Shown piece after piece: positions 1 to 64,000 of a stretch of 64,000 bases of DNA. The DNA comes from Methylobacter sp. S3L5C. Its GTDB lineage: Bacteria > Pseudomonadota > Gammaproteobacteria > Methylococcales > Methylomonadaceae. The position numbers and the translations under genes are program-made. How positions within the stretch are numbered: the stretch's first letter is position 1; every line of letters starts with the position of its first letter. Where the stretch lies: the NCBI RefSeq assembly GCF_022788635.1, contig NZ_CP076024.1, positions 3,348,001 through 3,412,000 on the forward strand. Direction: 5' to 3'. The notes beneath the pieces were generated by a model. That model did not search any database. It was not told where the DNA came from and saw only the letters and a list, made by a program, of their open reading frames with translations.

Positions 1-561
1 GATTTTGCCGGGTTCAATAGAATTCTCCTGTTGCCAGTTGTTTTATCGTTCCAAGCCAGATAGGGCAACCTCTTTGCTCCAGTGCCATTACAGCCCCTTC
101 ATCACTACTACAGGTTGCTCCGTCCCTGTACTCCACATTGGTACTCTCACACTTGGGATGCTCCCCCTTGTGTTTCTCCCTTAGCATCGGAGTGACAGGT
201 TCCCACGTTCCACACAAGAGCCCGGATCGCACTCTCGCCACCTCCATGCCGGATGCCGACCGGGCCGTCAACAGGCACCTCCCGGACTTATCCTGCGGTA
301 ACGAAACCTCCGCAGTTTTGACATCGTCTCCACGTTTCGACACGTCATCAGTGGTTCACTTGCGTTCGACTTTACGACCCATACCTGACCAAATCGAGTT
401 TGGCCTTTTCCTATCTCGCTCACCACAACGCCTCTTAAACGTTGCAGCAGTAGGTGGTTTGAAGCCTCCGCCTGTACGGCGACTCCGAGGGACCTACCCT
501 CATCTCTTGTGCAGCATAGCTGCACGGGGGATTTTCACCCCCAATGCGCCTTCGTGACACA
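1..561 (-). mobile_element. Group II intron, 5' part (ribozyme domains), cut by window start
   Basis: Read on the minus strand, this stretch has the structured, GC-richer, non-coding look of a bacterial group II intron upstream of its maturase ORF. The features I recognise are the GTGTG-type 5' boundary at about 562-558, short complementary blocks, and a long leader that ends just before a possible maturase start at about position 17. The text around 343-14 closely resembles, from memory, leaders of proteobacterial group II introns. The maturase/reverse transcriptase and the catalytic domains V-VI lie outside the window. An uninterrupted 109-codon ORF inside the leader (14-343) is most likely fortuitous. 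The intron sits inside the IS66-type transposase that follows. Family assignment is from recall, without an alignment or fold. Confidence 0.72.
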
Positions 562-562
562 C

Positions 563-1268
563 TTTCATCAACATGCAAGATTTCCGCTTGTTGCAGTTGC
601 TCTTTGATTGCAACTCTGGCGGGTTCAATTTTCTGTTCCAATTGCTTGCCCGCATTAAGGATGAAGGCTTCGGAAGGGGATTACCCGAACAAATCCTTAA
701 ATATTTGCGCGGTGCGTTCAATAGGAATGAAATGCCCGGTAGTGAAATAAGTGGCGGCCGTTTTAACTCCATAGCCATACTGCACGGGCTGGCTGACATT
801 TTCTGGAAAATCGCTTTTATTTTCGGTTTTGCATTCAGGGCAGACTTTAAGGGTAGCTTGATGTGCGGTGACGATGGTTTTCATTGCAGGGATATCAAAA
901 ACCTGCCGCTCCTCCACCTTCAGCACAGCAACATCTGCCAAAGAAACGGCGCAGTTTCTGCAACAGTCTTTGTCATGGACTTCGACTTCATCCGGGATTT
1001 CGACTGGGTTCAATGTTGTACCCTTATGTCCGGGTTGTCCGCCATTCGGTTTTTTGCCGTCACCATCGCTTGACGGTGGTTTTGAACTGTTACTGCTATT
1101 CTTAGCCGCCTTTGCTTGAATTTCTTTTATTGCCGCAGCCTGTATTTCTAACTGTTCGGCAAGTACCTTGAATTGTGCTTCGAATTTGTCAAATAACGCC
1201 AAAATAGCCTCTTCGCCTTCGGCGAATACTTTTTGTATTTCTTCATGACTGGATATTTGAATATTCAT
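563..1268 (-). pseudogene. IS66-family TnpC transposase, N-terminal exon, interrupted
   Basis: The reading frame from the ATG at 1268 encodes the N-terminal half of an IS66-type transposase. It has a coiled-coil start, the SSNSSKPPSSDG linker near residues 57-68, and a zinc-ribbon-like pair of CxxC motifs (CRNC, CPEC). The frame meets an in-frame TAA at 681-683 and then continues in the same frame with recognisable IS66 sequence down to LHVDES, which is the region of the first catalytic Asp. There the group II intron starts. The gene is therefore dead twice, by a nonsense codon and by an intron. No tnpA or tnpB lies in the 166 bp upstream, which suggests the stand-alone ISBst12-like type; that subgroup call is inference. 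Confidence 0.82.
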
Positions 1269-1434
1269 GGGAAGATATTAGACTCGGGAACCGATTTTTT
1301 GGCAAGTTTGAATTAGGCTGAGTAGTTACAAAAATTATTTTGCACAGAGGCTTATTTATGCGATGAAAGACTCCCCTTCCAACAAAGAATCTATTATCAA
1401 GTAATAAAGTTGTCTAAATAGAGTACTCATAATA

Positions 1435-2634
1435 TCACTCGGTGCGCAAAGCTTCTAATGGTTCCAGTTTGGCCGCTTTCATTGCCGGAATAACACCGGC
1501 GACAATGCCAATAAGTAATGACACCATAAAAGCCATGGCGATATACCCCCAAGCGATTTGCACAGGTAAAGCAGGAAGCATGGCATCAAGAATTTGCACG
1601 ATAAACAGGCCCAGTAATACGCCAAAAGTTCCACCGACCATACTAAGCGTCAGCGCCTCCCATAAAAACAACTGAAAAATAGTCCGTCGCTCTGCCCCTA
1701 AAGCTCGTAGCAAACCAATTTCTGAAATTCTTTCAGACACTGCTATGGTCATTATTGTCAGAATACCAACTGACCCAACCACTAAAGAAACACTACCTAA
1801 AGCGGCTACGGCCAAGGTTAAAATACTCAAGATAGAATCCATTTTTTCCAGCATTTGGTTTTGTGAAACCAAAGTAAAATCTTCCATACCATGCCGCGAA
1901 ATCAATAATTTTTTAATGGATTTTTGTATGCTGGTAACAGAAATACTGTTTTTATAGAGTAAATCAATTTGCATCAAACTTTCCCTATCGAACAGTTCCA
2001 ATGCCTTTGCTGCCGGAATATAGATCGTGTCATCCATATCAAAACCCAATAATTGGCCTTTTTTTTCCATCACCCCCATAATCCGATACCGGTCAGTGCC
2101 AATTCTGATTCGTTTACCGAGCGGATTATTAGTGCCAAACAACTCACTGGCTAACTTATTGCCCAACACGGCAAAAGCACGCGGATTAGTTTCCTCACCG
2201 GTAGGTAAAAATCGCCCACTGACGGCTTTCATTTTCCAGACTTGGGGCACTGAGGCACCAACCCCCAGAACATTGGTTCTTCGCTGCTTGTTGTCCGCTT
2301 CAATACGAACATTACCCTGCACTAACGGTACTACGGCAATAATGTTTTCCAGTTGGCTCAAACTGACTGCATCTCCCAAATTTAGTGGTCTAACCGTGCT
2401 TATTGTTGCACCTGACAAACCAAAAGTGCTTTTTTTTCCGGGAGAAACACTCACCAGATTAGTCCCAAACTGAGTAAATTCAGCGAGTACAAAAGTATGA
2501 ATCCCGCGTCCTATGGACGTTAGAATAACCACCGCAGCGATGCCGATAATCAAGCCCAAAGCCGTTAATGAGGAACGTAACTTCTGACTGGTGATGGTTC
2601 GAAATGACAAAACCAATAAATCGGAAGTATGCAT
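1435..2634 (-). CDS. MacB/FtsX-type ABC transporter permease (second of pair)
   Basis: A 399-residue inner-membrane permease of the MacB/LolC/E/FtsX superfamily. It has one N-terminal membrane segment (about residues 20-45), a large periplasmic MacB_PCD-like domain (about 50-240), then three C-terminal membrane segments, with the typical SERISEIGLLRALGA cytoplasmic motif after the second segment. It is the last gene of an adaptor-ATPase-permease-permease operon; its ATG lies 2 bp after the stop of the upstream permease. Such systems couple cytoplasmic ATP hydrolysis to periplasmic substrate extrusion through an outer-membrane channel. The substrate cannot be read from sequence. A TolC-like gene is not adjacent. 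Confidence 0.9.
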   Translation of the reverse strand: MHTSDLLVLSFRTITSQKLRSSLTALGLIIGIAAVVILTSIGRGIHTFVLAEFTQFGTNLVSVSPGKKSTFGLSGATISTVRPLNLGDAVSLSQLENIIAVVPLVQGNVRIEADNKQRRTNVLGVGASVPQVWKMKAVSGRFLPTGEETNPRAFAVLGNKLASELFGTNNPLGKRIRIGTDRYRIMGVMEKKGQLLGFDMDDTIYIPAAKALELFDRESLMQIDLLYKNSISVTSIQKSIKKLLISRHGMEDFTLVSQNQMLEKMDSILSILTLAVAALGSVSLVVGSVGILTIMTIAVSERISEIGLLRALGAERRTIFQLFLWEALTLSMVGGTFGVLLGLFIVQILDAMLPALPVQIAWGYIAMAFMVSLLIGIVAGVIPAMKAAKLEPLEALRTE

Positions 2635-2636
2635 GA

Positions 2637-3845
2637 TTATCGCTTGCCCAATGCGACAACGGGATTAAGCTTTGCTGCTTTTCTGGCCGGCAATACGCCA
2701 AATAACAGACCGGTAAACAACGACACAGCCAATGCGGCCAGCAGCGCCCAACCCGGTAATTGAATGGGGAAATCGGGGTAAAGAGTCGTTAGTACAGTAA
2801 TACCTGCCAGACCCAAAGCCATTCCCAACAAAGCACCTGCCAATGATAACATCGTGGCTTCTGTTAAAAACAGCCACTGTAATTGACGTTGGGTTGCTCC
2901 CAAGGCTTTTAGCAAACCAACTTCAGCGGTGCGCTGGGTAACGCTGACCAACATGACATTCATCACCAAAACGCCGGCAACAACCAGACTTATACCGGCA
3001 ATACTGACCACAGTCAGCGTCAACGCCGTTAATATTTTATCAAAAGTATTGACGACACTATCCTGGGTAATGATGGTGATATCATCTTCACCTTCATGAC
3101 GGGCTTTTATAATACCGGTAATTTCATCAACTGCTTGATACATGGATTGTTTGGATTTGGCTTCGATCAAAATCCGAAATAATGAATGGGTGTTGAATAA
3201 AGCCTGTGCAGAAGCCACCGGAATAATCACCATCTCATCAAAATCAACACCAATAGACTGCCCTTCGGATGCCAATACCCCGATCACCAAAAAACGCCGA
3301 TCATTAATTCGCAGCCATTGCCCAAGAGCCTTCTGATCGGAAAATAATTGCTCGCGTATCGTTTGGCCAATAACACAAACTGACAAGGCTTTGTTGGCAT
3401 CCATTTTAGGTAAAAAACTGCCTTGTGCCATGGTTAAATGACGCACACGTCTTAGTGCATAAGTCGAACCAAATATGTTGGTTTCCCGCTCCAGTCCTTG
3501 AGTTGAAACCGGCGCAGAACCAATAGTCAGTGGCGCAACAGCGGCAATATGATAACTACGAAACAGTGCCTCGGCATCATCCAAAGTCAGGTCTCTAGGT
3601 GTTTCACTAAACAGCGGTGGATGCCCGCCTGTTGTTTCATTACGTCCCGGCAAAACAATCATCAGATGAGTCCCCAGCGATTCAAACTCGTTAACAATAT
3701 AACTACGGGCACTTTCTCCCAGCGCAGTTAGTACAATTACGGAAGCGATACCGATACTCATTGCCAGAATAATGAGTGCCGCACGTAAACGCTGGGCACT
3801 GATTGCACCAAAGGCTTGGACTAAAGTGTCTTTAAACAACATCAC
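2637..3845 (-). CDS. MacB/FtsX-type ABC transporter permease (first of pair)
   Basis: A 402-residue permease with the same architecture as its downstream neighbour: N-terminal transmembrane helix, periplasmic core domain, three C-terminal helices and a QRTAEVGLLKALGAT coupling motif. The two permeases align along their length (for example LRAALIILAMSIGIASV against LRSSLTALGLIIGIAAV), so they are tandem paralogues and probably form a heterodimer. In classical MacB one polypeptide carries both ATPase and permease and works as a homodimer; here the ATPase is a separate protein. A gap of 103 bp separates this gene from the upstream ATPase gene, but the four genes still look like one operon. Confidence 0.9.
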   Translation of the reverse strand: MMLFKDTLVQAFGAISAQRLRAALIILAMSIGIASVIVLTALGESARSYIVNEFESLGTHLMIVLPGRNETTGGHPPLFSETPRDLTLDDAEALFRSYHIAAVAPLTIGSAPVSTQGLERETNIFGSTYALRRVRHLTMAQGSFLPKMDANKALSVCVIGQTIREQLFSDQKALGQWLRINDRRFLVIGVLASEGQSIGVDFDEMVIIPVASAQALFNTHSLFRILIEAKSKQSMYQAVDEITGIIKARHEGEDDITIITQDSVVNTFDKILTALTLTVVSIAGISLVVAGVLVMNVMLVSVTQRTAEVGLLKALGATQRQLQWLFLTEATMLSLAGALLGMALGLAGITVLTTLYPDFPIQLPGWALLAALAVSLFTGLLFGVLPARKAAKLNPVVALGKR

Positions 3846-3948
3846 GGTAAACCTGACTCAACTGTTATCCCTTTATTCATAAGCCATGAGTTATCAACGG
3901 GCTATTTTTATGTGATTTTGACCACTTCAGCAAAAAATAACCGGTCAT

Positions 3949-4611
3949 TCAGTACGCTATCTGTCCATCAACGATACGAATTTTTCGTTGTGCCCGATCA
4001 CCCAAGGTTTGATCATGAGTAATAATCACCAAGGTTACGCCCCGCTGATTAAGGTTTTCCAATAGCTCGATAATTTCCATTCCGGATTTACTGTCAAGAT
4101 TACCGGTAGGCTCATCTGCCAATAATATCTCGGGTCGCATGATCATGGCCCGGGCAATAGCAACACGCTGAAGCTGTCCACCAGAAAGCTGATCAGGTCT
4201 GTGACTGGAGCGATCTTGCAGATTGACAGAAGCCAACGCATCGGCTACTCTTTGTTTACGCTCTTTAACGGCGATACCGGCTAAAATCATCGGCATTTCA
4301 ACATTTTCAGCAGCCGATAAACGCGGGATTAAATGAAAAAACTGAAATACAAAACCCAAATTTTCGCGCCGAACTTTGGCAAGTTCATCATCACTATGCA
4401 GGGTAACATTCAGATTATTTAACCGGTAACTGCCAGTGGAAGGTTTATCAAGCAGAGCAATAACATTTAACAAGGTCGATTTACCTGAACCTGACGGTCC
4501 CATAACTGATACATACTCACCCTTGTTAATGGTTAGAGTAATGTCATTTAAGGCATGAACGGTTTGTTCCCCGACCTGAAAATAGCGGTGTATGTTTTCC
4601 AGCTGTATCAT
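3949..4611 (-). CDS. ABC transporter ATP-binding protein (MacB/LolD type)
   Basis: A 220-residue ATPase subunit. Walker A is GPSGSGKST (about residues 39-47), the signature is LSGGQLQRVAIARA, Walker B with the MacB/LolD-specific extension is ILLADEPTGNLDSKSG, and the switch histidine is in ITHDQ. The length is that of a stand-alone nucleotide-binding domain. Its ATG overlaps the stop of the adaptor gene by 4 bp, which implies translational coupling. It most likely drives the two downstream permeases. LolD itself is an alternative by sequence, but the membrane-fusion neighbour argues for an export system. Confidence 0.92.
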   Translation of the reverse strand: MIQLENIHRYFQVGEQTVHALNDITLTINKGEYVSVMGPSGSGKSTLLNVIALLDKPSTGSYRLNNLNVTLHSDDELAKVRRENLGFVFQFFHLIPRLSAAENVEMPMILAGIAVKERKQRVADALASVNLQDRSSHRPDQLSGGQLQRVAIARAMIMRPEILLADEPTGNLDSKSGMEIIELLENLNQRGVTLVIITHDQTLGDRAQRKIRIVDGQIAY

Positions 4612-5741
4612 TTTTGCTGGTGGGCATAAGCGCCCGCAACAACGCCATCCCGACCAACCGACAAAACCACTTTATCGCCAACATTCAGGCCCGATAATAC
4701 TTCTTCGGCATTCCAATTAGCCAAGCCCGGCTTGAACTCACGTTCTACCAATAAACCATCATCCTGCATCAACAATACCCGATTATTTTCCAGTACCGCC
4801 TCAGCGGGAACTATAAGTGCCTGTTGCTTACTGGCCAACAAGATTTCAATATCCGCACTATAACCTGGCAATAAGTCCTTGATATCATTTGGATCAGTTA
4901 ATTTAACCTCGACCTCAACGGTACGTGCCTGCTTTTCTTTTTCCAAAACATACGGTGCAATACGGGTTACCGTTCCAGAGCAACGTTTTTCGGCAAAAGC
5001 ATCAAGGGACACACAAGCACTCATACCGGTTCTTATTTTTGGGGCATCAACTTCATCAATCGGTGCGGACACATATAAACAACTGATATCTAATAAATCA
5101 ATGGCTGGCAAAGTTGGGATACCGGGAGGCGATGGGGTAACATACTCACCGATTTCAACATTGATTTCGGCAACCCTGCCATCAAAAGGCGCTAAAACCA
5201 GAGAGCGTTCAACGGCGGCCTGAACCACCTCGCGATTTGCCTCACTAACAGCAATAGTCGCTAATGATGCATTGCAAGTGGCCCGTTTGGCTCTTGCCTC
5301 TGTTGTTTTGGCATCAAAGACTTCTTCAGAAACAATATCATGTTTTCGTTGCAGGATCATGCGTTGAGCTTCGCGTTCAGCAACAGCCGCCAACTGACAG
5401 ACCTGTTCGGCAGTCGCCTGATTAGCCCTGATCTGAAACCCGTGTAATTTTACCTGCGCTTTCAGGTCCTTGTTCCATACTTCCATTAGCAATTGGTTTT
5501 GCTTAACACTATCACCTTTCCTGACATGAAGCTTGGCAACTTGTCCACCTGTCGCAGGTGCCAGAAAAGAACGTCGACAAGCTTTAACCGTTCCTACCCG
5601 AGTATTGGAAATTGTTGCCCTTACCTCACCTTTTTCAAGTTGAACTATTTCAACGTCAATCAGCTTGGGTTGTTTAGTAAAGAAAAAAACCGCCACCATC
5701 GCAATAACGCCGACGATAACCAGCAGTTTTTTACTGACCAT
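4608..5741 (-). CDS. Periplasmic adaptor (HlyD/RND-type membrane fusion protein)
   Basis: A 377-residue adaptor with one N-terminal membrane anchor (residues 5-22). A biotinyl-lipoyl-like half (APATGGQVAKLHVRKGDSV) is followed by a helical hairpin (about 95-185), the second lipoyl half (APFDGRVAEINVEIGEYV) and a C-terminal beta-barrel/proximal domain. It would bridge the inner-membrane permeases to an outer-membrane TolC-like channel. It is the first gene of the operon. The 123 bp upstream, between it and wecC, shows no strong promoter that I can defend. No lipobox is seen, so it is probably anchored by its uncleaved helix. Confidence 0.9.
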   Translation of the reverse strand: MVSKKLLVIVGVIAMVAVFFFTKQPKLIDVEIVQLEKGEVRATISNTRVGTVKACRRSFLAPATGGQVAKLHVRKGDSVKQNQLLMEVWNKDLKAQVKLHGFQIRANQATAEQVCQLAAVAEREAQRMILQRKHDIVSEEVFDAKTTEARAKRATCNASLATIAVSEANREVVQAAVERSLVLAPFDGRVAEINVEIGEYVTPSPPGIPTLPAIDLLDISCLYVSAPIDEVDAPKIRTGMSACVSLDAFAEKRCSGTVTRIAPYVLEKEKQARTVEVEVKLTDPNDIKDLLPGYSADIEILLASKQQALIVPAEAVLENNRVLLMQDDGLLVEREFKPGLANWNAEEVLSGLNVGDKVVLSVGRDGVVAGAYAHQQK

Positions 5742-5864
5742 TGAGAATAGAAAATGTCATTAGAATAAATAGCCTTCAGCAGAAATAATCCTGCCAACTA
5801 AATAATTAGACTATACAGCAATATTCTTCCACACGAACCACCAAATAAAGCGACTTGTTATTTA

Positions 5865-7064
5865 TTACCTGTCGACAACACCGCAAAAATCGAGTTTATT
5901 GACAATATTAAGCCCCTTAAATTCTTTATGTGCAACCAAAAAAACAACGATGTCGGCCTCAGTGACAGCATCCTTGTAATTAACCAGATTTAAGCCGTCG
6001 TAAGATTTTATATTGGGCTCAACTGCCAACACATCCAAACCCTCATTAACAAGACGTTTAGTGATGGATAAGGCTGGAGATTCTCTTAAGTCATCAATAT
6101 CAGGCTTAAAAGCAAGCCCCATACAGGCAACTTTGGCTTTTTTACCGGTTTCATTTTCAAAGGCTAATGCCGAATTTTTTATCTTTTCAATGGTCCATTC
6201 AGTTTTGTGGTTATTAACTTCTCTGGCAGTGCGAATCAATTTGGCATCTTTACCACCTTTATGAACGATAAACCAAGGGTCTACCGCGATGCAATGCCCA
6301 CCAACCCCAGCCCCAGGTTGAAGTATATTGACGCGAGGATGTCTATTGGCCAAACGAATAAGCTCCCAGACATTAATAGCAAATTTATCACACAATATTG
6401 ACAGTTCATTGGCGAAGGCAATATTGGTGTCTCGATAACTGTTTTCAGTTAATTTGGCCATTTCTGCCGTTCTTGCATCAGTTTCAAGCACATCGCCCTG
6501 TACAAAGTCGCGATAAAAATCAGCAGTAATTTTAGTGGCAGCGTCCGTTGTTCCGCCAACAATACGGTCATTTTCGACCAGTTCTTTCATGATTTTTCCG
6601 GGTAGTACGCGCTCCGGACAATGAGCTATATATATCCCGCAAATATCTATGCCCTGCTCACTCAATAGCTCAGCAACTTTATCAGTGGTTCCTACCGGTG
6701 AAGTGGATTCCAGAATAACGATATTACCCGACCTTATATAGGGCACTATGGAAAGCGTAGCCGCACAAACATAATCAATGTTGGGTATAAATCCGTCATG
6801 AAACGGAGTCGGCACGGCAATGATAAAAACATCTGCTTCAGCAGGTTTTGTATCGGCTTTCAGTCGTCCCGAATTAACGGCTGATTTTACAAAAGTATCC
6901 AGTTCCGGTTCGACGATGTGGATTTCGCCGCGATTAATTATATCAACAGCTCGCTGATCAAGGTCAACGCCATGAATATCATAGCCTCTATTAGCCAATA
7001 AAGCCGCTGTTGGTAAACCGATGTAACCCAAGCCTATGACGCAAATTTTTGTTATTTTATTCAT
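5865..7064 (-). CDS. wecC: UDP-N-acetyl-D-mannosamine dehydrogenase (WecC)
   Basis: A 399-residue member of the UDP-glucose/GDP-mannose dehydrogenase family. It shows an N-terminal Rossmann motif (VIGLGYIGLPTAALLANRG), the central domain and the catalytic cysteine in GAGVGGHCIAVDPWF at about residue 257. It oxidises UDP-ManNAc twice, with NAD, to UDP-ManNAcA. The partner epimerase gene lies directly upstream (start of wecC at 7064, stop of wecB at 7066), so the pair makes UDP-ManNAcA from UDP-GlcNAc. The N-terminal signature and pairing favour WecC over UDP-glucose dehydrogenase. The likely use is a cell-surface polysaccharide. Confidence 0.93.
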   Translation of the reverse strand: MNKITKICVIGLGYIGLPTAALLANRGYDIHGVDLDQRAVDIINRGEIHIVEPELDTFVKSAVNSGRLKADTKPAEADVFIIAVPTPFHDGFIPNIDYVCAATLSIVPYIRSGNIVILESTSPVGTTDKVAELLSEQGIDICGIYIAHCPERVLPGKIMKELVENDRIVGGTTDAATKITADFYRDFVQGDVLETDARTAEMAKLTENSYRDTNIAFANELSILCDKFAINVWELIRLANRHPRVNILQPGAGVGGHCIAVDPWFIVHKGGKDAKLIRTAREVNNHKTEWTIEKIKNSALAFENETGKKAKVACMGLAFKPDIDDLRESPALSITKRLVNEGLDVLAVEPNIKSYDGLNLVNYKDAVTEADIVVFLVAHKEFKGLNIVNKLDFCGVVDR

Positions 7065-7065
7065 C

Positions 7066-8196
7066 CTATGCCTTCATGAAGTTTATAATTCTTTCACATG
7101 CCTTACCATCACCATAAGGGTTATGTGCTTTAGCCATGCTGTCGTAGGCTGACTGATTATCCAGTAACTCACTAGTTTCCTTAATGATGCGCTTTACATC
7201 GGTACCGACCAGCTTAACGGTGCCGGCATCGACAGCTTCTGGACGTTCGGTAGTATCACGCATTACTAAAACAGGCTTGCCCAAACTGGGCGCTTCTTCT
7301 TGTACACCGCCACTATCAGTAATAATTAATTTGGACAAGCTCATCAAATAAATAAACGCTTCATATTGCAAAGGCTCAATCAGATAGACATTTTTTAAAT
7401 CACCTAATAATTCATTGACCGGTTTCAACACATTAGGATTTAAATGCACCGGGTAAACGATGTTGATAGCAGGTCTTTCCAACGCTATGGTCTTTAATGC
7501 CGAACAAATATCAACAAACCCTTGACCAAAATTTTCCCGACGATGCCCGGTAACCAAAATAAATTCTGTTACTTCGGGATCAAAACCTTTCTCATTGACA
7601 GATTCTTGTACGCGTTGTCGAAAAGGCGAATCCGTATCCAATCTGTTCTGCATAAACAGCAGTGCATCTATAACCGTATTTCCGGTAACAATAATTTTTT
7701 CATCAGCGACATTTTCTTTTAATAAATTATTTCGACTTTGCTGAGTTGGAGCAAAATGATAAGAGGTCAACTGTGATGTCAATTTACGATTGGCTTCTTC
7801 CGGCCAAGGCGAATAAATATTACCGGTTCGTAACCCAGCTTCTATATGGCCAATAGCTATCTTTTCATAAAATGCTGCCAAACTGACCGCAAAAGTGGTT
7901 GTGGTATCGCCATGCACAAAAATAACATCGGGACGGTAAATTTTAAAAACAGTTTTCATTCCTTGTAGGATATTATCGGTAATATCATACAAATCTTGAT
8001 TGGGCTTCATGATATCAAGATCAAAATCAGTGGTGATTTCAAATAAATTTAAAACTTGATCAAGCATTTCCCTATGCTGTGCGGTAACACATACCTTGGT
8101 TTGAAAATCTTGATTTTGTTCCTGAAATGCTTTTACTAGCGGTGCCATCTTGATGGCTTCTGGACGCGTACCAAATACCAGCAGAATTTTTTTCAT
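7066..8196 (-). CDS. wecB: UDP-N-acetylglucosamine 2-epimerase (non-hydrolysing, WecB)
   Basis: A 376-residue GT-B-fold epimerase. Diagnostic stretches are [12 protein letters not shown] at the N-terminus, [29 protein letters not shown] and [20 protein letters not shown]. It interconverts UDP-GlcNAc and UDP-ManNAc in the cytoplasm. The length matches the family. It forms a two-gene unit with wecC. An upstream region of more than 400 bp separates it from the phosphohexomutase gene, so a promoter is likely in 8197-8632, though I cannot place it. Confidence 0.94.
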
Positions 8197-8587
8197 TGAA
8201 TATGATAAAACCGTTATGACCGTGACAATGTAATTTTAAGAATAGTACAAATTAATAAACTTACCTGACAGGTATAACGAAAAAAGATAATAAGGCTATA
8301 GCGGGGCCACCTCGACCATAAATACAGAAAATCCGAGCTACAAAAACGTCGTGATATCGACACTATGTGCAAGATAGTATGTAAAATTCCTATGGCAGCG
8401 TTCTAAAATCTTCAGAAATTAAACTTCCACCACATGAAATTTATCTGAAAACCTATAGATAACCTTAATTTACTTCTGATAGCCAAATGTTTTAAATGGC
8501 TTTATAACCAAGGCGCACAGACTACGCCCTATTACTCGACAAAACTTATCCGGAACTGTATCAACCTGTAAAAATCACTTGGCCCAC
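8197..8587. other. Intergenic region without a recognisable gene
   Basis: AT-rich spacer between wecB and the phosphohexomutase gene. No ORF of plausible composition, RNA gene or recognisable repeat is seen apart from the hairpin at its upstream edge (8588-8621). It should contain the wecB promoter. Confidence 0.5.
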
Positions 8588-8621
8588 GAAAACCAAAAGC
8601 AAGTGTCTCCTTTTGGTTTTC
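8588..8621 (-). terminator. Perfect 12-bp hairpin downstream of phosphohexomutase
   Basis: GAAAACCAAAAG at 8588-8599 is exactly complementary to 8610-8621, with a 10-nt loop. It lies 12 bp past the stop of the minus-strand gene at 8633. The T-run is part of the stem rather than a separate tail, so this is a terminator-like hairpin, not a textbook intrinsic terminator. Confidence 0.5.
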
Positions 8622-8632
8622 CGTGAAATCGC

Positions 8633-10018
8633 CTATCCCAGCAACGCCAATAACTCTTCGGTTTTTGCCTGCATTAACGCTTGGTCACCGCGTGACTCTA
8701 CATTTAAGCGTACCAACGGCTCAGTATTGGAACATCGCAAATTAAACCGCCAGCTACCAAATTCCATGCTCAAGCCGTCGGTATAATCAACAATTTGGGC
8801 ATCGTTCTCATAATGTTTTTTAACCAATTCAATAGCCGCTTCCGGTTGGGCTATGGTGCGGTTAATTTCCCCACTGGCAGGGAAAAGACGCATTCTTTCA
8901 TCGACCAGTTGCGATAGCTTTGTACCACTTTTACTCATTAACTCAATCACCAGTAACCACGGAATCATACCACTATCACAATAAGAAAAATCCCTAAAAT
9001 AATGATGGGCACTCATCTCTCCGCCATAAACAGCATCTTCCAGACGCATTCTTTCTTTGATAAAAGCATGACCGGTTTTGCTTTGCACGGCTATTCCCGA
9101 CATGCTCTTGACTATGTCAATGGTGTTCCAGGTTAAACGCGGATCATGGACAATTTTTGCACCCGGATTTTGTTTAAGGAAGGCCTCAGCCAGTAAACCG
9201 ACAATATAATAACCTTCGATAAAACGACCGGTTTCATCAAACACAAAACAACGATCAAAATCACCATCCCAGGCGATACCCAAATCTGCGCCATGTTCTT
9301 TAATGGCAGCAATGGTACTGTCGCGATTTTCTGTTAATAATGGATTGGGAATGCCGTTGGGAAAGTGGCCATCAGGTTCATGATGTATCTTGATAAACTC
9401 CAAGGGTTGCACCATGGCTTTTTGCAGTGCCGCTTCCAACCAATCAATGGCATGCCCTGCTGCACCGTTACCGGCATTAACGACTACCTTTAGAGGTTTT
9501 AATGCCAAGGGATCAATATAACTCAACAAATGTTCAATATAATCCGCACCGATTGAAATAGCTGTAACCGTGCCGCGATGTGCTACCGGTTCCCCGAAGT
9601 TATTGGCTTCAGCCAACAGTTTAATATCATTCAGCCCGGTATCACCACTAACAGGCTTGCTTTGTTCACGCACCAATTTCATGCCATTATAATCTTTTGG
9701 ATTATGGCTTGCAGTCACCATAATACCGCCATCCATGGGCATACCGGTATCCGTGTAGGCAAAAGTAGCATAATAAACTTCTTCAGTACCACACAAGCCA
9801 ATGTCATAAACATTAACACCTGCATCTTGCAGACCTTTAATAACCGCATCCGCCATTTCGTTACTGGAAAGACGTATGTCACGCCCGACAATCACTCGGG
9901 TAGGCTGAATATTCTCTGCATAAGCGCGACCTATACGATAAGCAATATCGGTATTCAATTCATCGGGAATGCGCCCACGTATGTCGTAGGCTTTAAAACA
10001 GCTTAATAATTTAGTCAT
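8633..10018 (-). CDS. Phosphomannomutase/phosphoglucomutase
   Basis: A 461-residue alpha-D-phosphohexomutase. It shows the phosphoserine loop [13 protein letters not shown] (Ser near residue 104), the magnesium loop DGDFDR (near 252), the sugar-specificity loop [10 protein letters not shown] (near 330) and a C-terminal phosphate-binding region ([12 protein letters not shown]). It interconverts hexose 6- and 1-phosphates and so feeds mannose-1-P or glucose-1-P into nucleotide-sugar synthesis. The sugar-loop GEMS and overall similarity suggest the AlgC/ManB dual-specificity type. It is monocistronic by context, ended by a hairpin and flanked upstream by a palindromic repeat. Confidence 0.93.
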
Positions 10019-10066
10019 GATATTTTATAAAGTTGATGATTTATACAGCACATTGACGCTGCCCTG

Positions 10067-10123
10067 GGAGGCTGTCCGAGAATAGGAACCGTAGCGATGG
10101 TTTCCTATCCTTGAACCGCCTCC
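10067..10123. repeat. REP-like imperfect palindrome
   Basis: The outer arms GGAGGC (10067-10072) and GCCTCC (10118-10123) enclose inner arms ATAGGAACC and GGTTTCCTAT, which pair with one bulged base. The 57-bp unit lies between two divergently placed genes and resembles REP or bidirectional terminator palindromes. There is no second copy in the window, so its status as a repeat family is inference. Confidence 0.45.
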
Positions 10124-10286
10124 TATGTTATTAGTACAGGTTTTAATGACAAAATGATGAAAATATTTTACATAATCCGTCAAAAAAACTATAAAGCTTG
10201 CCATTCTAACAACATTTACCTTAAATCATCGGTAGATAATGTCATAATTACTAATTTTTTAGATTTCAAAAGGACTGTTGTTTTAC

Positions 10287-10982
10287 ATGGCTAATTTTAA
10301 CACCCATTTATCCATTGCTATAACTGCCAGTATAGGTGCTGCACTAATTGCCGTTAATGTTCACTTGATTACTAGCCCTGATATGCCTTGGCTTGTCTTT
10401 CTGGGTACCTTGGGCGGACTATTGCCGGATATTGATGCGAGCAACTCAAGACCGGTAAAGCTGCTGTTTACTGTATTGGCCTTAATGAGTGTAGCAGGTG
10501 CGCTACAGGTTTTTAAAAACACTTACGACCCCTACCCGTTATTACTGATTGTTGCAGGCACTTACCTGTTTATTCGACATATAGTATTTGCCCTGTTTAA
10601 CCGTCTTACCGTGCATCGAGGTGTATTCCATTCAGTATTGGCAGCAGTGTTTTTTGCTTTATTGATGACATGCATCAGTTATCATTTTTTACGCTGGAGT
10701 ATTTTACACGCGTGGTTAAACGGGCTTTTTATTGGCTTTGGATTTATCGTCCATTTATTATTGGATGAGCTCTATAGCGTCGATTTATCAAATGCCAGAA
10801 TGAAAAATTCTTTTGGTACCGCATTAAAATTATTTAGTTATAACGACATTACTGCTTCGATATTAATGACTGTTTTTACCCTACTACTTTTCTGGATGGC
10901 ACCGTCACCGATGCCATTAGCCAAAGTATGGAAAGGGGCACAATGGCATAACTATTTAACACCAGTTAGATTCTTGAAATGA
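10287..10982 (+). CDS. YdjM-like membrane-bound metal-dependent hydrolase (DUF457 family)
   Basis: About 231 residues with four to five membrane segments. The conserved polar signatures are NTHLSIAIT, LLPDIDASNSRP, HRGVFHSVLAAV and HLLLDELYSVD, which carry the putative metal-binding His and Asp residues of the YdjM/DUF457 family. Family members are inner-membrane proteins of poorly defined activity, some LexA-regulated; no LexA box was seen here. I take the ATG at 10287 as the start; a TTG at 10278 lies only 3 nt after the AAGGA ribosome-binding sequence and is less likely. It is the only plus-strand gene in the first 31 kb and appears to be a single-gene unit. Confidence 0.82.
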   Translation: MANFNTHLSIAITASIGAALIAVNVHLITSPDMPWLVFLGTLGGLLPDIDASNSRPVKLLFTVLALMSVAGALQVFKNTYDPYPLLLIVAGTYLFIRHIVFALFNRLTVHRGVFHSVLAAVFFALLMTCISYHFLRWSILHAWLNGLFIGFGFIVHLLLDELYSVDLSNARMKNSFGTALKLFSYNDITASILMTVFTLLLFWMAPSPMPLAKVWKGAQWHNYLTPVRFLK

Positions 10983-11147
10983 ATGGCTATTTTTCTAACA
11001 ATAGTGATTTTTCTACGAAAAGAACAAAAGACACAAAAGAAGAGGGAAGTTGCAATGTTTTTCTAAACTTTAGATAATCTTTTCATGCTTTATATTGTTA
11101 GCGGTGGGCAAAAAAGCCTGTACATTCCTACCCTGAAAAACCATATA

Positions 11148-11591
11148 TTACCAACAATCGGCTGCGGTAACTCCCGTGCCAGTAAACCCTTTTACGCCTG
11201 TATGAGTCAACGTTAAGGTGCCACATTTATCAGATGACTGGACACCAGTAGGCTCAGCACTTAAGGTGTAACTACTGGCAGTAGCCGCATTAATAGTTAA
11301 ATTGTAAAAAGCGGTTCCCCCATCTACCGGGCTGGTTATGCTATAAATTCGTGGCGAACCAGTATCAGCATGTGATCCAACAGTTCCAGCAGCACCTAAA
11401 TAACTATTATTAACTGTAAAATAGCGTTCCATCGCATTTTCAAAGCCCAGTAACGCACCTTGCGCATCGGCGCGCCGTGACTTCATAACACTAGCCTGAT
11501 AACTGGGAATAGCGATACCGGCTAAAATGCCCACGATAACGACGGTAATCATGAGTTCAATGAGTGTAAAACCTGGTTGTGATTTCTTCAT
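11148..11591 (-). CDS. pilE: Type IV pilin-like protein PilE (minor pilin)
   Basis: 147 residues from the ATG at 11591, which is preceded by a clear AGGAT ribosome-binding site; an upstream in-frame start lacks one. A short positively charged leader precedes the prepilin peptidase site (G/FTLIELMITVVIVGILAGIAIPSY) with Glu at +5. A C-terminal Cys pair (KCGTLTL and AADCW) would form the D-region loop. It closes the fimT-pilV-pilW-pilX-pilY1-pilE cluster, where PilE acts as a minor pilin of the tip/initiation complex. A role as major pilin is possible but less likely in this position. Confidence 0.92.
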   Translation of the reverse strand: MKKSQPGFTLIELMITVVIVGILAGIAIPSYQASVMKSRRADAQGALLGFENAMERYFTVNNSYLGAAGTVGSHADTGSPRIYSITSPVDGGTAFYNLTINAATASSYTLSAEPTGVQSSDKCGTLTLTHTGVKGFTGTGVTAADCW

Positions 11592-11784
11592 AATCTTTAT
11601 CCTAAATATCCAATAAATAACCACTCATTAGACACTTGCCTGCCAATATTAATAAATATTGTACATTGTTAACCTGTACAACTATTGTTTGCCAATGTAA
11701 TTATGGAAAAACCAGTACTGAAAATAGCTTAAACATTACCATTCAAATTATTTCATACACATTCATAACTTGACAATGCCCTCT

Positions 11785-14700
11785 CTATTGCAAGAGCTCA
11801 CGCCAACTGAGACGACCTTTGGAGCTACTACCGAAATTAATTGGAATTGGCTTCAGATCGCCAGAAGTAAGAGATGAAACACCGACACCGATATTACTTG
11901 AATCTACACTGGACAGGTTTTGGATGAAAGTTGTCCCTCCTAGTGCCGCTCCAACTTGAAAGCCTCCCACGTTAATGTCGGAGCTACTGAAAGTGCCGCT
12001 ACCACCGGTGATGAAGATGGGACGGGAAAGCAGGCCGCCATTCAAATAGTCCAGGGACATTAACCAGCCCGTACCTGGAGAACAGATCGTAGCGGATGGG
12101 ATTAAGGTATTGAAAAATATTACTTGATTAATAATCCTTGGTATCCCTGTAGCGCGTTCGCCGGCACTGGGCATATCCAAATACCAACCCATGTGAGTAG
12201 GCGAACAAGTAGGTGTGCAATTTGCGGTGGCACTAACAGCAGGTGGAGCCGGTCGCCAATTAATTGCGGTATTAGTGGGAATGCGGAAATTTCCACCGGC
12301 TAATGCTGACTCGGTCACCGTCTGCGGAAGCAAATCTGCAGCACGTGAACCCAGAGGTGTCCCGGTGACAATATGCCGATCCCATACACCATAGAAAGTT
12401 TGGGTTTGGGAATTGGTTTTATCGGCTGGTTCAAGATACTTGCCGGTGCCAAACAGGATCATCTGCCCGCCACTGGGATGCAATGTTACTTCTGGCGGCC
12501 AAATAATAGGCTGAGCCAGTCCGCCGCTGTCTGTTGCGGTAAAAAGTGAGGCACCGGAAAAGGCCACTTTCCAGGTTGTATCGGAGCTGGTAACGGTCGC
12601 ATCGCTGTTATTGGGCCCCACTAGGAACTTCCACATATTGCCTTTTAAATCACCCGCGTAGACGGTATCAACGTAGCCATCACTGTTAGTGTCAAAAGGT
12701 ACGGGCGTGGAAAGTCCATTGTCCAATCCTGCCGGTGTATCAGCTACGAGCTTTATAAAATCGCCCGTACTCCAACCGCCCACACCATCATTAATGAAAA
12801 GTATATACAGCACCGCCTTGCCCAGACTGCTGTTGTAACCATTTCCAACGATAACCGCCCACTTGCCGTTTGCCATTCTTATAATTTGTTTGGCTTGTCC
12901 TGTTGCTGAACTTGCTGATGGCAAATTATAGGCATAGCCCATATCAGCATCATCTACGTCATTAAACTCCCAGAGCAGAATATCAGCTGCGTTGCTTTCA
13001 TTGAAAAGGGAAGGGTCTGAGATATCCAGCGCATAAAAGCCTTTGCCGCCAGCCGCCATAGCGCCTACCAATACCGTATGCCAGTTCGAACTGGTCATAT
13101 CAACATCGCCGATCATTGGCGAACCATCAACAAAATAAAGATGATTCTGATTGTAAGTCAAGGCACTTAGCTTACTAAGGTTCGGAAATACACCCGCAGG
13201 GACATAAGCTAAAACTTCATTACCCGAAGTGGTTGTGGGCACACCGGCAGCGATAGTCGTCGTGTCAATTGAGGCATCAAAACCGTGTAGCATGCCGTCA
13301 TTACCACCGGTATAAACGACAGGCTTACGGGTCATTTTGCCGCGCCGAAAGGCGCTGTAACCAGGATAGTCGATATCCGAGAAACCTGCCGAAGGAACAC
13401 CAACATACCAGGGATTGGAATTGACGATGTCACCTAATTTGGTGGTACTGCGTTGGCGAAATTTACTGATTACACTACCGGAAGCGCAGACAAATGTTCC
13501 GTTTGCCGCTTCGTTGGTTGAATCACCACGAAGATAGGCGACCCGCTCCAAACCGCAATTTTCCGTCACGCCTGCCGCATTTTTATCCAGTAAATTTTGC
13601 TGTGTTCCAGCCGTTGTGGTGGGCCCGGTAAGGTTTGCATAGGCAAATGCCACGCCATCCCCTATAGCCCCTTTTGTTATAATGATGCGCCCGGTAGTCA
13701 GAATCTGTGCATTGATCTTGACGCCGGCATCCCATTCGGCTGTGCCGTTGAGCACTCCAGTGGCACTAAGCTGGTAAGACAGCAATTGTCCATTCCAGTC
13801 CAGACTGTTGTATCTGGCCTGATAGACGCGGCTTTGGGTCTTCAGGCTCGTAGAGTTGGTCGCTACCGCTGAAGCTGAGCTGTCGCGGGCTAGAATTTCG
13901 GTAAAAGCCCGATCTAATTGCTCCTTAAGCTTACTGGCATTGGTAACCAGAAAATAACTGTCAGGCACGCCGTCAGCGCCATCGCGGCTATCCCATTCCG
14001 TTGCATCGAGCAGGTTATTATCATTGCTGTCGATAAAGCCGCCCCACTTGGCGGCATACCATAAGGGGTCATGCGCAACAAAGGTAGCCGAAGTATTGGT
14101 GCCAACCGAAAAATTGCGCGTAATGGTGGTAGGCAGAGCCGCACCGCTCCGGCTATGCGGCGTATCCAGATAATAATCCACATCGCTTCCTGCCGCCGTG
14201 TCTGGATCCCTGACTTCCAGGTAAATGCCATCCGCAGATGTGCCGGAGATAACGTAACCCATGTGCTGAATACAGCCACCTGCTGCGTAAGTTGAAGACA
14301 CCTTGATATCCAGTGTATTATCGGCTTTTGCCGTCAACTCGTATTCCGCGATAGCATCCATATCATGATCCGAACCGTATTCGGAATCTTCGTAATTGAT
14401 TCTAAACTTGGCTTTAGGCAAACCGCTATTGACCGTCACGTCGATATTGGTCGAATCGGTGTTGGTGATGGTATCCACATAGAAATCGACAATGGTATTG
14501 GTCGGCTGATAGTGTCCTTGAGCAGCCGAAACACTGCCACAACCGCCTACGGTTTTAGCGAAGGGCACTAAGGTGATGTTCTGTCCGTTCAATAGAAAGG
14601 CAATGCGTGGTAATGGTGATGCAAGGGCAACACTGAAGATGTCGGCTTTCTGATTGCCGCTGGCGGTGGCATTTAAGTCAGTCGTTTTACCGAACAGGCC

Positions 14701-16773
14701 GATACTGGCTGCATAATAGCCACCCCGTTGCGTAGGTTCTTCTGGAGAAAGTCCGCGCATAGTGCCGAAGCTGGTGACATTTTTAGCCGTAGGCGCACCA
14801 TCATAATTTGCACCTGATTGTCCGATAAACAGGGATTTGTCCGCGCCATATTCGCCATTCCAAATGGTTTGTGCAAGGGTATCAACGTTTAACCCGGTCA
14901 TGTCTCCAGTAAATGCATTGAAATAACTGCCCGGTAACTGATCGGTATCGAAATTGGGATTAATATCACTAATCACGAATAGTGAGGGCCTTGAGCATAC
15001 CGGATAGCCGCCGGTTGTCGACCGGTAAGGATCCAGCCATGCTGGCAGAGGTAAGCCAAGACTGGTGTCATCTGGGCTGCTACTGGTAATGGAGAAATTT
15101 GAAGTTGGTGCAGCTTTCCCTGCAAAATAACGTAGTCCTTCATACATGATTTCCGCAGTGGGATTACCCCACATCCGGCAGCGCCCTTCCGCCAAAGGGC
15201 CACCTACCTCAGGCACAGTGCAGTTTTGGTCGTAGGAATAGCCGCTGCCAAAACCGATGATTTTCAAGGCATCAATCGTCTTGATAATACCGTTGGTGTT
15301 GGTAAATTGGCCGGTAGCCGGATTAATCTCATCAGTCAGGGACGAAATGTTTTTTCGCAGTACGCCACCTGATTCGTTTTTTGTGTAAGTACCGGTTATC
15401 AAACCAAACGCCATCCGATCATTTTCCCCATACTGCTGCAATATGCCCGCAGGTTTGTAAACCGTCGTGCTGTTGGCTGGATAGCCCCGGCATTCACTTT
15501 CCAGCAGACTGGAGACACAGGCATCAACGCGGACGACATAATCAGTCATGGTGGAGGTGGGGGCTGTCCTTTGCCACCAAAGTTGATAACCATCACCACC
15601 GCCCGCTTCCTGCATACGGTAAAGAACGGTATGAATCCCTGCAGTAAGGTTGATAGTGCCAGTGTGGCTCGTACAATTACAAAAACCATGCGCACCATAG
15701 TAGCTGGCTACCACGGTACCGTCAATAATGACTTCCTGCGCATCATCACCATCCACTGCAAAGGTAAAGCTCCCCCCCATACTTGCAGGAATAACTAAAT
15801 TACCGCTGATTAATGTCAAATAATTATCTTGTGCCCCGCTAGCTGTTGAGTTTACATTACAATTACCATTACTACTGTTACAGTCGATATTTGAAGCGGA
15901 AGTGCTGCCAAACAATTTCGAACTGTTCCCGTAAGTGCTAACCAGGGCATTAAAATCGCTGTGACTATTGGGATAATTTGCACCATAACCGATTGTATTG
16001 TATGTCGTAACTGTCAAATTGGTGAAATAGCTGGCAGGGATTTTTTCCCAATAAGTGCTGCCGGCCACCGCGCAATTCGATCTGACATTATTACCGGTAG
16101 CGCATTGCGTGCCAGCTACGGGACGTTCGATGGATAACCATTCCCATACCCTGAAAGCGGTGTTTTGCAAAACCCTTAGCAGCGGATCGGTGGTGTTCAA
16201 CAGCGTCGTATTGGCGAATAAATGATGGGTGCCTGAAGTGGGCTGCGCCAGCGGCGTATACAGTGCAATATCGTAGCCATCAATCACCTCACTGGTATAT
16301 TCCTTGCCCCAGCTATGGGCGTCTTGAGGAATAAAAGACCGTTCCAGTACAGTGGCAGTCGCATCATCAATGTAGCGCTTGCCACCATAGAGCACTCGCC
16401 GCAAAGCATCCATCCGTGACGTAGTTAAATAATTCAGATAATCACCGCTCCATGCCCCACTGCATTGCTTGTTAACTGTGACAACAGTGGGGGTGAACTT
16501 GCCAGAACCATAACTGTAGCACTTATACGAATCGAAATAGCCGAAATAAGTGATGGCAGGTTTGTAGCGGATATCGAGTATGCTATCACCATTGATGTCA
16601 GAAGCGTCGTTATAGGCCTCATAATAAAGCTTATGATCACGCTCCATAGTTAACATGACCAGCGGTGTGCCACTCTCACTTAGATAAAGCGGGCTCTGTG
16701 AGAGATTTAATGCGATCGTAGACGCTGGCAAAAACCCCAATAGGGTAATAAGCAGAATACGTTTTGCGTTCAT
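11785..16773 (-). CDS. pilY1: PilY1, type IV pilus tip-associated protein
   Basis: A 1662-residue secreted protein with a signal peptide (residues 1-21, ending STIALN). A PA14-like module lies around residues 318-410 (FAVDGDDAQEVIIDG, DGYQLWWQR). The C-terminal PilC/PilY1 beta-propeller spans about 1110-1500 and begins KLGDIVNSNPWYVG and TGGNDGMLHGFDA. The calcium-binding loop DTNSDGYVD (near 1358-1366) precedes AGDLKGNMWKF; in Pseudomonas this loop controls pilus extension and retraction. Further Asp/Asn-rich loops are seen near residue 57 (DINGDSILD) and in DNNLLDATEWD. At 1662 residues it is longer than the roughly 1160-residue Pseudomonas protein, the extra length lying in the N-terminal half. 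It is the largest gene in the window and part of the minor pilin operon. Confidence 0.94.
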   Translation of the reverse strand: MNAKRILLITLLGFLPASTIALNLSQSPLYLSESGTPLVMLTMERDHKLYYEAYNDASDINGDSILDIRYKPAITYFGYFDSYKCYSYGSGKFTPTVVTVNKQCSGAWSGDYLNYLTTSRMDALRRVLYGGKRYIDDATATVLERSFIPQDAHSWGKEYTSEVIDGYDIALYTPLAQPTSGTHHLFANTTLLNTTDPLLRVLQNTAFRVWEWLSIERPVAGTQCATGNNVRSNCAVAGSTYWEKIPASYFTNLTVTTYNTIGYGANYPNSHSDFNALVSTYGNSSKLFGSTSASNIDCNSSNGNCNVNSTASGAQDNYLTLISGNLVIPASMGGSFTFAVDGDDAQEVIIDGTVVASYYGAHGFCNCTSHTGTINLTAGIHTVLYRMQEAGGGDGYQLWWQRTAPTSTMTDYVVRVDACVSSLLESECRGYPANSTTVYKPAGILQQYGENDRMAFGLITGTYTKNESGGVLRKNISSLTDEINPATGQFTNTNGIIKTIDALKIIGFGSGYSYDQNCTVPEVGGPLAEGRCRMWGNPTAEIMYEGLRYFAGKAAPTSNFSITSSSPDDTSLGLPLPAWLDPYRSTTGGYPVCSRPSLFVISDINPNFDTDQLPGSYFNAFTGDMTGLNVDTLAQTIWNGEYGADKSLFIGQSGANYDGAPTAKNVTSFGTMRGLSPEEPTQRGGYYAASIGLFGKTTDLNATASGNQKADIFSVALASPLPRIAFLLNGQNITLVPFAKTVGGCGSVSAAQGHYQPTNTIVDFYVDTITNTDSTNIDVTVNSGLPKAKFRINYEDSEYGSDHDMDAIAEYELTAKADNTLDIKVSSTYAAGGCIQHMGYVISGTSADGIYLEVRDPDTAAGSDVDYYLDTPHSRSGAALPTTITRNFSVGTNTSATFVAHDPLWYAAKWGGFIDSNDNNLLDATEWDSRDGADGVPDSYFLVTNASKLKEQLDRAFTEILARDSSASAVATNSTSLKTQSRVYQARYNSLDWNGQLLSYQLSATGVLNGTAEWDAGVKINAQILTTGRIIITKGAIGDGVAFAYANLTGPTTTAGTQQNLLDKNAAGVTENCGLERVAYLRGDSTNEAANGTFVCASGSVISKFRQRSTTKLGDIVNSNPWYVGVPSAGFSDIDYPGYSAFRRGKMTRKPVVYTGGNDGMLHGFDASIDTTTIAAGVPTTTSGNEVLAYVPAGVFPNLSKLSALTYNQNHLYFVDGSPMIGDVDMTSSNWHTVLVGAMAAGGKGFYALDISDPSLFNESNAADILLWEFNDVDDADMGYAYNLPSASSATGQAKQIIRMANGKWAVIVGNGYNSSLGKAVLYILFINDGVGGWSTGDFIKLVADTPAGLDNGLSTPVPFDTNSDGYVDTVYAGDLKGNMWKFLVGPNNSDATVTSSDTTWKVAFSGASLFTATDSGGLAQPIIWPPEVTLHPSGGQMILFGTGKYLEPADKTNSQTQTFYGVWDRHIVTGTPLGSRAADLLPQTVTESALAGGNFRIPTNTAINWRPAPPAVSATANCTPTCSPTHMGWYLDMPSAGERATGIPRIINQVIFFNTLIPSATICSPGTGWLMSLDYLNGGLLSRPIFITGGSGTFSSSDINVGGFQVGAALGGTTFIQNLSSVDSSNIGVGVSSLTSGDLKPIPINFGSSSKGRLSWRELLQ

Positions 16774-16802
16774 GGTTGACTCCGGATGAGTAGCAGTTTT
16801 TA

Positions 16803-17441
16803 TTATTGCTTATAAACCACTTGTAACCAGACGACCGTGTTAGGGCTAATTCCTTGAGCGCGGACGGTGATGCGGTAGTAAGTGTAAGCACTGGTCGTGT
16901 AACCTTCAATAACATAACGCGGTTGCGCGGAAAGCCCTGCGATCGCTAAGGCTCCGGTAAATTTTCCGTAGGCGACACTTGGCGTTGTGGTCATGTCAAT
17001 AGTGAGTGCGGCATAGGAAGTGCCGGCAGTTGTTGTGAAGGCGGGCCAGCTTATGGATGTGCCCGTATAAGATGATGGCGCCCCCCATTTTCGGTCACAA
17101 AGACCATCATCATAGGTATTAGCCAAGTTATCCATATTACAATTATCGTAGAAGTCAGTAATTCCAGAAATGGTTGGGCTCCTGGGGTTTGTTCCAATAC
17201 CTCGAATATCTTGTTCTGCATCGCGTATCGCTGACTCTGCTGCTTGAAAAGCGATGTTTTGATCTCGCAGGTTACCGGCCATTTTCTCTTCCAGCGAGGT
17301 AGTTTGTATACTGGATGCGCCTATCAGCATCATCAGCAGCAGCATAATTAAACTGATAATCAGGACGGCACCGGATTGATGCGCTGTTTTGTTGCAGAAG
17401 AGCTTGTCTGGTTGGACTGATAATGAGGATTTATTGTTCAT
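16803..17441 (-). CDS. pilX: Minor pilin PilX
   Basis: 212 residues from the ATG at 17441, which follows an AGAGG ribosome-binding sequence; a longer ORF start (17537) would overlap pilW and lacks one. The N-terminus has the PilX signature SGAVLIISLIMLLLMMLIGASSIQ, followed by EEKMAGNLRDQNIAFQAAESA. In PilX the Glu at +5 of the mature pilin is often replaced, as here. It belongs to the minor pilin complex that primes assembly and presents PilY1. It lies 13 bp after pilW and 29 bp before pilY1. Confidence 0.92.
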   Translation of the reverse strand: MNNKSSLSVQPDKLFCNKTAHQSGAVLIISLIMLLLMMLIGASSIQTTSLEEKMAGNLRDQNIAFQAAESAIRDAEQDIRGIGTNPRSPTISGITDFYDNCNMDNLANTYDDGLCDRKWGAPSSYTGTSISWPAFTTTAGTSYAALTIDMTTTPSVAYGKFTGALAIAGLSAQPRYVIEGYTTSAYTYYRITVRAQGISPNTVVWLQVVYKQ

Positions 17442-17454
17442 AAAGACCTCTGGG

Positions 17455-18198
17455 CTATCGTAGCCGATTACGCAAAGCAATAGTCGAAGTGAAAACCCGT
17501 CTGATTTTACGGTTTGTTGGCGTGGTCGTTGTGCCATTATAGGTATAGGGCTGAGGCTGTGTGGTCAAATTATCATCAAGAGTTGTTGCCAACAGACTGA
17601 TACGGATACTAACGACTTGATTCATGTTAGTTACACTACTTGCCGGAACATAATAATTAGGCGTTCCATAACCGGTGGTTCCATCTGAATCAGTGTCCAC
17701 GCCGTATAAAAACTGCATATTTTCTATGCCTTCAATCAAGTCGTTATTCTGACCATTAGTATTCTGTTGTAAAACGCCGGTATTTATCTTGTAAGTGATT
17801 ACTGAGCTGTTGCCAGTGTAGTAAGCAGCCGATGTGTTTACTGGAGTTCCACATGTCCCGGTTGGCGTCAGAACGAATGCGCCTTTTAGAGTTATGGTAT
17901 CGGTACCGTTATCTATACTATCTCCGCTAACGGCATTGTTATCTGTTCCAGCAATATCAGTGTTTGGGCTATTTGGACTAAGACAGCCCCAGTAACCCGC
18001 CATGCGAATATCCTTAGCTAAAAAATCCAGTGAAAACCGGCCATTTTCCTGTAATCTGGACAAATTTTGCTGCATCCGGTAAGTCTGTTTACTGCTTATA
18101 AAAATCTGTAGTACCCCCCCTATCAAAAACGCACCTATCAATAAGGCAATCATAATTTCTATCAGGGACAAACCGGATTGATAGGGTTTAGTTTTCAT
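17455..18198 (-). CDS. pilW: Minor pilin PilW
   Basis: 247 residues. The type III prepilin signal SGLSLIEIMIALLIGAFLIGGVLQIF has Glu at +5. It is followed by the PilW-specific RLQENGRFSLDFLAKDIRMAGYWGC and a soluble domain ending in a basic tail (RRVFTSTIALRNRLR). It overlaps the pilV stop by 4 bp, so the two are translationally coupled. Role: structural minor pilin of the initiation complex in the inner membrane and at the pilus tip. Confidence 0.93.
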   Translation of the reverse strand: MKTKPYQSGLSLIEIMIALLIGAFLIGGVLQIFISSKQTYRMQQNLSRLQENGRFSLDFLAKDIRMAGYWGCLSPNSPNTDIAGTDNNAVSGDSIDNGTDTITLKGAFVLTPTGTCGTPVNTSAAYYTGNSSVITYKINTGVLQQNTNGQNNDLIEGIENMQFLYGVDTDSDGTTGYGTPNYYVPASSVTNMNQVVSIRISLLATTLDDNLTTQPQPYTYNGTTTTPTNRKIRRVFTSTIALRNRLR

Positions 18199-18644
18199 AA
18201 TTGAAAGCGTGTTTGGAAATTGGGGTCATTGCTATCAGTGTTGCCGTCCCGGTTATCATCCCAATTAATCGATACAGTATAAACTCCGGTTGCAATGGCT
18301 ACAGTGCCTACACCGCCAGGTAAAGCGGAGGCCACTGCGAGATTCCATTGATAAAGATCATTTTCTGCCATCTCAACTGGACTACAACCGGTTGAGGTCA
18401 AGCAATTGGCATTTGCATTGGCCGAGCTTGGAGAAATGGATGTATAGGTGACTTTTCCAGCGATATTGGCACGCATTCTTTCCGCCAAGTCATAGCTAAG
18501 TTGCGTGGCCTGACTTCGGGTGTAGGCACTCTGATTGTTTCTAAGACTGGTTGCTTGCAAGCCAGCCAATCCCAGTAAACCGACCGCCAATACCACCATG
18601 GCTATCAGGACTTCGATGAGAGTAAATCCGGCGCTTTTATTCAT
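18195..18644 (-). CDS. pilV: Minor pilin PilV
   Basis: 149 residues from the ATG at 18644. The short leader MNKSAG precedes FTLIEVLIAMVVLAVGLLGLAGLQ, the standard PilV prepilin motif, and then the conserved RSQATQLSYDLAERMRAN. A longer in-frame ORF to 18710 would run into fimT and put 22 non-typical residues before the leader, so I reject it. It lies 4 bp after the fimT stop and overlaps pilW by 4 bp. Confidence 0.92.
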   Translation of the reverse strand: MNKSAGFTLIEVLIAMVVLAVGLLGLAGLQATSLRNNQSAYTRSQATQLSYDLAERMRANIAGKVTYTSISPSSANANANCLTSTGCSPVEMAENDLYQWNLAVASALPGGVGTVAIATGVYTVSINWDDNRDGNTDSNDPNFQTRFQL

Positions 18645-18648
18645 GACT

Positions 18649-19242
18649 CTAAAATGGCGAGTCAGTACAAGAGACAATTTCAGTACCGTCATCTTTTTCA
18701 GGAATTCCATTATTGTCTATATCAAGACCTATATGCACTCTTCCTGAAAAATTAACGGTCAGTAGCTTTGAGGTATCTTTTTCGGGCAAGTTATTATTAT
18801 CACTATTATCGCAAAGAACAAAACTACCTATATTATTACTGGTTCCGTCGGGTTGATAGCGTATAAAATTGATGAAATTATTATTACCTCTTAGGGTATA
18901 AGAGTCGGGAAGCGCCGAATAAACTCTTAGTACAAGATCGCCGGCATCAGGCGCATTTTGTTTTGCTAAAGTAGATCGATCAATATCAACGAATACTTGC
19001 CAACCATCCTCCCAATCGGTTCCGGTTTTTCTTACAACAACATGCTGCCCCCGCTTTACCGCCTCACTACGTGCCAAATTTAAAGCGGTTACTAATTCGT
19101 TAACATAAGTCGTCAAGCGGTTGCTGGAGATAATGGAGGTAAAGCTGGGGATAGCCAGGCCTAAAAGTATGCCAGCGATAGAGATGGTCACCATCAATTC
19201 CATCAAGGTATAACCTGAGATCGATTCTGGTTGGTTGTGCAT
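18649..19242 (-). CDS. fimT: Minor pseudopilin FimT/FimU (GspH type)
   Basis: 197 residues. The prepilin motif SGYTLMELMVTISIAGILLGLAIPSF is followed by the GspH-domain hallmark NELVTALNLARSEAVKRGQHVVV, and a C-terminal region (VNFSGRVHIG) with Asp/Asn-rich calcium-like DIDNNGIPEKDDG. It is the first gene of the minor pilin operon, so the operon promoter should lie in 19243-19330. FimT-type proteins have been linked to DNA binding in natural transformation; whether that holds here is unknown. Confidence 0.91.
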   Translation of the reverse strand: MHNQPESISGYTLMELMVTISIAGILLGLAIPSFTSIISSNRLTTYVNELVTALNLARSEAVKRGQHVVVRKTGTDWEDGWQVFVDIDRSTLAKQNAPDAGDLVLRVYSALPDSYTLRGNNNFINFIRYQPDGTSNNIGSFVLCDNSDNNNLPEKDTSKLLTVNFSGRVHIGLDIDNNGIPEKDDGTEIVSCTDSPF

Positions 19243-19329
19243 GATATTGTTATTTCCCCGTTGCCGTTTTTTATGACCATTATGGTAATAATGGTTAGCT
19301 ATCAGAGTTTATTTTAAAGCGGGCTAATT

Positions 19330-19480
19330 TCTTTCTTGAGACGCTGGTATAACAACGCTGCGGAACCGGGTTTGCAAACCCGTCCCAAACATTAGGTACT
19401 GCCACTGCCGTATTGATCGACGGAAACTGGAGCTCCCAAGTCTGTATTCCCAAGCCGGAGCTTGGAAATGACATAACTTG
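19330..19480. repeat. Dispersed repeat unit with GGGTTTGCAAACCC palindrome
   Basis: Contains the perfect 16-bp palindrome CGGGTTTGCAAACCCG at 19367-19382 and, further on, CGACGGAAACTGGAGCTCCCAAG. A diverged copy of the same arrangement lies at 19985-20115, and related palindromes lie at 21657-21734. There is no coding signature. It looks like a small non-autonomous repeat family of this genome. Confidence 0.5.
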
Positions 19481-19625
19481 GCAAATAATAATCCCCTTAC
19501 TTGAATAGCTCAAGAGTTTAAATGATTACTTGCCTTAAACACGCAGGTCGAAGCGTCACCATAGCCGATAACTCCACGGTATTTAAGTCTGTCTTACTGA
19601 TTCGATACAAAATCGCATCCCGAAT

Positions 19626-19644
19626 GGTATACTAAAAATATACC
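19626..19644 (+). promoter_or_regulatory. Inverted repeat, possible antitoxin autoregulatory operator
   Basis: GGTATA-N7-TATACC lies 21 bp upstream of the ATG at 19666 and overlaps a TATACT-like -10 region. This layout is typical of the operator of a ribbon-helix-helix antitoxin gene. It is supported only by position and symmetry. Confidence 0.4.
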
Positions 19645-19665
19645 TAATCAAGGGAAAAAACACTC

Positions 19666-19716
19666 ATGTCAGCCAAAATACAAACCAGCTTGCGCATTGA
19701 TGCCGGGATGTATGTG
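19666..19716 (+). pseudogene. Truncated ribbon-helix-helix antitoxin-like gene start
   Basis: The ATG at 19666 follows a GGGAA ribosome-binding sequence. It opens a frame starting MSAKIQTSLRIDAGMYVQ, which resembles the N-terminal strand and first helix of CopG/Arc-type antitoxins. The frame ends within a few more codons, where an IS630-type transposase fragment begins. I infer that a small antitoxin gene was cut by an IS insertion or deletion. The match is short, so confidence is limited. Confidence 0.4.
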
Positions 19717-19885
19717 CAAGAACAAACCTGGAGATAGACGTATTCCTGACCAAGAAACATTAAAGATGGAAATCGCGGCATGGCAAGAAAAAAGAAATGC
19801 TATTGCCCGCCCTATGGAATGGCGATTCACCACTGAGGATGCACGGATAAAACTGAAGAAACTTTATCCAACATTATCAGATTGA
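19697..19885 (+). pseudogene. IS630-family transposase, C-terminal remnant
   Basis: The last 50 or so codons match the C-terminus of IS630-type transposases: an RRIPDQETLKMEIAAW stretch, then W-RFTTEDARIKLKKLYP. The stop codon TGA at 19883-19885 lies inside the terminal inverted repeat, which ends at 19893 and is followed by the TA target dinucleotide at 19894-19895. Everything upstream of the last 50 codons is missing. Reverse-complemented, 19865-19893 matches the left end of the MITE at 62003 in 28 of 29 bases, so both belong to one IS630-type family. Confidence 0.72.
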
Positions 19886-19984
19886 CTGAGTACTAGGCGG
19901 AGACCCCCTACTTATCTACCAGACTGATGCGCAACACGTTTACCTGACGCGGTTAGGTAATCACGCCCAACTTTTCAAAAGTAT

Positions 19985-20115
19985 GTGAGCTACTTAGGGA
20001 CGTGGTTTGCAACCTCTTCCTTAACGTTTTGGCAATGCCACGGCCCCATTGCTCGACGGGAAGCTGGAGCTTCCAAGACCACATTCGCAAACTGGACAAT
20101 GGAGGTCATGCTTTG
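19985..20115. repeat. Second diverged copy of the palindromic repeat unit
   Basis: Carries GGTTTGCAACC at 20003-20013 and CGACGGGAAGCTGGAGCTTCCAAG further on, in the same order and spacing type as 19330-19480. It is non-coding, and lies immediately downstream of pgpA on the other strand. Confidence 0.45.
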
Positions 20116-20146
20116 CCTGACCTCCACGAGCAAAAAAGGAGTAGCT

Positions 20147-20662
20147 TTAGTTAAACCAACCTTGATTAACCGCTAAAAGCAATAATGCACCGGCAAATAT
20201 TCCGGCCAGAACGTCATCAATCATGATGCCAAACCCGCCTTCGACATGCCTGTCTAACCATTTAATCGGCCACGGTTTTAGAATATCGAAAAATCTGAAC
20301 AGGATAAATCCGGCGATGATGGTTTGCCAGGTAAGAGGAACCAACCACATGGTTATCAGGAAACCGGCAATTTCATCCCAAACGATACCGCCAAAATCAT
20401 GTTCGCCTAATTTTTCTGCTGCATTTCCACAGATCCACACACCGACGACAGTTACGACTACAGTCAACAGACTATAAATAAGACAATCGGCTTGGGCAAA
20501 CAACCAATAAACGGGAATTGCGGCCAAAGTACCCATTGTGCCCGGTGCTTTTTTTACCAACCCGGAACCAAAGCCAAAAGCCAGAAACAATATCGGATCA
20601 GACAGAATTTGCCTGGGTGTCAGTTTATTTTTACCGTAGCAGGTATCAAGAAAAATGCTCAT
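20147..20662 (-). CDS. pgpA: Phosphatidylglycerophosphatase A
   Basis: 171 residues from the ATG at 20662, giving MSIFLDTCYGKNKLTPRQIL; the longer ORF to 20737 lies wholly within thiL and is unlikely. Family motifs are GFGSGLVKKAPGTMGTLAAIP, the metal-binding DFGGIVWDEIAGF, and FRFFDILKPWPIKWLDRHVEGGFGIMIDDVLAG. An integral membrane enzyme, it dephosphorylates phosphatidylglycerol phosphate to phosphatidylglycerol. It overlaps the 3' end of thiL by 17 bp, the usual thiL-pgpA coupling. Confidence 0.93.
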   Translation of the reverse strand: MSIFLDTCYGKNKLTPRQILSDPILFLAFGFGSGLVKKAPGTMGTLAAIPVYWLFAQADCLIYSLLTVVVTVVGVWICGNAAEKLGEHDFGGIVWDEIAGFLITMWLVPLTWQTIIAGFILFRFFDILKPWPIKWLDRHVEGGFGIMIDDVLAGIFAGALLLLAVNQGWFN

Positions 20663-21593
20663 AACTTTTACTATTAAAGGGTTGGATAGCACCTGATTTA
20701 CGCAAACGCAAACCGGGAGTTGATTCAATAACGCCAATCTTTGTACAATTGATGGTTAATTGAGATGCTTTTTCCGGGCTTACCGTGAAGCACAATTCAT
20801 AGTCATCGCCAGCGGTCAGCGGCATAGTCCAGTCTCCGGTAGCATTTATATAAGCCAATACCGCATCGGACAGTGGCAAAGCTTCCCAATCAAGACAAGC
20901 ACCGACATTGCTTTGCTCCAAAATATGGCCTAAATCACCAGCAAGACCATCTGATACATCAATACAGGCATTGGCAATATCGAGTAATGCCTGCCCTGCT
21001 TCTATTTGCGGATTCGGCTGATTAAAGCGTTGCTGTGATGCCTGTGGATCATCGCAGTGATAGCCTTGTTTGATTTTCAAGCCTAACCCGGCATCACCTA
21101 GTGACCCGGTGAGATATACAAAATCACCCGGTTTTGCACTTGAGCGCAGTAGCGCTTTGCCTTTTGGCACAAAACCCATCGCCTGAACCGTTAGCGTTAA
21201 CGGACCTAATGTGGTATCGCCGCCAATCAAATCCACTGAATAATGCTCGGCAAGATTTAAAAAGCCTTTAGAAAAAGCCGTTAACCAGTTTTCGTCGACA
21301 CGGGGTAACGTTAACGCCAGTGTCACAGAAACAGGCTTTGCGCCCATACCGGCCAGATCACTTAAATTAACGGCCAGTAATTTATGCCCCAGTTGTTCAG
21401 GATCGGTTCTCGCAAAAAAATGGACATTTTCAACCATGGTATCGGTAGTCACTGCCAACTCATACCCCTCCGGCAATGACAATAGGGCACAATCATCACC
21501 GATACCCAAGCGTGTTGATGGATTAATAACCCGCTGCTTGGTAAAGAAACGTTGGATTAAGGAAAATTCGGAAATTGGGGGATTATGGTTCAA
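20646..21593 (-). CDS. thiL: Thiamine-monophosphate kinase
   Basis: 315 residues of the ThiL/PurM-like fold. Motifs are EFSLIQRFF at the N-terminus, RLGIGDDCALL, TTDTMVENVHFF, the metal site GGDTT, and DVSDGLAGDLGHIL near residue 210. It phosphorylates thiamine monophosphate to thiamine pyrophosphate. The only start I can find is TTG at 21593-21591, which is the last unit of a tandem TTGAACC heptanucleotide array. This places the start codon, and any ribosome-binding site, inside a simple-sequence repeat. In related genomes it directly follows nusB; here a repeat block separates them. Confidence 0.92.
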   Translation of the reverse strand: MNHNPPISEFSLIQRFFTKQRVINPSTRLGIGDDCALLSLPEGYELAVTTDTMVENVHFFARTDPEQLGHKLLAVNLSDLAGMGAKPVSVTLALTLPRVDENWLTAFSKGFLNLAEHYSVDLIGGDTTLGPLTLTVQAMGFVPKGKALLRSSAKPGDFVYLTGSLGDAGLGLKIKQGYHCDDPQASQQRFNQPNPQIEAGQALLDIANACIDVSDGLAGDLGHILEQSNVGACLDWEALPLSDAVLAYINATGDWTMPLTAGDDYELCFTVSPEKASQLTINCTKIGVIESTPGLRLRKSGAIQPFNSKSYEHFS

Positions 21594-21642
21594 GGTTCAA
21601 GGTTCAAGGTTCAAGGTTCAAGGTTCAAGATTCAAGGTTCAA
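21587..21642. repeat. Heptanucleotide tandem repeat (GGTTCAA)x8 at thiL start
   Basis: Eight units of GGTTCAA; the seventh reads GATTCAA. On the coding strand each unit contains a TTG, and the final one is the apparent thiL start codon. Because 7 is not a multiple of 3, the other TTG codons fall in different frames. Copy-number change would alter the leader and ribosome-binding region. Confidence 0.9.
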
Positions 21643-21745
21643 AGAACGATGCCGGTCGGGATTTGCAACCCGGACTAAAACGTTTAAAGATATCAATAGC
21701 TTTTAAATCGTGAGTAACGGGGTTACAAACCCCGCCACGCTTCAT
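21643..21745. repeat. Two further GGG-N-CCC palindromes between nusB and thiL
   Basis: CGGGATTTGCAACCCG at 21657-21672 and CGGGGTTACAAACCCCG at 21718-21734 share the centre and arms of the palindrome at 19367-19382. The block is non-coding and separates nusB from thiL, which are usually adjacent. Confidence 0.5.
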
Positions 21746-21765
21746 TTAAAACTGGTTAAAGCTTT

Positions 21766-22206
21766 TTACCTTGGGCTTTGCGCCCTACTCCTAATTTCTA
21801 CCGTTCTTTTTTGCTGAGCCACTTTATCCAATATGCCGTTAACATATTTATGACTGCCATCAGCACCAAAGTACTTGGCCAGATTAATGCCTTCATTTAA
21901 AACGACGCGATAAGGCATATCCAATCGATTCATTAATTCATAGACACCAATTCTTAAAATAGCTCTTTCAACAGGATCAATCATATCGACCGGACGATCG
22001 ACAAATTCAGCCAAGGCTTCATCTATGGCAGCCAAATTTTTAGGCACACCGTGAAACAGCTCGGTAAAATAGCTTTTTTGAACATCTTTCAGACGCTCTT
22101 CTTCGATAAATTGTCGCTCGATTTCAACCAGACTCTGCCCTGTCATTTGCCATTGATATAATGCCTGGACAGCCGCTTTACGGGCATTAGTACGCGTTGA
22201 ACTCAT
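21766..22206 (-). CDS. nusB: Transcription antitermination factor NusB
   Basis: 146 residues, all helical. NusB signatures are ARKAAVQALYQWQMTG near the N-terminus, PVERAILRIGVYEL and PYRVVLNEGINLAKYFGADGSHKYVNGILDKVA. It binds boxA RNA with NusE (S10) in rRNA antitermination. It overlaps ribH by one base pair and forms the usual ribH-nusB pair. Confidence 0.95.
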   Translation of the reverse strand: MSSTRTNARKAAVQALYQWQMTGQSLVEIERQFIEEERLKDVQKSYFTELFHGVPKNLAAIDEALAEFVDRPVDMIDPVERAILRIGVYELMNRLDMPYRVVLNEGINLAKYFGADGSHKYVNGILDKVAQQKRTVEIRSRAQSPR

Positions 22207-22682
22207 CAGGCTTCCAGGTTATTAAATAAATTCACCATTTCAATGGCTGACATTGCTGCTTCCGCGCCCTTATTACCTGCTTTTGTGCCGGCACGTTCTA
22301 TCGCCTGCTCAATTGAGTCAACGGTTAAAACGCCAAAACTAACCGGGATATTATATTGCAGGGAAACCTGTGCCAAGCCTTTTACACATTCACCGGCAAC
22401 ATATTCAAAATGTGGCGTACCACCACGAATGACTGCGCCAACGGCGATAATCGCATCATATTTTTTGATTGCGGCAATGCGCTGCACTACCATCGGCAAC
22501 TCAAATGCACCGGGCGCTTTAACCAGATGAATATCGGCTTTATCGGCACCATGACGAACCAGTGTATCTATGGCACCGGCTTCTAATTGCTCAACGATAA
22601 AACTGTTAAAACGGGACGCTACGATACAAAATTTACCGCCCTGTGCCAATAAATTTCCTTCAAACGTTTTTATTGCTGACAT
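22206..22682 (-). CDS. ribH: 6,7-dimethyl-8-ribityllumazine synthase
   Basis: 158 residues. Motifs are the N-terminal [39 protein letters not shown] (with the catalytic His region) and [16 protein letters not shown]. It condenses 5-amino-6-ribitylamino-uracil with dihydroxybutanone phosphate, normally as a large multimeric capsid-like assembly. It is the next step after RibBA and before RibE, whose genes lie just upstream. Confidence 0.95.
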
Positions 22683-22724
22683 GCTTTTTCTCTAATTAAA
22701 TTACAAAATTCTGTTAACTAAAAC

Positions 22725-22743
22725 AACACCATAAAATGGTGTT
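22725..22743 (-). terminator. Hairpin between ribBA and ribH
   Basis: AACACCAT (22725-22732) pairs exactly with ATGGTGTT (22736-22743) around a 3-nt loop and is followed on the minus strand by GTTTTAGTT. A second imperfect hairpin lies just upstream at 22747-22769. It may attenuate or end the ribD-ribE-ribBA transcript before ribH. The stem is AT-rich, so strength is uncertain. Confidence 0.42.
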
Positions 22744-22862
22744 ATCGCTTGACTTAGCCTAAGCCAAGCATTGTTGTGATCACTATTGATCCGGCTAAGC
22801 CACTCTATTGACCGATAAACTACAACGCGTCAATTTCCAAGAGGGTATTGCCGATTGGCAAT

Positions 22863-23966
22863 TCAGGCTACATGCTCAGACACTTCCAAATCATACCCGG
22901 ATAAGCCAACATATTTTTTCTGGGCGCCCAGTACTTTTAATTTATGTACGCCCAAGTCGGCCAGTATTCTTGCACCGGTTCCGGTCAGTCGCCAATGTTC
23001 TGCAGCTGGCGCGTTAACCGTGCTGAGTACACCGTTATCTTCCAACTGATAGCGATGAATTAATTCTGCCAGTGCTTTATTATCTTCACTTTGCCTGATT
23101 ACCACCAAAACGCCGCGACCTTCCTCGGCAATTTTTTGCATGGCGGTTCGAATTGAAACGCTGGAGTCATTTCGTTTTGATGAAAATATATCATCCAGTA
23201 AATTACGGGCATGAACGCGAACTAAAACCGGCTCGTCACCCGAGACCTTGCCCATAACCAAAGCCAGATGCAGATTATTATCGTTCTGGTCTTGATAAGC
23301 ATAGAGACGAAAATCACCAAATTCCGTGGGATACACACATTCACTAATGCGTTCCAGCGTGTTTTCATGCTGAATACGATAATGAATCAAATCAGCGATA
23401 GTACCCATCTTAAGATTATGTTGCTTGGCAAATACCTCCAAATCCGGTCGTCTCGCCATGGTACCGTCTTCATTAAGGATTTCTACTATAACAGCAGAAG
23501 GGTCGACACCCGCCAGTTTAGCCAGATCACAACCCGCTTCGGTGTGTCCGGCACGGCGCAGTACGCCACCAGGATTGGCCATTAAAGGGAATATATGCCC
23601 GGGCTGTACCAAATCATCTGCCGTGGCATTGGGTGCCACAGCACTTTGAACCGTTCGGGCACGATCAGCAGCAGAAATACCGGTGGTCACACCAACTGCC
23701 GCTTCAATAGAAACGGTAAAATTGGTCGAATGTGCGGTTTTATTCTCATTAACCATCAACGGTAAACGTAACTGCTGACAACGCTCACTGGTTAAGGTTA
23801 AACAAATCAAGCCACGTCCGTAACGGGCCATAAAATTAATATCTTCCGGTCGCGTAAAAGCGGCAGCCATTAACAGGTCGCCCTCATTTTCACGATCTTC
23901 ATCATCCATAATGATGACCATTTTTCCTAACCGTAAATCGTCTATAATTTCTTCAATTGTATTCAT
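22863..23966 (-). CDS. ribBA: 3,4-dihydroxy-2-butanone-4-phosphate synthase with degenerate GTP cyclohydrolase II domain
   Basis: 367 residues. The N-terminal RibB domain (1-200) is intact: [23 protein letters not shown], and [16 protein letters not shown]. It makes the four-carbon precursor of riboflavin from ribulose 5-phosphate. The C-terminal RibA-like domain has lost the zinc cysteines: where RibA has HSEC and RCDC, this protein has HARN and KRNDSS (about residues 247-262). The RQEGRG-type catalytic stretch is also replaced by RQSEDN. GTP cyclohydrolase II activity is therefore unlikely, and a separate ribA should exist elsewhere. The ATG shares one base with the ribE stop. Confidence 0.93.
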
Positions 23967-24622
23967 TAGCCAAAAAACCCACTCTTTTGCAATAATTCTT
24001 CTGTAATGCCACCCTGATCATAAGCTGCTGACTTGCCTTGCATTAATCGCTCCATATAACGCGCCAGTAAATCTACTTCAAGATTAACCTCAGTACCAAC
24101 TGTCGCTGAACCCAGCGTCGTATCTTTCAGTGTGTACGGTACGATATTAACACTGAATTGAGCACCCTTAACCTCGTTGACTGTCAAACTAATACCGTTG
24201 ATACAGATAGAGCCTTTTTCAGCGATATATTTAGCCAGATTATCAGGGGCTTTAACGGTAAAGCGATACGAATTTCCATCCGCTTTTTTTTCTGTCACTT
24301 TACCGATACCGTCAACATGCCCGCTAACAATATGCCCACCCATCCGGGTTGACGGCGTTAAAGCCAGCTCCAGATTAACAGGCGTACCCACCGTTGCGGT
24401 ATTTAAAATGCTTCTTGACAAGGTTTCATTGGAAACATCGGCACAAAAATAATGCGCTCCCAACTCCACTGCCGTTAAACAAACGCCGTTAACAGCGATA
24501 CTGTCACCCAGCACCACATCTGTTAGTGATAACTTGCCGGTGTCTATCTTAAGCTGGCAAGCCCCTGCCCGACGACCGATTGCTGCTATTTTACCTACGG
24601 CTAAAATAATACCTGTAAACAT
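23966..24622 (-). CDS. ribE: Riboflavin synthase alpha subunit
   Basis: 218 residues with two tandem lumazine-binding barrels. The N-terminal barrel is [12 protein letters not shown] with VNGVCLTAV; the second has [27 protein letters not shown] and the C-terminal helix. It dismutates two lumazines to riboflavin plus the pyrimidine precursor. It lies between ribD (60 bp upstream) and ribBA (overlapping). No FMN riboswitch was recognised upstream. Confidence 0.95.
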
Positions 24623-24682
24623 TAGGCCTCTGTGTCATTTAGGGCGCATGCCATGCACCGATTAATAATAGAAAAAAGCACG

Positions 24683-25771
24683 CTATGATGCAGTCAATGT
24701 TAACTTTATATCTGGCCCAATCTGCCTGACATCGCTTACATGTAACGTTTTTTTATCCGCCATATGCTGCAATCCAGGTACGGTAAATAATCCTCGCCCT
24801 TGATCACCAAGGATACAGGGTGCCATATAAACCACCCATTCATCAACCAGGCCTTCAGCCAGTAACGCGCCATTAATTATCGAGCCTGCTTCAACCAGCA
24901 ACTCATTAATTTGTTGTTGCGCTAAAAAAGCCATCACGGCAGACAGATCAAGCCGGCCATTTTTATCGGCCAGCGTATAAACTTCAAAACCAGCTGCCTG
25001 CAAAGCTTGCCGCTTTTGTTCATCCTGTGAGCACGTCAAAATCAGACTACGTCCAGCCAACTTTGCCATTTTGGCAGTAACCGGCATGTTCAAGGCAGAA
25101 TCAAGTACCACTCTAACCGGTTGCACAACATCCCAGGCAACCCTGGCATTTAACGCGGGATCATCCGCTAATACCGTATTAATACCCGTTAAAATAGCCG
25201 AACTCTCCGCTCTTAAGCGATGTACATCCGCTCTGGCTTCGGCTGAAGTTATCCATTTACTTTCTCCAGAGGCCATCGCAGTACGTCCATCCAGACTCAT
25301 CGCCAACTTGCTGCGGACAAAGGGACGCGTTACTGTCACTCTTTTAATAAAACCCCGATTTAATGCCAGTGCATCTTCTTCCAATACACCACAACTTACT
25401 TTAATGCCGGCGGCTTTCAGTTTTTCCAAGCCACGACCTGACACCAGCGGATTAGGATCTTGCATGGCAACCACAACACGACTTACACCGGCGGTTATCA
25501 GCGCATCACTGCAAGGCGGTGTTTTGCCATGATGACTACAAGGCTCCAAGGTGACATAAGCAGTTGCACCGCGAGCATCCTGAACATTTTTTAATGCTTC
25601 AACTTCTGCGTGTCCAAGGCCCGTTTTAGCATGCCAGCCTTCACCAATAACTTCGCCATTTCTGACTAAAACACAGCCTACACGGGGGTTGGGGTCCGTC
25701 GTATAGCGACCTTTTTTAGCCAGTTGAATCGCTCTGGCCATATAAAAAGCATCTTCACTGGGTGAACTCAT
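24683..25771 (-). CDS. ribD: Bifunctional diaminohydroxyphosphoribosylaminopyrimidine deaminase / reductase
   Basis: 362 residues. The N-terminal zinc deaminase (1-145) has the HAEVEAL and [11 protein letters not shown] metal sites. The C-terminal NADPH-dependent reductase (150-360) has [20 protein letters not shown] and the ribose-phosphate site. It catalyses the second and third steps of riboflavin synthesis. It overlaps the upstream nrdR by 4 bp, the conserved nrdR-ribD arrangement of gammaproteobacteria. Confidence 0.95.
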
Positions 25772-26220
25772 TTTTTTTGTAAATCTTCAATCATCTCAGT
25801 AAATTCACTGACATCCTGAAAACTGCGATACACCGATGCAAACCTTACAAAAGCCACATGATCCAGTGAACTTAACTCTTTCATGACTTTTTCACCCAAT
25901 TCCTCCACGGCAATTTCACGCTCCCCCCGTTGCATTAACTCTTTTTTTATACGATTAATTGCCGCTTCAATAGCATCACTATCAACCGGTCTTTTTTCCA
26001 AGGCTTTAAGCATTCCCGAGCGCAATTTTCGCTCTTCAAAAGGCTGGCGGTTACCATCACGCTTGACAACACGTGGCATAGTTAATTCTGCTATTTCAAA
26101 CGTGGTGAAGCGTTCCTTGCAGACATTACATTCACGTCGACGACGAACCTGATCCCCTTCATTTATTAATCGGGAATCAAGGACTCGTGTATCTTGTGCC
26201 GCACAAAATGGACATCGCAT
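25768..26220 (-). CDS. nrdR: Transcriptional repressor NrdR
   Basis: 150 residues from the ATG at 26220 ([17 protein letters not shown]), which begins at the conserved zinc ribbon; a longer ORF adds 17 atypical residues. Zinc ligands are CPFC and CNVC, followed by the ERFTTFE linker and an ATP-cone domain ([16 protein letters not shown]). It represses ribonucleotide reductase genes in response to the ATP/dATP balance. No NrdR boxes were searched for genome-wide. It is the first gene of the nrdR-rib operon. Confidence 0.95.
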
Positions 26221-26327
26221 AAAACTTAAGCCACTGTTTTTATATACCGAAAACTCGGCCTTTATATTCAAAACCTGTTATTTTATAACATTTCATAACG
26301 TTATTTGACTTTTATTTTTATAATCAG

Positions 26328-27350
26328 TTATTTAAGCTTGGTCAATTTTACCACTCGCCCTTCAGTGGCAGATTGCAAAGCCGCAACAATAACCTTGCAA
26401 TTGGCTTTAGCATCATCCAACGATAATGCAGGTTGGCGGTTATTTAACACACAATCACTGAAATGCTCAATTTCAAGACGGAAATGATTCTCAACGGGCA
26501 GTTGCTCTTCGCAGTGCCTGCCATCTTCAGTCCACCAGGAAATGGTGGGGACATCTCCCGGAGATTGCCAGACAGTATGGCATTTTATACCGCCTTTTGA
26601 CCCGGTAATCTCATATTCAGAGCGCCTTGCACGCTCAAAGCTAAAATCAAAATGTGCCTGTTTTCCGGCACCGAAATCAATGATACCGCTGGTAGTAATA
26701 TCAGCACCACTCTCAACATACTTGGCCATCGCGGTTACCGCGACCGGAGTTTCCTTAAAAAACATCCGTGCCGAATGAATTGCATAACAGCCAATATCCC
26801 ACATGGCACCACCGCCATGCTCAACACTTTCTACCAGACGATATAGCCGTGCAGGTTTCATCATAAAAGAATAACTGGCACGCACAAATCTTACTTCGCC
26901 AATTAGCCCGGAATGAATCAATTCCTGAACCCGTGCGTATTGCGGGTGAAATCGATACATAAAACCTTCCATGACTGTCACTTTATGCTTGATAGCCGCA
27001 ACTTTAATGGCTTCAATATCAGCAACTGTCAACGCCATCGGTTTTTCGCACAACACATGCTTGCCGCATGCTATGGCACGTAGTACCCATTCGGCATGTT
27101 CATGATTGGCAAGAGGCAAGTACACGGCATCAACGTTAGTATCGCTTAGCAAATCTTCGAGATTATCATACGTTTTAACAGACTGATGCTGTGGCGCGTA
27201 TTGAGCCATTATTTTCGCAGCGGCGCCAGGACGACGACTGGCAATGGCCACCAACTTCGCATTTGACGCTTCAACGATAGCCGGAAGCAAGCGCTCATTT
27301 ACACGAGCAGCACCTAAAATACCCCAGCGTAATTTTGTTTTTATATTCAT
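26328..27350 (-). CDS. Gfo/Idh/MocA-family NAD(P)-dependent oxidoreductase
   Basis: 340 residues. The N-terminal Rossmann fold (WGILGAARVNERLLPAI) and the catalytic-region motif CGKHVLCEKPMAL with Lys near residue 96 are family hallmarks. The C-terminal alpha/beta substrate domain contains GGGAMWDIGCYAIHSARMFF. Members oxidise or reduce sugars, inositols and related compounds. The substrate cannot be told; similarity in layout to xylose/glucose dehydrogenases of this family is only general. It stands alone, with about 100 bp on each side. Confidence 0.88.
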   Translation of the reverse strand: MNIKTKLRWGILGAARVNERLLPAIVEASNAKLVAIASRRPGAAAKIMAQYAPQHQSVKTYDNLEDLLSDTNVDAVYLPLANHEHAEWVLRAIACGKHVLCEKPMALTVADIEAIKVAAIKHKVTVMEGFMYRFHPQYARVQELIHSGLIGEVRFVRASYSFMMKPARLYRLVESVEHGGGAMWDIGCYAIHSARMFFKETPVAVTAMAKYVESGADITTSGIIDFGAGKQAHFDFSFERARRSEYEITGSKGGIKCHTVWQSPGDVPTISWWTEDGRHCEEQLPVENHFRLEIEHFSDCVLNNRQPALSLDDAKANCKVIVAALQSATEGRVVKLTKLK

Positions 27351-27445
27351 ACGATTAATCCTTTTCGTGTGCGAGTCGCAGAAAATCGCCTGTTTTCTGT
27401 TCCAACATAACTTGATATGTACTAAAGCAGATTTAAGAGGGCTGG

Positions 27446-28201
27446 TTAATTATCAGTCAGGGTGTTTTTCGATTGTGCATACAATGCCGCACCCACAATA
27501 CCGGCCTGATTTAAAAAGGCAGCTGGCTTTACCTGTGCATCTACCGTAATTTGTTTATTAAATTTGTTGAACTTTTTGCTGGCACCACCGCCAAGAATGA
27601 TCAAATCAGGCCAGAACAGCGCTTCCATCTGCATCAGATAAGTGTTGAAGCGCTTTCCCCAAACTTTCCAGCTCAAATTTTTATTTTTCCGAACGGCATC
27701 TGAGGTGTAATGCTCGGCTTTTTTGCCGTTTTTTAAATATACATGGCCTAATTCCGTATTGGGAAGTAACTTTCCATCACTAAAAAAAACCGTACCCAAG
27801 CCGGTACCAACGGTTATCAGTAAAACAACCCCGGATTGACCTACTCCTTCACCAAAATGCATTTCTGCCATGCCGGCCGCATCGGCATCATTCAAACTAT
27901 AACAGGAACATTTAGTCGCTTCTGAAAACAGCCTATCGATATTGATACCGATAAACGATGGCGCTATATTAGCCGCTGTCTTCGGTATACCGTGTTGAAT
28001 AGCAGCAGGAAAACCACATCCAACCAAGCCGCTCCAGTTGAAATGAATGACCAGTTGCGCCAGGATTGCTGCAATCGCTTCTGGCGTTGCCGGTTGCGGT
28101 GTATCAATACGATGACGCTCGGTGACCAGTTCACCCGTTACCGTATCAACAACAGCGCCTTTAATACCTGACCCACCTATATCCACACCGAGAATTAGCA
28201 T
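27446..28201 (-). CDS. ppgK: Polyphosphate glucokinase (ROK family)
   Basis: 251 residues with the phosphate-binding loop [14 protein letters not shown], the PpgK-type [23 protein letters not shown], and a C-terminal [10 protein letters not shown]. It phosphorylates glucose with inorganic polyphosphate (and often ATP). The length and the ELGH-based signature match PpgK rather than NagK or Glk. A hairpin-bounded spacer of about 300 bp lies downstream of the DUF1097 gene and upstream of this gene. Confidence 0.9.
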
Positions 28202-28447
28202 AAAATTTCCTGATAATTTATTACTGGGAAAGTCATTGTAGGCAAAGTCATTGCAAATGCAATGATTGAATCAGTCGCTCCTTGTTATTCTGCATCAAAT
28301 GAAATCGAAAATTATAGAGAAGTTAAATTCTGAAAAGGTATAGTCGAGTAACGAGGCGTAAGAATAAACTGAACTTGTAAAATAAGTTATTATTCGGAAA
28401 ACTTAAAAACCCGACACTATCGGTATGGGTACTACAATAAAGGTATG

Positions 28448-28472
28448 GGTGGGTAAAACAGCATTACCCACC
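28448..28472 (-). terminator. Hairpin terminator candidate after the DUF1097 gene
   Basis: GGTGGGTAA (28448-28456) and TTACCCACC (28464-28472) form a perfect 9-bp GC-rich stem with a 7-nt loop, 29 bp past the gene stop at 28501. The following minus-strand sequence is only moderately T-rich. The remaining spacer (28202-28447) shows no gene. Confidence 0.52.
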
Positions 28473-28500
28473 TCATGCAATTTATTAGTTTGTAATCAGT

Positions 28501-29043
28501 TTACTTGGTTAGTTTTGCACTCAGTTGTGCTGACCATTGACCAAAATAAGTACCAACAACAATGGAAATAGAGATAACCAGTAAAGGGTTGCTCAGAGAA
28601 ATACTCCACAGAACATCCTGATTTAACTTATCAGGTGTTTGCAACAAATAGGCAAAAGTTGATGAATAACCTAATACGCTGGCAGGTATTGTGGCAAGTT
28701 GTGGGATATTTGCAGCCAGACACATAACGACAACAGCAACGGCTACGGTAATGGCAGCCATAGCTGGAAAACCAAGAATCGCTGTAGATGGAATATGGGT
28801 AAGCAAAATAGCCGTGATCCAGGCCATAAATACACCGAAAATTCCGCATACGATAGTGTTTATCAATGCTTCTTTGCTGGCACCCAGAAAAAAGTAAGCA
28901 GCCCATGCGATAGTCGCTGCCCATATAAAAAAGAAACCACTCAAAGGTCCTACTGCCAAAAATGTTGCAACTCCGGCCAGACCGCCAATACTTAAAGAGA
29001 GCGCTGTTAGTGAATCGAAAGAGAGTGCTTTTAGTTTATCCAT
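28501..29043 (-). CDS. DUF1097-family membrane protein
   Basis: 180 residues, almost entirely hydrophobic with five to six membrane segments. The glycine/alanine-rich helices (FFFIWAATIAWAAYFFLGASKEAL, and IFGVFMAWITAILLTH) and the length fit the DUF1097 (YcdZ-like) inner-membrane family, whose function is unknown. The ATG at 29043 is the natural start. It is an isolated gene with a terminator-like hairpin downstream and a 567-bp non-coding region upstream. Confidence 0.75.
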   Translation of the reverse strand: MDKLKALSFDSLTALSLSIGGLAGVATFLAVGPLSGFFFIWAATIAWAAYFFLGASKEALINTIVCGIFGVFMAWITAILLTHIPSTAILGFPAMAAITVAVAVVVMCLAANIPQLATIPASVLGYSSTFAYLLQTPDKLNQDVLWSISLSNPLLVISISIVVGTYFGQWSAQLSAKLTK

Positions 29044-29460
29044 AATATATATCCAAAAAAGATCACCTCACAATTAGTATTTAGGAGATTTCCTGCAAAT
29101 AACATACCCTGCTTGCAGGTCTTTTTATTTGTTGACGACAAGTCAAAATAGTTGCGTAATCAGAGCTGCGAGCTTATTTTTTGTCGTGTAAATAAAAAAT
29201 CCTGTAATATTTAGGTCTATTAATTCCTGGATATCACCTTAGCCAGACTTCACATTGAGGTGGTTCTATGAAATCCAACATTTTCGGTTAATCAAACGAC
29301 CAAACAGATCTGACGGTATCAAGTATTATCGAATAATACTCAAAAGCACTCAAATCAGCGGCTGATTTTATACTTTACTGATGACATAGGTCAATTGATA
29401 AGACCGCATCCCGGCATGAGCACTTTAATAAACAAATTTCTCAAGATGATATCCGAGAAT
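29044..29460. other. Intergenic region without a recognisable gene
   Basis: AT-rich spacer upstream of the DUF1097 gene. No credible ORF or RNA gene was found. It should carry the DUF1097 promoter. Confidence 0.45.
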
Positions 29461-29586
29461 TAATATACCCAAGTAGCGTAGGATTTTTGTTTAATTACAA
29501 GGCGGAGAAATAAGTGCGTAGTTGGCTACGTAATTATTTTGACTACACAGTAAATGAATAAAAAGACCATCAAGCTGGGTATATTA
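29461..29586. repeat. MITE-like element with TAATATACCCA ends
   Basis: TAATATACCCA at 29461-29471 is inverted at 29576-29586, bounding a 126-bp AT-rich, non-coding unit. An internal hairpin (GCGTAG/CTACGT, about 29516-29531) lies near the centre. The size, the perfect 11-bp terminal inverted repeats and the lack of coding capacity fit a MITE. No second copy is in the window. Confidence 0.5.
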
Positions 29587-29610
29587 TTCTCAGAACATCA
29601 CCTAAGTCCA

Positions 29611-30270
29611 TCAAACAGTGTAGTAGGTATAAGCACGGTAAGCAGCAAAAGCAGAAAGCACAAGAAAAATGCTGCCACTAATTTTATGCAACAAGACCAA
29701 AGGAATCTTTTTTAAAATAGTACGACCGGCAAGAATACCCAAAGCCGATGTTGAAGCCAACGCCGTTGTCGATCCCAGCCATACCGCCAGTGGCGTCACA
29801 GTACTGCTTAAAGCAACAACTGCCAATTGTGTCTTGTCACCAAATTCAGCGACAGTAATCAATAAGAAAGTAGTCAAGAAAATACTATGACCACTTTTTT
29901 CCTTAACGTACTCATCATTTTCCTCCTCGTGCATTCGTAAGGAATGGATCCCAAAAACGGCAAACAGCAAAGCAACGGTTGCCGCGACACTATATTCTGG
30001 TAACCAACTGGCAATGGCGACACCAAAAACAACAGCCAGGGTATTTAAAAAGGCAAAAGCTGCGATAGCACCCAATAAAACCGGCATGGCTCTATGCCTG
30101 GATGCCAAGGTCATACAAACCAACTGACTTTTATCGCCAATTTCTGCGGCTGCAATCAGGGCAAAACTGGTCACAGCGGTGGTTGATAGCTCGGTAATAT
30201 TACCGGTAGCCAATAACGATAAAAATCGCTCCAATGAAAATTGTTGCAAAATATTTTGAATATTATCCAT
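29611..30270 (-). CDS. GDT1/TMEM165 (UPF0016) family cation transporter, putative Mn2+ exporter
   Basis: About 219 residues. Two copies of the family signature are seen: EIGDKSQL (Glu43 counted from the ATG at 30270) and EFGDKTQL in the second half, each at the start of a membrane helix. Six membrane segments are arranged as an inverted repeat, separated by a charged loop (MHEEENDEYVKEKSG). Bacterial members (MneA/MntX-like) export manganese; calcium or proton exchange is known in others. A GTG start at 30309 would add 13 residues. No yybP-ykoY manganese riboswitch was recognised upstream. It neighbours a ZIP-family metal transporter. Confidence 0.88.
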   Translation of the reverse strand: MDNIQNILQQFSLERFLSLLATGNITELSTTAVTSFALIAAAEIGDKSQLVCMTLASRHRAMPVLLGAIAAFAFLNTLAVVFGVAIASWLPEYSVAATVALLFAVFGIHSLRMHEEENDEYVKEKSGHSIFLTTFLLITVAEFGDKTQLAVVALSSTVTPLAVWLGSTTALASTSALGILAGRTILKKIPLVLLHKISGSIFLVLSAFAAYRAYTYYTV

Positions 30271-30433
30271 TCTTGTCTCAGTCGTTTTAATGCGAACATC
30301 ATGTTCCACAGCCTGCTATTTTTGGGCCAAGCTACAGCTATGAAGAGCGTAAAGTCCCTCGCAGCAAGCCTTGCAGAAAATGCCCTGATATCAGAAACAA
30401 CGATAAAAAAGCTGTTTTGGATGTTTTTTAGTA

Positions 30434-31384
30434 TCAGCCAAGCAGATTATCCAGAATCATCATAATGATAAAACCACCCATCAAGGCGAAGGTTGCGAAA
30501 CGCGAGCGTCCCTTTGAATGCGTTTCAGGGATAATTTCTTCACTGATAACAAACAACATTGCACCGGCGGCAAAACCCATTGCAATCGGTAAAACAGGTT
30601 CAAAAACAGTCACCATAGTAATACCCAGTAAGCCACCAACAGGCTCAACCAAACCTGTTAAGGTAGCAATACCGATAGCTTTCCATTTATTGTAACCCAA
30701 ACCAACCAATGGCAAGGCAACGGCTAAACCTTCAGGAATATTTTGCAAAGCGATGGCAATCGCTAAAACCAGACCATTTTTCATATCTCCGGTACCAAAA
30801 CTGACACCTACCGACATGCCTTCAGGAAAATTATGGATAGTGATGGCAATGATAAATAGCCAGACTTTTTTTAAAGACGATAATTGAATATCTGAGATTG
30901 AATCAAAATGTACATGTGGCAACTGGCGATCTGCGTAATGCAAAAATACTGCCCCCACCATCATTCCCAGAGAAACAATATAAATGCCTTTACCCGGCCA
31001 GATTAAATTGCCATAAGTCATACCCGGCATCAATAGCGAAAAGGCAGTTGCAGCCAACATAACACCGGCAGCCGCACCCAACATACTATTAAATAAATTA
31101 CGAGAAATATCCTTAAAAAACAAAGCCGGTAAAGCACCAACACCGGTAGCCAGGCCGGCTAAAATACTGGCCAGAAAACCGATAACAACCACTTTTCCTA
31201 AAAACAGGTATAACAAACCAAAAAACACCAATTGTGATACTAAAAACAGGCCTGCCAACGTTGCCCAGCGTTTAAGTGGCGGTAAAGCCTGCAACTTCTG
31301 ATAATTTTCGCTATCTTTTATCTGCTCTACCTTAATTTCAAAATAGCTTTGTAATTTTGAAAGTGTTCTTGTTGTTATCGTCAT
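30434..31384 (-). CDS. ZIP-family metal transporter
   Basis: 316 residues with an N-terminal cytoplasmic helix (about 1-35) and about eight membrane segments. The two conserved metal-binding helices contain HNFPEGMSVG and QNIPEGLAVALPL, as in ZupT-type zinc/divalent metal transporters. A third motif, EEIIPETHSKGRSR, is near the C-terminus. The N-terminal extension and NIPEGLA core resemble the GufA/ZIP11-like subgroup. It is co-directional with the GDT1-family gene, 124 bp before its GTG, so the two may form a metal-homeostasis unit. Confidence 0.88.
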   Translation of the reverse strand: MTITTRTLSKLQSYFEIKVEQIKDSENYQKLQALPPLKRWATLAGLFLVSQLVFFGLLYLFLGKVVVIGFLASILAGLATGVGALPALFFKDISRNLFNSMLGAAAGVMLAATAFSLLMPGMTYGNLIWPGKGIYIVSLGMMVGAVFLHYADRQLPHVHFDSISDIQLSSLKKVWLFIIAITIHNFPEGMSVGVSFGTGDMKNGLVLAIAIALQNIPEGLAVALPLVGLGYNKWKAIGIATLTGLVEPVGGLLGITMVTVFEPVLPIAMGFAAGAMLFVISEEIIPETHSKGRSRFATFALMGGFIIMMILDNLLG

Positions 31385-31752
31385 TATTACTTACCTGTGT
31401 CAGCAGTTTTAGTTATTGCCTCGCATTATAGCCAAATACCAAATTTTTATGCTGTTATTATAATTGTCTAATATACAATTTAGGTTGGGCAAGCATCTTT
31501 TCTCTACACATTGCTTACACCGATCTAATCAAGAGATATGATGAAGCTCTTTGTTTATCGCCCTAACCCCTTGTAAATTAGAATAGTGAGTGAAGTTATT
31601 ATACCTAGAACCATTGTTTATTGGTTTTTCTGTAGTAAGCTGACAAGTCTAAAATAATTCATGTCTCACATTTTTGTCGATAAATTAAAGTCCCATCAGC
31701 GCGCCTATTTCATATCAGACGTTATCAAGCACCCACTCACATCTCATAAACC
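31385..31752. other. Divergent intergenic region
   Basis: 368 bp between the divergently transcribed ZIP transporter and SDR genes, so it must hold both promoters. I see no RNA gene or repeat and cannot place the hexamers with confidence. Confidence 0.4.
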
Positions 31753-32541
31753 ATGAACCTAAAACTAACAGATAAAACAGCTTTTATTTCGGGCTCTACC
31801 AAGGGTATCGGCTTTTCCATTGCCAGCCAACTAGCCTCGGAAGGAGCGCATGTCATTGTCAACGGGCGTTCGAATGAAGCGGTCGACAACGCCTTAAAAC
31901 AAATTCGACAGACTGTGCCGGAAGCAAAAATCGAAGGCTTTGTTGGTGACTTTTCCAAAGCAGAAACAATCGAAGCTCTACTCTTGCACTTCCCTGCTGT
32001 GGATATTCTCGTCAACAATCTCGGCATTTTTGAACCCAAACCTTTCGAGGAAATTCCTGATGAAGATTGGCTGCGATTTTTTGAGGTCAACGTACTCAGT
32101 GGTGTGCGTCTTAGCCGCGCTTATATTTCCGGCATGAAGCAAAAAAATTGGGGACGGATTATTTTTATCAGTAGCGAAAGTGCTATTCAAATTCCTGCGG
32201 AAATGATTCATTACGGTACTACAAAGACAGCTCAGCTCGCTCTTTCACGTGGCTTGGCCGAGTCTTGTGCCGGAACCGGGGTTACTGTTAATGCCATTCT
32301 TCCCGGGCCGACTCGAACAGCTGGCGTTGAAGATTTTGTGACGCAACTCAGTGGCGGACTTGAATTCGCTGATTTTGAAAAGGAATTTGTTGAAAGCGCA
32401 CGACCCAGTTCGCTGATCAAACGATTCGCAACGCCTGATGAGGTCGCCAGTTTGGTGACATTTGTTTGCAGTCCCGTTGCCTCAGCTATCACCGGTGCCG
32501 CTTTACGGGTAGATGGCGGCATTGTACGTTCGTGTTTTTAA
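31753..32541 (+). CDS. SDR-family NAD(P)-dependent oxidoreductase
   Basis: 262 residues of a classical short-chain dehydrogenase. The cofactor motif is SGSTKGIGFSIA near residue 13, followed by the NNLGIF (NNAG-like) motif. The catalytic Ser lies in FISSESA, and Tyr/Lys in HYGTTKTAQLALSRG. The C-terminal GAALRVDGGIVRS is typical of FabG-like enzymes. The substrate is unknown. The next SDR gene follows after 43 bp, so the two are probably co-transcribed. Confidence 0.88.
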   Translation: MNLKLTDKTAFISGSTKGIGFSIASQLASEGAHVIVNGRSNEAVDNALKQIRQTVPEAKIEGFVGDFSKAETIEALLLHFPAVDILVNNLGIFEPKPFEEIPDEDWLRFFEVNVLSGVRLSRAYISGMKQKNWGRIIFISSESAIQIPAEMIHYGTTKTAQLALSRGLAESCAGTGVTVNAILPGPTRTAGVEDFVTQLSGGLEFADFEKEFVESARPSSLIKRFATPDEVASLVTFVCSPVASAITGAALRVDGGIVRSCF

Positions 32542-32584
32542 CAACAGTGCAATTTATAAAAAAACCTATTAATTAAGGCATTTA

Positions 32585-33310
32585 ATGAAAACTATTTTAA
32601 TCACCGGCAGTAATTCTGACATCGGTATTGCCGTAGCAAAAGCACTTGCCGATCACTCGGTAAACCTGGCATTACAATATTATTCCAATCAGACTAAAGC
32701 CGAATCGCTAAAAGAATGGCTGGATAATAAAAATATCAATAACAAGCTGTTTCAAGCGGATCTGACTCAAGCATCATCAGCTAAAAATTTGATTCAAAAC
32801 ACCTTGAAAGAATTTGGCAACATCGATGTACTTATTAATGTCATTGGACCTTTTGTCTATAAAGATATCTTGACCGTATCGCCACAGGAATGGGAGCAAG
32901 ATATCCAATCCAATTTAAGCACTTGTTTTAACACCTGCCATTACGCGCTGGAAACACTAAAAAAAAACCAAGGTCATATTATCAACTTCGCTTTTTCCGG
33001 GGTAGAAAGCATTAAAGCCCGGCCAATGTCAGCAGGTTATTGCGCCGCAAAAACAGGTGTTGCCGTCTTAACAAAAAGCCTGGCTACCGCTTTGGCGCCT
33101 TTTAAAGTAAGAGTCAACGCAATCTGTCCAGGCCTGGTCGAAGAAGGCAACATATCCATTGAAGAGCGTCAAAATATGGCTGAACAAATTCCCTACGGTC
33201 GCCCTGTCTATCCCGATGAAATAGGAAAAACCGTCAAATGGCTGATTTTTGACAGCCCTGAAGCGATGACCGGATCATTTCTTACGGTTTCCGGAGGATG
33301 GGAATATTAA
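32585..33310 (+). CDS. SDR-family oxidoreductase (FabG-like)
   Basis: 241 residues. The cofactor motif is TGSNSDIGIAVA; NVIGPF takes the place of NNAG; the catalytic site is FAFSGVES with YCAAKTGVAVLTKS. The C-terminus SFLTVSGGWEY fits FabG or pteridine-reductase-like SDRs. An AAGG ribosome-binding sequence precedes the ATG. It ends only about 30 bp from the edge of an IS66 remnant, so the original downstream context has been lost. Confidence 0.86.
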   Translation: MKTILITGSNSDIGIAVAKALADHSVNLALQYYSNQTKAESLKEWLDNKNINNKLFQADLTQASSAKNLIQNTLKEFGNIDVLINVIGPFVYKDILTVSPQEWEQDIQSNLSTCFNTCHYALETLKKNQGHIINFAFSGVESIKARPMSAGYCAAKTGVAVLTKSLATALAPFKVRVNAICPGLVEEGNISIEERQNMAEQIPYGRPVYPDEIGKTVKWLIFDSPEAMTGSFLTVSGGWEY

Positions 33311-33339
33311 TTACTGATGTTATTCGGTATTAACAAGAA

Positions 33340-33791
33340 AATGATAATCTTTGGGAACAACAGTAATACCACACTGGCAAGCATCGGGCTCGTGCCGAAA
33401 CTCAATACGTGGCAAATGCTCGGGTAATGGCTGGCGTCCAGCGCGGGGCCGTTTAGGTTTACAATCGTTGTCGACCGGCACAGTGGCGCTTAACTGTTCA
33501 AGTGCCGCCTCAGCAGCGGCGACGTCTTCGTTCCAAGACTCCTCAAACAGACCCTTTTGTAGCTGACTAAAGGCTTCGGTTTTAGCGCCGTATCTGATCC
33601 TGCGTAGGTAGGATAAGCTCGTAAGTTAATGCTTGGATTTTATCTTCTTTGCTTTGAAGCTCAACTGTTTTACGTTAAATTTCTTGCGCATCTTTCTTAG
33701 TCTGTTCGAGCAGCGCACGAACCATTTCTGCCACCTGGGTTTTAGAGGCGGTTTCGAGGTCAAACTGTTCAAACTGGCTAAGTGATTTCAT
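33340..33791 (-). pseudogene. IS66 TnpC transposase fragment
   Basis: Starting at the ATG at 33791 (MKSLSQFEQFDLETASKTQVAEM), the frame follows the N-terminal coiled-coil region of IS66 TnpC. It hits a TAA after KKDAQEI, and then frameshifts near 33605 into RIRYGAKTEAFSQLQ. It continues through the proline-rich linker (RPRAGRQPLPEHLPRIEF) and the zinc-ribbon start (CQCG). It is truncated at about 33340, before the catalytic domain. An antisense ORF at 33351-33566 is a shadow of this region. Confidence 0.78.
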
Positions 33792-33873
33792 GGTGATATT
33801 ATAACAAAAAAACCATGAAAGCCTTGTTATTACTGGGCTAAAGCGAAAAAATAGCTTACTGAAGAGTTATCGT

Positions 33874-34224
33874 TTACATCTGTAAATCTGCTGGCAGGAT
33901 GGCCGACAAGCGCTGCCAGTTCACCCCGGCAATTAACCATTGCCATTGCTCAAACGTCACCGAAAAACAGGTGTCTGTAGACTTTGGTCAAACGAAACCA
34001 CCTACATGTAAACGACGTTGACACAGCCACACGCCAGTAGCATCCCAGAGCAACACTTTGATGCGATTACCGGGGCGATTGCGGAACACGATGGCGACAC
34101 CTGAGCAAGGCACCTTACACAAAGCTTCTTGGGCAATCATCGACAAGCCATCAATGCCACGCAGCATGTCCACGGGCTCGACTGCCAACCAAATAGCCAT
34201 AGGATCTGTTATTAACCCAGGCAT
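33874..34224 (-). pseudogene. IS66 accessory protein TnpB, nonsense mutant
   Basis: The frame encodes the 116-residue IS66 Orf2: VEPVDMLRGIDGLSMIAQEAL, IVFRNRPGNRIKVLLWDATGVWLCQRRL, and the C-terminal EQWQWLIAGVNWQRLS. An in-frame TGA replaces the expected Trp after LHVGGFV (residue 79), splitting the ORF. It overlaps tnpA by 13 bp, as usual in IS66 elements. Confidence 0.82.
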
Positions 34225-34517
34225 TGTAATAGCTCCGCAAGCCAGCGCGGCGAGGCGTTAACAGGCAGCTCCAATGAGAGTCCATTGGCTAACCGTAGTC
34301 GTAAGGGTTCATTTATCGCCGGCGGAGTTGTAATCGGTTGTGTAACGTCGATTGCAATCAACGAAGGTGCCATTGCTTGGGAAAGTGCTTGATAATTGCT
34401 AAACCATCTTGAAAACGTTTTTTTATTCAATGCATGTGTTTGGCAATAAGCTGTTTGCGAGGAACCACACGCTTGCCATGTTTTTATATGTTTTAGTTGC
34501 TGTTCAGTTAATGCCAT
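34212..34517 (-). CDS. IS66 accessory protein TnpA (Orf1)
   Basis: 101 residues with a helix-turn-helix-like start (LTEQQLKHIKTWQACGSSQTAYCQ, NKKTFSRWFSNYQ) and the LANGLSLELPVNASPRWLAELL ending characteristic of IS66 Orf1. The frame is intact, although the element it belongs to is dead. It is needed for IS66 transposition together with TnpB and TnpC. Confidence 0.84.
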   Translation of the reverse strand: MALTEQQLKHIKTWQACGSSQTAYCQTHALNKKTFSRWFSNYQALSQAMAPSLIAIDVTQPITTPPAINEPLRLRLANGLSLELPVNASPRWLAELLQCLG

Positions 34518-34592
34518 GAGATATCCTCAGAAAAAAACTGAAGGATACCAGTGCATTTAGAATGTTTTAAGATGGTGGCGCTACGCGCTTAC

Positions 34593-34855
34593 ATTACAAT
34601 CATACCGGCATCGTTCATAAGTCGGGCGACTTCGGTAATACGACGAATATTCTCTGTACGATTTTCATTGGAGAAACCGAGATTTTTATTTAGCCCATGA
34701 CGGATGTTGTCGCCATCCAGTACATAGCAAGTACGACCTTCAGCGAACAGTGCTTTTTCAAGCGCAAAAGCCAAAGTGGATTTTCCTGCAGCACTAAGCC
34801 CTGTAAGCCAAATTGTGAGCGCTTTATTGACCCAATAAAAACTCTCTATCTTCAC
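34593..34855 (-). pseudogene. cysC: Adenylylsulfate (APS) kinase CysC, truncated by IS66
   Basis: From the GTG at 34855 the frame encodes the first 87 residues of APS kinase: the P-loop [11 protein letters not shown], then [33 protein letters not shown]. After MNDAGMIV the IS66 terminal repeat supplies a stop codon. The missing second half (about 110 residues) carries the substrate lid and C-terminal region, so the product cannot be active. The gene lies at the edge of a polysaccharide locus with a sulfotransferase gene (47355-48620), which would need PAPS. No trace of the 3' half remains in the window. Confidence 0.85.
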
Positions 34856-35064
34856 TGCTTACATGCCCGCCGTGCCAAACCACGTTACCTGAATTCTCTG
34901 TCATTCAATTACCTGCTTTGTATTTTTTCAGCCCAACACCGTTAGAATGATTTTCGGTCAAAGAAAAATCATCATATTTGCCGTCAGTGATACCATGCAA
35001 CAGACACATCGAGTTCATCTGCCATAGAAAAAGATGGTAACAATGCGTCATCATTATTCTTACT

Positions 35065-36270
35065 TCAAACTATATTACTGCTATTTACGATCATTTCCGC
35101 GAACGCGAACGAGCTGGTAAAGGCAGGAGAAATTGCATTAAGTACGTGGGTAGAATGATCAGTATGCTGAAAAATATAATCCATTTCCAACTTCCCTTCA
35201 CGCAAATTGACAAGCTGTGGACGAATACCTGCTTTAGGAGTTGGGATCATATCCTCAGAAGTAATCGATAGAAGCAAACGCTGCGCAGCCAAAACGAAAT
35301 TGTGTTTCATGTACTTGGCTAACTCCATATGCGCCATGCGACGAAAGTTATATCGATTACCTAAGTACATTCCAGCCAAACGATAGCCAACATCAATGGC
35401 TTCCAACGGTCTAATGCCTTGAATCAATCCATAATTCTCACGGCCAAGCGCAGGTATGGCAGTGGGTCCGACATACACATCTCCGCTGATAACACGGGTT
35501 AAATGGACGCCCAAAAAAGGCAGTTCGATATCCGGAACCGGGTAAATATTGGCACGAACCAAGTGTTCAGCTTCCGGCCTCAGCTTCCAGTAAATACCCT
35601 TAAAAGGCACCAGTGCATAGTCAGAGGCCAGGCCAAAGCTTTTAGCCACAACATCAGCGTAAGCTCCCGCACAATTAAAAAGATAACCAAAAGAAAGTTT
35701 CCCTTGGTCGGTAACCACTTCACCAGATCGACCCAGCTTTCTAAAACCATGACGCCATAGAAATTGAACACCCTGTTGCTCAAGTAGAACCGTTAACTGA
35801 TTGACCACCGCGCGACTATCTATTACTGCCGTGTCTGGCGAATAAATCGCTGCCAGTCCCGGAACTGCATACGGTTCGATTTCATGCAGCTCTTTTTCAT
35901 CAATGCGCCAAGCGCGTATCCCGTTTTCATTGGCATTGCGTAGCAGACGCTTTACCGTTGGCAAATCCTTCTCGGACGTAGCCACGATTACCTTGCCGGA
36001 TTTCGAGCAGGGAATACCGTGTTCTTGAGCAAAAGCCATCATCCTCGCGGCACCAACACTACAAACCTTGGCTTTGAGCGTGTCACTGCTGTAGTAAATA
36101 CCACTATGCAACACACCACTATTACGACCGCTTGCGTGTAAACCTGAATTGGCTTCCTTGTCCAAGACACCTATTTTTGCAGATGGAAAGCGCATTTTAA
36201 GCTCGTGCGCAACGGTCAAGCCGACAATACCTGCACCCACTATCAAATAATCATAAGAATTTTCATTCAT
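35065..36270 (-). CDS. lhgO: L-2-hydroxyglutarate oxidase (LhgO)
   Basis: 401 residues of a DAO-type flavoprotein. The FAD motif DYLIVGAGIVGLTVAHEL is at the N-terminus, followed by the LhgO/YgaF signature GLHASGRNSGVLHSGIYY, and GPTAIPALGRENYG and SPAFTSSFAFAEMIV near the end. It oxidises L-2-hydroxyglutarate to 2-oxoglutarate and passes electrons to the respiratory chain or oxygen. Placement at the start of a polysaccharide locus, next to gmhB, is unusual for a metabolite-repair enzyme. It can be explained if the locus produces L-2-hydroxyglutarate (see the dehydrogenase at 52765-53703). Confidence 0.9.
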   Translation of the reverse strand: MNENSYDYLIVGAGIVGLTVAHELKMRFPSAKIGVLDKEANSGLHASGRNSGVLHSGIYYSSDTLKAKVCSVGAARMMAFAQEHGIPCSKSGKVIVATSEKDLPTVKRLLRNANENGIRAWRIDEKELHEIEPYAVPGLAAIYSPDTAVIDSRAVVNQLTVLLEQQGVQFLWRHGFRKLGRSGEVVTDQGKLSFGYLFNCAGAYADVVAKSFGLASDYALVPFKGIYWKLRPEAEHLVRANIYPVPDIELPFLGVHLTRVISGDVYVGPTAIPALGRENYGLIQGIRPLEAIDVGYRLAGMYLGNRYNFRRMAHMELAKYMKHNFVLAAQRLLLSITSEDMIPTPKAGIRPQLVNLREGKLEMDYIFQHTDHSTHVLNAISPAFTSSFAFAEMIVNSSNIV

Positions 36271-36302
36271 TTACTTTTCTCGTAAGACGTAGCGGCGACA
36301 AA

Positions 36303-36857
36303 TTAACGAAGGTGAAACAGTATTTCATTAATCGTAAGTAAACAATCAAGTTGTAAATCCGGTTGAGGAGATACGACTATGTGCGGTGGTGCCATTAATA
36401 CGACCTTGCCTACCTTTGCGGTGCGTGCAGCAATCATGTCAGAAGCTTTGTCCCCCACCAGAATCGAGTCCTCAAGCGATAGTCCCAGATCATCCCTGGC
36501 ACGCAGAATCATCCCTGGATTGGGCTTGCGATCGAAGGAATCTGCTTTGTATTTTCCGATACCGTGTTCAGCATGATAGGGGCAAAAATACACGCCAGAA
36601 ATGTTGACACCTTCTTCTGAAAAACGCTCACACATCCAATCCGACAATTCACAAAACTGATCTTCAGTATAGTAGCCACGCCCTATTCCTGCCTGATTTG
36701 TCACCACTACAATCGCCATGCCTACTGCTATAGCACTACGGCAAAGATCGAATATACCGTCAATAAACATAAAATCGTTAATGCGATAAACATAGTTCGT
36801 CTCCACATTAATGACACCGTCACGATCAAGGAACAGCGCTCCGCGTTTGTTACCCAC
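36303..36857 (-). CDS. gmhB: D,D-heptose 1,7-bisphosphate phosphatase-like HAD hydrolase (GmhB)
   Basis: 184 residues from a GTG start. HAD motif I is LFLDRDGVINVE, motif II is VVVTNQAG, and the family signature FDRKPNPGMILRA is followed by the acidic motif VGDKASDM. It removes the 7-phosphate from heptose 1,7-bisphosphate (D-alpha series when paired with HddA/HddC). The zinc-binding loop of typical GmhB (CPHH plus CxC before RKP) is only half present: CPYH is kept, but the second cysteine pair is replaced by KADSFD. It belongs with gmhA, hddA and hddC further along the locus. Confidence 0.88.
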   Translation of the reverse strand: MGNKRGALFLDRDGVINVETNYVYRINDFMFIDGIFDLCRSAIAVGMAIVVVTNQAGIGRGYYTEDQFCELSDWMCERFSEEGVNISGVYFCPYHAEHGIGKYKADSFDRKPNPGMILRARDDLGLSLEDSILVGDKASDMIAARTAKVGKVVLMAPPHIVVSPQPDLQLDCLLTINEILFHLR

Positions 36858-36886
36858 TGTAAATCACTAGAACTATAATTGTTATG

Positions 36887-37777
36887 CTAACGCACAAACG
36901 GCCACAGCATTCCCCGTCCGGCCATATATCTACCGATAAACCATACCCAAAGATAAGCTCTCCAACGGAAAGGTAAGCCACAGTCAAATAAAAGCTTGCG
37001 AGTAAATTCTGCAATGGCCTTAAACAGTGTCTCAGGAACCTTTTCTATTTTGCCGCTTTCAGGACAGTATAAAACCTCAGGTTCTTCGCCACGTAAAACT
37101 TGCAACAACCGAGTAGCCACTTTTTTGCGAGAATTGATTAATGCCAAAAAAGTGTGATCATCGGCAAAACGGCCACGCTTTTGATAGGTATCATCAAAAA
37201 GAGCTTTTCCGGTTCGATAATGCAAATGTTCAAAAATAACATCGTCCAGGTAATAAAGTCGATCAAATCCAGCATATTGAAGGCGTTTAAAGATATCAAA
37301 TAAATGGTAGTCAATAAATGCACCTTGATATTCTTTAGGATAAGGCTCTAACAACAGTTCGCAGGTGCGCCGTGACAAAATCGGGAATGTACAAAGGTTA
37401 CCCTTCTTAAAAAGATCATTACCGTAGGCCAGATAAATTTTGTCGGGAACACTTGCGTGCAAGTTTATAATCCGGATATCCCAGTCTTGTGTACCGATCA
37501 CCATATCATCGTTAACAAGGATGATAATGTCACCCCGTGCCTTTTCCAGACAAGCCGAGTTATAACAACCCATTGACATACGCGGCCCAATGATAGTAAC
37601 AACGGAAACATCGTCACTACCAAGATGATGACTGTCGGTATCATCCTCATCTATATAGAGAATAATCTCAACCTGAATCAAGTCATTAGTATGGGTTACC
37701 AGGCTTTTAATAAACCGATCGACCAAAGTGGGGCGATCTCGCGTAGGCATTAAGAGCGAAACAAAAGGATGTGTCAT
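36887..37777 (-). CDS. Family 2 glycosyltransferase-like protein
   Basis: 296 residues with a GT-A fold N-terminus: PFVSLLMPTRDRPTLVDRF, a nucleotide-sugar/metal-binding region NDDMVIGTQDWDI near residue 95, and conserved CTFPILSR and YLDDVIFEHLHYR further on. The C-terminal 60 residues hold a short hydrophobic stretch (LPFRWRAYLWVWFIGRY) that may touch the membrane. It is a clear paralogue of the N-terminal domain of the 1318-residue protein at 41120-45076 (same NDD-GTQ-WDI and CTFP-SR blocks). Donor and acceptor are unknown. Confidence 0.84.
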   Translation of the reverse strand: MTHPFVSLLMPTRDRPTLVDRFIKSLVTHTNDLIQVEIILYIDEDDTDSHHLGSDDVSVVTIIGPRMSMGCYNSACLEKARGDIIILVNDDMVIGTQDWDIRIINLHASVPDKIYLAYGNDLFKKGNLCTFPILSRRTCELLLEPYPKEYQGAFIDYHLFDIFKRLQYAGFDRLYYLDDVIFEHLHYRTGKALFDDTYQKRGRFADDHTFLALINSRKKVATRLLQVLRGEEPEVLYCPESGKIEKVPETLFKAIAEFTRKLLFDCGLPFRWRAYLWVWFIGRYMAGRGMLWPFVR

Positions 37778-38188
37778 TTATTCGGCCCCACGCTGTAGGC
37801 CACTGTCATTAAGTTAAGCCGAGATAACGAAGCTTTTCTTAACTTAATGGCAGTGTCTGTGCAGATGCCTACAATGCTGATAATGGGGTTGTGCTTTATC
37901 AACTTACCTTCCTGCTAAAAAATATCATTGGTACACCCCTGTTTTATGGCTGCCAAATTAAGGCGTGCCAAAGTTAATAGATTGTGACATGTGGAGCGCA
38001 AGCCCTGCTTGCGAACAGGCAAAGCCTATACTTCTGTTTTGTCCCGCTTTATAGCCCAAGATTTTTTGCAATTTCAAGTAAAATCGCCAAAATATCATCA
38101 ACTATCATAGTTATTTCACTATCCCGTAATAGTTATAAGCTACGGTCAAAGTATAGTAGGACAAAAAAACAATATCGTTCGACAGACA
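37778..38188. other. Intergenic region with a long hairpin
   Basis: 411 bp upstream of the GT2 gene and downstream of the UDP-xylose synthase gene. It contains the 18-bp inverted repeat listed separately, and otherwise AT-rich sequence with a short GCAAGCCCTGCTTGC palindrome near 38000-38014. No gene was recognised. Confidence 0.5.
37801..37855. repeat. Long inverted repeat (18-bp arms)
   Basis: CACTGTCATTAAGTTAAG at 37801-37818 pairs with 37838-37855 in 17 of 18 positions across a 19-nt loop. It lies just upstream of the GT2 ATG at 37777 and about 330 bp after the preceding gene. It could be a terminator/attenuator hairpin or the trace of a small mobile repeat. Confidence 0.6.
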
Positions 38189-39130
38189 TTACAGTATCTT
38201 TCTAAAATACTCGATTGTCTTTACCAAGCCATCGTCCAGCTTAATAGTAGGAGACCAGCCAAGCTTCTCACGAGCGAGTGTAATGTCTGGTTGCCTTTGC
38301 TTAGGGTCATCCATAGGCAACGGTTCATATATAACTTTACTCCCGCTTTCAGGAATGAGCTGCAATATTCTTTCTGCCAACTGCTTGATAGTAAACTCAT
38401 TTGGATTTCCCATATTGACAGGGCCAGTAAAGCCAACTTCGCTAGCCATCATTCTTACCATTCCCTCTATAAGATCGTCTACATACTGAAAGCTGCGTGT
38501 TTGTGAACCATCACCGTAAAGCGTAATGTCCTTATTTTGTAGTGCCTGGACAATAAAATTAGAGACTACCCGACCATCACACGGATGCATGCGGGTGCCA
38601 TAGGTATTGAAGATACGGATTACTTTAATATCCAACTTGTGCTGCCGATGATAGTCAAAAAATAGCGTTTCAGCACACCGCTTTCCTTCGTCATAACACG
38701 CCCGCAGCCCAATCGTATTAACTCTTCCCCAATAGCTTTCTGTTTGAGGATGTATTTCCGGATCACCATACACTTCAGATGTTGAAGCCTGCAATATTTT
38801 TGCATGAATACGCTTGGCAAGGCCGAGCATATTAATCGCACCATGAACACTAGTCTTGGTGGTCTGGACGGGATCGTGCTGATAATGAATGGGTGATGCG
38901 GGACAAGCCAAATTGTAGATTTGATCCACTTCAACAAAAAGGGGAAAAGTAATGTCATGTCTTAACAACTCAAATCTTGGATGCCCAAACAAATGCTCCA
39001 CATTTTTTTTGCGCCCCGTAAAAAAATTATCGGCACAAAGAACCTCATGGCCGTCAGCAATCAGTCGATCACATAAATGTGATCCGACAAAACCGGCACC
39101 ACCCGTGACTAAAATACGTAAGTTATTCAT
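38189..39130 (-). CDS. UDP-glucuronate decarboxylase (UDP-xylose synthase)-like epimerase
   Basis: 313 residues of the extended SDR family. It shows [46 protein letters not shown] and the catalytic YDEGKRCAE, then [20 protein letters not shown]. The ASP-H-YQ-DPVQT and the R-C-Y-D-EGKR stretches are characteristic of UXS, which converts UDP-glucuronate to UDP-xylose. No UDP-glucose dehydrogenase gene is seen in the window. An AT-rich heptanucleotide repeat sits immediately upstream of its ribosome-binding site AAAGGAT. Confidence 0.9.
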
Positions 39131-39142
39131 GCGACATTATCC

Positions 39143-39177
39143 TTTTTATTTTTTATTTTTTATTTTTTATTTTTTAT
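39143..39177. repeat. Heptanucleotide tandem repeat (TTTTTAT)x5 upstream of UXS gene
   Basis: Five perfect units of TTTTTAT end 12 bp upstream of the start codon at 39130, next to the ribosome-binding site. On the coding strand it reads ATAAAAA repeats. Copy-number changes would alter promoter-to-start or leader spacing. Confidence 0.88.
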
Positions 39178-39557
39178 TTATCTTACTTTCAAATATTATT
39201 TGGATTTTCGTGAAATGTAGTGTTTTATATTTAATACGGAAGCCTCTGCAATCACCTTTATGTAAAAAGACGCTTGACGACTAAACAGCTTATGGAATAT
39301 TTAATCCGGGCAGTTTTTTCCGGGAATCACTTTTGTGGCATGGATATCCAGTTCTCGTAGATACACCCCAGAACCCACTTTCGGGTGATGATTACACAAA
39401 TCTTCTTTAGAGTACCTACTCCAAATAAAGGGCTCTGAAGAGCAGAATGTTTAGGTTGCATAACCACAGTGTAGCTATCGAGGCCTGATGACACCGAAAC
39501 TTTCTCAGAAAAAACCCCGTTACTGTTTACTAGTCGTGCAGGTAATTAAGTCCATGT
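39178..39557. other. Non-coding or decayed region
   Basis: No intact gene. On the minus strand a frame of about 75 codons between roughly 39540 and 39330 (containing GVFSEKVSVSSGLDSYTVVM) has protein-like composition but no start. It may be the decayed 3' part of the lipoprotein gene upstream. Confidence 0.35.
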
Positions 39558-39961
39558 TTAGGGATTTTTATTTGGTTGTGATGTAGCTATCAGCCTTACA
39601 TCTTTCATGTGTTCCGCCATGAGCCTTACCAACACTAAATTTAGGCAGACTGGCTGCGAAAAAGTACATGCCGCAAAAGGATCTGGATCATTTTCTTTTG
39701 ATCCCCATGCAGTAGCGTCACAGACTCCGGATAATGTGGCGGACTGACCGAATGCCAACCGGGTTGCACTGAAGCGAAGAGACCTTGTGGCCCTAACTCA
39801 TCTTTTTGTGAGCTGGCAGTGACTTTGTAGTCTTTTATTTTTGTGCTGGAAATGTCTATGGCGGAACGAGGCCAAAGAAGTTTGGTGGAATCATTTGAGT
39901 CACCACAACCTGTGGCCGCCACCAAAACAAAAGCTGAGGCAAGTAAGTATCTTATTTTCAT
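39558..39961 (-). pseudogene. Lipoprotein with discoidin-like domain, apparently frameshifted
   Basis: The ATG at 39961, behind a good GGAG ribosome-binding site, starts a lipoprotein signal MKIRYLLASAFVLVAATGC with the lipobox Cys at residue 19. The mature part (YKVTASSQKDELGPQGLFAS, then GWHSVSPPHYPESVTL) resembles the start of an F5/8 type C (discoidin) carbohydrate-binding domain. The frame ends at 39641, soon after residue 100, and an overlapping frame (39558-39758) continues, which suggests a frameshift. The N-terminal call is firmer than the domain call. Confidence 0.45.
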
Positions 39962-40111
39962 GTTGATCTCCAATGTTATTAAAGCTTGGTTTTAAATATC
40001 CAAGTGCAATGAACTTCATACTTGAAACTAAGGTTGTAAAAATCAAAATTATTGCCTCAATTTGGCTAGCATTAACTAATCCGTTGACCAACGATTAAAA
40101 TCCATACCCGA

Positions 40112-41032
40112 CTAACCAATTGCATGCTTAACTAGCAAAACATCGTAATCAATCTTTACGTCGTAATCTGGACTGAGTACAATTTCATCTAGTATTGATA
40201 ACCCAAGGTCGACATCCCCTCGCAAAACATGAAAATGCGCTCGAGCCGCCAAAACACATAACTTATACCAGCCTTTTAAATGGCTTGAAGCAGAAATCAT
40301 AAGCGCGTCTCCTTCGTTTACGCTAAGTAAATTGTAGAAATTTTTGCCTAGCACGCCTTTGGGAATTTTACGTATTAGCCGAAAACACACGCTACTATCA
40401 TCAGGAGAATCTACCAACTCGAAATAACTCGATAGAGACTCTTGAATCGCGTGAATCCATGGGCATTCTGCAGAAATAAAATCTTGATGAATGACAATTG
40501 AGTGACCAGGAATTAATGCTGGATAGAACTCGTTCACAATGCGTTCCATAGTTTCTGGACTTTTGGCTACGTCCACAAACAAAATTTCGATTGGGCTATC
40601 ATTCCATGTTGCTTCGCAAATATTGCCCTTATGCGGTACAACTAATCTACTCAAGGTACCAAGGTTTTCCAGGAAAACCCCCGAAATATCCTCTAAATGA
40701 CTAAAACTCTTCCCCGGGAAAAAACGACCCCAGTCGTCCCAAAATTGCCATAAATCATAGGAATGAATAACTGGTTCAGAAGATTTATGCCCTCCCTCAT
40801 CCAAACCCAATGCTAAAGAGTAAGTACTGCCTCCAGCAAGCGGCCCAAGATCTACAATTGCGCCACAATTTGTAAAATATTCCTTAACCAGCCAATACAA
40901 ATATCTGCTTTCATCTTCAGAAATCATTGACCCAATAGGGTTGATCTCCGATATTGGCTTTGTGCTTGTTCGCCACGGCAAAAGCCCATTGCTTGAAAGT
41001 ATTTCAGGATGTACTAGTTTAAAATGTTCCAT
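40112..41032 (-). CDS. Putative class I SAM-dependent methyltransferase
   Basis: 306 residues. IVDLGPLAGGSTYSLALGL near residue 60 resembles methyltransferase motif I (V-E-I-G-x-x-x-G-x-S-T), and IEILFVDVAKSPETMERI followed by LIPGHSIVIHQDF resembles the acidic and post-motif strands of the Methyltransf_24 group. That group includes sugar and glycan methylases such as the N-terminal domain of the protein at 45066-47342. The C-terminal third has no recognised domain. The product likely modifies the polysaccharide, but a non-catalytic role is possible. Confidence 0.6.
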   Translation of the reverse strand: MEHFKLVHPEILSSNGLLPWRTSTKPISEINPIGSMISEDESRYLYWLVKEYFTNCGAIVDLGPLAGGSTYSLALGLDEGGHKSSEPVIHSYDLWQFWDDWGRFFPGKSFSHLEDISGVFLENLGTLSRLVVPHKGNICEATWNDSPIEILFVDVAKSPETMERIVNEFYPALIPGHSIVIHQDFISAECPWIHAIQESLSSYFELVDSPDDSSVCFRLIRKIPKGVLGKNFYNLLSVNEGDALMISASSHLKGWYKLCVLAARAHFHVLRGDVDLGLSILDEIVLSPDYDVKIDYDVLLVKHAIG

Positions 41033-41119
41033 ATATTGCCTTTGTTTTTCTAGGATGACGCACGCTGTATGTATACAGCGAACTTTTCTTTAGTAAAGCA
41101 CTACGATGCCAAAATACAA

Positions 41120-44100
41120 CTATCGAATTCGCTGACCAGCTATTTCAAAGCCATGCTGGACTAACCAGTTTGGATCATAGTCACTCAGTTCGGCAATAAT
41201 ATCGGCCGTCAAAAGATCTTTCCCTTCATAGGAAATAGAGAAGGAAATTTCCTTAATATCCTGGCGAGCCCTTAAAGTATCAAGGTCATATTGATCTAAT
41301 AATAAGCCATTGATGTGCCGACGAGACAGCATGGAGTTGATATAGTCTTCAGCTGATACTGCCATATCTTCTTTAATGCGATCTGCCGCGCCGGTAGTTT
41401 CGGCATAGCGGAGAATCTGGTCGGGTGTCTTACGCAAATGTATCCAGGGATATTCCCCAAAATAGTTAAACATGTGATGACCAAATGGCGAATGATAAAG
41501 TGGCCCCGCCTGGATATAGAAATACCCGCCGACTTTTACCAACCGGATGATCTCATCAAACACGGCTTGCGGATCAGAAATATGTTCGAAGGTGGCAATC
41601 GAATAAACCATATCGAAACTTTCATCCGGGAAAGGTAAATTCTGTGCATCCCGGCAAAAATATTTAATCCTGGCATCTGGAAAGTTGCAGCCAGCGGTTT
41701 GCATCACATCAACGCCGATTACTTGCTTGGCTCCCAAATTCACCATGTATTCACAGACCAGGCCATCACCACATCCCACTTCAAGAACCGTTTGATTCTT
41801 GGGTAATGGCAGATGATTGAACAAACACGTCAGGTAATGCTTGTTGTAGATTAATCTATGTGCGTTCTCACCGGTGAGTGCGTGCCGCTGACCGGTATTC
41901 GTTAAAATTTCTACAGTATTGGCAAGGAGTGTTGCGGCTTGCTCGATTACGCTCTGAGACCAGGCACCATCCACCGCGATAGGCAAAACCACCTGATCGA
42001 AGCCGCTTTCCTTAAGAAGTAAGGCTACCTCTTCTTTGCTAGCAGCCACAATGGCATCAGCCAGAATAGGTAAAGCTTGACCTGCCACAACTATTTTACT
42101 GATGCCGTCAGGCTTTGCAGTAGGCTTCTCCACAAGTAAAGTAAAAACCTCTCCAGGTCTGGCAGATAAGATTAATTGATCCAGTTGGTCATTATCGGTA
42201 ATACCGAAAATCAGTGTCTGCAATTGTTCGCCTAGTGCTAATTTTTGATGCCGATCTATCTCTATCTTTAATTGACTGACGCTGTGGGCATTAAGGCACA
42301 CACTATATTCGTTGTTTACAAACTTGTCGTAATCAAAAGGTACCTCTGCGATAGGAATGGCGAAGTAAGTATGCTCGAACCGCGTAATAGTGAATCCCTT
42401 GAAATTCGAAAACAATTCTACGGGATCTTTTTTTTCTAAAGCTGCCTTCACCTCATCTGCTGACAGCCCCCAAAATATATCGGCATCAGAATCGTTAGCC
42501 CGTATTCTCGAACGTGCAAAAAAGGATGCATCACGTTGAAAGATCGTGAAATTCCGATAATCCTCATCGACCATGATAGTTTCGCCGCCCGTCGAGAGTT
42601 TCGCCATTAGAATCGGGACTTTGTATTCATGATCAGATTGGTGGGAGACGGACTTGTTAGCTTGTTGTCTTACAGCATTGCGCAGGAATTTTACTATTCG
42701 CAATTCTCGTGAATAGTCCGACTGGTCTATCTTGATCCAGAAAGCCCGAAACAAATGCTTGGTTATTGGAGTATTTTTAGTTATATGAATAGCCGATTTC
42801 GCTGTAATTCGAGCCAGTCGTTTTACTAAAGGAACTGGTTTTAATCTTTTGATAAAGTTGTAGCGAACAACTCTATTAGCCCCTCTTGTCAACAAAGCCC
42901 CACAATCATACTGGGTTAAAACAGACTCTTGGTATTGATCATCGATAATCAAGAGCGCACCCGAAATATTGCCCATTATCAGGGTTCGTAATTCATCAAT
43001 CGTGTTTGCAGACAAAATACCAGGCAATTCACGGTCGGCTTGCACTGTAATATTTAGCGTGCCTAATCTCTGTGGTGCTCCCCAAAATCTATTCATGTAG
43101 CTGATAATGTTATGTCCATGAAATCCACTCTCAACAAGAGTGACCTCATACAGGGATACCAACTGGTTGTTGCCGCCGGACAAACAGACAACATCGATAT
43201 CCTTTATACGATTGACATTCCACACTGGATTATCCTGTGGAAAACCGTATAGATTGCTTTGATAAGCGTAAACCACCCATTCCCCCCAATACCGTGGGAA
43301 GCACTCGAGTAATATGGCTAATTGGGCAGATTCTACGCTGTCAGAAGTTGTAGTGATAAACTGTTGACTATTAATAACAAGTTGCTTGGCGTAGTCGATA
43401 AGCGCGGGATAAGCATTGAGTTTTTCTGCAATAGCGAATGCTTTAAGCTTTAGCTCATCCGCTGACAAGCTACTCTTAATGAGCGTATCAATCTCTTCTT
43501 GCAAGTCTAATTGGGCAAGAATCGTTGGTTCACGATTCCAGATAGTTGTCTTAAGGCGCTGCCAACGCCCCGTATCCCGCCAAGCTTTAATGAAGATGGC
43601 ACGCTGCTGTTCAAACTTTGTTCCTGCACTTTCTGAGTTGTGCGCCAGAGTCCCTCCGCCCACATGGGTAAGAAGAACTTCAGGTGTGCAAATTAACCGG
43701 TAGCCCGCCTCCCATACTGCAAACCCATAGGCAATATCCAGAAAATATTTTGAGTAAATCTCCTCAACTTTAATATGCCCTATTTTGTTTAGATCCAAAA
43801 GCATGACTGCACTGCAAATACTCTGTACGGCTACCGGTCGGTTATGCATCTCAAAAACGTGAGTGTGATGTCCTGAGTCATCCGGGTTCATTACGATGCC
43901 GGCGTATGAGAATTGCCCCTTTGCATTTTTATGGCATGGTGTTACCAGGGCAGTTTCATCGTCTATGCATTTCAGCAGACCATCAAGCCAATCTTCTTCA
44001 ACGAACACATCGTCGTCCATCAATACAAGGTAATCCGTCCGACACATATCAATCAGCCGATTCATCTCCCGAGAGTGATTAAAATTCCCTGCGCCATTGT

Positions 44101-45076
44101 TATCAATCACAACAAGATCGAAGTTGGTTGTATAGCGTTTGACGCTATCAATGCAGCGTTGTGCCATCGGCGACATTAGGTTTGCAGAGACTACACCAAC
44201 AGTGACTCGCGTATTGGCACTGGATAGCCTGGCTTCGGTTCCCATGTGCCTTACATATTCTGCCTGCCGTAGTCCTGCCCAATCGGTTAACGCTTCTACA
44301 CGCCGCTGCCAAATTCCGTTATTGGCCTGCGTACGTCGACTCATTATGTAGCCCATTAATTGGCCAACCAGATGAGCTCTTTTCTCCTGCATTCCCTCAA
44401 AAAGAATGGTATCGAGCTTGTGGATTTCTTCATTTGGCTTGTATGATTCTGGGCCTCTAATTCCAACCTCTCTATTCAGGTGTTCGAACACAACATCAGG
44501 GAGGTAGATGATTCGTCGTTGCCCCAAACTTCCCAGTAAATCAAAAATATTATAAATGTGGTCGTCTATGCGATAGCGCAGAAAGGCTTCTGGACAAATG
44601 CCATTGGCGTAATCACAAAAAACGCGACTGACTAAGGGAAAAGTACAAAGCTTGTCTTCAAATATTTTGTCATTGGTATGGATTAAAACAATTCCATCCG
44701 GAAAGTTATCAGCGACAGCCCGAATTTTAATATCCCACCCCTGAGTACCAGCCAGGACATCATCGTTAAGAAGCATTACATAATCCCCAATGGATACTTG
44801 ATAGCCTGCCATGTTCAGGGCACCCATTGACTGTCCAACTGGTACGACAACCATTTTGGTATTCAGCTTAGAATGGCGATAGTTGGCGGTCTCCTGATCA
44901 TCACTATCGGCAACGATAATAACTTCGATATCTTCCGGATTTGCAACTGTGTTATACAAACTATTGAGACATCGAGCCAGACCAACCGGTCGATTACGAC
45001 TAGGTATAATAATTGAAAGAAACAAATCATCTTGTTTTGATGAGGGATTTAATGTCATGGCTGCTTTAATTTTCAC
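41120..45076 (-). CDS. Multidomain protein: two GT2 glycosyltransferases and a methyltransferase
   Basis: 1318 residues. Domain 1 (about 18-240) is GT2-like: SIIIPSRNRPVGLARCL, NDDVLAGTQGWDIKI. Domain 2 (about 290-500) is a second GT2: VGVVSANLMSPMAQRCIDS, YLVLMDDDVFVEEDWLDGL, LLTHVGGGT. A linker (about 520-820) is unrecognised. Two copies of an aromatic module follow (about 829-885, DEDYRNFTIFQRD; and 884-940, FKGFTITRFEHTYFAIP). A C-terminal class I methyltransferase (about 1090-1250) carries VLEVGCGDGLVCEYM and FDMVYSIATFEHISDP. It probably adds two residues and a methyl group to the glycan. The stop overlaps the upstream gene's end by 11 bp. Confidence 0.85.
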   Translation of the reverse strand: MKIKAAMTLNPSSKQDDLFLSIIIPSRNRPVGLARCLNSLYNTVANPEDIEVIIVADSDDQETANYRHSKLNTKMVVVPVGQSMGALNMAGYQVSIGDYVMLLNDDVLAGTQGWDIKIRAVADNFPDGIVLIHTNDKIFEDKLCTFPLVSRVFCDYANGICPEAFLRYRIDDHIYNIFDLLGSLGQRRIIYLPDVVFEHLNREVGIRGPESYKPNEEIHKLDTILFEGMQEKRAHLVGQLMGYIMSRRTQANNGIWQRRVEALTDWAGLRQAEYVRHMGTEARLSSANTRVTVGVVSANLMSPMAQRCIDSVKRYTTNFDLVVIDNNGAGNFNHSREMNRLIDMCRTDYLVLMDDDVFVEEDWLDGLLKCIDDETALVTPCHKNAKGQFSYAGIVMNPDDSGHHTHVFEMHNRPVAVQSICSAVMLLDLNKIGHIKVEEIYSKYFLDIAYGFAVWEAGYRLICTPEVLLTHVGGGTLAHNSESAGTKFEQQRAIFIKAWRDTGRWQRLKTTIWNREPTILAQLDLQEEIDTLIKSSLSADELKLKAFAIAEKLNAYPALIDYAKQLVINSQQFITTTSDSVESAQLAILLECFPRYWGEWVVYAYQSNLYGFPQDNPVWNVNRIKDIDVVCLSGGNNQLVSLYEVTLVESGFHGHNIISYMNRFWGAPQRLGTLNITVQADRELPGILSANTIDELRTLIMGNISGALLIIDDQYQESVLTQYDCGALLTRGANRVVRYNFIKRLKPVPLVKRLARITAKSAIHITKNTPITKHLFRAFWIKIDQSDYSRELRIVKFLRNAVRQQANKSVSHQSDHEYKVPILMAKLSTGGETIMVDEDYRNFTIFQRDASFFARSRIRANDSDADIFWGLSADEVKAALEKKDPVELFSNFKGFTITRFEHTYFAIPIAEVPFDYDKFVNNEYSVCLNAHSVSQLKIEIDRHQKLALGEQLQTLIFGITDNDQLDQLILSARPGEVFTLLVEKPTAKPDGISKIVVAGQALPILADAIVAASKEEVALLLKESGFDQVVLPIAVDGAWSQSVIEQAATLLANTVEILTNTGQRHALTGENAHRLIYNKHYLTCLFNHLPLPKNQTVLEVGCGDGLVCEYMVNLGAKQVIGVDVMQTAGCNFPDARIKYFCRDAQNLPFPDESFDMVYSIATFEHISDPQAVFDEIIRLVKVGGYFYIQAGPLYHSPFGHHMFNYFGEYPWIHLRKTPDQILRYAETTGAADRIKEDMAVSAEDYINSMLSRRHINGLLLDQYDLDTLRARQDIKEISFSISYEGKDLLTADIIAELSDYDPNWLVQHGFEIAGQRIR

Positions 45077-47342
45077 GTTGCCCCCATTTTTTTGTCAAAA
45101 TTATTTTGCCAAACATGCTCTGCGATATAACAGCTAATTGTTGAGCAGATTCTTCTACTTTTTGCCTTAAAAAGACTGAACTCTCAGCTTGTCGGGTTTC
45201 TGATTGTTCTACGAAACGCTTCAGGGTATCCTCAGCGTCCTTGACTTGCTGCTGTAGCGATGCATTACTTTCAGATTGTCGGGACTCTGACTGGTCTTCG
45301 TAACGCCTCAAACTATCCTCAACTTCTTTAAGTTGTTGCTGTAGTGATGCATTACTTTCAGCTTGTCGGGTTTCTGATTGTTCTACGAAACGCTTCAGGG
45401 TATCCTCAGCGTCCTTGATTTGCTGCTGTAGCGATGCATTACTTTCAGCTTGTCGGGACTCTGATTCGCCCAACTTCTTCCGTAACGCAATTCCGACAAT
45501 TACTTCATCTGTATTTGTACCAGTTAGAATTCGTTCGGGGCCCAGTTGTTCAAGAAGCAAAAGCATACCTAAGCGAACATCAATCGGGCCAGAAGTTTGA
45601 TGGATTCCAATAACTTGGCCTTTAAAAGAAACCAGGTTGTAGCCCTCATAAGAACCAATTATAGTCGGCGTATCATTAGACTCAGCCTCTGACTGATCTT
45701 CATAATGCTTCAATCGATCCTCAACTTTTTTAAGTCGCTGTTGTAAATCTGCATTACTTTCAGCTTGTCGGATCTCTGACTCTCCCAACTTTTTTCGTAA
45801 CGCAATTCCGACAATTACTTCATCTGCATTTGTACCTGTTTGAATTTGTTCGGGACCCAGTTGTTCAATAAGCAAAGGCATACCTAAGCGAACATTAATC
45901 GGGCCAGAAGTCTGAGGGATTCCAATAACTTGGTCTTTGAAAGAAACCAGGTTGTAACCCTCATAAGAACCAATTATAGTCGGCGTATCATTAGACTCAG
46001 CCTCTAACTGATCTTCGTAATGCTTCAATCGATCCTCAACTTCTTTAAGTCGCTGTTGTAGATCTGCATTACTTTGAGCTTGTCGGGTCTCTGACTCTAC
46101 CAATTTTTTGCGTAACGCAATTCCAACAATTACTTCATCTGCATTTGTACCTGTTTGAATTCGTTCGGGATCCAGTTGTTCAATAAGCAAAGGCATACCT
46201 AAGCGAACATCAATCGGGCCAGAAGTTTGATGGATTCCAATAACTTGACCTTTAAAAGAAACCAGGTTGTAGCCCTCGTAAGAACCAATGATAGTTGGCG
46301 TGTCATCATGGGTATTGACTAGGGGAACTGTCACCTCTGGATTTAAAATGGTATCTAGTTTTTTATTGAGTTCGACAATAGAGTCAGCAATAAAAATAAC
46401 TGGAGAAATATCAAAGTTAAATGAAACAGACTCAAAAATTTGTTTTGGATCAAGATGTATCGCTATAGCAATATATCTTGATCCAAATTCATGGATACGA
46501 AATTTACCATCATTTTCAATTAGTCGCAAAGAAGGTGATTCGTCAATTGCGCATTGTATATGTGCAGGTAAATTAACGGCTGCTAAATCAAGCACAATTT
46601 TCTCAGCCATTCCAGAAACCCAACGGATAGCCCAATAGCCCTGCCATGCTGATACCTCGCCTAATTCTTCAGCTACTGCTGCTGTAACACCAGGATGGAA
46701 GAAATGCCCACTGCTGTCACAGTTCGTGTAATCCAATCCGGTTTCTAATGATTGAAGAAGTGCTTGAGATGATAGCTCATTTGCCTGGATTTCAAGATCG
46801 TCACCACAAATAATGCCACCTTCCAGAATCAATCGCTTAGTCTCACGAATATCTGATATTACATTTGTATAGAGATGGGAACCGTCAATATAAATTAGGT
46901 GATACGTGTTATCGTTTAATTTTGGCAAAGTATCTTGCGCAGAACCACGTCTAATAATAACCTGATCTAAAATGCCTTCAGCACGAAGATTATGTAAAAA
47001 TAGGGCATAAATATCCTCGGATGCTGCTGCTTCATTCATCAATCGATAATGATCGTTCGTTTCGCAAGCGAGATCGAAGTATGGTATCCATTGATCAACA
47101 CAATCGATAGTGACAGTTCGACCCATTGCAACAAAGGCTTTAACCCAAGTAATTGCTGAAGCTCCTGCCCATGAGCCAATTTCGAGAATGCGAATCGGCC
47201 CTTCGAACATTTCACACACCAGCTCAACTGTGGGTCGAAAAAAAAGGTGGCGTTCAGGTGGGCCCTGTAACGCAGCCAATTCTGATCCAAGATAAACCTT
47301 ACCTCTGAGTACACATTTAGCAAATCTAGTTATATCTCTCAA
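45066..47342 (-). CDS. Methyltransferase with tandem aromatic modules and coiled coil
   Basis: 758 residues from a TTG start behind TAGGAG. The N-terminal methyltransferase (about 35-250) shows ILEIGSWAGASAITW and YIDGSHLYTNVISDI, like cephalosporin-hydroxylase/Methyltransf_24 proteins. A diverged module (about 270-340) is followed by three almost identical 105-residue repeats (about 345-660). Each opens TPTIIGSYEGYNLVSFKGQ and ends in a helical segment. A C-terminal coiled coil of 29-residue repeats (ESNASLQQQ) occupies about 632-725. This could be a chain-terminating enzyme with a coiled-coil ruler, as in WbdD-type O-antigen regulation, but that comparison is functional inference only. Confidence 0.8.
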   Translation of the reverse strand: MRDITRFAKCVLRGKVYLGSELAALQGPPERHLFFRPTVELVCEMFEGPIRILEIGSWAGASAITWVKAFVAMGRTVTIDCVDQWIPYFDLACETNDHYRLMNEAAASEDIYALFLHNLRAEGILDQVIIRRGSAQDTLPKLNDNTYHLIYIDGSHLYTNVISDIRETKRLILEGGIICGDDLEIQANELSSQALLQSLETGLDYTNCDSSGHFFHPGVTAAVAEELGEVSAWQGYWAIRWVSGMAEKIVLDLAAVNLPAHIQCAIDESPSLRLIENDGKFRIHEFGSRYIAIAIHLDPKQIFESVSFNFDISPVIFIADSIVELNKKLDTILNPEVTVPLVNTHDDTPTIIGSYEGYNLVSFKGQVIGIHQTSGPIDVRLGMPLLIEQLDPERIQTGTNADEVIVGIALRKKLVESETRQAQSNADLQQRLKEVEDRLKHYEDQLEAESNDTPTIIGSYEGYNLVSFKDQVIGIPQTSGPINVRLGMPLLIEQLGPEQIQTGTNADEVIVGIALRKKLGESEIRQAESNADLQQRLKKVEDRLKHYEDQSEAESNDTPTIIGSYEGYNLVSFKGQVIGIHQTSGPIDVRLGMLLLLEQLGPERILTGTNTDEVIVGIALRKKLGESESRQAESNASLQQQIKDAEDTLKRFVEQSETRQAESNASLQQQLKEVEDSLRRYEDQSESRQSESNASLQQQVKDAEDTLKRFVEQSETRQAESSVFLRQKVEESAQQLAVISQSMFGKIILTKKWGQREN
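45177..45449 (-). repeat. Three-plus tandem 87-bp coding repeats (coiled coil)
   Basis: The codons for ESNASLQQQ recur at 87-bp spacing (CATTACTTTCA at 45437, 45350 and 45263), with a fourth partial copy. Each unit encodes 29 residues of heptad-like Glu/Gln/Lys-rich helix. Confidence 0.88.
45367..46311 (-). repeat. Three tandem 315-bp coding repeats
   Basis: The segment coding TPTIIGSYEGYN recurs with exact 315-bp spacing (same sequence at 46284, 45969 and 45654). Units 1-2 and most of unit 3 are nearly identical in DNA as well as protein, which implies recent duplication or gene conversion. Confidence 0.9.
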
Positions 47343-47354
47343 GTATATAATCTC

Positions 47355-48620
47355 CTATTTATTATTCAGTGCAATCAGTGCGTCCTGAAGGCTATTAAAA
47401 ATTACTATATCTCCTTGCTGTTGGAACAACTTGAGTTGATCAGAAGATATTGTACGCAAATCAAAGTGACCCAAGTCCACACGAGCACTAAAGAACTTGT
47501 CTCTATAAAAAACAATATTCCAACCAAAGTATGACTCCCTCAGTAATAACAGATCATGATGGTGTTTATCTCCGTGACAAAGTGCGTACAAACGGTTGTC
47601 GACGACATTATTATTTAATATTGCTGAACTTATCGCCTCTACCAAATAGTATCCATATCCAACACCTTGCTGTTTAAAGGCTATTACATCTTTAAGGTGC
47701 TTGAACTCCCTGATAATTTGCTTAGAGCCGCAAATGTAATAGCCATCAACAACAAATATTGATTTGTCATCACATAAATCGTATGCAAGTGCAACGTTAT
47801 TAGTGTTTATGGACGTATCAAATTCAAGCCAACCAGGTAAATCAATATCCAAAAATATTGTATTCAAAAATTCACCAAGTTTTCGAATACGAGGAGTAAA
47901 CAATGCTGGATATATCCTATCAATAGTTTCTTGGATATAACTGTCTTCCCATGTATGGTTAATACGCTCAATATGCAATAAATCCAAATTGACCGAAAGC
48001 CCTAAAAATTGCATTACTCGATCAAGAAAAGTATTGACGTCAATTTGCAGGTCATCATAAAACAATATGAGAAACTGTTCTTTTGGAAAAACTGTAAGCC
48101 ACCGACTTAGATTCTCAGCGTAATCGCTGGCAACAACAGGTCCGTCTGACAGCACATAAGACAATATCTCACTTTCTGTACAGTTTTCCCGGTTACGAAA
48201 AGTATGTTTCCAATCAGACGCGAGCCTTTTTCTGGGTTCCCGAAGGATGTATATTAACTTCAACTGGGGATTCATGTCGTAGATAAGCCGAATCCGAGAA
48301 AGTGGTAAACTGGCGTATGAAGGCGTCGCTTCCCCTTTGACTTGCCCTATTCCTCCTATGAATTGATTCAGATAGCTTCTGTAATCGAAGTTGAGTATAT
48401 TCGATGAGAAAAACTTAAGTTCCTTATGCTCAGCAACGAAAGCGTTAGATACCTGTTTTATTATTTCGCTAAGAAACGTTGTTCCAGATCTCGGTGCACC
48501 TATAATCATGAAATCTGGAATCAGATTTGGATTAAAAATATCGCTTAGGATGTCTTGTTTAACATTATCTTCGCAGCTTTGGTATGTGTCACGATCGACG
48601 ATAAATTTATCAAAATCCAT
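47355..48620 (-). CDS. Sulfotransferase with C-terminal aromatic module
   Basis: 421 residues. The PAPS-binding 5'-phosphosulfate loop is MIIGAPRSGTTFLSEII (near residue 37), and the 3'-phosphate strand is YILREPRKRLASDWKH. These are the signatures of bacterial/eukaryotic sulfotransferase-3-like enzymes that sulfate glycans. Residues about 355-421 (ESYFGWNIVFYRDKFFSA, HFDLRTIS) form the same aromatic module seen in the next two downstream proteins. Its start overlaps the wzt stop by 11 bp. It needs PAPS, and the only cysC in the window is disrupted. Confidence 0.88.
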   Translation of the reverse strand: MDFDKFIVDRDTYQSCEDNVKQDILSDIFNPNLIPDFMIIGAPRSGTTFLSEIIKQVSNAFVAEHKELKFFSSNILNFDYRSYLNQFIGGIGQVKGEATPSYASLPLSRIRLIYDMNPQLKLIYILREPRKRLASDWKHTFRNRENCTESEILSYVLSDGPVVASDYAENLSRWLTVFPKEQFLILFYDDLQIDVNTFLDRVMQFLGLSVNLDLLHIERINHTWEDSYIQETIDRIYPALFTPRIRKLGEFLNTIFLDIDLPGWLEFDTSINTNNVALAYDLCDDKSIFVVDGYYICGSKQIIREFKHLKDVIAFKQQGVGYGYYLVEAISSAILNNNVVDNRLYALCHGDKHHHDLLLLRESYFGWNIVFYRDKFFSARVDLGHFDLRTISSDQLKLFQQQGDIVIFNSLQDALIALNNK

Positions 48621-49968
48621 GATGTACTAAAACATTCAAATTTGATTTCTCCAATGGAATTTCCAAGAACGATGCCGAGATATCTAGTATCCCCATAAAT
48701 GTATAATCCTTCTGGTTCTTTATAGTAAAGTGAATAATTGATCGCCGCACTTCCATTACAATCCCTCCAGGTGAACCATCGATTTCTCCAACACCGAGGT
48801 CAATAAAATAGTCACCATGATTTAACGGTAACCGAAAATCAAATCGATAAAGACGGCTTTCACCTTTTAATGAGGTTGCCACATGGGTTTTTGCCAAAAA
48901 AGTATTAATGCCATAAATCGTAATTCCTGCTAATGTCTTCAACTCGAACCCAACAACCGGTGCGTAAACTGTTCTGTCGTAGCGCACTTTAATATATAAA
49001 GAAATCTCATCGCCACCTACAATATTTGTTTTATTTTTTTCTCCTGAAATAATTATTAGGTAATCAATTATTGCCGCACCACCATTCGCAACTATTACTT
49101 CTTTGTCATTATAAAAACGCCGTAACAGGCATTCATCTTTATTGGACTTGGCACAAAAAAGATGATCTATATCAGAATCTATAGGTGCCTCAGAAATCAA
49201 ATGATCTATCACAGGCATTAGTCTGTTGACCTGTGTAACGAACATGAGTTGTAGATATTTATCTACAATATTTTTAGGTTCACCTGCCGCATACAGCCGA
49301 TGCTTCTCAAGTAATATTGCGTAATCACATAATGCAGTGATGGCATCTACGCTATGAGAAACAAAGAGGATCGTTTTACCCGATTTCTTAAATTCGTGCA
49401 TCCTTGCGTAGCAACTCTCTTGGAAGCGGGCATCTCCGACGGCTAATGCCTCGTCAATAATTAATATGTCTGGATCAATGCTAGTAGCAGCAGCAAATGC
49501 TACCCGTACAAACATTCCTGAAGAGTATATTTTCACAGGCTGATCGAAGAATTCCCCTATATCAGCGAATTTTTCGATTTCAGGAAGTTTTTTATCAATT
49601 TCCTTGCTGGAAAAACCCATCACTTGAGCTTGAAATATCACATTTTCACGGCCCGTGAATTCTGGATTAAATCCCGCACCGAGTTCGAGTAACGCGGATA
49701 TACGACCGTTGACGATCACTTCTCCGCTAGTCGGTTGCATGATACCGGCGATAATCTGCAAGAGAGTTGACTTTCCGGAACCGTTACGCCCCAAGATGCC
49801 GACAGTCTGTCCCTTTGGGATTTCGAAACTCACGTCATCAAGCGCCCAAAACTCGCGGTGATAGTGCTTCGAGAACGGATGTAACGCCTCTTTTAGTCTG
49901 TCTTGATTGTTATCAAACAAACGATACTTCTTACTGATACCCTTAACAATAATTGCAGTTTCACTCAT
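48610..49968 (-). CDS. wzt: Polysaccharide ABC exporter ATPase (Wzt)
   Basis: 452 residues. The N-terminal ATPase has Walker A GILGRNGSGKSTLL, the polysaccharide-type signature YSSGMFVRVAFA and Walker B ILIIDEALAVGD. A C-terminal beta-sandwich region (about 290-445) corresponds in position to the Wzt carbohydrate-binding domain that recognises the modified non-reducing end of O-polysaccharide before export. It lies 7 bp from wzm. A substrate-binding Wzt usually implies a capped chain; methyltransferase and sulfotransferase genes in the same operon are candidate cappers. Confidence 0.92.
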   Translation of the reverse strand: MSETAIIVKGISKKYRLFDNNQDRLKEALHPFSKHYHREFWALDDVSFEIPKGQTVGILGRNGSGKSTLLQIIAGIMQPTSGEVIVNGRISALLELGAGFNPEFTGRENVIFQAQVMGFSSKEIDKKLPEIEKFADIGEFFDQPVKIYSSGMFVRVAFAAATSIDPDILIIDEALAVGDARFQESCYARMHEFKKSGKTILFVSHSVDAITALCDYAILLEKHRLYAAGEPKNIVDKYLQLMFVTQVNRLMPVIDHLISEAPIDSDIDHLFCAKSNKDECLLRRFYNDKEVIVANGGAAIIDYLIIISGEKNKTNIVGGDEISLYIKVRYDRTVYAPVVGFELKTLAGITIYGINTFLAKTHVATSLKGESRLYRFDFRLPLNHGDYFIDLGVGEIDGSPGGIVMEVRRSIIHFTIKNQKDYTFMGILDISASFLEIPLEKSNLNVLVHHGF

Positions 49969-49975
49969 AGCCGGC

Positions 49976-50776
49976 TCATATTACGTCAGCAAATTCTGGT
50001 TTTAATCGCCGGAATACGTAGGCACCAAAGGCACCAAAAATTAAAGTACCTACCCAAAAGCATGATAATTGCGTAAGGTCATGCCACACAGGTTGGTTGT
50101 ATAACAGTGCATCACGGTAACTTTCCACTATGTGATAGGCAGGATTAAGGTTTATAAGCGGCTTCCAGCGTTCCGGCAACATGTCAGTACTCCAGACGAT
50201 GGGCGTTGCCCAAAACCAGAAACTCAATAAAACGGACAGAAACTGTCCTAAGTCACGATGAAAGACATTGACGGCAGCAAACAGCCAGCCCAATCCTAAT
50301 GTCAGCGTTACTACACAGAAATAAGCATAGATTAACTGGACCAATCCCCAGCCGGGAACGATGCCATGGATAAGGAGTAAGCCAATAGTGAGCGTTAGTA
50401 ATATCAGATGTCCAAATGTCAATGAAATAATCTCTACCAATGGCAGGGTTTCGGTAGGAAACACCATTTTTTTTACTAAATGACGGTTGCCGACTACGGA
50501 GTTGGTCGATGCCGCAAGTGCTTCGGTAAAGAAACTCCATGGCAGAAATGCCGTCATGAAGTAAACATCAAACGGTATACCATTCGGCCCCTTCGCTTTA
50601 AAGCCCAAGGAGAAAACCATCCAGTATGAGAATACGGTGGCCAATGGAAGAACAATACTCCAGATAACACCGCCCCCAGTACCAACAAAACGGGTTTTAA
50701 AACTGCGACCCGCCAAACTAAGAATGGCTACTCTGTACGCGAGCAACTTCTGACCAAAAGAGACTATCGTTTGCAT
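49976..50776 (-). CDS. wzm: Polysaccharide ABC exporter permease (Wzm)
   Basis: 266 residues from the ATG at 50776 (a TTG at 50788 would add four). It is an ABC-2-type permease with six membrane segments. It shows the N-terminal RSFKTRFVGTGGGVIWSIVLPLA, the central AFLPWSFFTEALAASTNSVVGNRHLVKKMVFP block and the conserved C-terminal NLNPAYHIVESYRDALLYN. It pairs with Wzt to move lipid-linked polysaccharide across the inner membrane. Confidence 0.92.
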   Translation of the reverse strand: MQTIVSFGQKLLAYRVAILSLAGRSFKTRFVGTGGGVIWSIVLPLATVFSYWMVFSLGFKAKGPNGIPFDVYFMTAFLPWSFFTEALAASTNSVVGNRHLVKKMVFPTETLPLVEIISLTFGHLILLTLTIGLLLIHGIVPGWGLVQLIYAYFCVVTLTLGLGWLFAAVNVFHRDLGQFLSVLLSFWFWATPIVWSTDMLPERWKPLINLNPAYHIVESYRDALLYNQPVWHDLTQLSCFWVGTLIFGAFGAYVFRRLKPEFADVI

Positions 50777-50926
50777 GCTCTTTTTCAAAAAAATATTTTA
50801 GAAAGTGACATGTAAGCCTTCAATAAAATTGTGTTCAGCTTCATTTCGGGTTATTACAAATGTTTAATTCTTTTTGAATTAATGGATAAAAATATGTTGT
50901 ACATGGACGTAATTTCAAGAGCCTAC

Positions 50927-52102
50927 TTAACATATATTTAATCTCTTTTTTAGCGCTTCCACCAGATCGTTATTATGCTGTTTAACAATCTCGTTATAAG
51001 CTTCTATTTTGGGCTCTACAAAACCAATCATTGCCTCTCTGTTGAAAAATAACTCATAAAACGCGGCGAGTGAGTTCCAATCTTTCATTAAAAAACATAC
51101 ATCTTCAATAGGGTTCTGAGCAAAATTCTTGGTCAATATAGGTAAGTTATGATCAATCTCTAAAGCCCGATAAATCCGCATTGAACTGCAATATTTCCAA
51201 TTGCGTGTTTGTGGCGGGTGTAAAGAAAATGCAGCTCGCTCAATTTTTTCACCTGAAGCCAATACCGAAAATGGTAAGGCTTTGCATCGGCCAAATATAT
51301 TATTTAAACCCCTTAGTGTGATTTGGAAATTAATTTTTTTTAACCATTTTTTGCGATACTGGGTAACAGTGCCTGTAATTTCAAAAAATAGTTTTTTATC
51401 TATCATTAGCTGCTTTATTACATTTTGCTTATTAAACTCCGGGTATATAACGCCCAGAAATTTAAGTGCCTTGCCATCACTTCCCAATTCGTCATCATAA
51501 CCCGGCATGATAAGCTCATGACTAGACATAGCGGCATCGGCGTATTTAAGATGCGCTTTTAACCCCAGATAGCGCATGTGAAAGTAAATCAACTTATGCT
51601 GCTTGAGTAGGAACTTAGCTAGCGGGTTTGATACCTTCTTTCTGAGAAAATTAAGCGCAATATAATTTGTGACAGAAAACAAAAAATATATAAATAAAAT
51701 AGGGCTATACAACAACAAAGCCACGTAATCACGAAATCGTAATGAGGGAAAATCGTCGCGTGATTTACGTAAGTAAACATTAATCAAAGCAATAATGGCA
51801 GAATCAAATAATCCGCCAAAGTGATTGAGCGACTCAATTCCGTACTTCCGTTCTTTAAACTCTGTTAATAGGTAAATACATCGGTTATTGGGACTGTCCT
51901 TACTAAACGCTGCTATGCTTTTATTTTCGATATAATTAGTAAATTCGTCGATAATGATGTTGGTCGAATTGATGTGTAGCGTAGTTGACACCTCAACTTG
52001 AAAACCCCTGGAACCAAACACATTTTTACATAGCGTCAAATAGTCCTCGATACCATCCTGTTTACCATGGTTACCAGTATAGATAAATAGACGGCTATCC
52101 AT
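50927..52102 (-). CDS. Unrecognised 391-residue protein in polysaccharide locus
   Basis: I do not recognise the family with confidence. The N-terminus (FIYTGNHGKQDGIEDY) could be the first strand of a GT-B-like fold. A hydrophobic hairpin is at about 128-152 (DYVALLLYSPILFIYFLFSV), and the C-terminal half contains AAFSLHPPQTRNWKYCSSMRIYRALEI, which looks like the acceptor/donor-binding region of a glycosyltransferase (PPxTR...R-x-x-E/ALE). A glycosyltransferase or capsule-like transferase role is plausible but unproven. The 139 bp between it and wzm hold no gene. Confidence 0.6.
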   Translation of the reverse strand: MDSRLFIYTGNHGKQDGIEDYLTLCKNVFGSRGFQVEVSTTLHINSTNIIIDEFTNYIENKSIAAFSKDSPNNRCIYLLTEFKERKYGIESLNHFGGLFDSAIIALINVYLRKSRDDFPSLRFRDYVALLLYSPILFIYFLFSVTNYIALNFLRKKVSNPLAKFLLKQHKLIYFHMRYLGLKAHLKYADAAMSSHELIMPGYDDELGSDGKALKFLGVIYPEFNKQNVIKQLMIDKKLFFEITGTVTQYRKKWLKKINFQITLRGLNNIFGRCKALPFSVLASGEKIERAAFSLHPPQTRNWKYCSSMRIYRALEIDHNLPILTKNFAQNPIEDVCFLMKDWNSLAAFYELFFNREAMIGFVEPKIEAYNEIVKQHNNDLVEALKKRLNIC

Positions 52103-52107
52103 TAAAT

Positions 52108-52752
52108 CTACTTCCTAATTTCATTTTTCCGCTCCGACCTTTTCAATTCACTCTGCTTGAATTGTTGCTTCAACAAAATCACCAACGTACTGGCATCTTC
52201 AATCTCACCGTTGGCAATAAGATTATCAATTTCTTCTGTGTTATAAAATGCCAATTCTCCGTGTCCAAGTTCGCCATCCACCACACTCGCAATCTTTCCA
52301 GTCACTATTACCGTAAAAAGGCGGGTGCGGGCTTTGATTACACCCGCCTCAGGCGAAACGGCACCAAGATCAATAAGCTCTTCGGCTGTTACCAAAAAGC
52401 CGGCTTCTTCTTGTAGTTCACGTAGCGCAGAAAACCTGACATCCTCGTCCGGCTCAACATGCCCTTTGATAGCCTCCCATGACTCTTTGCCCAGCGGATG
52501 CCTGAATATCCGGATCAACCCAACCTTATCTTCGATGATTGGCAGTACGGCAACACCCGCAATTGCACCCTCCAAAAGACAGTTGGGTACTACACTCAAA
52601 TAACGCTCTACCTGATGCCCGTTTTTATCAACAATGTGGTCTGCGAATACAGAGAAAACGGTGTTTTCAAAAACACGAGTTCGTGAGAGAACGTTAATCT
52701 CTGGATCACTATTCGCATTTATAGGATTAGCCGATAAGTTGGGTTTTATCAT
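52108..52752 (-). CDS. NUDIX hydrolase
   Basis: 214 residues. The complete Nudix box is GHVEPDEDVRFSALRELQEEAGF (about residues 100-122), in the order G-x5-E-x7-RE-x2-EE-x-G, within an ADP-ribose-pyrophosphatase-like domain (LIRIFRHPLGKESWEAIKG). It would hydrolyse a nucleoside diphosphate-linked compound, perhaps a nucleotide sugar, controlling a pool in the locus. It lies 5 bp from its downstream neighbour and 12 bp from the upstream epimerase, so it is part of the operon. Confidence 0.88.
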   Translation of the reverse strand: MIKPNLSANPINANSDPEINVLSRTRVFENTVFSVFADHIVDKNGHQVERYLSVVPNCLLEGAIAGVAVLPIIEDKVGLIRIFRHPLGKESWEAIKGHVEPDEDVRFSALRELQEEAGFLVTAEELIDLGAVSPEAGVIKARTRLFTVIVTGKIASVVDGELGHGELAFYNTEEIDNLIANGEIEDASTLVILLKQQFKQSELKRSERKNEIRK

Positions 52753-52764
52753 TGGGAGCGTTAA

Positions 52765-53703
52765 TTAAACGTTGCCGTATTGTGTGTTTTTGATCATGGT
52801 GTAGCCTTTGATCAACTCTGCAATGCCTGTATCTAGCGACATCGAAGTTTTATAACCGGTTGCTTCAATTTTTTCGTTCGATACTATGTAGTTGCGCTGA
52901 TCTGGATCTTTACCTATTGGCGCATCAATAAAAAGAAAGTCCGGTATTTGCTTCTGAATGGTTTCGCAGAGTTCTTTTTTTGATACGTTTGCCTCAGAAA
53001 GTCCGACGTTATAAATCTGTCCTTTCATAGTGTCAAAGTTGCCTATGGCGTGCTGAAAAGCACGAGAAACATCACGCACATGCACGTAGTTGCGTTTAAA
53101 ATAGCTCTCAAACAGCACGACGAAGCGATCGTTAACGGCACGGTAGGTAAAGTCATTTACGAGCAGATCAATCCGCATGCGTGGTGACATACCAAACACA
53201 GTGGCAAGTCGGAAACTGATGGCGTTTTCGCGCTGCATCAGTTCTTTTTCAATACCTACTTTTTCTATGGCGTACTGAGAAATAGGCCGCAGGGGGGACT
53301 CTTCGGTGCAGAAATTGTTTTCGTCACCGGTGCCGTAAGCGCTATTTGTTGTCGGCATCAAAACAATTTGCTCTTTGGACAGCAGTTTTATCATCAGGGT
53401 AATGGCGTCGTGGTTAATCGTTGTTGCGCCTATAGGGTCAAGGTTACACAAAGGTGCGCCGACCAAAGCTGCCAGTGGAATAACAATGTCCGCTTTTTTA
53501 AGTAAGGGAGCCATTACGCTTTCAATGCGAATATCTCCCTTAACAACCGAAAAATTAGGATTATTACAAACATGATTAAGGCTGGTTTGCTTGAACATGA
53601 AATTGTCTAGCACCGTTACTTTGTGGCCTGCATTAAGTAAATCAGGAACCATTGTGGAACCCAGATAACCGGCTCCGCCCGTGACAAGTATGTTGTAACT
53701 CAT
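52765..53703 (-). CDS. NAD-dependent nucleotide-sugar dehydrogenase, Cj1427-like (GDP-heptose 4-dehydrogenase candidate)
   Basis: 312 residues of the extended SDR family: [57 protein letters not shown] (catalytic Tyr/Lys) and RLATVFGMSPRMRIDLLVNDF. From memory, the PLAALVGAPLC and PRMR-DLLVNDF blocks match Campylobacter Cj1427. That enzyme oxidises C4 of GDP-D-glycero-D-manno-heptose and regenerates NAD by reducing 2-oxoglutarate to L-2-hydroxyglutarate. Heptose genes directly upstream and an L-2-hydroxyglutarate oxidase gene in the same locus support this reading. Without alignment, a generic epimerase remains possible. Confidence 0.78.
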   Translation of the reverse strand: MSYNILVTGGAGYLGSTMVPDLLNAGHKVTVLDNFMFKQTSLNHVCNNPNFSVVKGDIRIESVMAPLLKKADIVIPLAALVGAPLCNLDPIGATTINHDAITLMIKLLSKEQIVLMPTTNSAYGTGDENNFCTEESPLRPISQYAIEKVGIEKELMQRENAISFRLATVFGMSPRMRIDLLVNDFTYRAVNDRFVVLFESYFKRNYVHVRDVSRAFQHAIGNFDTMKGQIYNVGLSEANVSKKELCETIQKQIPDFLFIDAPIGKDPDQRNYIVSNEKIEATGYKTSMSLDTGIAELIKGYTMIKNTQYGNV

Positions 53704-53731
53704 TGTGTGTCCTTATTTTTATTTTAAAAGA

Positions 53732-54316
53732 TTATTTGCCAAACATTGCCACTTCAATGCATTCACAGAGCGTGTGGGCTAATATGATGTGCAGCTCCTG
53801 AATGGTGCTTGTGGCTATTCCTGGAGCAATAATTGAATAGTCGGCCATTGCCTTTGCTTGCCCCCCATCGTGCCCACAAAAAATAATACTCGGTATATTC
53901 ATAATGCGGCATTGCTCCAGTGCTTTAAGTATATTGGGCGATTGACCTGAAGTGGTTATACCTAAAAATATATCTTTTCCTGTAGCTTTGCCCGCCAGTT
54001 GCCTGGAAAATATCACGTCAAAGCCGTAGTCGTTGCCAATAGAAGTTAGTATAGAGGAATCTACGTTAAGTGCTTCAGCGGGTAATGGCGCTCTGTCGTG
54101 AGCCAAGCGACAGACAAACTCGGCGGCCAAATGCTGTGCATCAGCAGCTGAGCCGCCGTTACCTGCAATATAGAGACGTCCACCTTGTTTATAACGGTCG
54201 ATGATGATTTCTATTGCTTTGGAAAATACCTCAAGACACGCTTCATCGGCAAACAACTGTTGTTTGGCTTGTATAGAGGCTTCCAGGTTCTTCTTTAATC
54301 GTGCAATTGTATTCAA
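53732..54316 (-). CDS. gmhA: Sedoheptulose-7-phosphate isomerase (GmhA)
   Basis: 194 residues from the TTG at 54316, placed 4 nt after a strong AAGGAAGG ribosome-binding sequence and just past the hddC stop. The ATG at 54406 would overlap hddC by 74 bp and add 30 atypical residues. It is a SIS-domain protein with GNGGSAADAQHLAAEFVCR, GITTSGQSPNILKAL and the C-terminal EQ/HIILAHTLCE zinc region. It makes D-glycero-D-manno-heptose 7-phosphate, the first step for HddA. Length matches E. coli GmhA (about 192). Confidence 0.9.
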   Translation of the reverse strand: MNTIARLKKNLEASIQAKQQLFADEACLEVFSKAIEIIIDRYKQGGRLYIAGNGGSAADAQHLAAEFVCRLAHDRAPLPAEALNVDSSILTSIGNDYGFDVIFSRQLAGKATGKDIFLGITTSGQSPNILKALEQCRIMNIPSIIFCGHDGGQAKAMADYSIIAPGIATSTIQELHIILAHTLCECIEVAMFGK

Positions 54317-54332
54317 TAGCCTTCCTTTTTTA

Positions 54333-55040
54333 CTAAGCCAGTAAGGTGGGTGCGCGATGATAATCATCCGGTACGCCAATATCGATAAAGGTGCCTGAAA
54401 ACTCAACGCCTAGTAAATTCTGCCCCAAGTCCATGGCCGCCACCAAGAAATCATCCTCCAGAGATAGCTTGTCGCCTGGCGTAAACTTTTTATTAAGTAA
54501 AGCCTTTGGATTAACCCAATAGACGCCACCATTAGCCAAATGCCCCGCTACACCAGCGCCTGATTTAAGGGAGGTAATTTGCCCTTGCGGCGAAATATCC
54601 ATCCCCATATATCGACCTTCTTCATGGGTACGAAATAAAGAAAAGCACCAATCTGCGTTATTTGCCAAGGAGAACTCATTTAATAGTTTTAAATCCACAG
54701 CAAAATAAGTATCGCCATTCAGTAGTAAAAAAGGCTTGTTTTTACTCACTTTTTCAGTCGCCAACAATAGTCCACCGCCGGTACCGAGTGGGGTTTTCTC
54801 AATGACATAATCAAGCTCGGCATCCTTATAACGATTGCCAAAATGGTCAATAATAATCTCATGGCGATAGCCAACAGACAGTACAAAATGACTGACACCT
54901 TGTTTAATCCAGTAGTCGATCTGATGCTCAAGAAACGGTCGCCCACTTATCGGCGCCATTGGCTTGGGCAAGTCCGGTACGACACTGCGTAAACGCGTAC
55001 CCAAACCACCGGCAAGTATAATAGCGGAGGTTACTGCCAC
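54333..55040 (-). CDS. hddC: D-glycero-alpha-D-manno-heptose 1-phosphate guanylyltransferase (HddC)-like
   Basis: 235 residues from a GTG start. A nucleotidyltransferase of the GT-A-like fold, with IILAGGLGTRLRSVVPDLPKPMAPI, LLNGDTYFAVDL and the C-terminal GTFIDIGVPDDYHRA. The VVPDLPKPMA variant and the partner genes (gmhA, hddA, gmhB) fit HddC, which makes GDP-heptose. Glucose-1-phosphate or mannose-1-phosphate transferases share the fold. It lies 4 bp after the ColD-like gene and 16 bp before gmhA. Confidence 0.86.
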   Translation of the reverse strand: MAVTSAIILAGGLGTRLRSVVPDLPKPMAPISGRPFLEHQIDYWIKQGVSHFVLSVGYRHEIIIDHFGNRYKDAELDYVIEKTPLGTGGGLLLATEKVSKNKPFLLLNGDTYFAVDLKLLNEFSLANNADWCFSLFRTHEEGRYMGMDISPQGQITSLKSGAGVAGHLANGGVYWVNPKALLNKKFTPGDKLSLEDDFLVAAMDLGQNLLGVEFSGTFIDIGVPDDYHRAPTLLA

Positions 55041-55044
55041 TTTC

Positions 55045-56214
55045 TTATGCCGAATTTATAATTGCACAGAGTTCATCTACTTCTTCATTTTTCAAGTCCG
55101 GAAAGTTACCAATGTAAAAGCCATAGAAATGAACATGCTCGGTTTCCGGAAAATCAAGATGATGCGCGTTGGGTACAATGCCTTTCAAATAAGGTTGACG
55201 AATTTGATTACCACCACCAGCACTGCCTCTCCGAAATTCGATACCAGATTCGCGCATTTTCTGCATTAATCGTTGGATCAGTTCATCATCCGGGTGCTTC
55301 AATATAAGATTGAAGGCATAGTTGCTGGAGCCTTCCAGCTTAAAGTCAGTGCGGTATTTTGACGGATCGATTTGCTTTAAAAAACGCAACAGGTTTTCAG
55401 TACGACGTGTCACTATTTTGTCCAGACGTTTAAGTTGACTGCGGCCCATGATGCCGCCAATCTCGGTATTACGGACGTTATAGCCAGCGTAGGCAAAAAT
55501 AAAGTCAGGGTTTAGCTCAGGGTTTTCATTCGGGTAACGGTCGCGTAAAACATTGTCGTTAGCCTCTCGCACCATACCATGGGAGCGTAACATACGAACC
55601 TGCTGGTAGACTTCAGGATCATTGGTGCAAACCATGCCCCCTTCGATGGTGCTCATGTGGTGTGCGTAGTAATACGAAAAATTTGATATCCAGCTTATGC
55701 TACCCAGACGTGTGCCGTTATGGGTAGCGCCGTGGGATTCACAGACATCCTCAATCAGCGGGATATTGCGACGTTTGAGTTCATTGATCAGTTCGTCAGT
55801 CAACCCATCAAAACCTTGTACATGCGTCAGTAATACCGCCCGAGTTTTATCGGTAATTTTGCTCAAAATCAGGGCTGTGTCCATCGCCAGAGTCGCTGGG
55901 TTAATATCTGCAAATACCGGAGTAAAACCGTTTTGCAATACGGATGCGACATCAGAAACCCATCCCAACGGTGGCGTAATGACTTCACCACCTTCCGGGT
56001 AACGAATCTTGAGTACAGCCAAGGTCAAAAGGTTTGCGGATGCACCTGAGTTGACAAATACGCTGTATTTAACGCCAAGCCATTCTGACCATTCTGCTTC
56101 GAAGGCTCTTACATTGGCTCCGTGGGTCAGGATAGGATCGTCCTGCTTTAAATGTTCTATCACTGCGTCAAGGTCTTCGCGCAGGATGTTGTTACGCATT
56201 AAAGGAAATTTCAT
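55045..56214 (-). CDS. DegT-family PLP enzyme of ColD type (sugar 3-dehydratase candidate)
   Basis: 389 residues of the DegT/DnrJ/EryC1/StrS family. The motif that normally holds the PLP-binding Lys reads YYYAHHMSTIEGGMV, so His185/His186 replaces Lys. This is the hallmark of ColD (GDP-4-keto-6-deoxy-mannose 3-dehydratase, His188), which also has the CES-GAT stretch present here as CESHGATHN. Such enzymes remove the 3-hydroxyl of 4-keto nucleotide sugars using glutamate/PMP instead of transaminating. The likely substrate is a GDP-4-keto-heptose made by the neighbouring dehydrogenase. RfbH, which acts on CDP sugars, is an alternative. Confidence 0.86.
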   Translation of the reverse strand: MKFPLMRNNILREDLDAVIEHLKQDDPILTHGANVRAFEAEWSEWLGVKYSVFVNSGASANLLTLAVLKIRYPEGGEVITPPLGWVSDVASVLQNGFTPVFADINPATLAMDTALILSKITDKTRAVLLTHVQGFDGLTDELINELKRRNIPLIEDVCESHGATHNGTRLGSISWISNFSYYYAHHMSTIEGGMVCTNDPEVYQQVRMLRSHGMVREANDNVLRDRYPNENPELNPDFIFAYAGYNVRNTEIGGIMGRSQLKRLDKIVTRRTENLLRFLKQIDPSKYRTDFKLEGSSNYAFNLILKHPDDELIQRLMQKMRESGIEFRRGSAGGGNQIRQPYLKGIVPNAHHLDFPETEHVHFYGFYIGNFPDLKNEEVDELCAIINSA

Positions 56215-56230
56215 CTTATTTTTATCAGCA

Positions 56231-57196
56231 TTATTTTGGAAGTGATTGGATAAACGTCGTCACGTTACGTAATACAAATTCAGGACCGATTCCTACCTGT
56301 TCGTGCAGTTCAGCACGCGATCCGAGTTCGAAATGGTAAGCCCCTTCGACGCCGATATTAAGCATGCGTGCGTTTAGGCCACGTCGGGCAATAAATTCAA
56401 AGAGCATGGCATCAACGCCGCCTCGCCCGCGAAAGCCTTCTTCAAGCGTGACGATACCGGAATAAGATAAGAGAGCGTTCTGAAGTTGGTCGGCAGCAAA
56501 ATTGGAAATATCAAAAAGGTCTATAACGCCGACCGAATGTCCGGTAACAGCAAGCCTTTCTGCGACTTTTAGGGCGGTATGTAGCATATAGCCGGTTGCC
56601 ACCAGACAGATACTTTTACCACGTTGATGGATATGAAAGCCGACATCCAGATCTGGGGCGACTGTCTCATAAATTACGGGTAATACTTGGGCATCAAGCC
56701 GCAAATATTTAGGGCCCAGAGTGCTTATGCAACGATCAAAAAGAGCACCTGCACTGACATGATCGGCGGGTGAAAGTACTCTAAAATTGGGTAACGCACG
56801 CATCAGGGTAATATCTTCGTAACACTGATGCGTGGGGCCGGACACTACATAGCTATAACCAGCGCCAACCCCAATCAAATTGACGTTAAGGGGACGTACT
56901 TCTGAGAGTAGCGCCAAGCTGACGCGAATTTGCTCGTAACAGCGCATGGTAATAAATGGAGCAATGGCATAAGCAAAGACAGTGTAACCTTCCAGTGCCA
57001 AGCCAACTGAAACGTTGATCAAATTTTGTTCAGCGATTCCTACATTAACGAAACGCTCAGGAAAATCAGCGCGAATTTTGTCTAGAATTGGGGAGCCAAA
57101 ATCAGCACTGGTGAAGAAAATTTTATGATCTTCCGCCATAGCTTGCCAAATGCGATCAAGCAGTACATCGCGCATGGCGAGTGGTTTGATGCTCAT
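56231..57196 (-). CDS. Transketolase, C-terminal (pyrimidine-binding) subunit
   Basis: 321 residues containing the Pyr-binding and C-terminal transketolase domains: FFTSADFGSPILD, FVNVGIAEQNLINVSVGLAL, SYVVSGPTHQCYEDITLMR and GRGGVDAMLFEF. It forms a thiamine diphosphate enzyme with the product of the adjacent gene, whose stop overlaps this ATG by 4 bp. Split transketolases occur in secondary-metabolite and O-antigen clusters. Here it probably transfers a two-carbon ketol unit to or from a sugar of the locus. Confidence 0.88.
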   Translation of the reverse strand: MSIKPLAMRDVLLDRIWQAMAEDHKIFFTSADFGSPILDKIRADFPERFVNVGIAEQNLINVSVGLALEGYTVFAYAIAPFITMRCYEQIRVSLALLSEVRPLNVNLIGVGAGYSYVVSGPTHQCYEDITLMRALPNFRVLSPADHVSAGALFDRCISTLGPKYLRLDAQVLPVIYETVAPDLDVGFHIHQRGKSICLVATGYMLHTALKVAERLAVTGHSVGVIDLFDISNFAADQLQNALLSYSGIVTLEEGFRGRGGVDAMLFEFIARRGLNARMLNIGVEGAYHFELGSRAELHEQVGIGPEFVLRNVTTFIQSLPK

Positions 57197-58011
57197 GGGT
57201 GTTGCTCCAGCAGGCTGTCAATCAGCTCAGGTTTAGGATTCATAATGTGCGCAAGCGGGGCATTTTCAAGCCCTGGTACACCATGACCTTTCAAGGTTCT
57301 GGCTATCAGTGCCTTAGGTTTACCTGTATTGCTTGCTTTCATTTGCAGCAGAGCAGCTTGCACAGCTTCTATATCATGCCCGTCAACTTCATGGCAATCC
57401 CAGCCAAAGGCTGACAAGCGGGCGGAGAGCGAGTTATGACTCACAATCTCGTCGGTGTACCCAAGCATGCTAATTCCGTTGTTATCGACAATCAGGTGCA
57501 AATTATCAAGCTTATGTTGCGTAGCAAACATGATTGCTTCCCAGTTGGCGCCCTCATGTAATTCACCATCACCGCATACAACAAACACACTGCGGTCACT
57601 GCCTTTGCGCTTTAATCCCAAGGCCATGCCTGTGCCCACGCCCAAGCCGTGACCCAAAGAGCCGTTAACGGTTTCGTAGCCAGGAATCACCGGGTCGGGT
57701 ATCCCACCCAAAAAGCCGCCGGTTTGACAAACGCGCTGCAATTCTTCAAGTAGAAAATAGCTCAAGTCAGCTAAAATGGGATACATGCAGATTGAGCCAT
57801 GCCCTTTACTGATAATGCACCGATCACGGTGTTCGTCTAACGGCTGGCCAGGGTCAAAACGCAGAACCCCCCCATAATAAAGTGCGACAAAAATCTCGAT
57901 ACAAGAGAGCGATGAGGCTATACGGGTTTCTGGAGCCCTGCGATGTATCGCCAATGTTTCTCGCCATACCCAATGGGCTTTTTCGCGCAGATCAATCGGG
58001 TTAACTTTCAT
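57193..58011 (-). CDS. Transketolase, N-terminal (pyrophosphate-binding) subunit
   Basis: 272 residues with the thiamine diphosphate motif GDGELHEGANWEAIMFA followed by IVDNN, and family blocks CIISKGHGSICMYPILADL and NGSLGHGLGVGTGMALG. It is the partner of the C-terminal subunit gene just downstream. A housekeeping full-length transketolase would be about 660 residues and is not in the window. The 11-bp overlap with the fcl-like gene indicates a tight operon. Confidence 0.9.
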   Translation of the reverse strand: MKVNPIDLREKAHWVWRETLAIHRRAPETRIASSLSCIEIFVALYYGGVLRFDPGQPLDEHRDRCIISKGHGSICMYPILADLSYFLLEELQRVCQTGGFLGGIPDPVIPGYETVNGSLGHGLGVGTGMALGLKRKGSDRSVFVVCGDGELHEGANWEAIMFATQHKLDNLHLIVDNNGISMLGYTDEIVSHNSLSARLSAFGWDCHEVDGHDIEAVQAALLQMKASNTGKPKALIARTLKGHGVPGLENAPLAHIMNPKPELIDSLLEQHP

Positions 58012-58963
58012 GGGCAGGTTCCTTGCTTAAGGTATTGTCGAGATACCATTGGTAGGTGTCTTGGAGGCCTTTTTCAAAATCCACCACCGGTTGCCAGCCA
58101 AAGCCTCGAAGACGACTACTGTCGAGTAATTTTCTGGGTGCTCCATCCGGCTTGTTGGTATCCCATTCTATGGCGCCGGTGTAGCCAATGACACGGGCAA
58201 TGGATTCTGCCAATTCACGAATGGAAAAGTCTTTGCCGGTTCCCAAATTCAGGGGCAGTGTCAGCGTGGTTGTGTTGCCGGTAAGCAGCGCAATACAGGC
58301 ATCGGCGATATCATCGGTATGAATAAACTCACGTCGCGGTGTACCACTTCCCCACAGCGTCAAACTCTGGGCGCCCGTTAGTTGTGACTCATGGAAGCGC
58401 CGAATCAGAGACGAGAGGACGTGGCCGGACTTTGGGTCAAAGTTGTCGTTGGGGCCAAAAGCACTATTAGGAATCACGGGGATAAAACGTTGCTCGCCGT
58501 ATTGTTGGTTATAGGCAAGACACATTTGTAGACCGGCCAGCTTTGAAATTGCGTAGGCCAAGCTGGTCGGTTCAGGCTGTCCCGATAGTAAAGCGGTCTC
58601 TGCCATGGGTTGCGGACATTCGCGCGGATACATGCACGATGAGGCAAACAAAATCAGTTTGCGAACGCCCGTTTCGTGAGCTGCTTTAAGTACATTTAAT
58701 TGAATAGCCAGATTGGCGTTCATAAAGTCAGCCGGATAGGTCTGGTTCTCGATAATGCCACCGACTCTTCCTGCCGCCAATACCACATAGCCAGGTAAAT
58801 GCTTGTCAAAAAAACGAGCAACTGCTCCGGTATCGGTCAGTTCCAGATCCGTATGATTAGCCAATAGCAAATTGGAAAAACCTTCGCTTTGCAAGCGTCG
58901 AACAACCGCTGAACCAATTAAGCCGGTATGCCCGGCGACAAAAATTTTAGCTGTTTTATTCAT
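58001..58963 (-). CDS. fcl: GDP-L-fucose synthase-like epimerase/reductase
   Basis: 320 residues of the extended SDR family: IFVAGHTGLIGSAVVRRLQ, AAGRVGGIIENQTYPADF, FASSCMYPRECPQPM (Ser and Cys of the active site), YAISKLAG (Tyr/Lys) and FGPNDNFDPKSGHVLSSLIRRF. These match Fcl/WcaG, which epimerises C3/C5 of GDP-4-keto-6-deoxymannose and reduces C4. No GDP-mannose 4,6-dehydratase gene is in the window, so its substrate may instead be a GDP-4-keto-heptose, as for Campylobacter Cj1428. It lies 3 bp after hddA. Confidence 0.88.
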   Translation of the reverse strand: MNKTAKIFVAGHTGLIGSAVVRRLQSEGFSNLLLANHTDLELTDTGAVARFFDKHLPGYVVLAAGRVGGIIENQTYPADFMNANLAIQLNVLKAAHETGVRKLILFASSCMYPRECPQPMAETALLSGQPEPTSLAYAISKLAGLQMCLAYNQQYGEQRFIPVIPNSAFGPNDNFDPKSGHVLSSLIRRFHESQLTGAQSLTLWGSGTPRREFIHTDDIADACIALLTGNTTTLTLPLNLGTGKDFSIRELAESIARVIGYTGAIEWDTNKPDGAPRKLLDSSRLRGFGWQPVVDFEKGLQDTYQWYLDNTLSKEPAHES

Positions 58964-58966
58964 TAT

Positions 58967-59962
58967 TTACAGGCCGTTAGGTTGATACAATACGACACGA
59001 CTGCCGGAATCATCAAAATTGAAAGAGACATGCACCAAGTTTTTAAGACGTTCACGAATTGCCGCATGCTTCTCGGGTTTTGCAAAAAGCAGCATAAATC
59101 CGCCGCCGCCAGCACCAAGAATCTTGCCGCCAATTGCTCCAGCACGCATGGCTTCATCGTAAATTTGGTCGATTTCCGGGGTTGATACCTGGTCAGACAA
59201 GCTACGCTTGTACTTCCAGCTTAGGTCAATCAGCTTTCCAAATTCATCAATACTCACGTGACTATCCGTTAGAATAGCAATGCCCTCATCAACCATTTCT
59301 CGCATACGATTAAGTTCTGTTTCACGATTTTTGAGGTTGTCGATTTTAGATTTTGCGATCGCATCAGCAATGCGTGAAAAGCCGGTAAAACAGAGCATAA
59401 GGTGATCATGAAGTTCTTCAAGCCGATACCTTGACAGAATGATCGGTGACACGTCAAAAGAATCATCTTGATGAAAATCAATACGGTTAAAGCCACCGTA
59501 AGCAGCTGAAATCTGATCCTGAGAGCCAACATTCTCGCCAATGAGATTTTGTTCTATATGTATCGCATCTTTAGCCAGAGTGTGCTGACTAACCATCTGA
59601 CCACGAAGCCCGTACAGTGCATGCGCTAAGCCGACAGTAAAGGATGAACTGGATCCTAATCCCGAACGGGCGGGCAAATCGCCATCGTGATGAACTTCCA
59701 GACCATCAAAAACATTGGCCCAATTAAATACCGCCCGAACTGCAGGATGTTCAATTTCATGGTTATTACATACATTTTCGATATGGGAGTAGACAATACG
59801 ATGTTTGTGCTCGAAAAATGGCGGCAAACGACGGCAGGTAATGTAACAGTATTTATCGATAGTGGTTGCCAACACGGCACCTCCGTGTTCCCGATACCAT
59901 CCTGGATAATCGGTGCCGCCACCAAAAAAAGAAATTCTAAACGGGGTTCTGGTAATAATCAT
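58967..59962 (-). CDS. hddA: D-glycero-alpha-D-manno-heptose 7-phosphate kinase (HddA)
   Basis: 331 residues of the GHMP kinase superfamily. The N-terminal TRTPFRISFFGGGTDYPGWY is the HddA signature, the ATP loop is LPARSGLGSSSSFTVGL, and the C-terminal motif is KILGAGGGGFMLLF. It phosphorylates heptose 7-phosphate to the alpha-1,7-bisphosphate. This alpha-configured branch leads through GmhB and HddC to GDP-heptose rather than the ADP-heptose used for LPS core. It lies 6 bp from the radical SAM gene. Confidence 0.92.
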   Translation of the reverse strand: MIITRTPFRISFFGGGTDYPGWYREHGGAVLATTIDKYCYITCRRLPPFFEHKHRIVYSHIENVCNNHEIEHPAVRAVFNWANVFDGLEVHHDGDLPARSGLGSSSSFTVGLAHALYGLRGQMVSQHTLAKDAIHIEQNLIGENVGSQDQISAAYGGFNRIDFHQDDSFDVSPIILSRYRLEELHDHLMLCFTGFSRIADAIAKSKIDNLKNRETELNRMREMVDEGIAILTDSHVSIDEFGKLIDLSWKYKRSLSDQVSTPEIDQIYDEAMRAGAIGGKILGAGGGGFMLLFAKPEKHAAIRERLKNLVHVSFNFDDSGSRVVLYQPNGL

Positions 59963-59968
59963 GCGTTA

Positions 59969-61495
59969 TCAATTACCCAATATTTTGCGACTAAGATGGA
60001 TGCTGACCATGTCTTCTATATTTTTTCTTTCAAGTGTGCCAAATTTTTTCTCAACCAAATTTAAGTAAGCCGGGTTGCTAAAGTACGTTTGCCAAGCTTC
60101 GTCACGGAATCTTAAAACATCAGCTGAGCTAACGTATTTTGTAGGCAGTGGTTGGCTTTCGTAGGATAAAAAGGCGTAGCCTTCGTAGGAGTCCGGTAAT
60201 GCCCACCCGTTTTTCTTTGCAATGTTATACATCGGACTGCCCGGCAATGCCTGGCAAGGATACATATTTGCCATCTCGGTGTTGAGTTCCATGGCGAGAT
60301 CCAATGTTTCTTGCATTGTCTGCAAGGTGTCTTCCGGGAATCCAAAAATGTAATTACTGATAATTTTAATATCAGAGTCGTTAATTATTTTGCAAACTTC
60401 GCGAATATTAACTTCATGGAAGGAACCTTTTGACACTTCTTGGCGAACCAGTTGATTGCCGGCTTCAACCCCCAGCGCAAGCCAGTTGACTCCCGAGCGT
60501 TTAAATAAATCAAGCGCGTCTCTGCGAACCGTATCAACCCGCGAGTAGGTCCACATATTGAAACCAAAGTCCTGATCAATGACCTGTTGAAGAATCGGCG
60601 TGTAATATTTTTTATTTAAAAAGAACATCTCGTCGCTGATCCGTAAGGTACGTACGCCCATATCAGCGAGTTTTCGCATCTCACGACTTACCCATTCAGG
60701 ACTCCAGAAACGCATTCCTCGTGAATCTGCGGCATTAATTTCATTGCCGTTATCGGAGCGATTAACGATGTTGATCATGCAAAAATTACAGCCGAAATTA
60801 CAGCCTAAAGAAGTATATATGGCGGCAAATGGGGTGCGTTTTGCATGATCAAATTCGGCATGCCAGAAATGCGCGCGGTAAAGGTCTAACGGCTTTTCCC
60901 GGTAGGGCAGTAGATCCCAGGCATAGCCAGGCAAGTCATGATCCATCCGTTCCTGCGGTACTATGCCCTGTGGTGGATTAAGTGTTGGGATTTTGCTGTT
61001 TGCTTGCCCCTGCTTTTTATAACCGATGCCCTTGATGTATTGCAAATCGCTGCCAAGATTGCTCTTAAGAAGATTGTGCAGTGCATAAACGCCTTCATTT
61101 AACAGTACGATATCAACACAATTATAATCGAGCACTTCCATGGGTAATGCACTGGTATGAGAACCAACAAAACATATTGGAATTTCAGGGTGCTTTTCTT
61201 TAACTGACTTAGCCATCGCTAAAGCACCAATCATGCTGGTGGTGCCAGAATTTGGGTTTTGACCATACACAACAAAGACAACCAGACGTGGTCGTAAGTC
61301 TTCGATTCTTTGCACCGATTGCTCAAGAGAAAGTCTTTCAGCATCGCAATCAAGAATACCAACCCCAAAACCTTTTGAGCGGCAAGACTCTGCTAACAAC
61401 AAAGACCATGTCGGGGGCTCTATAGCTGAGTAAACTATTGCCAAGCCTTGATAGGCTTTAGCTGAAGAGTCTGGATTAACAAACAAGACATCCAT
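59969..61495 (-). CDS. Cobalamin-binding-type radical SAM enzyme
   Basis: 508 residues from the ATG at 61495, which has a TGGAT ribosome-binding-like sequence 6 nt upstream; a second ATG at 61507 would add four residues. The N-terminal B12-binding-like domain (about 1-170) shows FVGSHTSALPMEVL, and the radical SAM core (about 215-430) has the [4Fe-4S] motif GCNFGCNFC near residue 243 and the downstream GVEAGNQLVR. Family members C-methylate or rearrange unreactive carbons. It is the first gene of the long minus-strand operon. A C-methylation step on the sugar is one possible role. Confidence 0.86.
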   Translation of the reverse strand: MDVLFVNPDSSAKAYQGLAIVYSAIEPPTWSLLLAESCRSKGFGVGILDCDAERLSLEQSVQRIEDLRPRLVVFVVYGQNPNSGTTSMIGALAMAKSVKEKHPEIPICFVGSHTSALPMEVLDYNCVDIVLLNEGVYALHNLLKSNLGSDLQYIKGIGYKKQGQANSKIPTLNPPQGIVPQERMDHDLPGYAWDLLPYREKPLDLYRAHFWHAEFDHAKRTPFAAIYTSLGCNFGCNFCMINIVNRSDNGNEINAADSRGMRFWSPEWVSREMRKLADMGVRTLRISDEMFFLNKKYYTPILQQVIDQDFGFNMWTYSRVDTVRRDALDLFKRSGVNWLALGVEAGNQLVRQEVSKGSFHEVNIREVCKIINDSDIKIISNYIFGFPEDTLQTMQETLDLAMELNTEMANMYPCQALPGSPMYNIAKKNGWALPDSYEGYAFLSYESQPLPTKYVSSADVLRFRDEAWQTYFSNPAYLNLVEKKFGTLERKNIEDMVSIHLSRKILGN

Positions 61496-61801
61496 GGTTA
61501 TATCCATTTATTAAAAATGCTGTAGCAAAACAATCCCGGTACAACCAAGTAGTGTGCTAATTACGTAATAAATAAAAGGCAAAACAACTTGCTTCAAGAA
61601 AATTGGCGTTAAAATAAGTGCTACAGAAACAAAGCTAAAATGGATTTAAGTAATTACCCTGTTACTAAATAATTGCATAAATACTGCTGAATCAGTTACT
61701 TTGTAGCTAAGTTAACGTGAAGAATGTAAGCGTCTAAGCATTTTTATCAATAATTCGAAAGTATAGTTTGCCAATCTAAATTTTCAATAGGTATAAATAC
61801 T
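61496..61801. other. AT-rich region upstream of the polysaccharide operon
   Basis: About 300 bp upstream of the first gene of the operon, presumably holding its promoter. I see no gene. On the plus strand, TTGCCA (61768-61773) and TATAAA (61793-61798) are spaced like a promoter reading toward the IS4 element, but this is weak. Confidence 0.4.
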
Positions 61802-61925
61802 AATACTGCTACCGCAAATGTAATTAATCTATAAGTTACAGTTAGATACGCAAATAATAAGATAAAGATCAAGCACTATTCTGGTAGAATTTTGAGTATT
61901 ACAAAGTCTGATCAATAACTTAACC

Positions 61926-63379
61926 ATGCCAGCTATTAAAAAAACCGTATTCAGCAGCAAATTGACCGCTTCAAAAAGTCATTTTTGCAATCCCAAGGAC
62001 TAGTACTCAGTCAATCTGATAATGTCGGATACCATGTCAGTAATTTCGTTATTACAGGGCTACTTTTATCCGACATATCAACGCTGACTGAGTACTAGGT
62101 GTTGAGGATTTTTTTCAGCCGACAGCATTACCAACATTATCGCCAATACCCCGCATAAACGCTCCTCGGTGTTCTTGCCCTTAGTCACGCTTAAAGCTTT
62201 CATTTTCCAAGTATTAAGTGATGACGGTTCCTGTAAACAGGCAGTGGCAGGCGTATTGATTGATCGTATCGTCGATGGACAATCAGCTAATAAGGTCAAC
62301 ACGGGACCTTACTGTAAAGCCCGCAACGCTCGCCACTAAAGGAACTCAGAGCAGCCACCACAGCTGCTGGTTTGCGTCTTCATAACCAGTCTCTGACCGC
62401 GTGGCGATGGAAGGGTTATAACGTTGTCCTTACTGATGGAGCAACGGTACAAATGCCAGATACACCAAAGAATCAGGCAGACTTTCCTCAGCTGGATAGT
62501 CAAAAGCCTGACTTAGGCTTTCCGATTGCTCGCATGGCTGTGTTGATTTCTTTGGCTGCAGGAACCGTGCTCGACTATAGCTTGGGAGCCTATTAAGGCA
62601 AGGGAACTGGCTAAACATCTTTACTCAGTCAACTGTTTGGCAGCTTGTCAGCTGGCGACTTGCTGATGGCAGACCGCTATTGCTGTACCTTCGCCATTAT
62701 TGCGCTCTTGCAGGCTCGTGAAATTCCTGTGCTATTTCCACTACATGCCCGGAAAAAAGTAGATTTCAGCTTGGGTGTCTACCTGGGTGCAAGAGATCAT
62801 TTGATTGACTGGACGAAACCCAAACGGAAACCGGTGTGGATGTCCAAGCAGGACTATAGCGACTTGCCGGAATCGATTACCGTCCGAGAGTTTGCGGTAA
62901 ACGGCAGAATCTATTTGACCACCTTACTAAATGCAAAGGGCTTTCATAAGCAAGAGCTGGCTATGCTTTATAAGCAGCGCTGGAAAATTGAGCTGGATTT
63001 TCGTTTAATCAAAACCAATATGGGCATGGAAATATTACGGTGCAAAAAACCTGACATGTTAAACAAGGAGATAGCTATCCACTTATTGGCATACAACATC
63101 ATTCGTGGCAATTTGGCACAGGCAGCCAGCCTGCATGAGAAGATACCCCGCCAACTGAGTTTCAGGTCAGCAGTGCAACTGGTCATTCAAGCCGCCAAGC
63201 AGATGGTAGGCTTGACAGGGAACCAACTCATAAGCGCCTTGCGTGAATTATTAAAAGCGATGGCATCAACGGCCATTGGAAAACAAAAACGTAAGAGCCA
63301 GCCAAGGGCAGTCAAACGCCGACCAAAACCCTTTCCTTTGCTGATGGTGCCAAGAAACGAGGCATGTTTAAGCCTCTGA
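61926..63379 (+). pseudogene. IS4-family transposase, disrupted
   Basis: The protein can be followed in pieces. MPAIKK starts at 61926; a frameshift in the A-run leads to QQQIDRFKKSFLQSQGL up to the MITE; VEDFFQPTALPTL follows after it. Next comes SSVFLPLVTLKAFIFQVLS and GPYCKARNA in another frame. A one-base insertion near 62333 leads to the DDE region (VLTDGATVQMPDT, 62372 on), with in-frame stops at 62594-62596 and 62612-62614. The intact C-terminal half (62645-63379) has DLLMADRY and the YREK motif YKQRWKIELDFRLIKT. At least three frameshifts, two nonsense codons and a MITE insertion make it inactive. Confidence 0.85.
62003..62095. mobile_element. 93-bp MITE with IS630-type ends, inserted in the IS4 transposase
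   Basis: The ends GTACTCAGTCA (62003-62013 and inverted 62085-62095) are flanked by TA at 62001-62002 and 62096-62097. Removing the element and one TA restores CAA GGA CTA GGT GTT GAG GAT, in frame for QGLGVED of the IS4 transposase. The left 29 bp match the end of the IS630 remnant at 19865-19893 in 28 positions. It is non-coding. Confidence 0.88.
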
Positions 63380-63410
63380 CTTTGTTTTTTATATTTGCGG
63401 TAGCAGTATT

Positions 63411-63945
63411 GAGGGCCTGACCTAGCCATTTTCGACCAGCGTTATAAAAACTTGCCATAATATATTTTTTATATACTGAGTAGCAGTTTACCTAAACTGA
63501 CTATCGTGCGATTAACTAAGGATAAGCGTAATTATATGCAAAACTTTATTCACCGGTAAAAGTGTATCTCCATAAAAGGCTTCATACTGAAATTTTTCTC
63601 AAGGCCGATATTAGCGAATTAGGAGCGAATAGCGGGATAAACAAATCAGCAAGTTTCCTCGGCACTTTTATGGTTAAGATTAAACCTTAATAAAACCAGA
63701 CAGTTAAGAAAAATTTAGGTTGATTATAATTGACATTAATGACTTTTTTGATAATTAATGAATTTTTATCATTAATGAAGTATTATTGGTAATTATAATG
63801 CTCAAGCAAAATTAAATTTGCACTATATAATATTTATGATACCTTTGATTTAGTAAAATTATTATTTTAATAAGATTAACTTATCACTGTTAATTTAAAA
63901 ATCAAGATTTATAAATAAATGATCACTGTATAAACTAAACATTCA
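63411..63945. other. AT-rich non-coding region
   Basis: 535 bp, very AT-rich from about 63660 onward, with TTGACA at 63730-63735 and several TAATTA runs that could serve as promoter elements for a gene starting near the window end. No gene, RNA or repeat was recognised. Confidence 0.4.
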
Positions 63946-64000
63946 ATGACTAACAGAAATTGGCAGGAAAAGACTGGCACCGTTTTTTGGTTGACGGCTG
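63946..64000 (+). CDS. Possible gene start at window edge
   Basis: An ATG at 63946 opens a frame (MTNRNWQEKTGTVFWLTA) that runs to the window end. The hydrophobic stretch VFWLTA after a polar start could be a membrane protein or a P-loop-like strand; too little is visible to name it. No ribosome-binding site is obvious. Confidence 0.3.
   Translation, partial: MTNRNWQEKTGTVFWLTA

Follow-up and report, generated by a model that had tools for sequence, protein, structure and literature searches.

An operon for a predicted GDP-activated, branched 3-deoxy-heptose in Methylobacter sp. S3L5C

The branching of keto sugars has been shown or proposed for three classes of ThDP enzyme, as set out in the relevant sections of a review (PMC12247030). 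In the yersiniose A pathway a 3-deoxy-4-keto nucleotide sugar is formed and then extended at C4 by ThDP-dependent carboligation, the product entering a surface polysaccharide; there the scaffold is a CDP-hexose and the enzyme is YerE, a member of the decarboxylase superfamily (sections of PMC12247030 and PMC4753412). In the cassettes described here the scaffold would be a GDP-heptose, and the enzyme is a split transketolase or PDH-E1-like. Two-carbon branches on keto sugars are also the work of the E1-type (alphaKADH2) enzymes of aldgamycin and of AviB1/AviB2 of avilamycin – E1-like or two-protein ThDP enzymes that parallel the short E1 pairs of Nitrospira-type cassettes – although the same review sections describe them for secondary metabolites, and ours lie in GDP-heptose cassettes. 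The transketolases of miharamycin and amipurimycin are likewise split, with a proposed two-carbon transfer to a keto sugar; 13 such sequences are given, all from Streptomycetes, and the review knows of no in vitro characterisation of a transketolase in the sugar-branching class (PMC12247030).

The early chemistry has a counterpart in the GDP-heptose pathways of Campylobacter jejuni. Cj1427 and the ColD-type HS:5 C3-dehydratase, combined in vitro, yield GDP-D-glycero-3-deoxy-4-keto-heptose (excerpt of PMC10680097), the same intermediate that we predict. The natural HS:5 3-deoxy route differs, in that dehydration to a 6-deoxy-4-keto-heptose comes first and C4 reduction last (excerpt of PMC10440746), and these excerpts of the Campylobacter pathway descriptions contain no mention of a ThDP enzyme, LhgO or a radical SAM gene. 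We found no published description of 3-deoxygenation together with carbon-chain branching on a seven-carbon sugar.

The operon listed in Table 1 probably builds a GDP-activated 3-deoxy-heptose, branched at C4, that goes into an exported surface polysaccharide. Its eight genes, described as a tight operon in the original prediction, were all recovered from the window (the whole 64,000-nucleotide stretch analysed), nearly contiguous on the minus strand between 53732 and 61507; the radical SAM frame opens at 61507 and has a second ATG at 61495, where the operon had been taken to end. HddA, HddC, GmhA and Fcl all score below curated NCBIfam cut-offs, and their labels are nearest-family names. GmhB and LhgO are pathway genes that had not been listed before; each passes an NCBIfam cut-off, while two other GmhB models score below theirs.

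Table 1. Features of the operon and of pathway-related genes in the window
Feature	Position	Strand	Support
B12-binding radical SAM enzyme, first operon gene	59969..61495	-	PF04055 65.5 bits, PF02310 50.2 bits
HddA-like D-glycero-D-manno-heptose 7-phosphate kinase, GHMP kinase	58967..59962	-	NF049969 154 bits (cut-off 600)
Fcl-like GDP-4-keto-sugar epimerase/reductase	58001..58963	-	NF047922 394 bits (cut-off 500)
TktN, N-terminal half of split transketolase-like ThDP enzyme	57193..58011	-	PF00456 110.6 bits
TktC, C-terminal half of split transketolase-like ThDP enzyme, pyrimidine and C-terminal domains	56231..57196	-	PF02779, PF02780
ColD-like PLP/PMP sugar 3-dehydratase, DegT family	55045..56214	-	PF01041
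HddC-like D-glycero-D-manno-heptose 1-phosphate guanylyltransferase	54333..55040	-	NF049965 174.5 bits (cut-off 300), best NCBIfam match
GmhA-like SIS, sedoheptulose 7-phosphate isomerase (translation probably starts further into the frame)	53732..54406	-	TIGR00441 167.7 of 209.45 bits
Cj1427-type GDP-heptose C4-dehydrogenase (C4DH)	52765..53703	-	PDB 6vo6 E 1e-112
NUDIX hydrolase, optional neighbour (homologues in some cassette loci only)	52108..52752	-	PF00293 39.5 bits
Wzm/Wzt-type polysaccharide ABC exporter, probable export route (ATPase with Wzt_C 48610-49968; permease 49976-50788)	48610..50788	-	PF14524, PF00005, PF01061
GmhB heptose bisphosphate phosphatase	36303..36857	-	TIGR00213 178.9 bits (cut-off 149.6)
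L-2-hydroxyglutarate oxidase (LhgO)	35065..36270	-	NF008726 353.8 bits (cut-off 299)

The HddA-like protein matches the heptose kinases of PDB 3k85 (E 5e-38) and 4n3o (E 4e-33), with a putative sugar kinase (4usm/4usk) ranking ahead of both. The gene just downstream of the operon, noted earlier as a 4-dehydrogenase candidate, is indeed closely related, with 169 of 311 residues (54.3%) identical, to PDB 6vo6, which we take to be Cj1427, the Campylobacter GDP-heptose C4-dehydrogenase. C4DH lacks the acidic residue that marks 4,6-dehydratases, reading PTTNSAYG in the window, and PTTNS(A/F)YG recurs in 83 of 87 cassette homologues, the pattern being unmatched in four. The Cj1427-type enzyme would oxidise C4 and pass the hydride to 2-oxoglutarate, and the by-product, L-2-hydroxyglutarate, is predicted to be recycled by LhgO. 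Here LhgO lies some 16.5 kb from C4DH and is the sole LhgO match in the genome. Elsewhere it stands immediately behind C4DH in 10 of 64 loci, with gaps of -4 to 58 bases; this placement, like the position of the sole match in the window, lends indirect support to the predicted use of 2-oxoglutarate, while the small number of such loci counts against the preferred explanation. If the assignment is right, a bacterial L-2-hydroxyglutarate oxidase acquires a suggested part in sugar biosynthesis.

The ColD-like enzyme would then remove O-3 to give GDP-3-deoxy-4-keto-heptose. Its four best solved relatives are all ColD entries (PDB 2gms, E 2e-50, 112 of 357 aligned residues identical), and the histidine said to replace the PLP lysine is indeed there: YYAHH in the window protein aligns onto YSHH of E. 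coli ColD, whose first H, presumably H188, is the position at which two PDB variants of the E. coli enzyme differ. The HH pattern holds in 92 of 96 ColD-cluster sequences, the window included; the exceptions are L090 (HHLST) and, in each of L023, L039 and L088, a second copy of the DegT family. With C4DH so close to 6vo6, and the same two steps carried out in vitro by Campylobacter enzymes, the proposed order from GDP-heptose to the 4-keto and then the 3-deoxy-4-keto sugar is well supported.

The competing pathway named beforehand was that of GDP-colitose (Gmd, ColD, ColC), which likewise combines a ColD-like 3-dehydratase with an Fcl-like epimerase/reductase, ColC being, we assume, similar to Fcl. 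Unlike that pathway, the operon adds a ThDP enzyme. The finding that was to refute the prediction, a Gmd gene close by together with enzymes of the true GDP-colitose type, was not obtained: no Gmd is seen nearby, and the dehydratase shares no more than 31% identity with E. coli ColD. Campylobacter C3-dehydratases, by the figures excerpted from PMC10440746, share 62-67% identity with those of E. coli and Yersinia. Within the window, the statement that Gmd is missing stands for the open reading frames examined, the PF16363 match at 38189-39130 scoring 169 bits, but it fails for the genome, in which a Gmd-like PF16363 protein scores 509 bits at 2285167 and further members occur elsewhere. A GDP-colitose enzyme set was rejected, with ColD at 31.4% identity and the best PF16363 match more than 1 Mb away. 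A YerE-type TPP flavoprotein acting on a CDP-hexose scaffold was also ruled out, by the split transketolase domains and by the HddC, HddA, GmhA and C4DH genes.

The feature that sets this locus apart is the ThDP enzyme. TktN matches the split transketolase of PDB 6yak (E 5e-43) and TktC matches PDB 6yaj (E 3e-31), and the same gene set does occur elsewhere: a ColD-like gene was compared across 81 bacterial and 26 viral loci. Upstream sequence of 1.5 kb or more is available for 75 bacterial loci, and 73 of these carry a ThDP enzyme within 9 kb of ColD, the gene content that a yersiniose-type pathway would call for; 42 are split transketolases, 29 short E1 pairs and two fused E1 proteins. Whatever the subfamily, no other detected gene lies between the ThDP enzyme and ColD, on its upstream side, in 71 of these 73, and a radical SAM gene intervenes in the other two. 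Of the viral loci, 23 extend 2.5 kb or more upstream, and every one of them has a ThDP pair, of three kinds (12, 7 and 4), HddA lying between pair and ColD. No ThDP gene was found in the 2.7 kb upstream in L034 or the 10 kb upstream in L070, both of which have ColD and C4DH. The short E1 proteins are about 200 and 178 amino acids long, and no transketolase C-terminal domain was detected in the four short E1-pair proteins scanned.

Mapped onto the ColD tree, the kind of ThDP enzyme changes 11 times, against a minimum of 4; the starred branches taken alone force fewer switches (TK 2, E1s 4, E1L 3), and kinds are strongly clustered (shuffled mean 40.6 changes). The persistence of a ThDP enzyme beside ColD, despite differing and repeatedly swapped subfamilies, is best explained if all of them carry out the same ThDP-dependent reaction and the 3-deoxy-4-keto sugar is its substrate. 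The split transketolase-like enzyme would transfer an acyl anion, most likely of two carbons, to the C4 ketone, leaving a tertiary alcohol with a ketone-bearing branch and, if two carbons are added, a nine-carbon sugar. Should this be correct, ThDP sugar branching extends beyond CDP-hexoses and antibiotic sugars to GDP-heptoses, with split transketolases and minimal E1 enzymes taking the branching role in environmental bacteria. C4DH, ColD and TktN/TktC form a testable enzyme set for such chemistry.

A sugar without a branch is the first alternative to weigh. Here C4DH and ColD would be followed by C5 epimerisation and C4 reduction by Fcl, as in colitose, and the ThDP enzyme would make another metabolite for the same polysaccharide. 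Precedents exist in the excerpted accounts of Campylobacter 3,6-dideoxy-heptoses, made by C3-dehydratase, epimerase and C4-reductase (PMC10440746), and of 3-deoxy-heptoses made likewise in vitro (PMC10680097). The window Fcl keeps S107, C109, Y136, K140, H179 and R187 of the E. coli enzyme; among 37 aligned cassette homologues the S, C, Y and K are present in 36 (one is gapped) and His179 in all. This full set of checked epimerisation and reduction residues would fit a plain colitose-like end. L034 and L070, moreover, have no detected ThDP gene, and of the 23 loci without a close Fcl (at least 55%), 7 have a weaker Fcl-family gene (41-51%) elsewhere in the locus. Even so, we consider the unbranched product unlikely: those 23 loci are among 54 bacterial loci with full coverage, and 53 of the 54 have the ThDP enzyme. 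No Fcl match was seen in the examined flanks of any viral locus, the pattern there being ThDP without Fcl, and in 71 of 73 bacterial loci the ThDP gene keeps its place next to ColD regardless of subfamily. Since Fcl is so often missing, this C4 reductase is dispensable, in keeping with a carbon-carbon bond-forming step that consumes the C4 ketone. In the branched pathway Fcl, where present, may epimerise C5 before branching or reduce the branch ketone.

The nature of the donor is a separate matter. In E. coli TktA numbering, the bacterial cassette TktN and TktC keep the ThDP/Mg-binding and catalytic residues D155, E160, N185, H66, H261, E411 and H473, and have lost H26, H100, S385, H461, D469 and R520, in essentially all homologues (39 for TktN, 37 for TktC). 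The replacements are R for H26, I for H100, P for S385, S for D469 and A for R520, with H461 falling in a gap, and R358 is the only contact kept among the sugar-phosphate and ketose-donor positions checked. Four viral transketolase-like pairs keep H26 and R520, so the losses are not universal. H26 and H100 are, we assume, contacts for ketose donors, and the other contact roles are assigned on the same footing; because both are gone, a ketol donor is not supported. The earlier proposal of ketol transfer to C4 survives as ThDP branching at C4, the best-supported form of the step, and gives way as regards the ketol, since the transketolase has shed the majority of its customary contacts to donor and phosphate.

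These losses, and the swapping of several ThDP kinds among loci, would also suit an enzyme that acts on the C4 ketone with a chain of other than two carbons, giving a product larger than a nonose and branches that differ between E1 and transketolase cassettes. ErwE, which is related to YerE, favours hydroxylated 2-oxo acids of greater length, but the E1-type enzymes that branch sugars seem to specialise in two-carbon units (both from sections of PMC12247030), and among the cassette genes none was recognised as making an unusual 2-oxo acid; we rate the longer chain as improbable.

Sedoheptulose 7-phosphate is a product of transketolase and the substrate of GmhA, which might suggest that the split enzyme only supplies GmhA. 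The loss of most sugar-phosphate contacts argues against this role, the genome has a full-length transketolase (678-aa frame), one being present likewise in 9 of the 10 further cassette genomes that were searched, E1-type enzymes replace the split form in 31 of 75 bacterial loci, and a second split transketolase adjoins an RfbH-like gene in the same genome; mere supply is most improbable. That the ColD-like enzyme is instead an aminotransferase making a 4-amino-heptose, as DegT/DnrJ/EryC1 membership would allow, is very hard to reconcile with the histidine at the PLP-lysine position in the window protein and the checked cassette homologues, and with ColD entries as its best solved relatives.

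Returning to the branched heptose, its distribution suggests a wider setting. Cassette split transketolases occur, going by record titles, in Pseudomonadota, Nitrospirota, Chlorobiota and Bacteroidota, and on viral contigs; an NTP_transferase (HddC-type) gene was absent from all nine phage cassette records searched, which may be fragments. Tentatively, and with rather less confidence than we place in the pathway itself, these loci could represent a mobile module, shared by several bacterial phyla and T4-like phages, in which a fixed GDP-3-deoxy-4-keto-heptose core is joined to an exchangeable ThDP slot, swaps in which change the branch and the surface antigen. The occupants of the slot, so read, are the split transketolase, the short E1 pair, the long E1 pair and the fused E1. 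Such a module would imply a whole group of branched higher sugars not yet described, along with a phage-borne way to alter the host surface. What appears new, on the evidence of gene content, is a yersiniose-like logic applied to GDP-heptose by transketolase/E1 enzymes, phages included; if true, methanotrophs, Nitrospira and pseudomonads carry an undescribed class of surface sugar, with a phage version of the pathway.

Also in favour of the branched product, the same genome holds a parallel CDP-type cluster, composed of an RfbF-like NTP transferase, RfbG-like and RfbH-like genes, the second split transketolase and an SDR. The radical SAM enzyme is at most a candidate for the C-methylation proposed earlier. 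Among the 25 best of 26 NCBIfam matches none reaches its cut-off (top HpnJ, 116.4 of 577.6 bits); the B12-binding domain is present, and the CX3CX2C cluster motif is kept in all 76 cassette homologues.

The operon that the original prediction described, with genes for GmhA, HddC, a ColD-type dehydratase, a split transketolase, Fcl, HddA and a B12-binding radical SAM enzyme (rSAM), was confirmed, HddA, HddC, GmhA and Fcl being nearest-family names whose scores lie under the NCBIfam cut-offs. So too was the candidate 4-dehydrogenase just downstream (C4DH), on its likeness to PDB 6vo6, which we take to be Campylobacter Cj1427, a GDP-heptose C4-dehydrogenase. The pathway read from these genes – GDP-heptose to the 4-keto and then the 3-deoxy-4-keto sugar, followed by branching – is supported: the early steps by the likenesses of C4DH and ColD, and the branching by the gene neighbourhoods considered below.

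Coordinates of the GDP-heptose cassette, of related genes in the window and of a second cluster (L123) in the same genome
Feature	Position	Strand	Genes or neighbours	Match
Eight-gene cassette	61507 down to 53732	minus	rSAM, HddA-like kinase, Fcl-like epimerase/reductase, transketolase N half (TktN), transketolase C half (TktC), ColD-like dehydratase, HddC-like guanylyltransferase, GmhA-like isomerase	
C4DH	52765-53703		next gene after cassette	54.3% identity to PDB 6vo6 (311 residues)
GmhB	36303-36857		adjoins LhgO	NCBIfam cut-off reached
L-2-hydroxyglutarate oxidase (LhgO)	35065-36270		adjoins GmhB	NCBIfam cut-off reached
L123 cluster	~895-902 kb (G000:C1:889000-908900, 6086-12923)		NTP transferase (RfbF-like by eye), RfbG-like, RfbH-like, second split transketolase, SDR	

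The active-site motif of the window's C4DH reads PTTNSAYG, and PTTNS(A/F)YG is matched by 83 of the 87 cassette C4DH homologues; the acidic residue that 4,6-dehydratases use is therefore missing. The ColD-like enzyme carries the catalytic His; its identity is 31.4% to E. coli ColD (357 aligned residues) and 28% to the RfbH-like protein of its own genome. The reduced 3-deoxy-heptoses made in vitro are described as new in section 24 of PMC10680097, and the window operon resembles a natural form of the enzyme combination used there.

A central issue is how constant this gene set is. Scanning GTDB contigs with ColD gave 299 relatives, of which the best 80 were used; with one locus from another genome (G141) these make 81 bacterial loci, and the scan of viral contigs gave 26 relatives and thus 26 viral loci. 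Genes were counted by tblastn because the ORF caller lost some genes of GC-rich loci to antisense ORFs. The set recurs, with variants, in the order (rSAM) HddA (Fcl) ThDP pair ColD HddC (GmhA) C4DH. Complete bacterial loci – those extending 7 kb or more upstream and 4 kb or more downstream of ColD (n = 54) – all contain HddC and C4DH, and 53 contain HddA. A close rSAM (at least 60%) is present in 41/54 and a weaker one in 4/54, along with Fcl (at least 55%) in 31, GmhA in 26, GmhB in 9 and LhgO in 8.

Evidence for the branching step came from the ThDP slot, which in the window is occupied by the split transketolase. Many other loci, L054 for example, hold a short pair of about 200 aa (Dehydrogenase E1) and about 178 aa (transketolase pyrimidine domain), and a fused PDH-E1-like protein stands in the slot of L090 (687 aa) and L051. 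Where at least 1.5 kb upstream of ColD is available (75 bacterial loci), the slot is filled by 42 split transketolases, 29 short E1 pairs and two fused E1s, no ThDP gene being found in L034 and L070. The ThDP gene is the closest detected upstream neighbour of ColD in 71 of these 73 bacterial loci; in L038 and L087 an rSAM gene lies between the two. A ThDP pair is present in every viral locus that extends at least 2.5 kb upstream (23 of 23: short E1 in 12, longer E1 in seven, transketolase-like in four), with HddA placed between the pair and ColD. On the ColD tree (107 rows; L117, with only 51 residues, dropped, and seven rows without one assigned ThDP kind uncounted) the ThDP kind needs 11 changes against a minimum of 4, and the kinds are strongly clustered, the shuffled mean being 40.6 changes; the starred branches alone force fewer switches (TK 2, E1s 4, E1L 3).

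ThDP enzymes of different subfamilies thus replace one another while their ColD and C4DH neighbours stay, and the common denominator would be an acyl-anion reaction on a shared intermediate. We regard this exchange beside constant neighbours as our strongest case for C4 branching: the ThDP enzyme would add an acyl anion to C4 of GDP-3-deoxy-4-keto-heptose. According to PMC12247030 (sections 7 and 9), three ThDP enzyme classes are known or proposed for acyl-anion reactions on keto sugars. The cassette would work like the yersiniose pathway, yet is not a member of it, and among the open-licence papers searched no title or abstract opening describes a ThDP enzyme at work in a GDP-heptose pathway.

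The possibility that the cassette transketolase merely supplies sedoheptulose 7-phosphate was weighed against its residues, with E. coli TktA as reference and using those halves that the ORF caller found among 45 bacterial transketolase loci (39 N, 37 C). The ThDP, Mg and catalytic residues checked are kept, and R358 is retained. H26 is replaced by R in 38/39 N halves (one gapped) and H100 by I in 39/39, while each of the 37 C halves has P for S385, S for D469, A for R520 and a gap at H461; in TktA these six residues, like R358, contact the sugar phosphate or ketose donor. A full-length transketolase is encoded elsewhere in the window's genome, and likewise in nine of the ten further cassette genomes searched. 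Across 274 genomes of the class, identity to TktN exceeds 70% only in the window's genome and G141 (next best 44%), the same two that carry a ColD-like gene at E 1e-60. The altered contact residues, the separate full-length enzyme and the distribution of TktN therefore speak against supply of sedoheptulose 7-phosphate and, together with the E1 kinds found in the same slot, lead us to reject it. The donor of the branching enzyme may be a ketol or a 2-oxo acid such as pyruvate. The four viral transketolase-like pairs keep H26 and R520 but not H100, S385, H461 or D469, and their residue at the D155 position is E. Plasmids gave no TktC match at E 1e-60. Elsewhere in the class, six loci (L130, L131, L135-L137, L139) hold split transketolases 37-41% identical to the window's beside SDR, GmhA-like, E1-like or RfbH-like genes, hinting at further transketolase-dependent sugar pathways.

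The same genome offers a parallel in its L123 cluster, where a second split transketolase sits between the RfbH-like dehydratase and the SDR: an apparent CDP-hexose counterpart, with a yersiniose-like pathway in which transketolase would replace YerE. Its transketolase keeps H26 and H100; S385 is replaced by G, D469 by L and R520 by K, and H461 aligns to a gap. Given these differences from the cassette enzyme at the contact residues, the two may use different donors. By eye, the RfbH-like frame (8725-10624, 538 aa) opens with about 120 PemK/MazF-like residues, and a small ORF precedes it, an arrangement that would fit insertion of a toxin-antitoxin pair into the sugar operon with in-frame fusion.

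Legionella maceachernii, in whose LPS PMC7867332 reports yersiniose, carries a copy of the GDP-heptose cassette (L162, G283:C16:136000-155500). The cassette as source of this yersiniose was set aside, since the same contig holds a decarboxylase-type ThDP gene, an NTP transferase gene (RfbF-like by eye) and an RfbH-like gene under its family cut-off, which could explain the sugar. Two different branching pathways may stand side by side in this organism.

The viral loci lie amid phage genes. In L094, for example, PHROGs recognise a major head protein along with a DNA helicase and a late sigma factor. The head-protein cluster is present in 12 of the 26 viral loci and each of the other two in 17; counting six clusters of this kind, 24 loci have one or more (exceptions L102 and L103). 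From this gene set the contigs appear T4-like. As far as the contigs reach, the viral cassettes comprise rSAM, the ThDP pair, HddA, ColD and C4DH; the flanks searched gave no match to Fcl, HddC or GmhA, and the nine viral records searched whole, which may be fragments, gave none to the NTP_transferase family. Two isolated cyanophages, S-SM2 and P-TIM68, encode an E1 relative (38-41%) inside clusters annotated with heptose genes. Synechococcus phage ACG-2014f, the best named phage match to ColD (36%), does not appear to bear the same cassette: its annotated neighbours within 8 kb include no ThDP or heptose gene. Two viral cassettes (L102, 6113-7018; L099, 6096-7001) also encode a 301-aa phage protein whose HxD-like features suggest, by eye, an iron/2-oxoglutarate oxygenase; Pfam gave no match for the L102 copy.

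Residues S107, C109, Y136, K140, H179 and R187 of E. coli Fcl are kept in the window's Fcl and in almost all cassette copies, so that epimerisation and reduction are probably still possible. A close Fcl is missing from 23 of the 54 complete bacterial loci, seven of which have a weaker relative (41-51%) elsewhere in the locus, and its reductase activity is therefore probably no obligatory last step; Fcl could possibly epimerise C5 before branching, or reduce the branch ketone. The rSAM protein reaches no curated family cut-off, and a role in C-methylation is a guess.

LhgO (at least 40% identity) follows C4DH directly, on the same strand and with a gap of -4 to 58 bases, in 10 of the 64 bacterial loci that extend at least 1.5 kb past C4DH; the remaining 54 gave no such match at this identity, L018 and L053 (matches below 40%) and L022 (45%, upstream) being left out of the count. 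The only LhgO-family match in the window's genome is the window copy, about 16.5 kb from C4DH, and one of 14 control genomes passes the family cut-off. The simplest reading is that LhgO would recycle the by-product of C4DH.

A ColD-like gene at E 1e-100 is found in 5 of 121 sampled genomes of the family, the window's own included, and is absent from at least seven other members of the genus in that sample. Among the best 80 of 299 relatives the window's ColD is nearest that of a Methylobacter bin (92%). By record titles the carriers, many of them metagenome bins, belong to Pseudomonadota, Nitrospirota, Chlorobiota, Acidobacteriota, Gemmatimonadota, Omnitrophota and Bacteroidota, and horizontal transfer of the cassette is therefore likely. 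Named carriers include Methylomonas sp. LW13 and Methylobacter tundripaludum OWC-G53F. The window's genome also has a PmoA/AmoA-family gene; together with the likeness of its ColD to that of the Methylobacter bin, this makes a methanotroph near Methylobacter the most likely host. Transposase-like ORFs were noted by eye upstream of the operon (62645-63379) and near the left window end (681-1268).

Beyond C4DH lie genes for a NUDIX protein, for an exporter of the Wzm/Wzt type that carries a Wzt C-terminal domain, and for a sulfotransferase, glycosyltransferases and methyltransferases. One protein of 1318 aa (41120-45076) combines glycosyltransferase family 2 domains with a methyltransferase domain; another of 758 aa (45066-47342) has a methyltransferase domain followed, by eye, by several similar repeats, each of some 100 residues, that alternate with stretches resembling coiled coils. 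Elsewhere in the genome, two stretches (G000:C1:1704803-1706556 and 4239556-4241309), each with a Gmd-family gene and a second SDR gene, have identical scores, which suggests a duplicated sugar locus.
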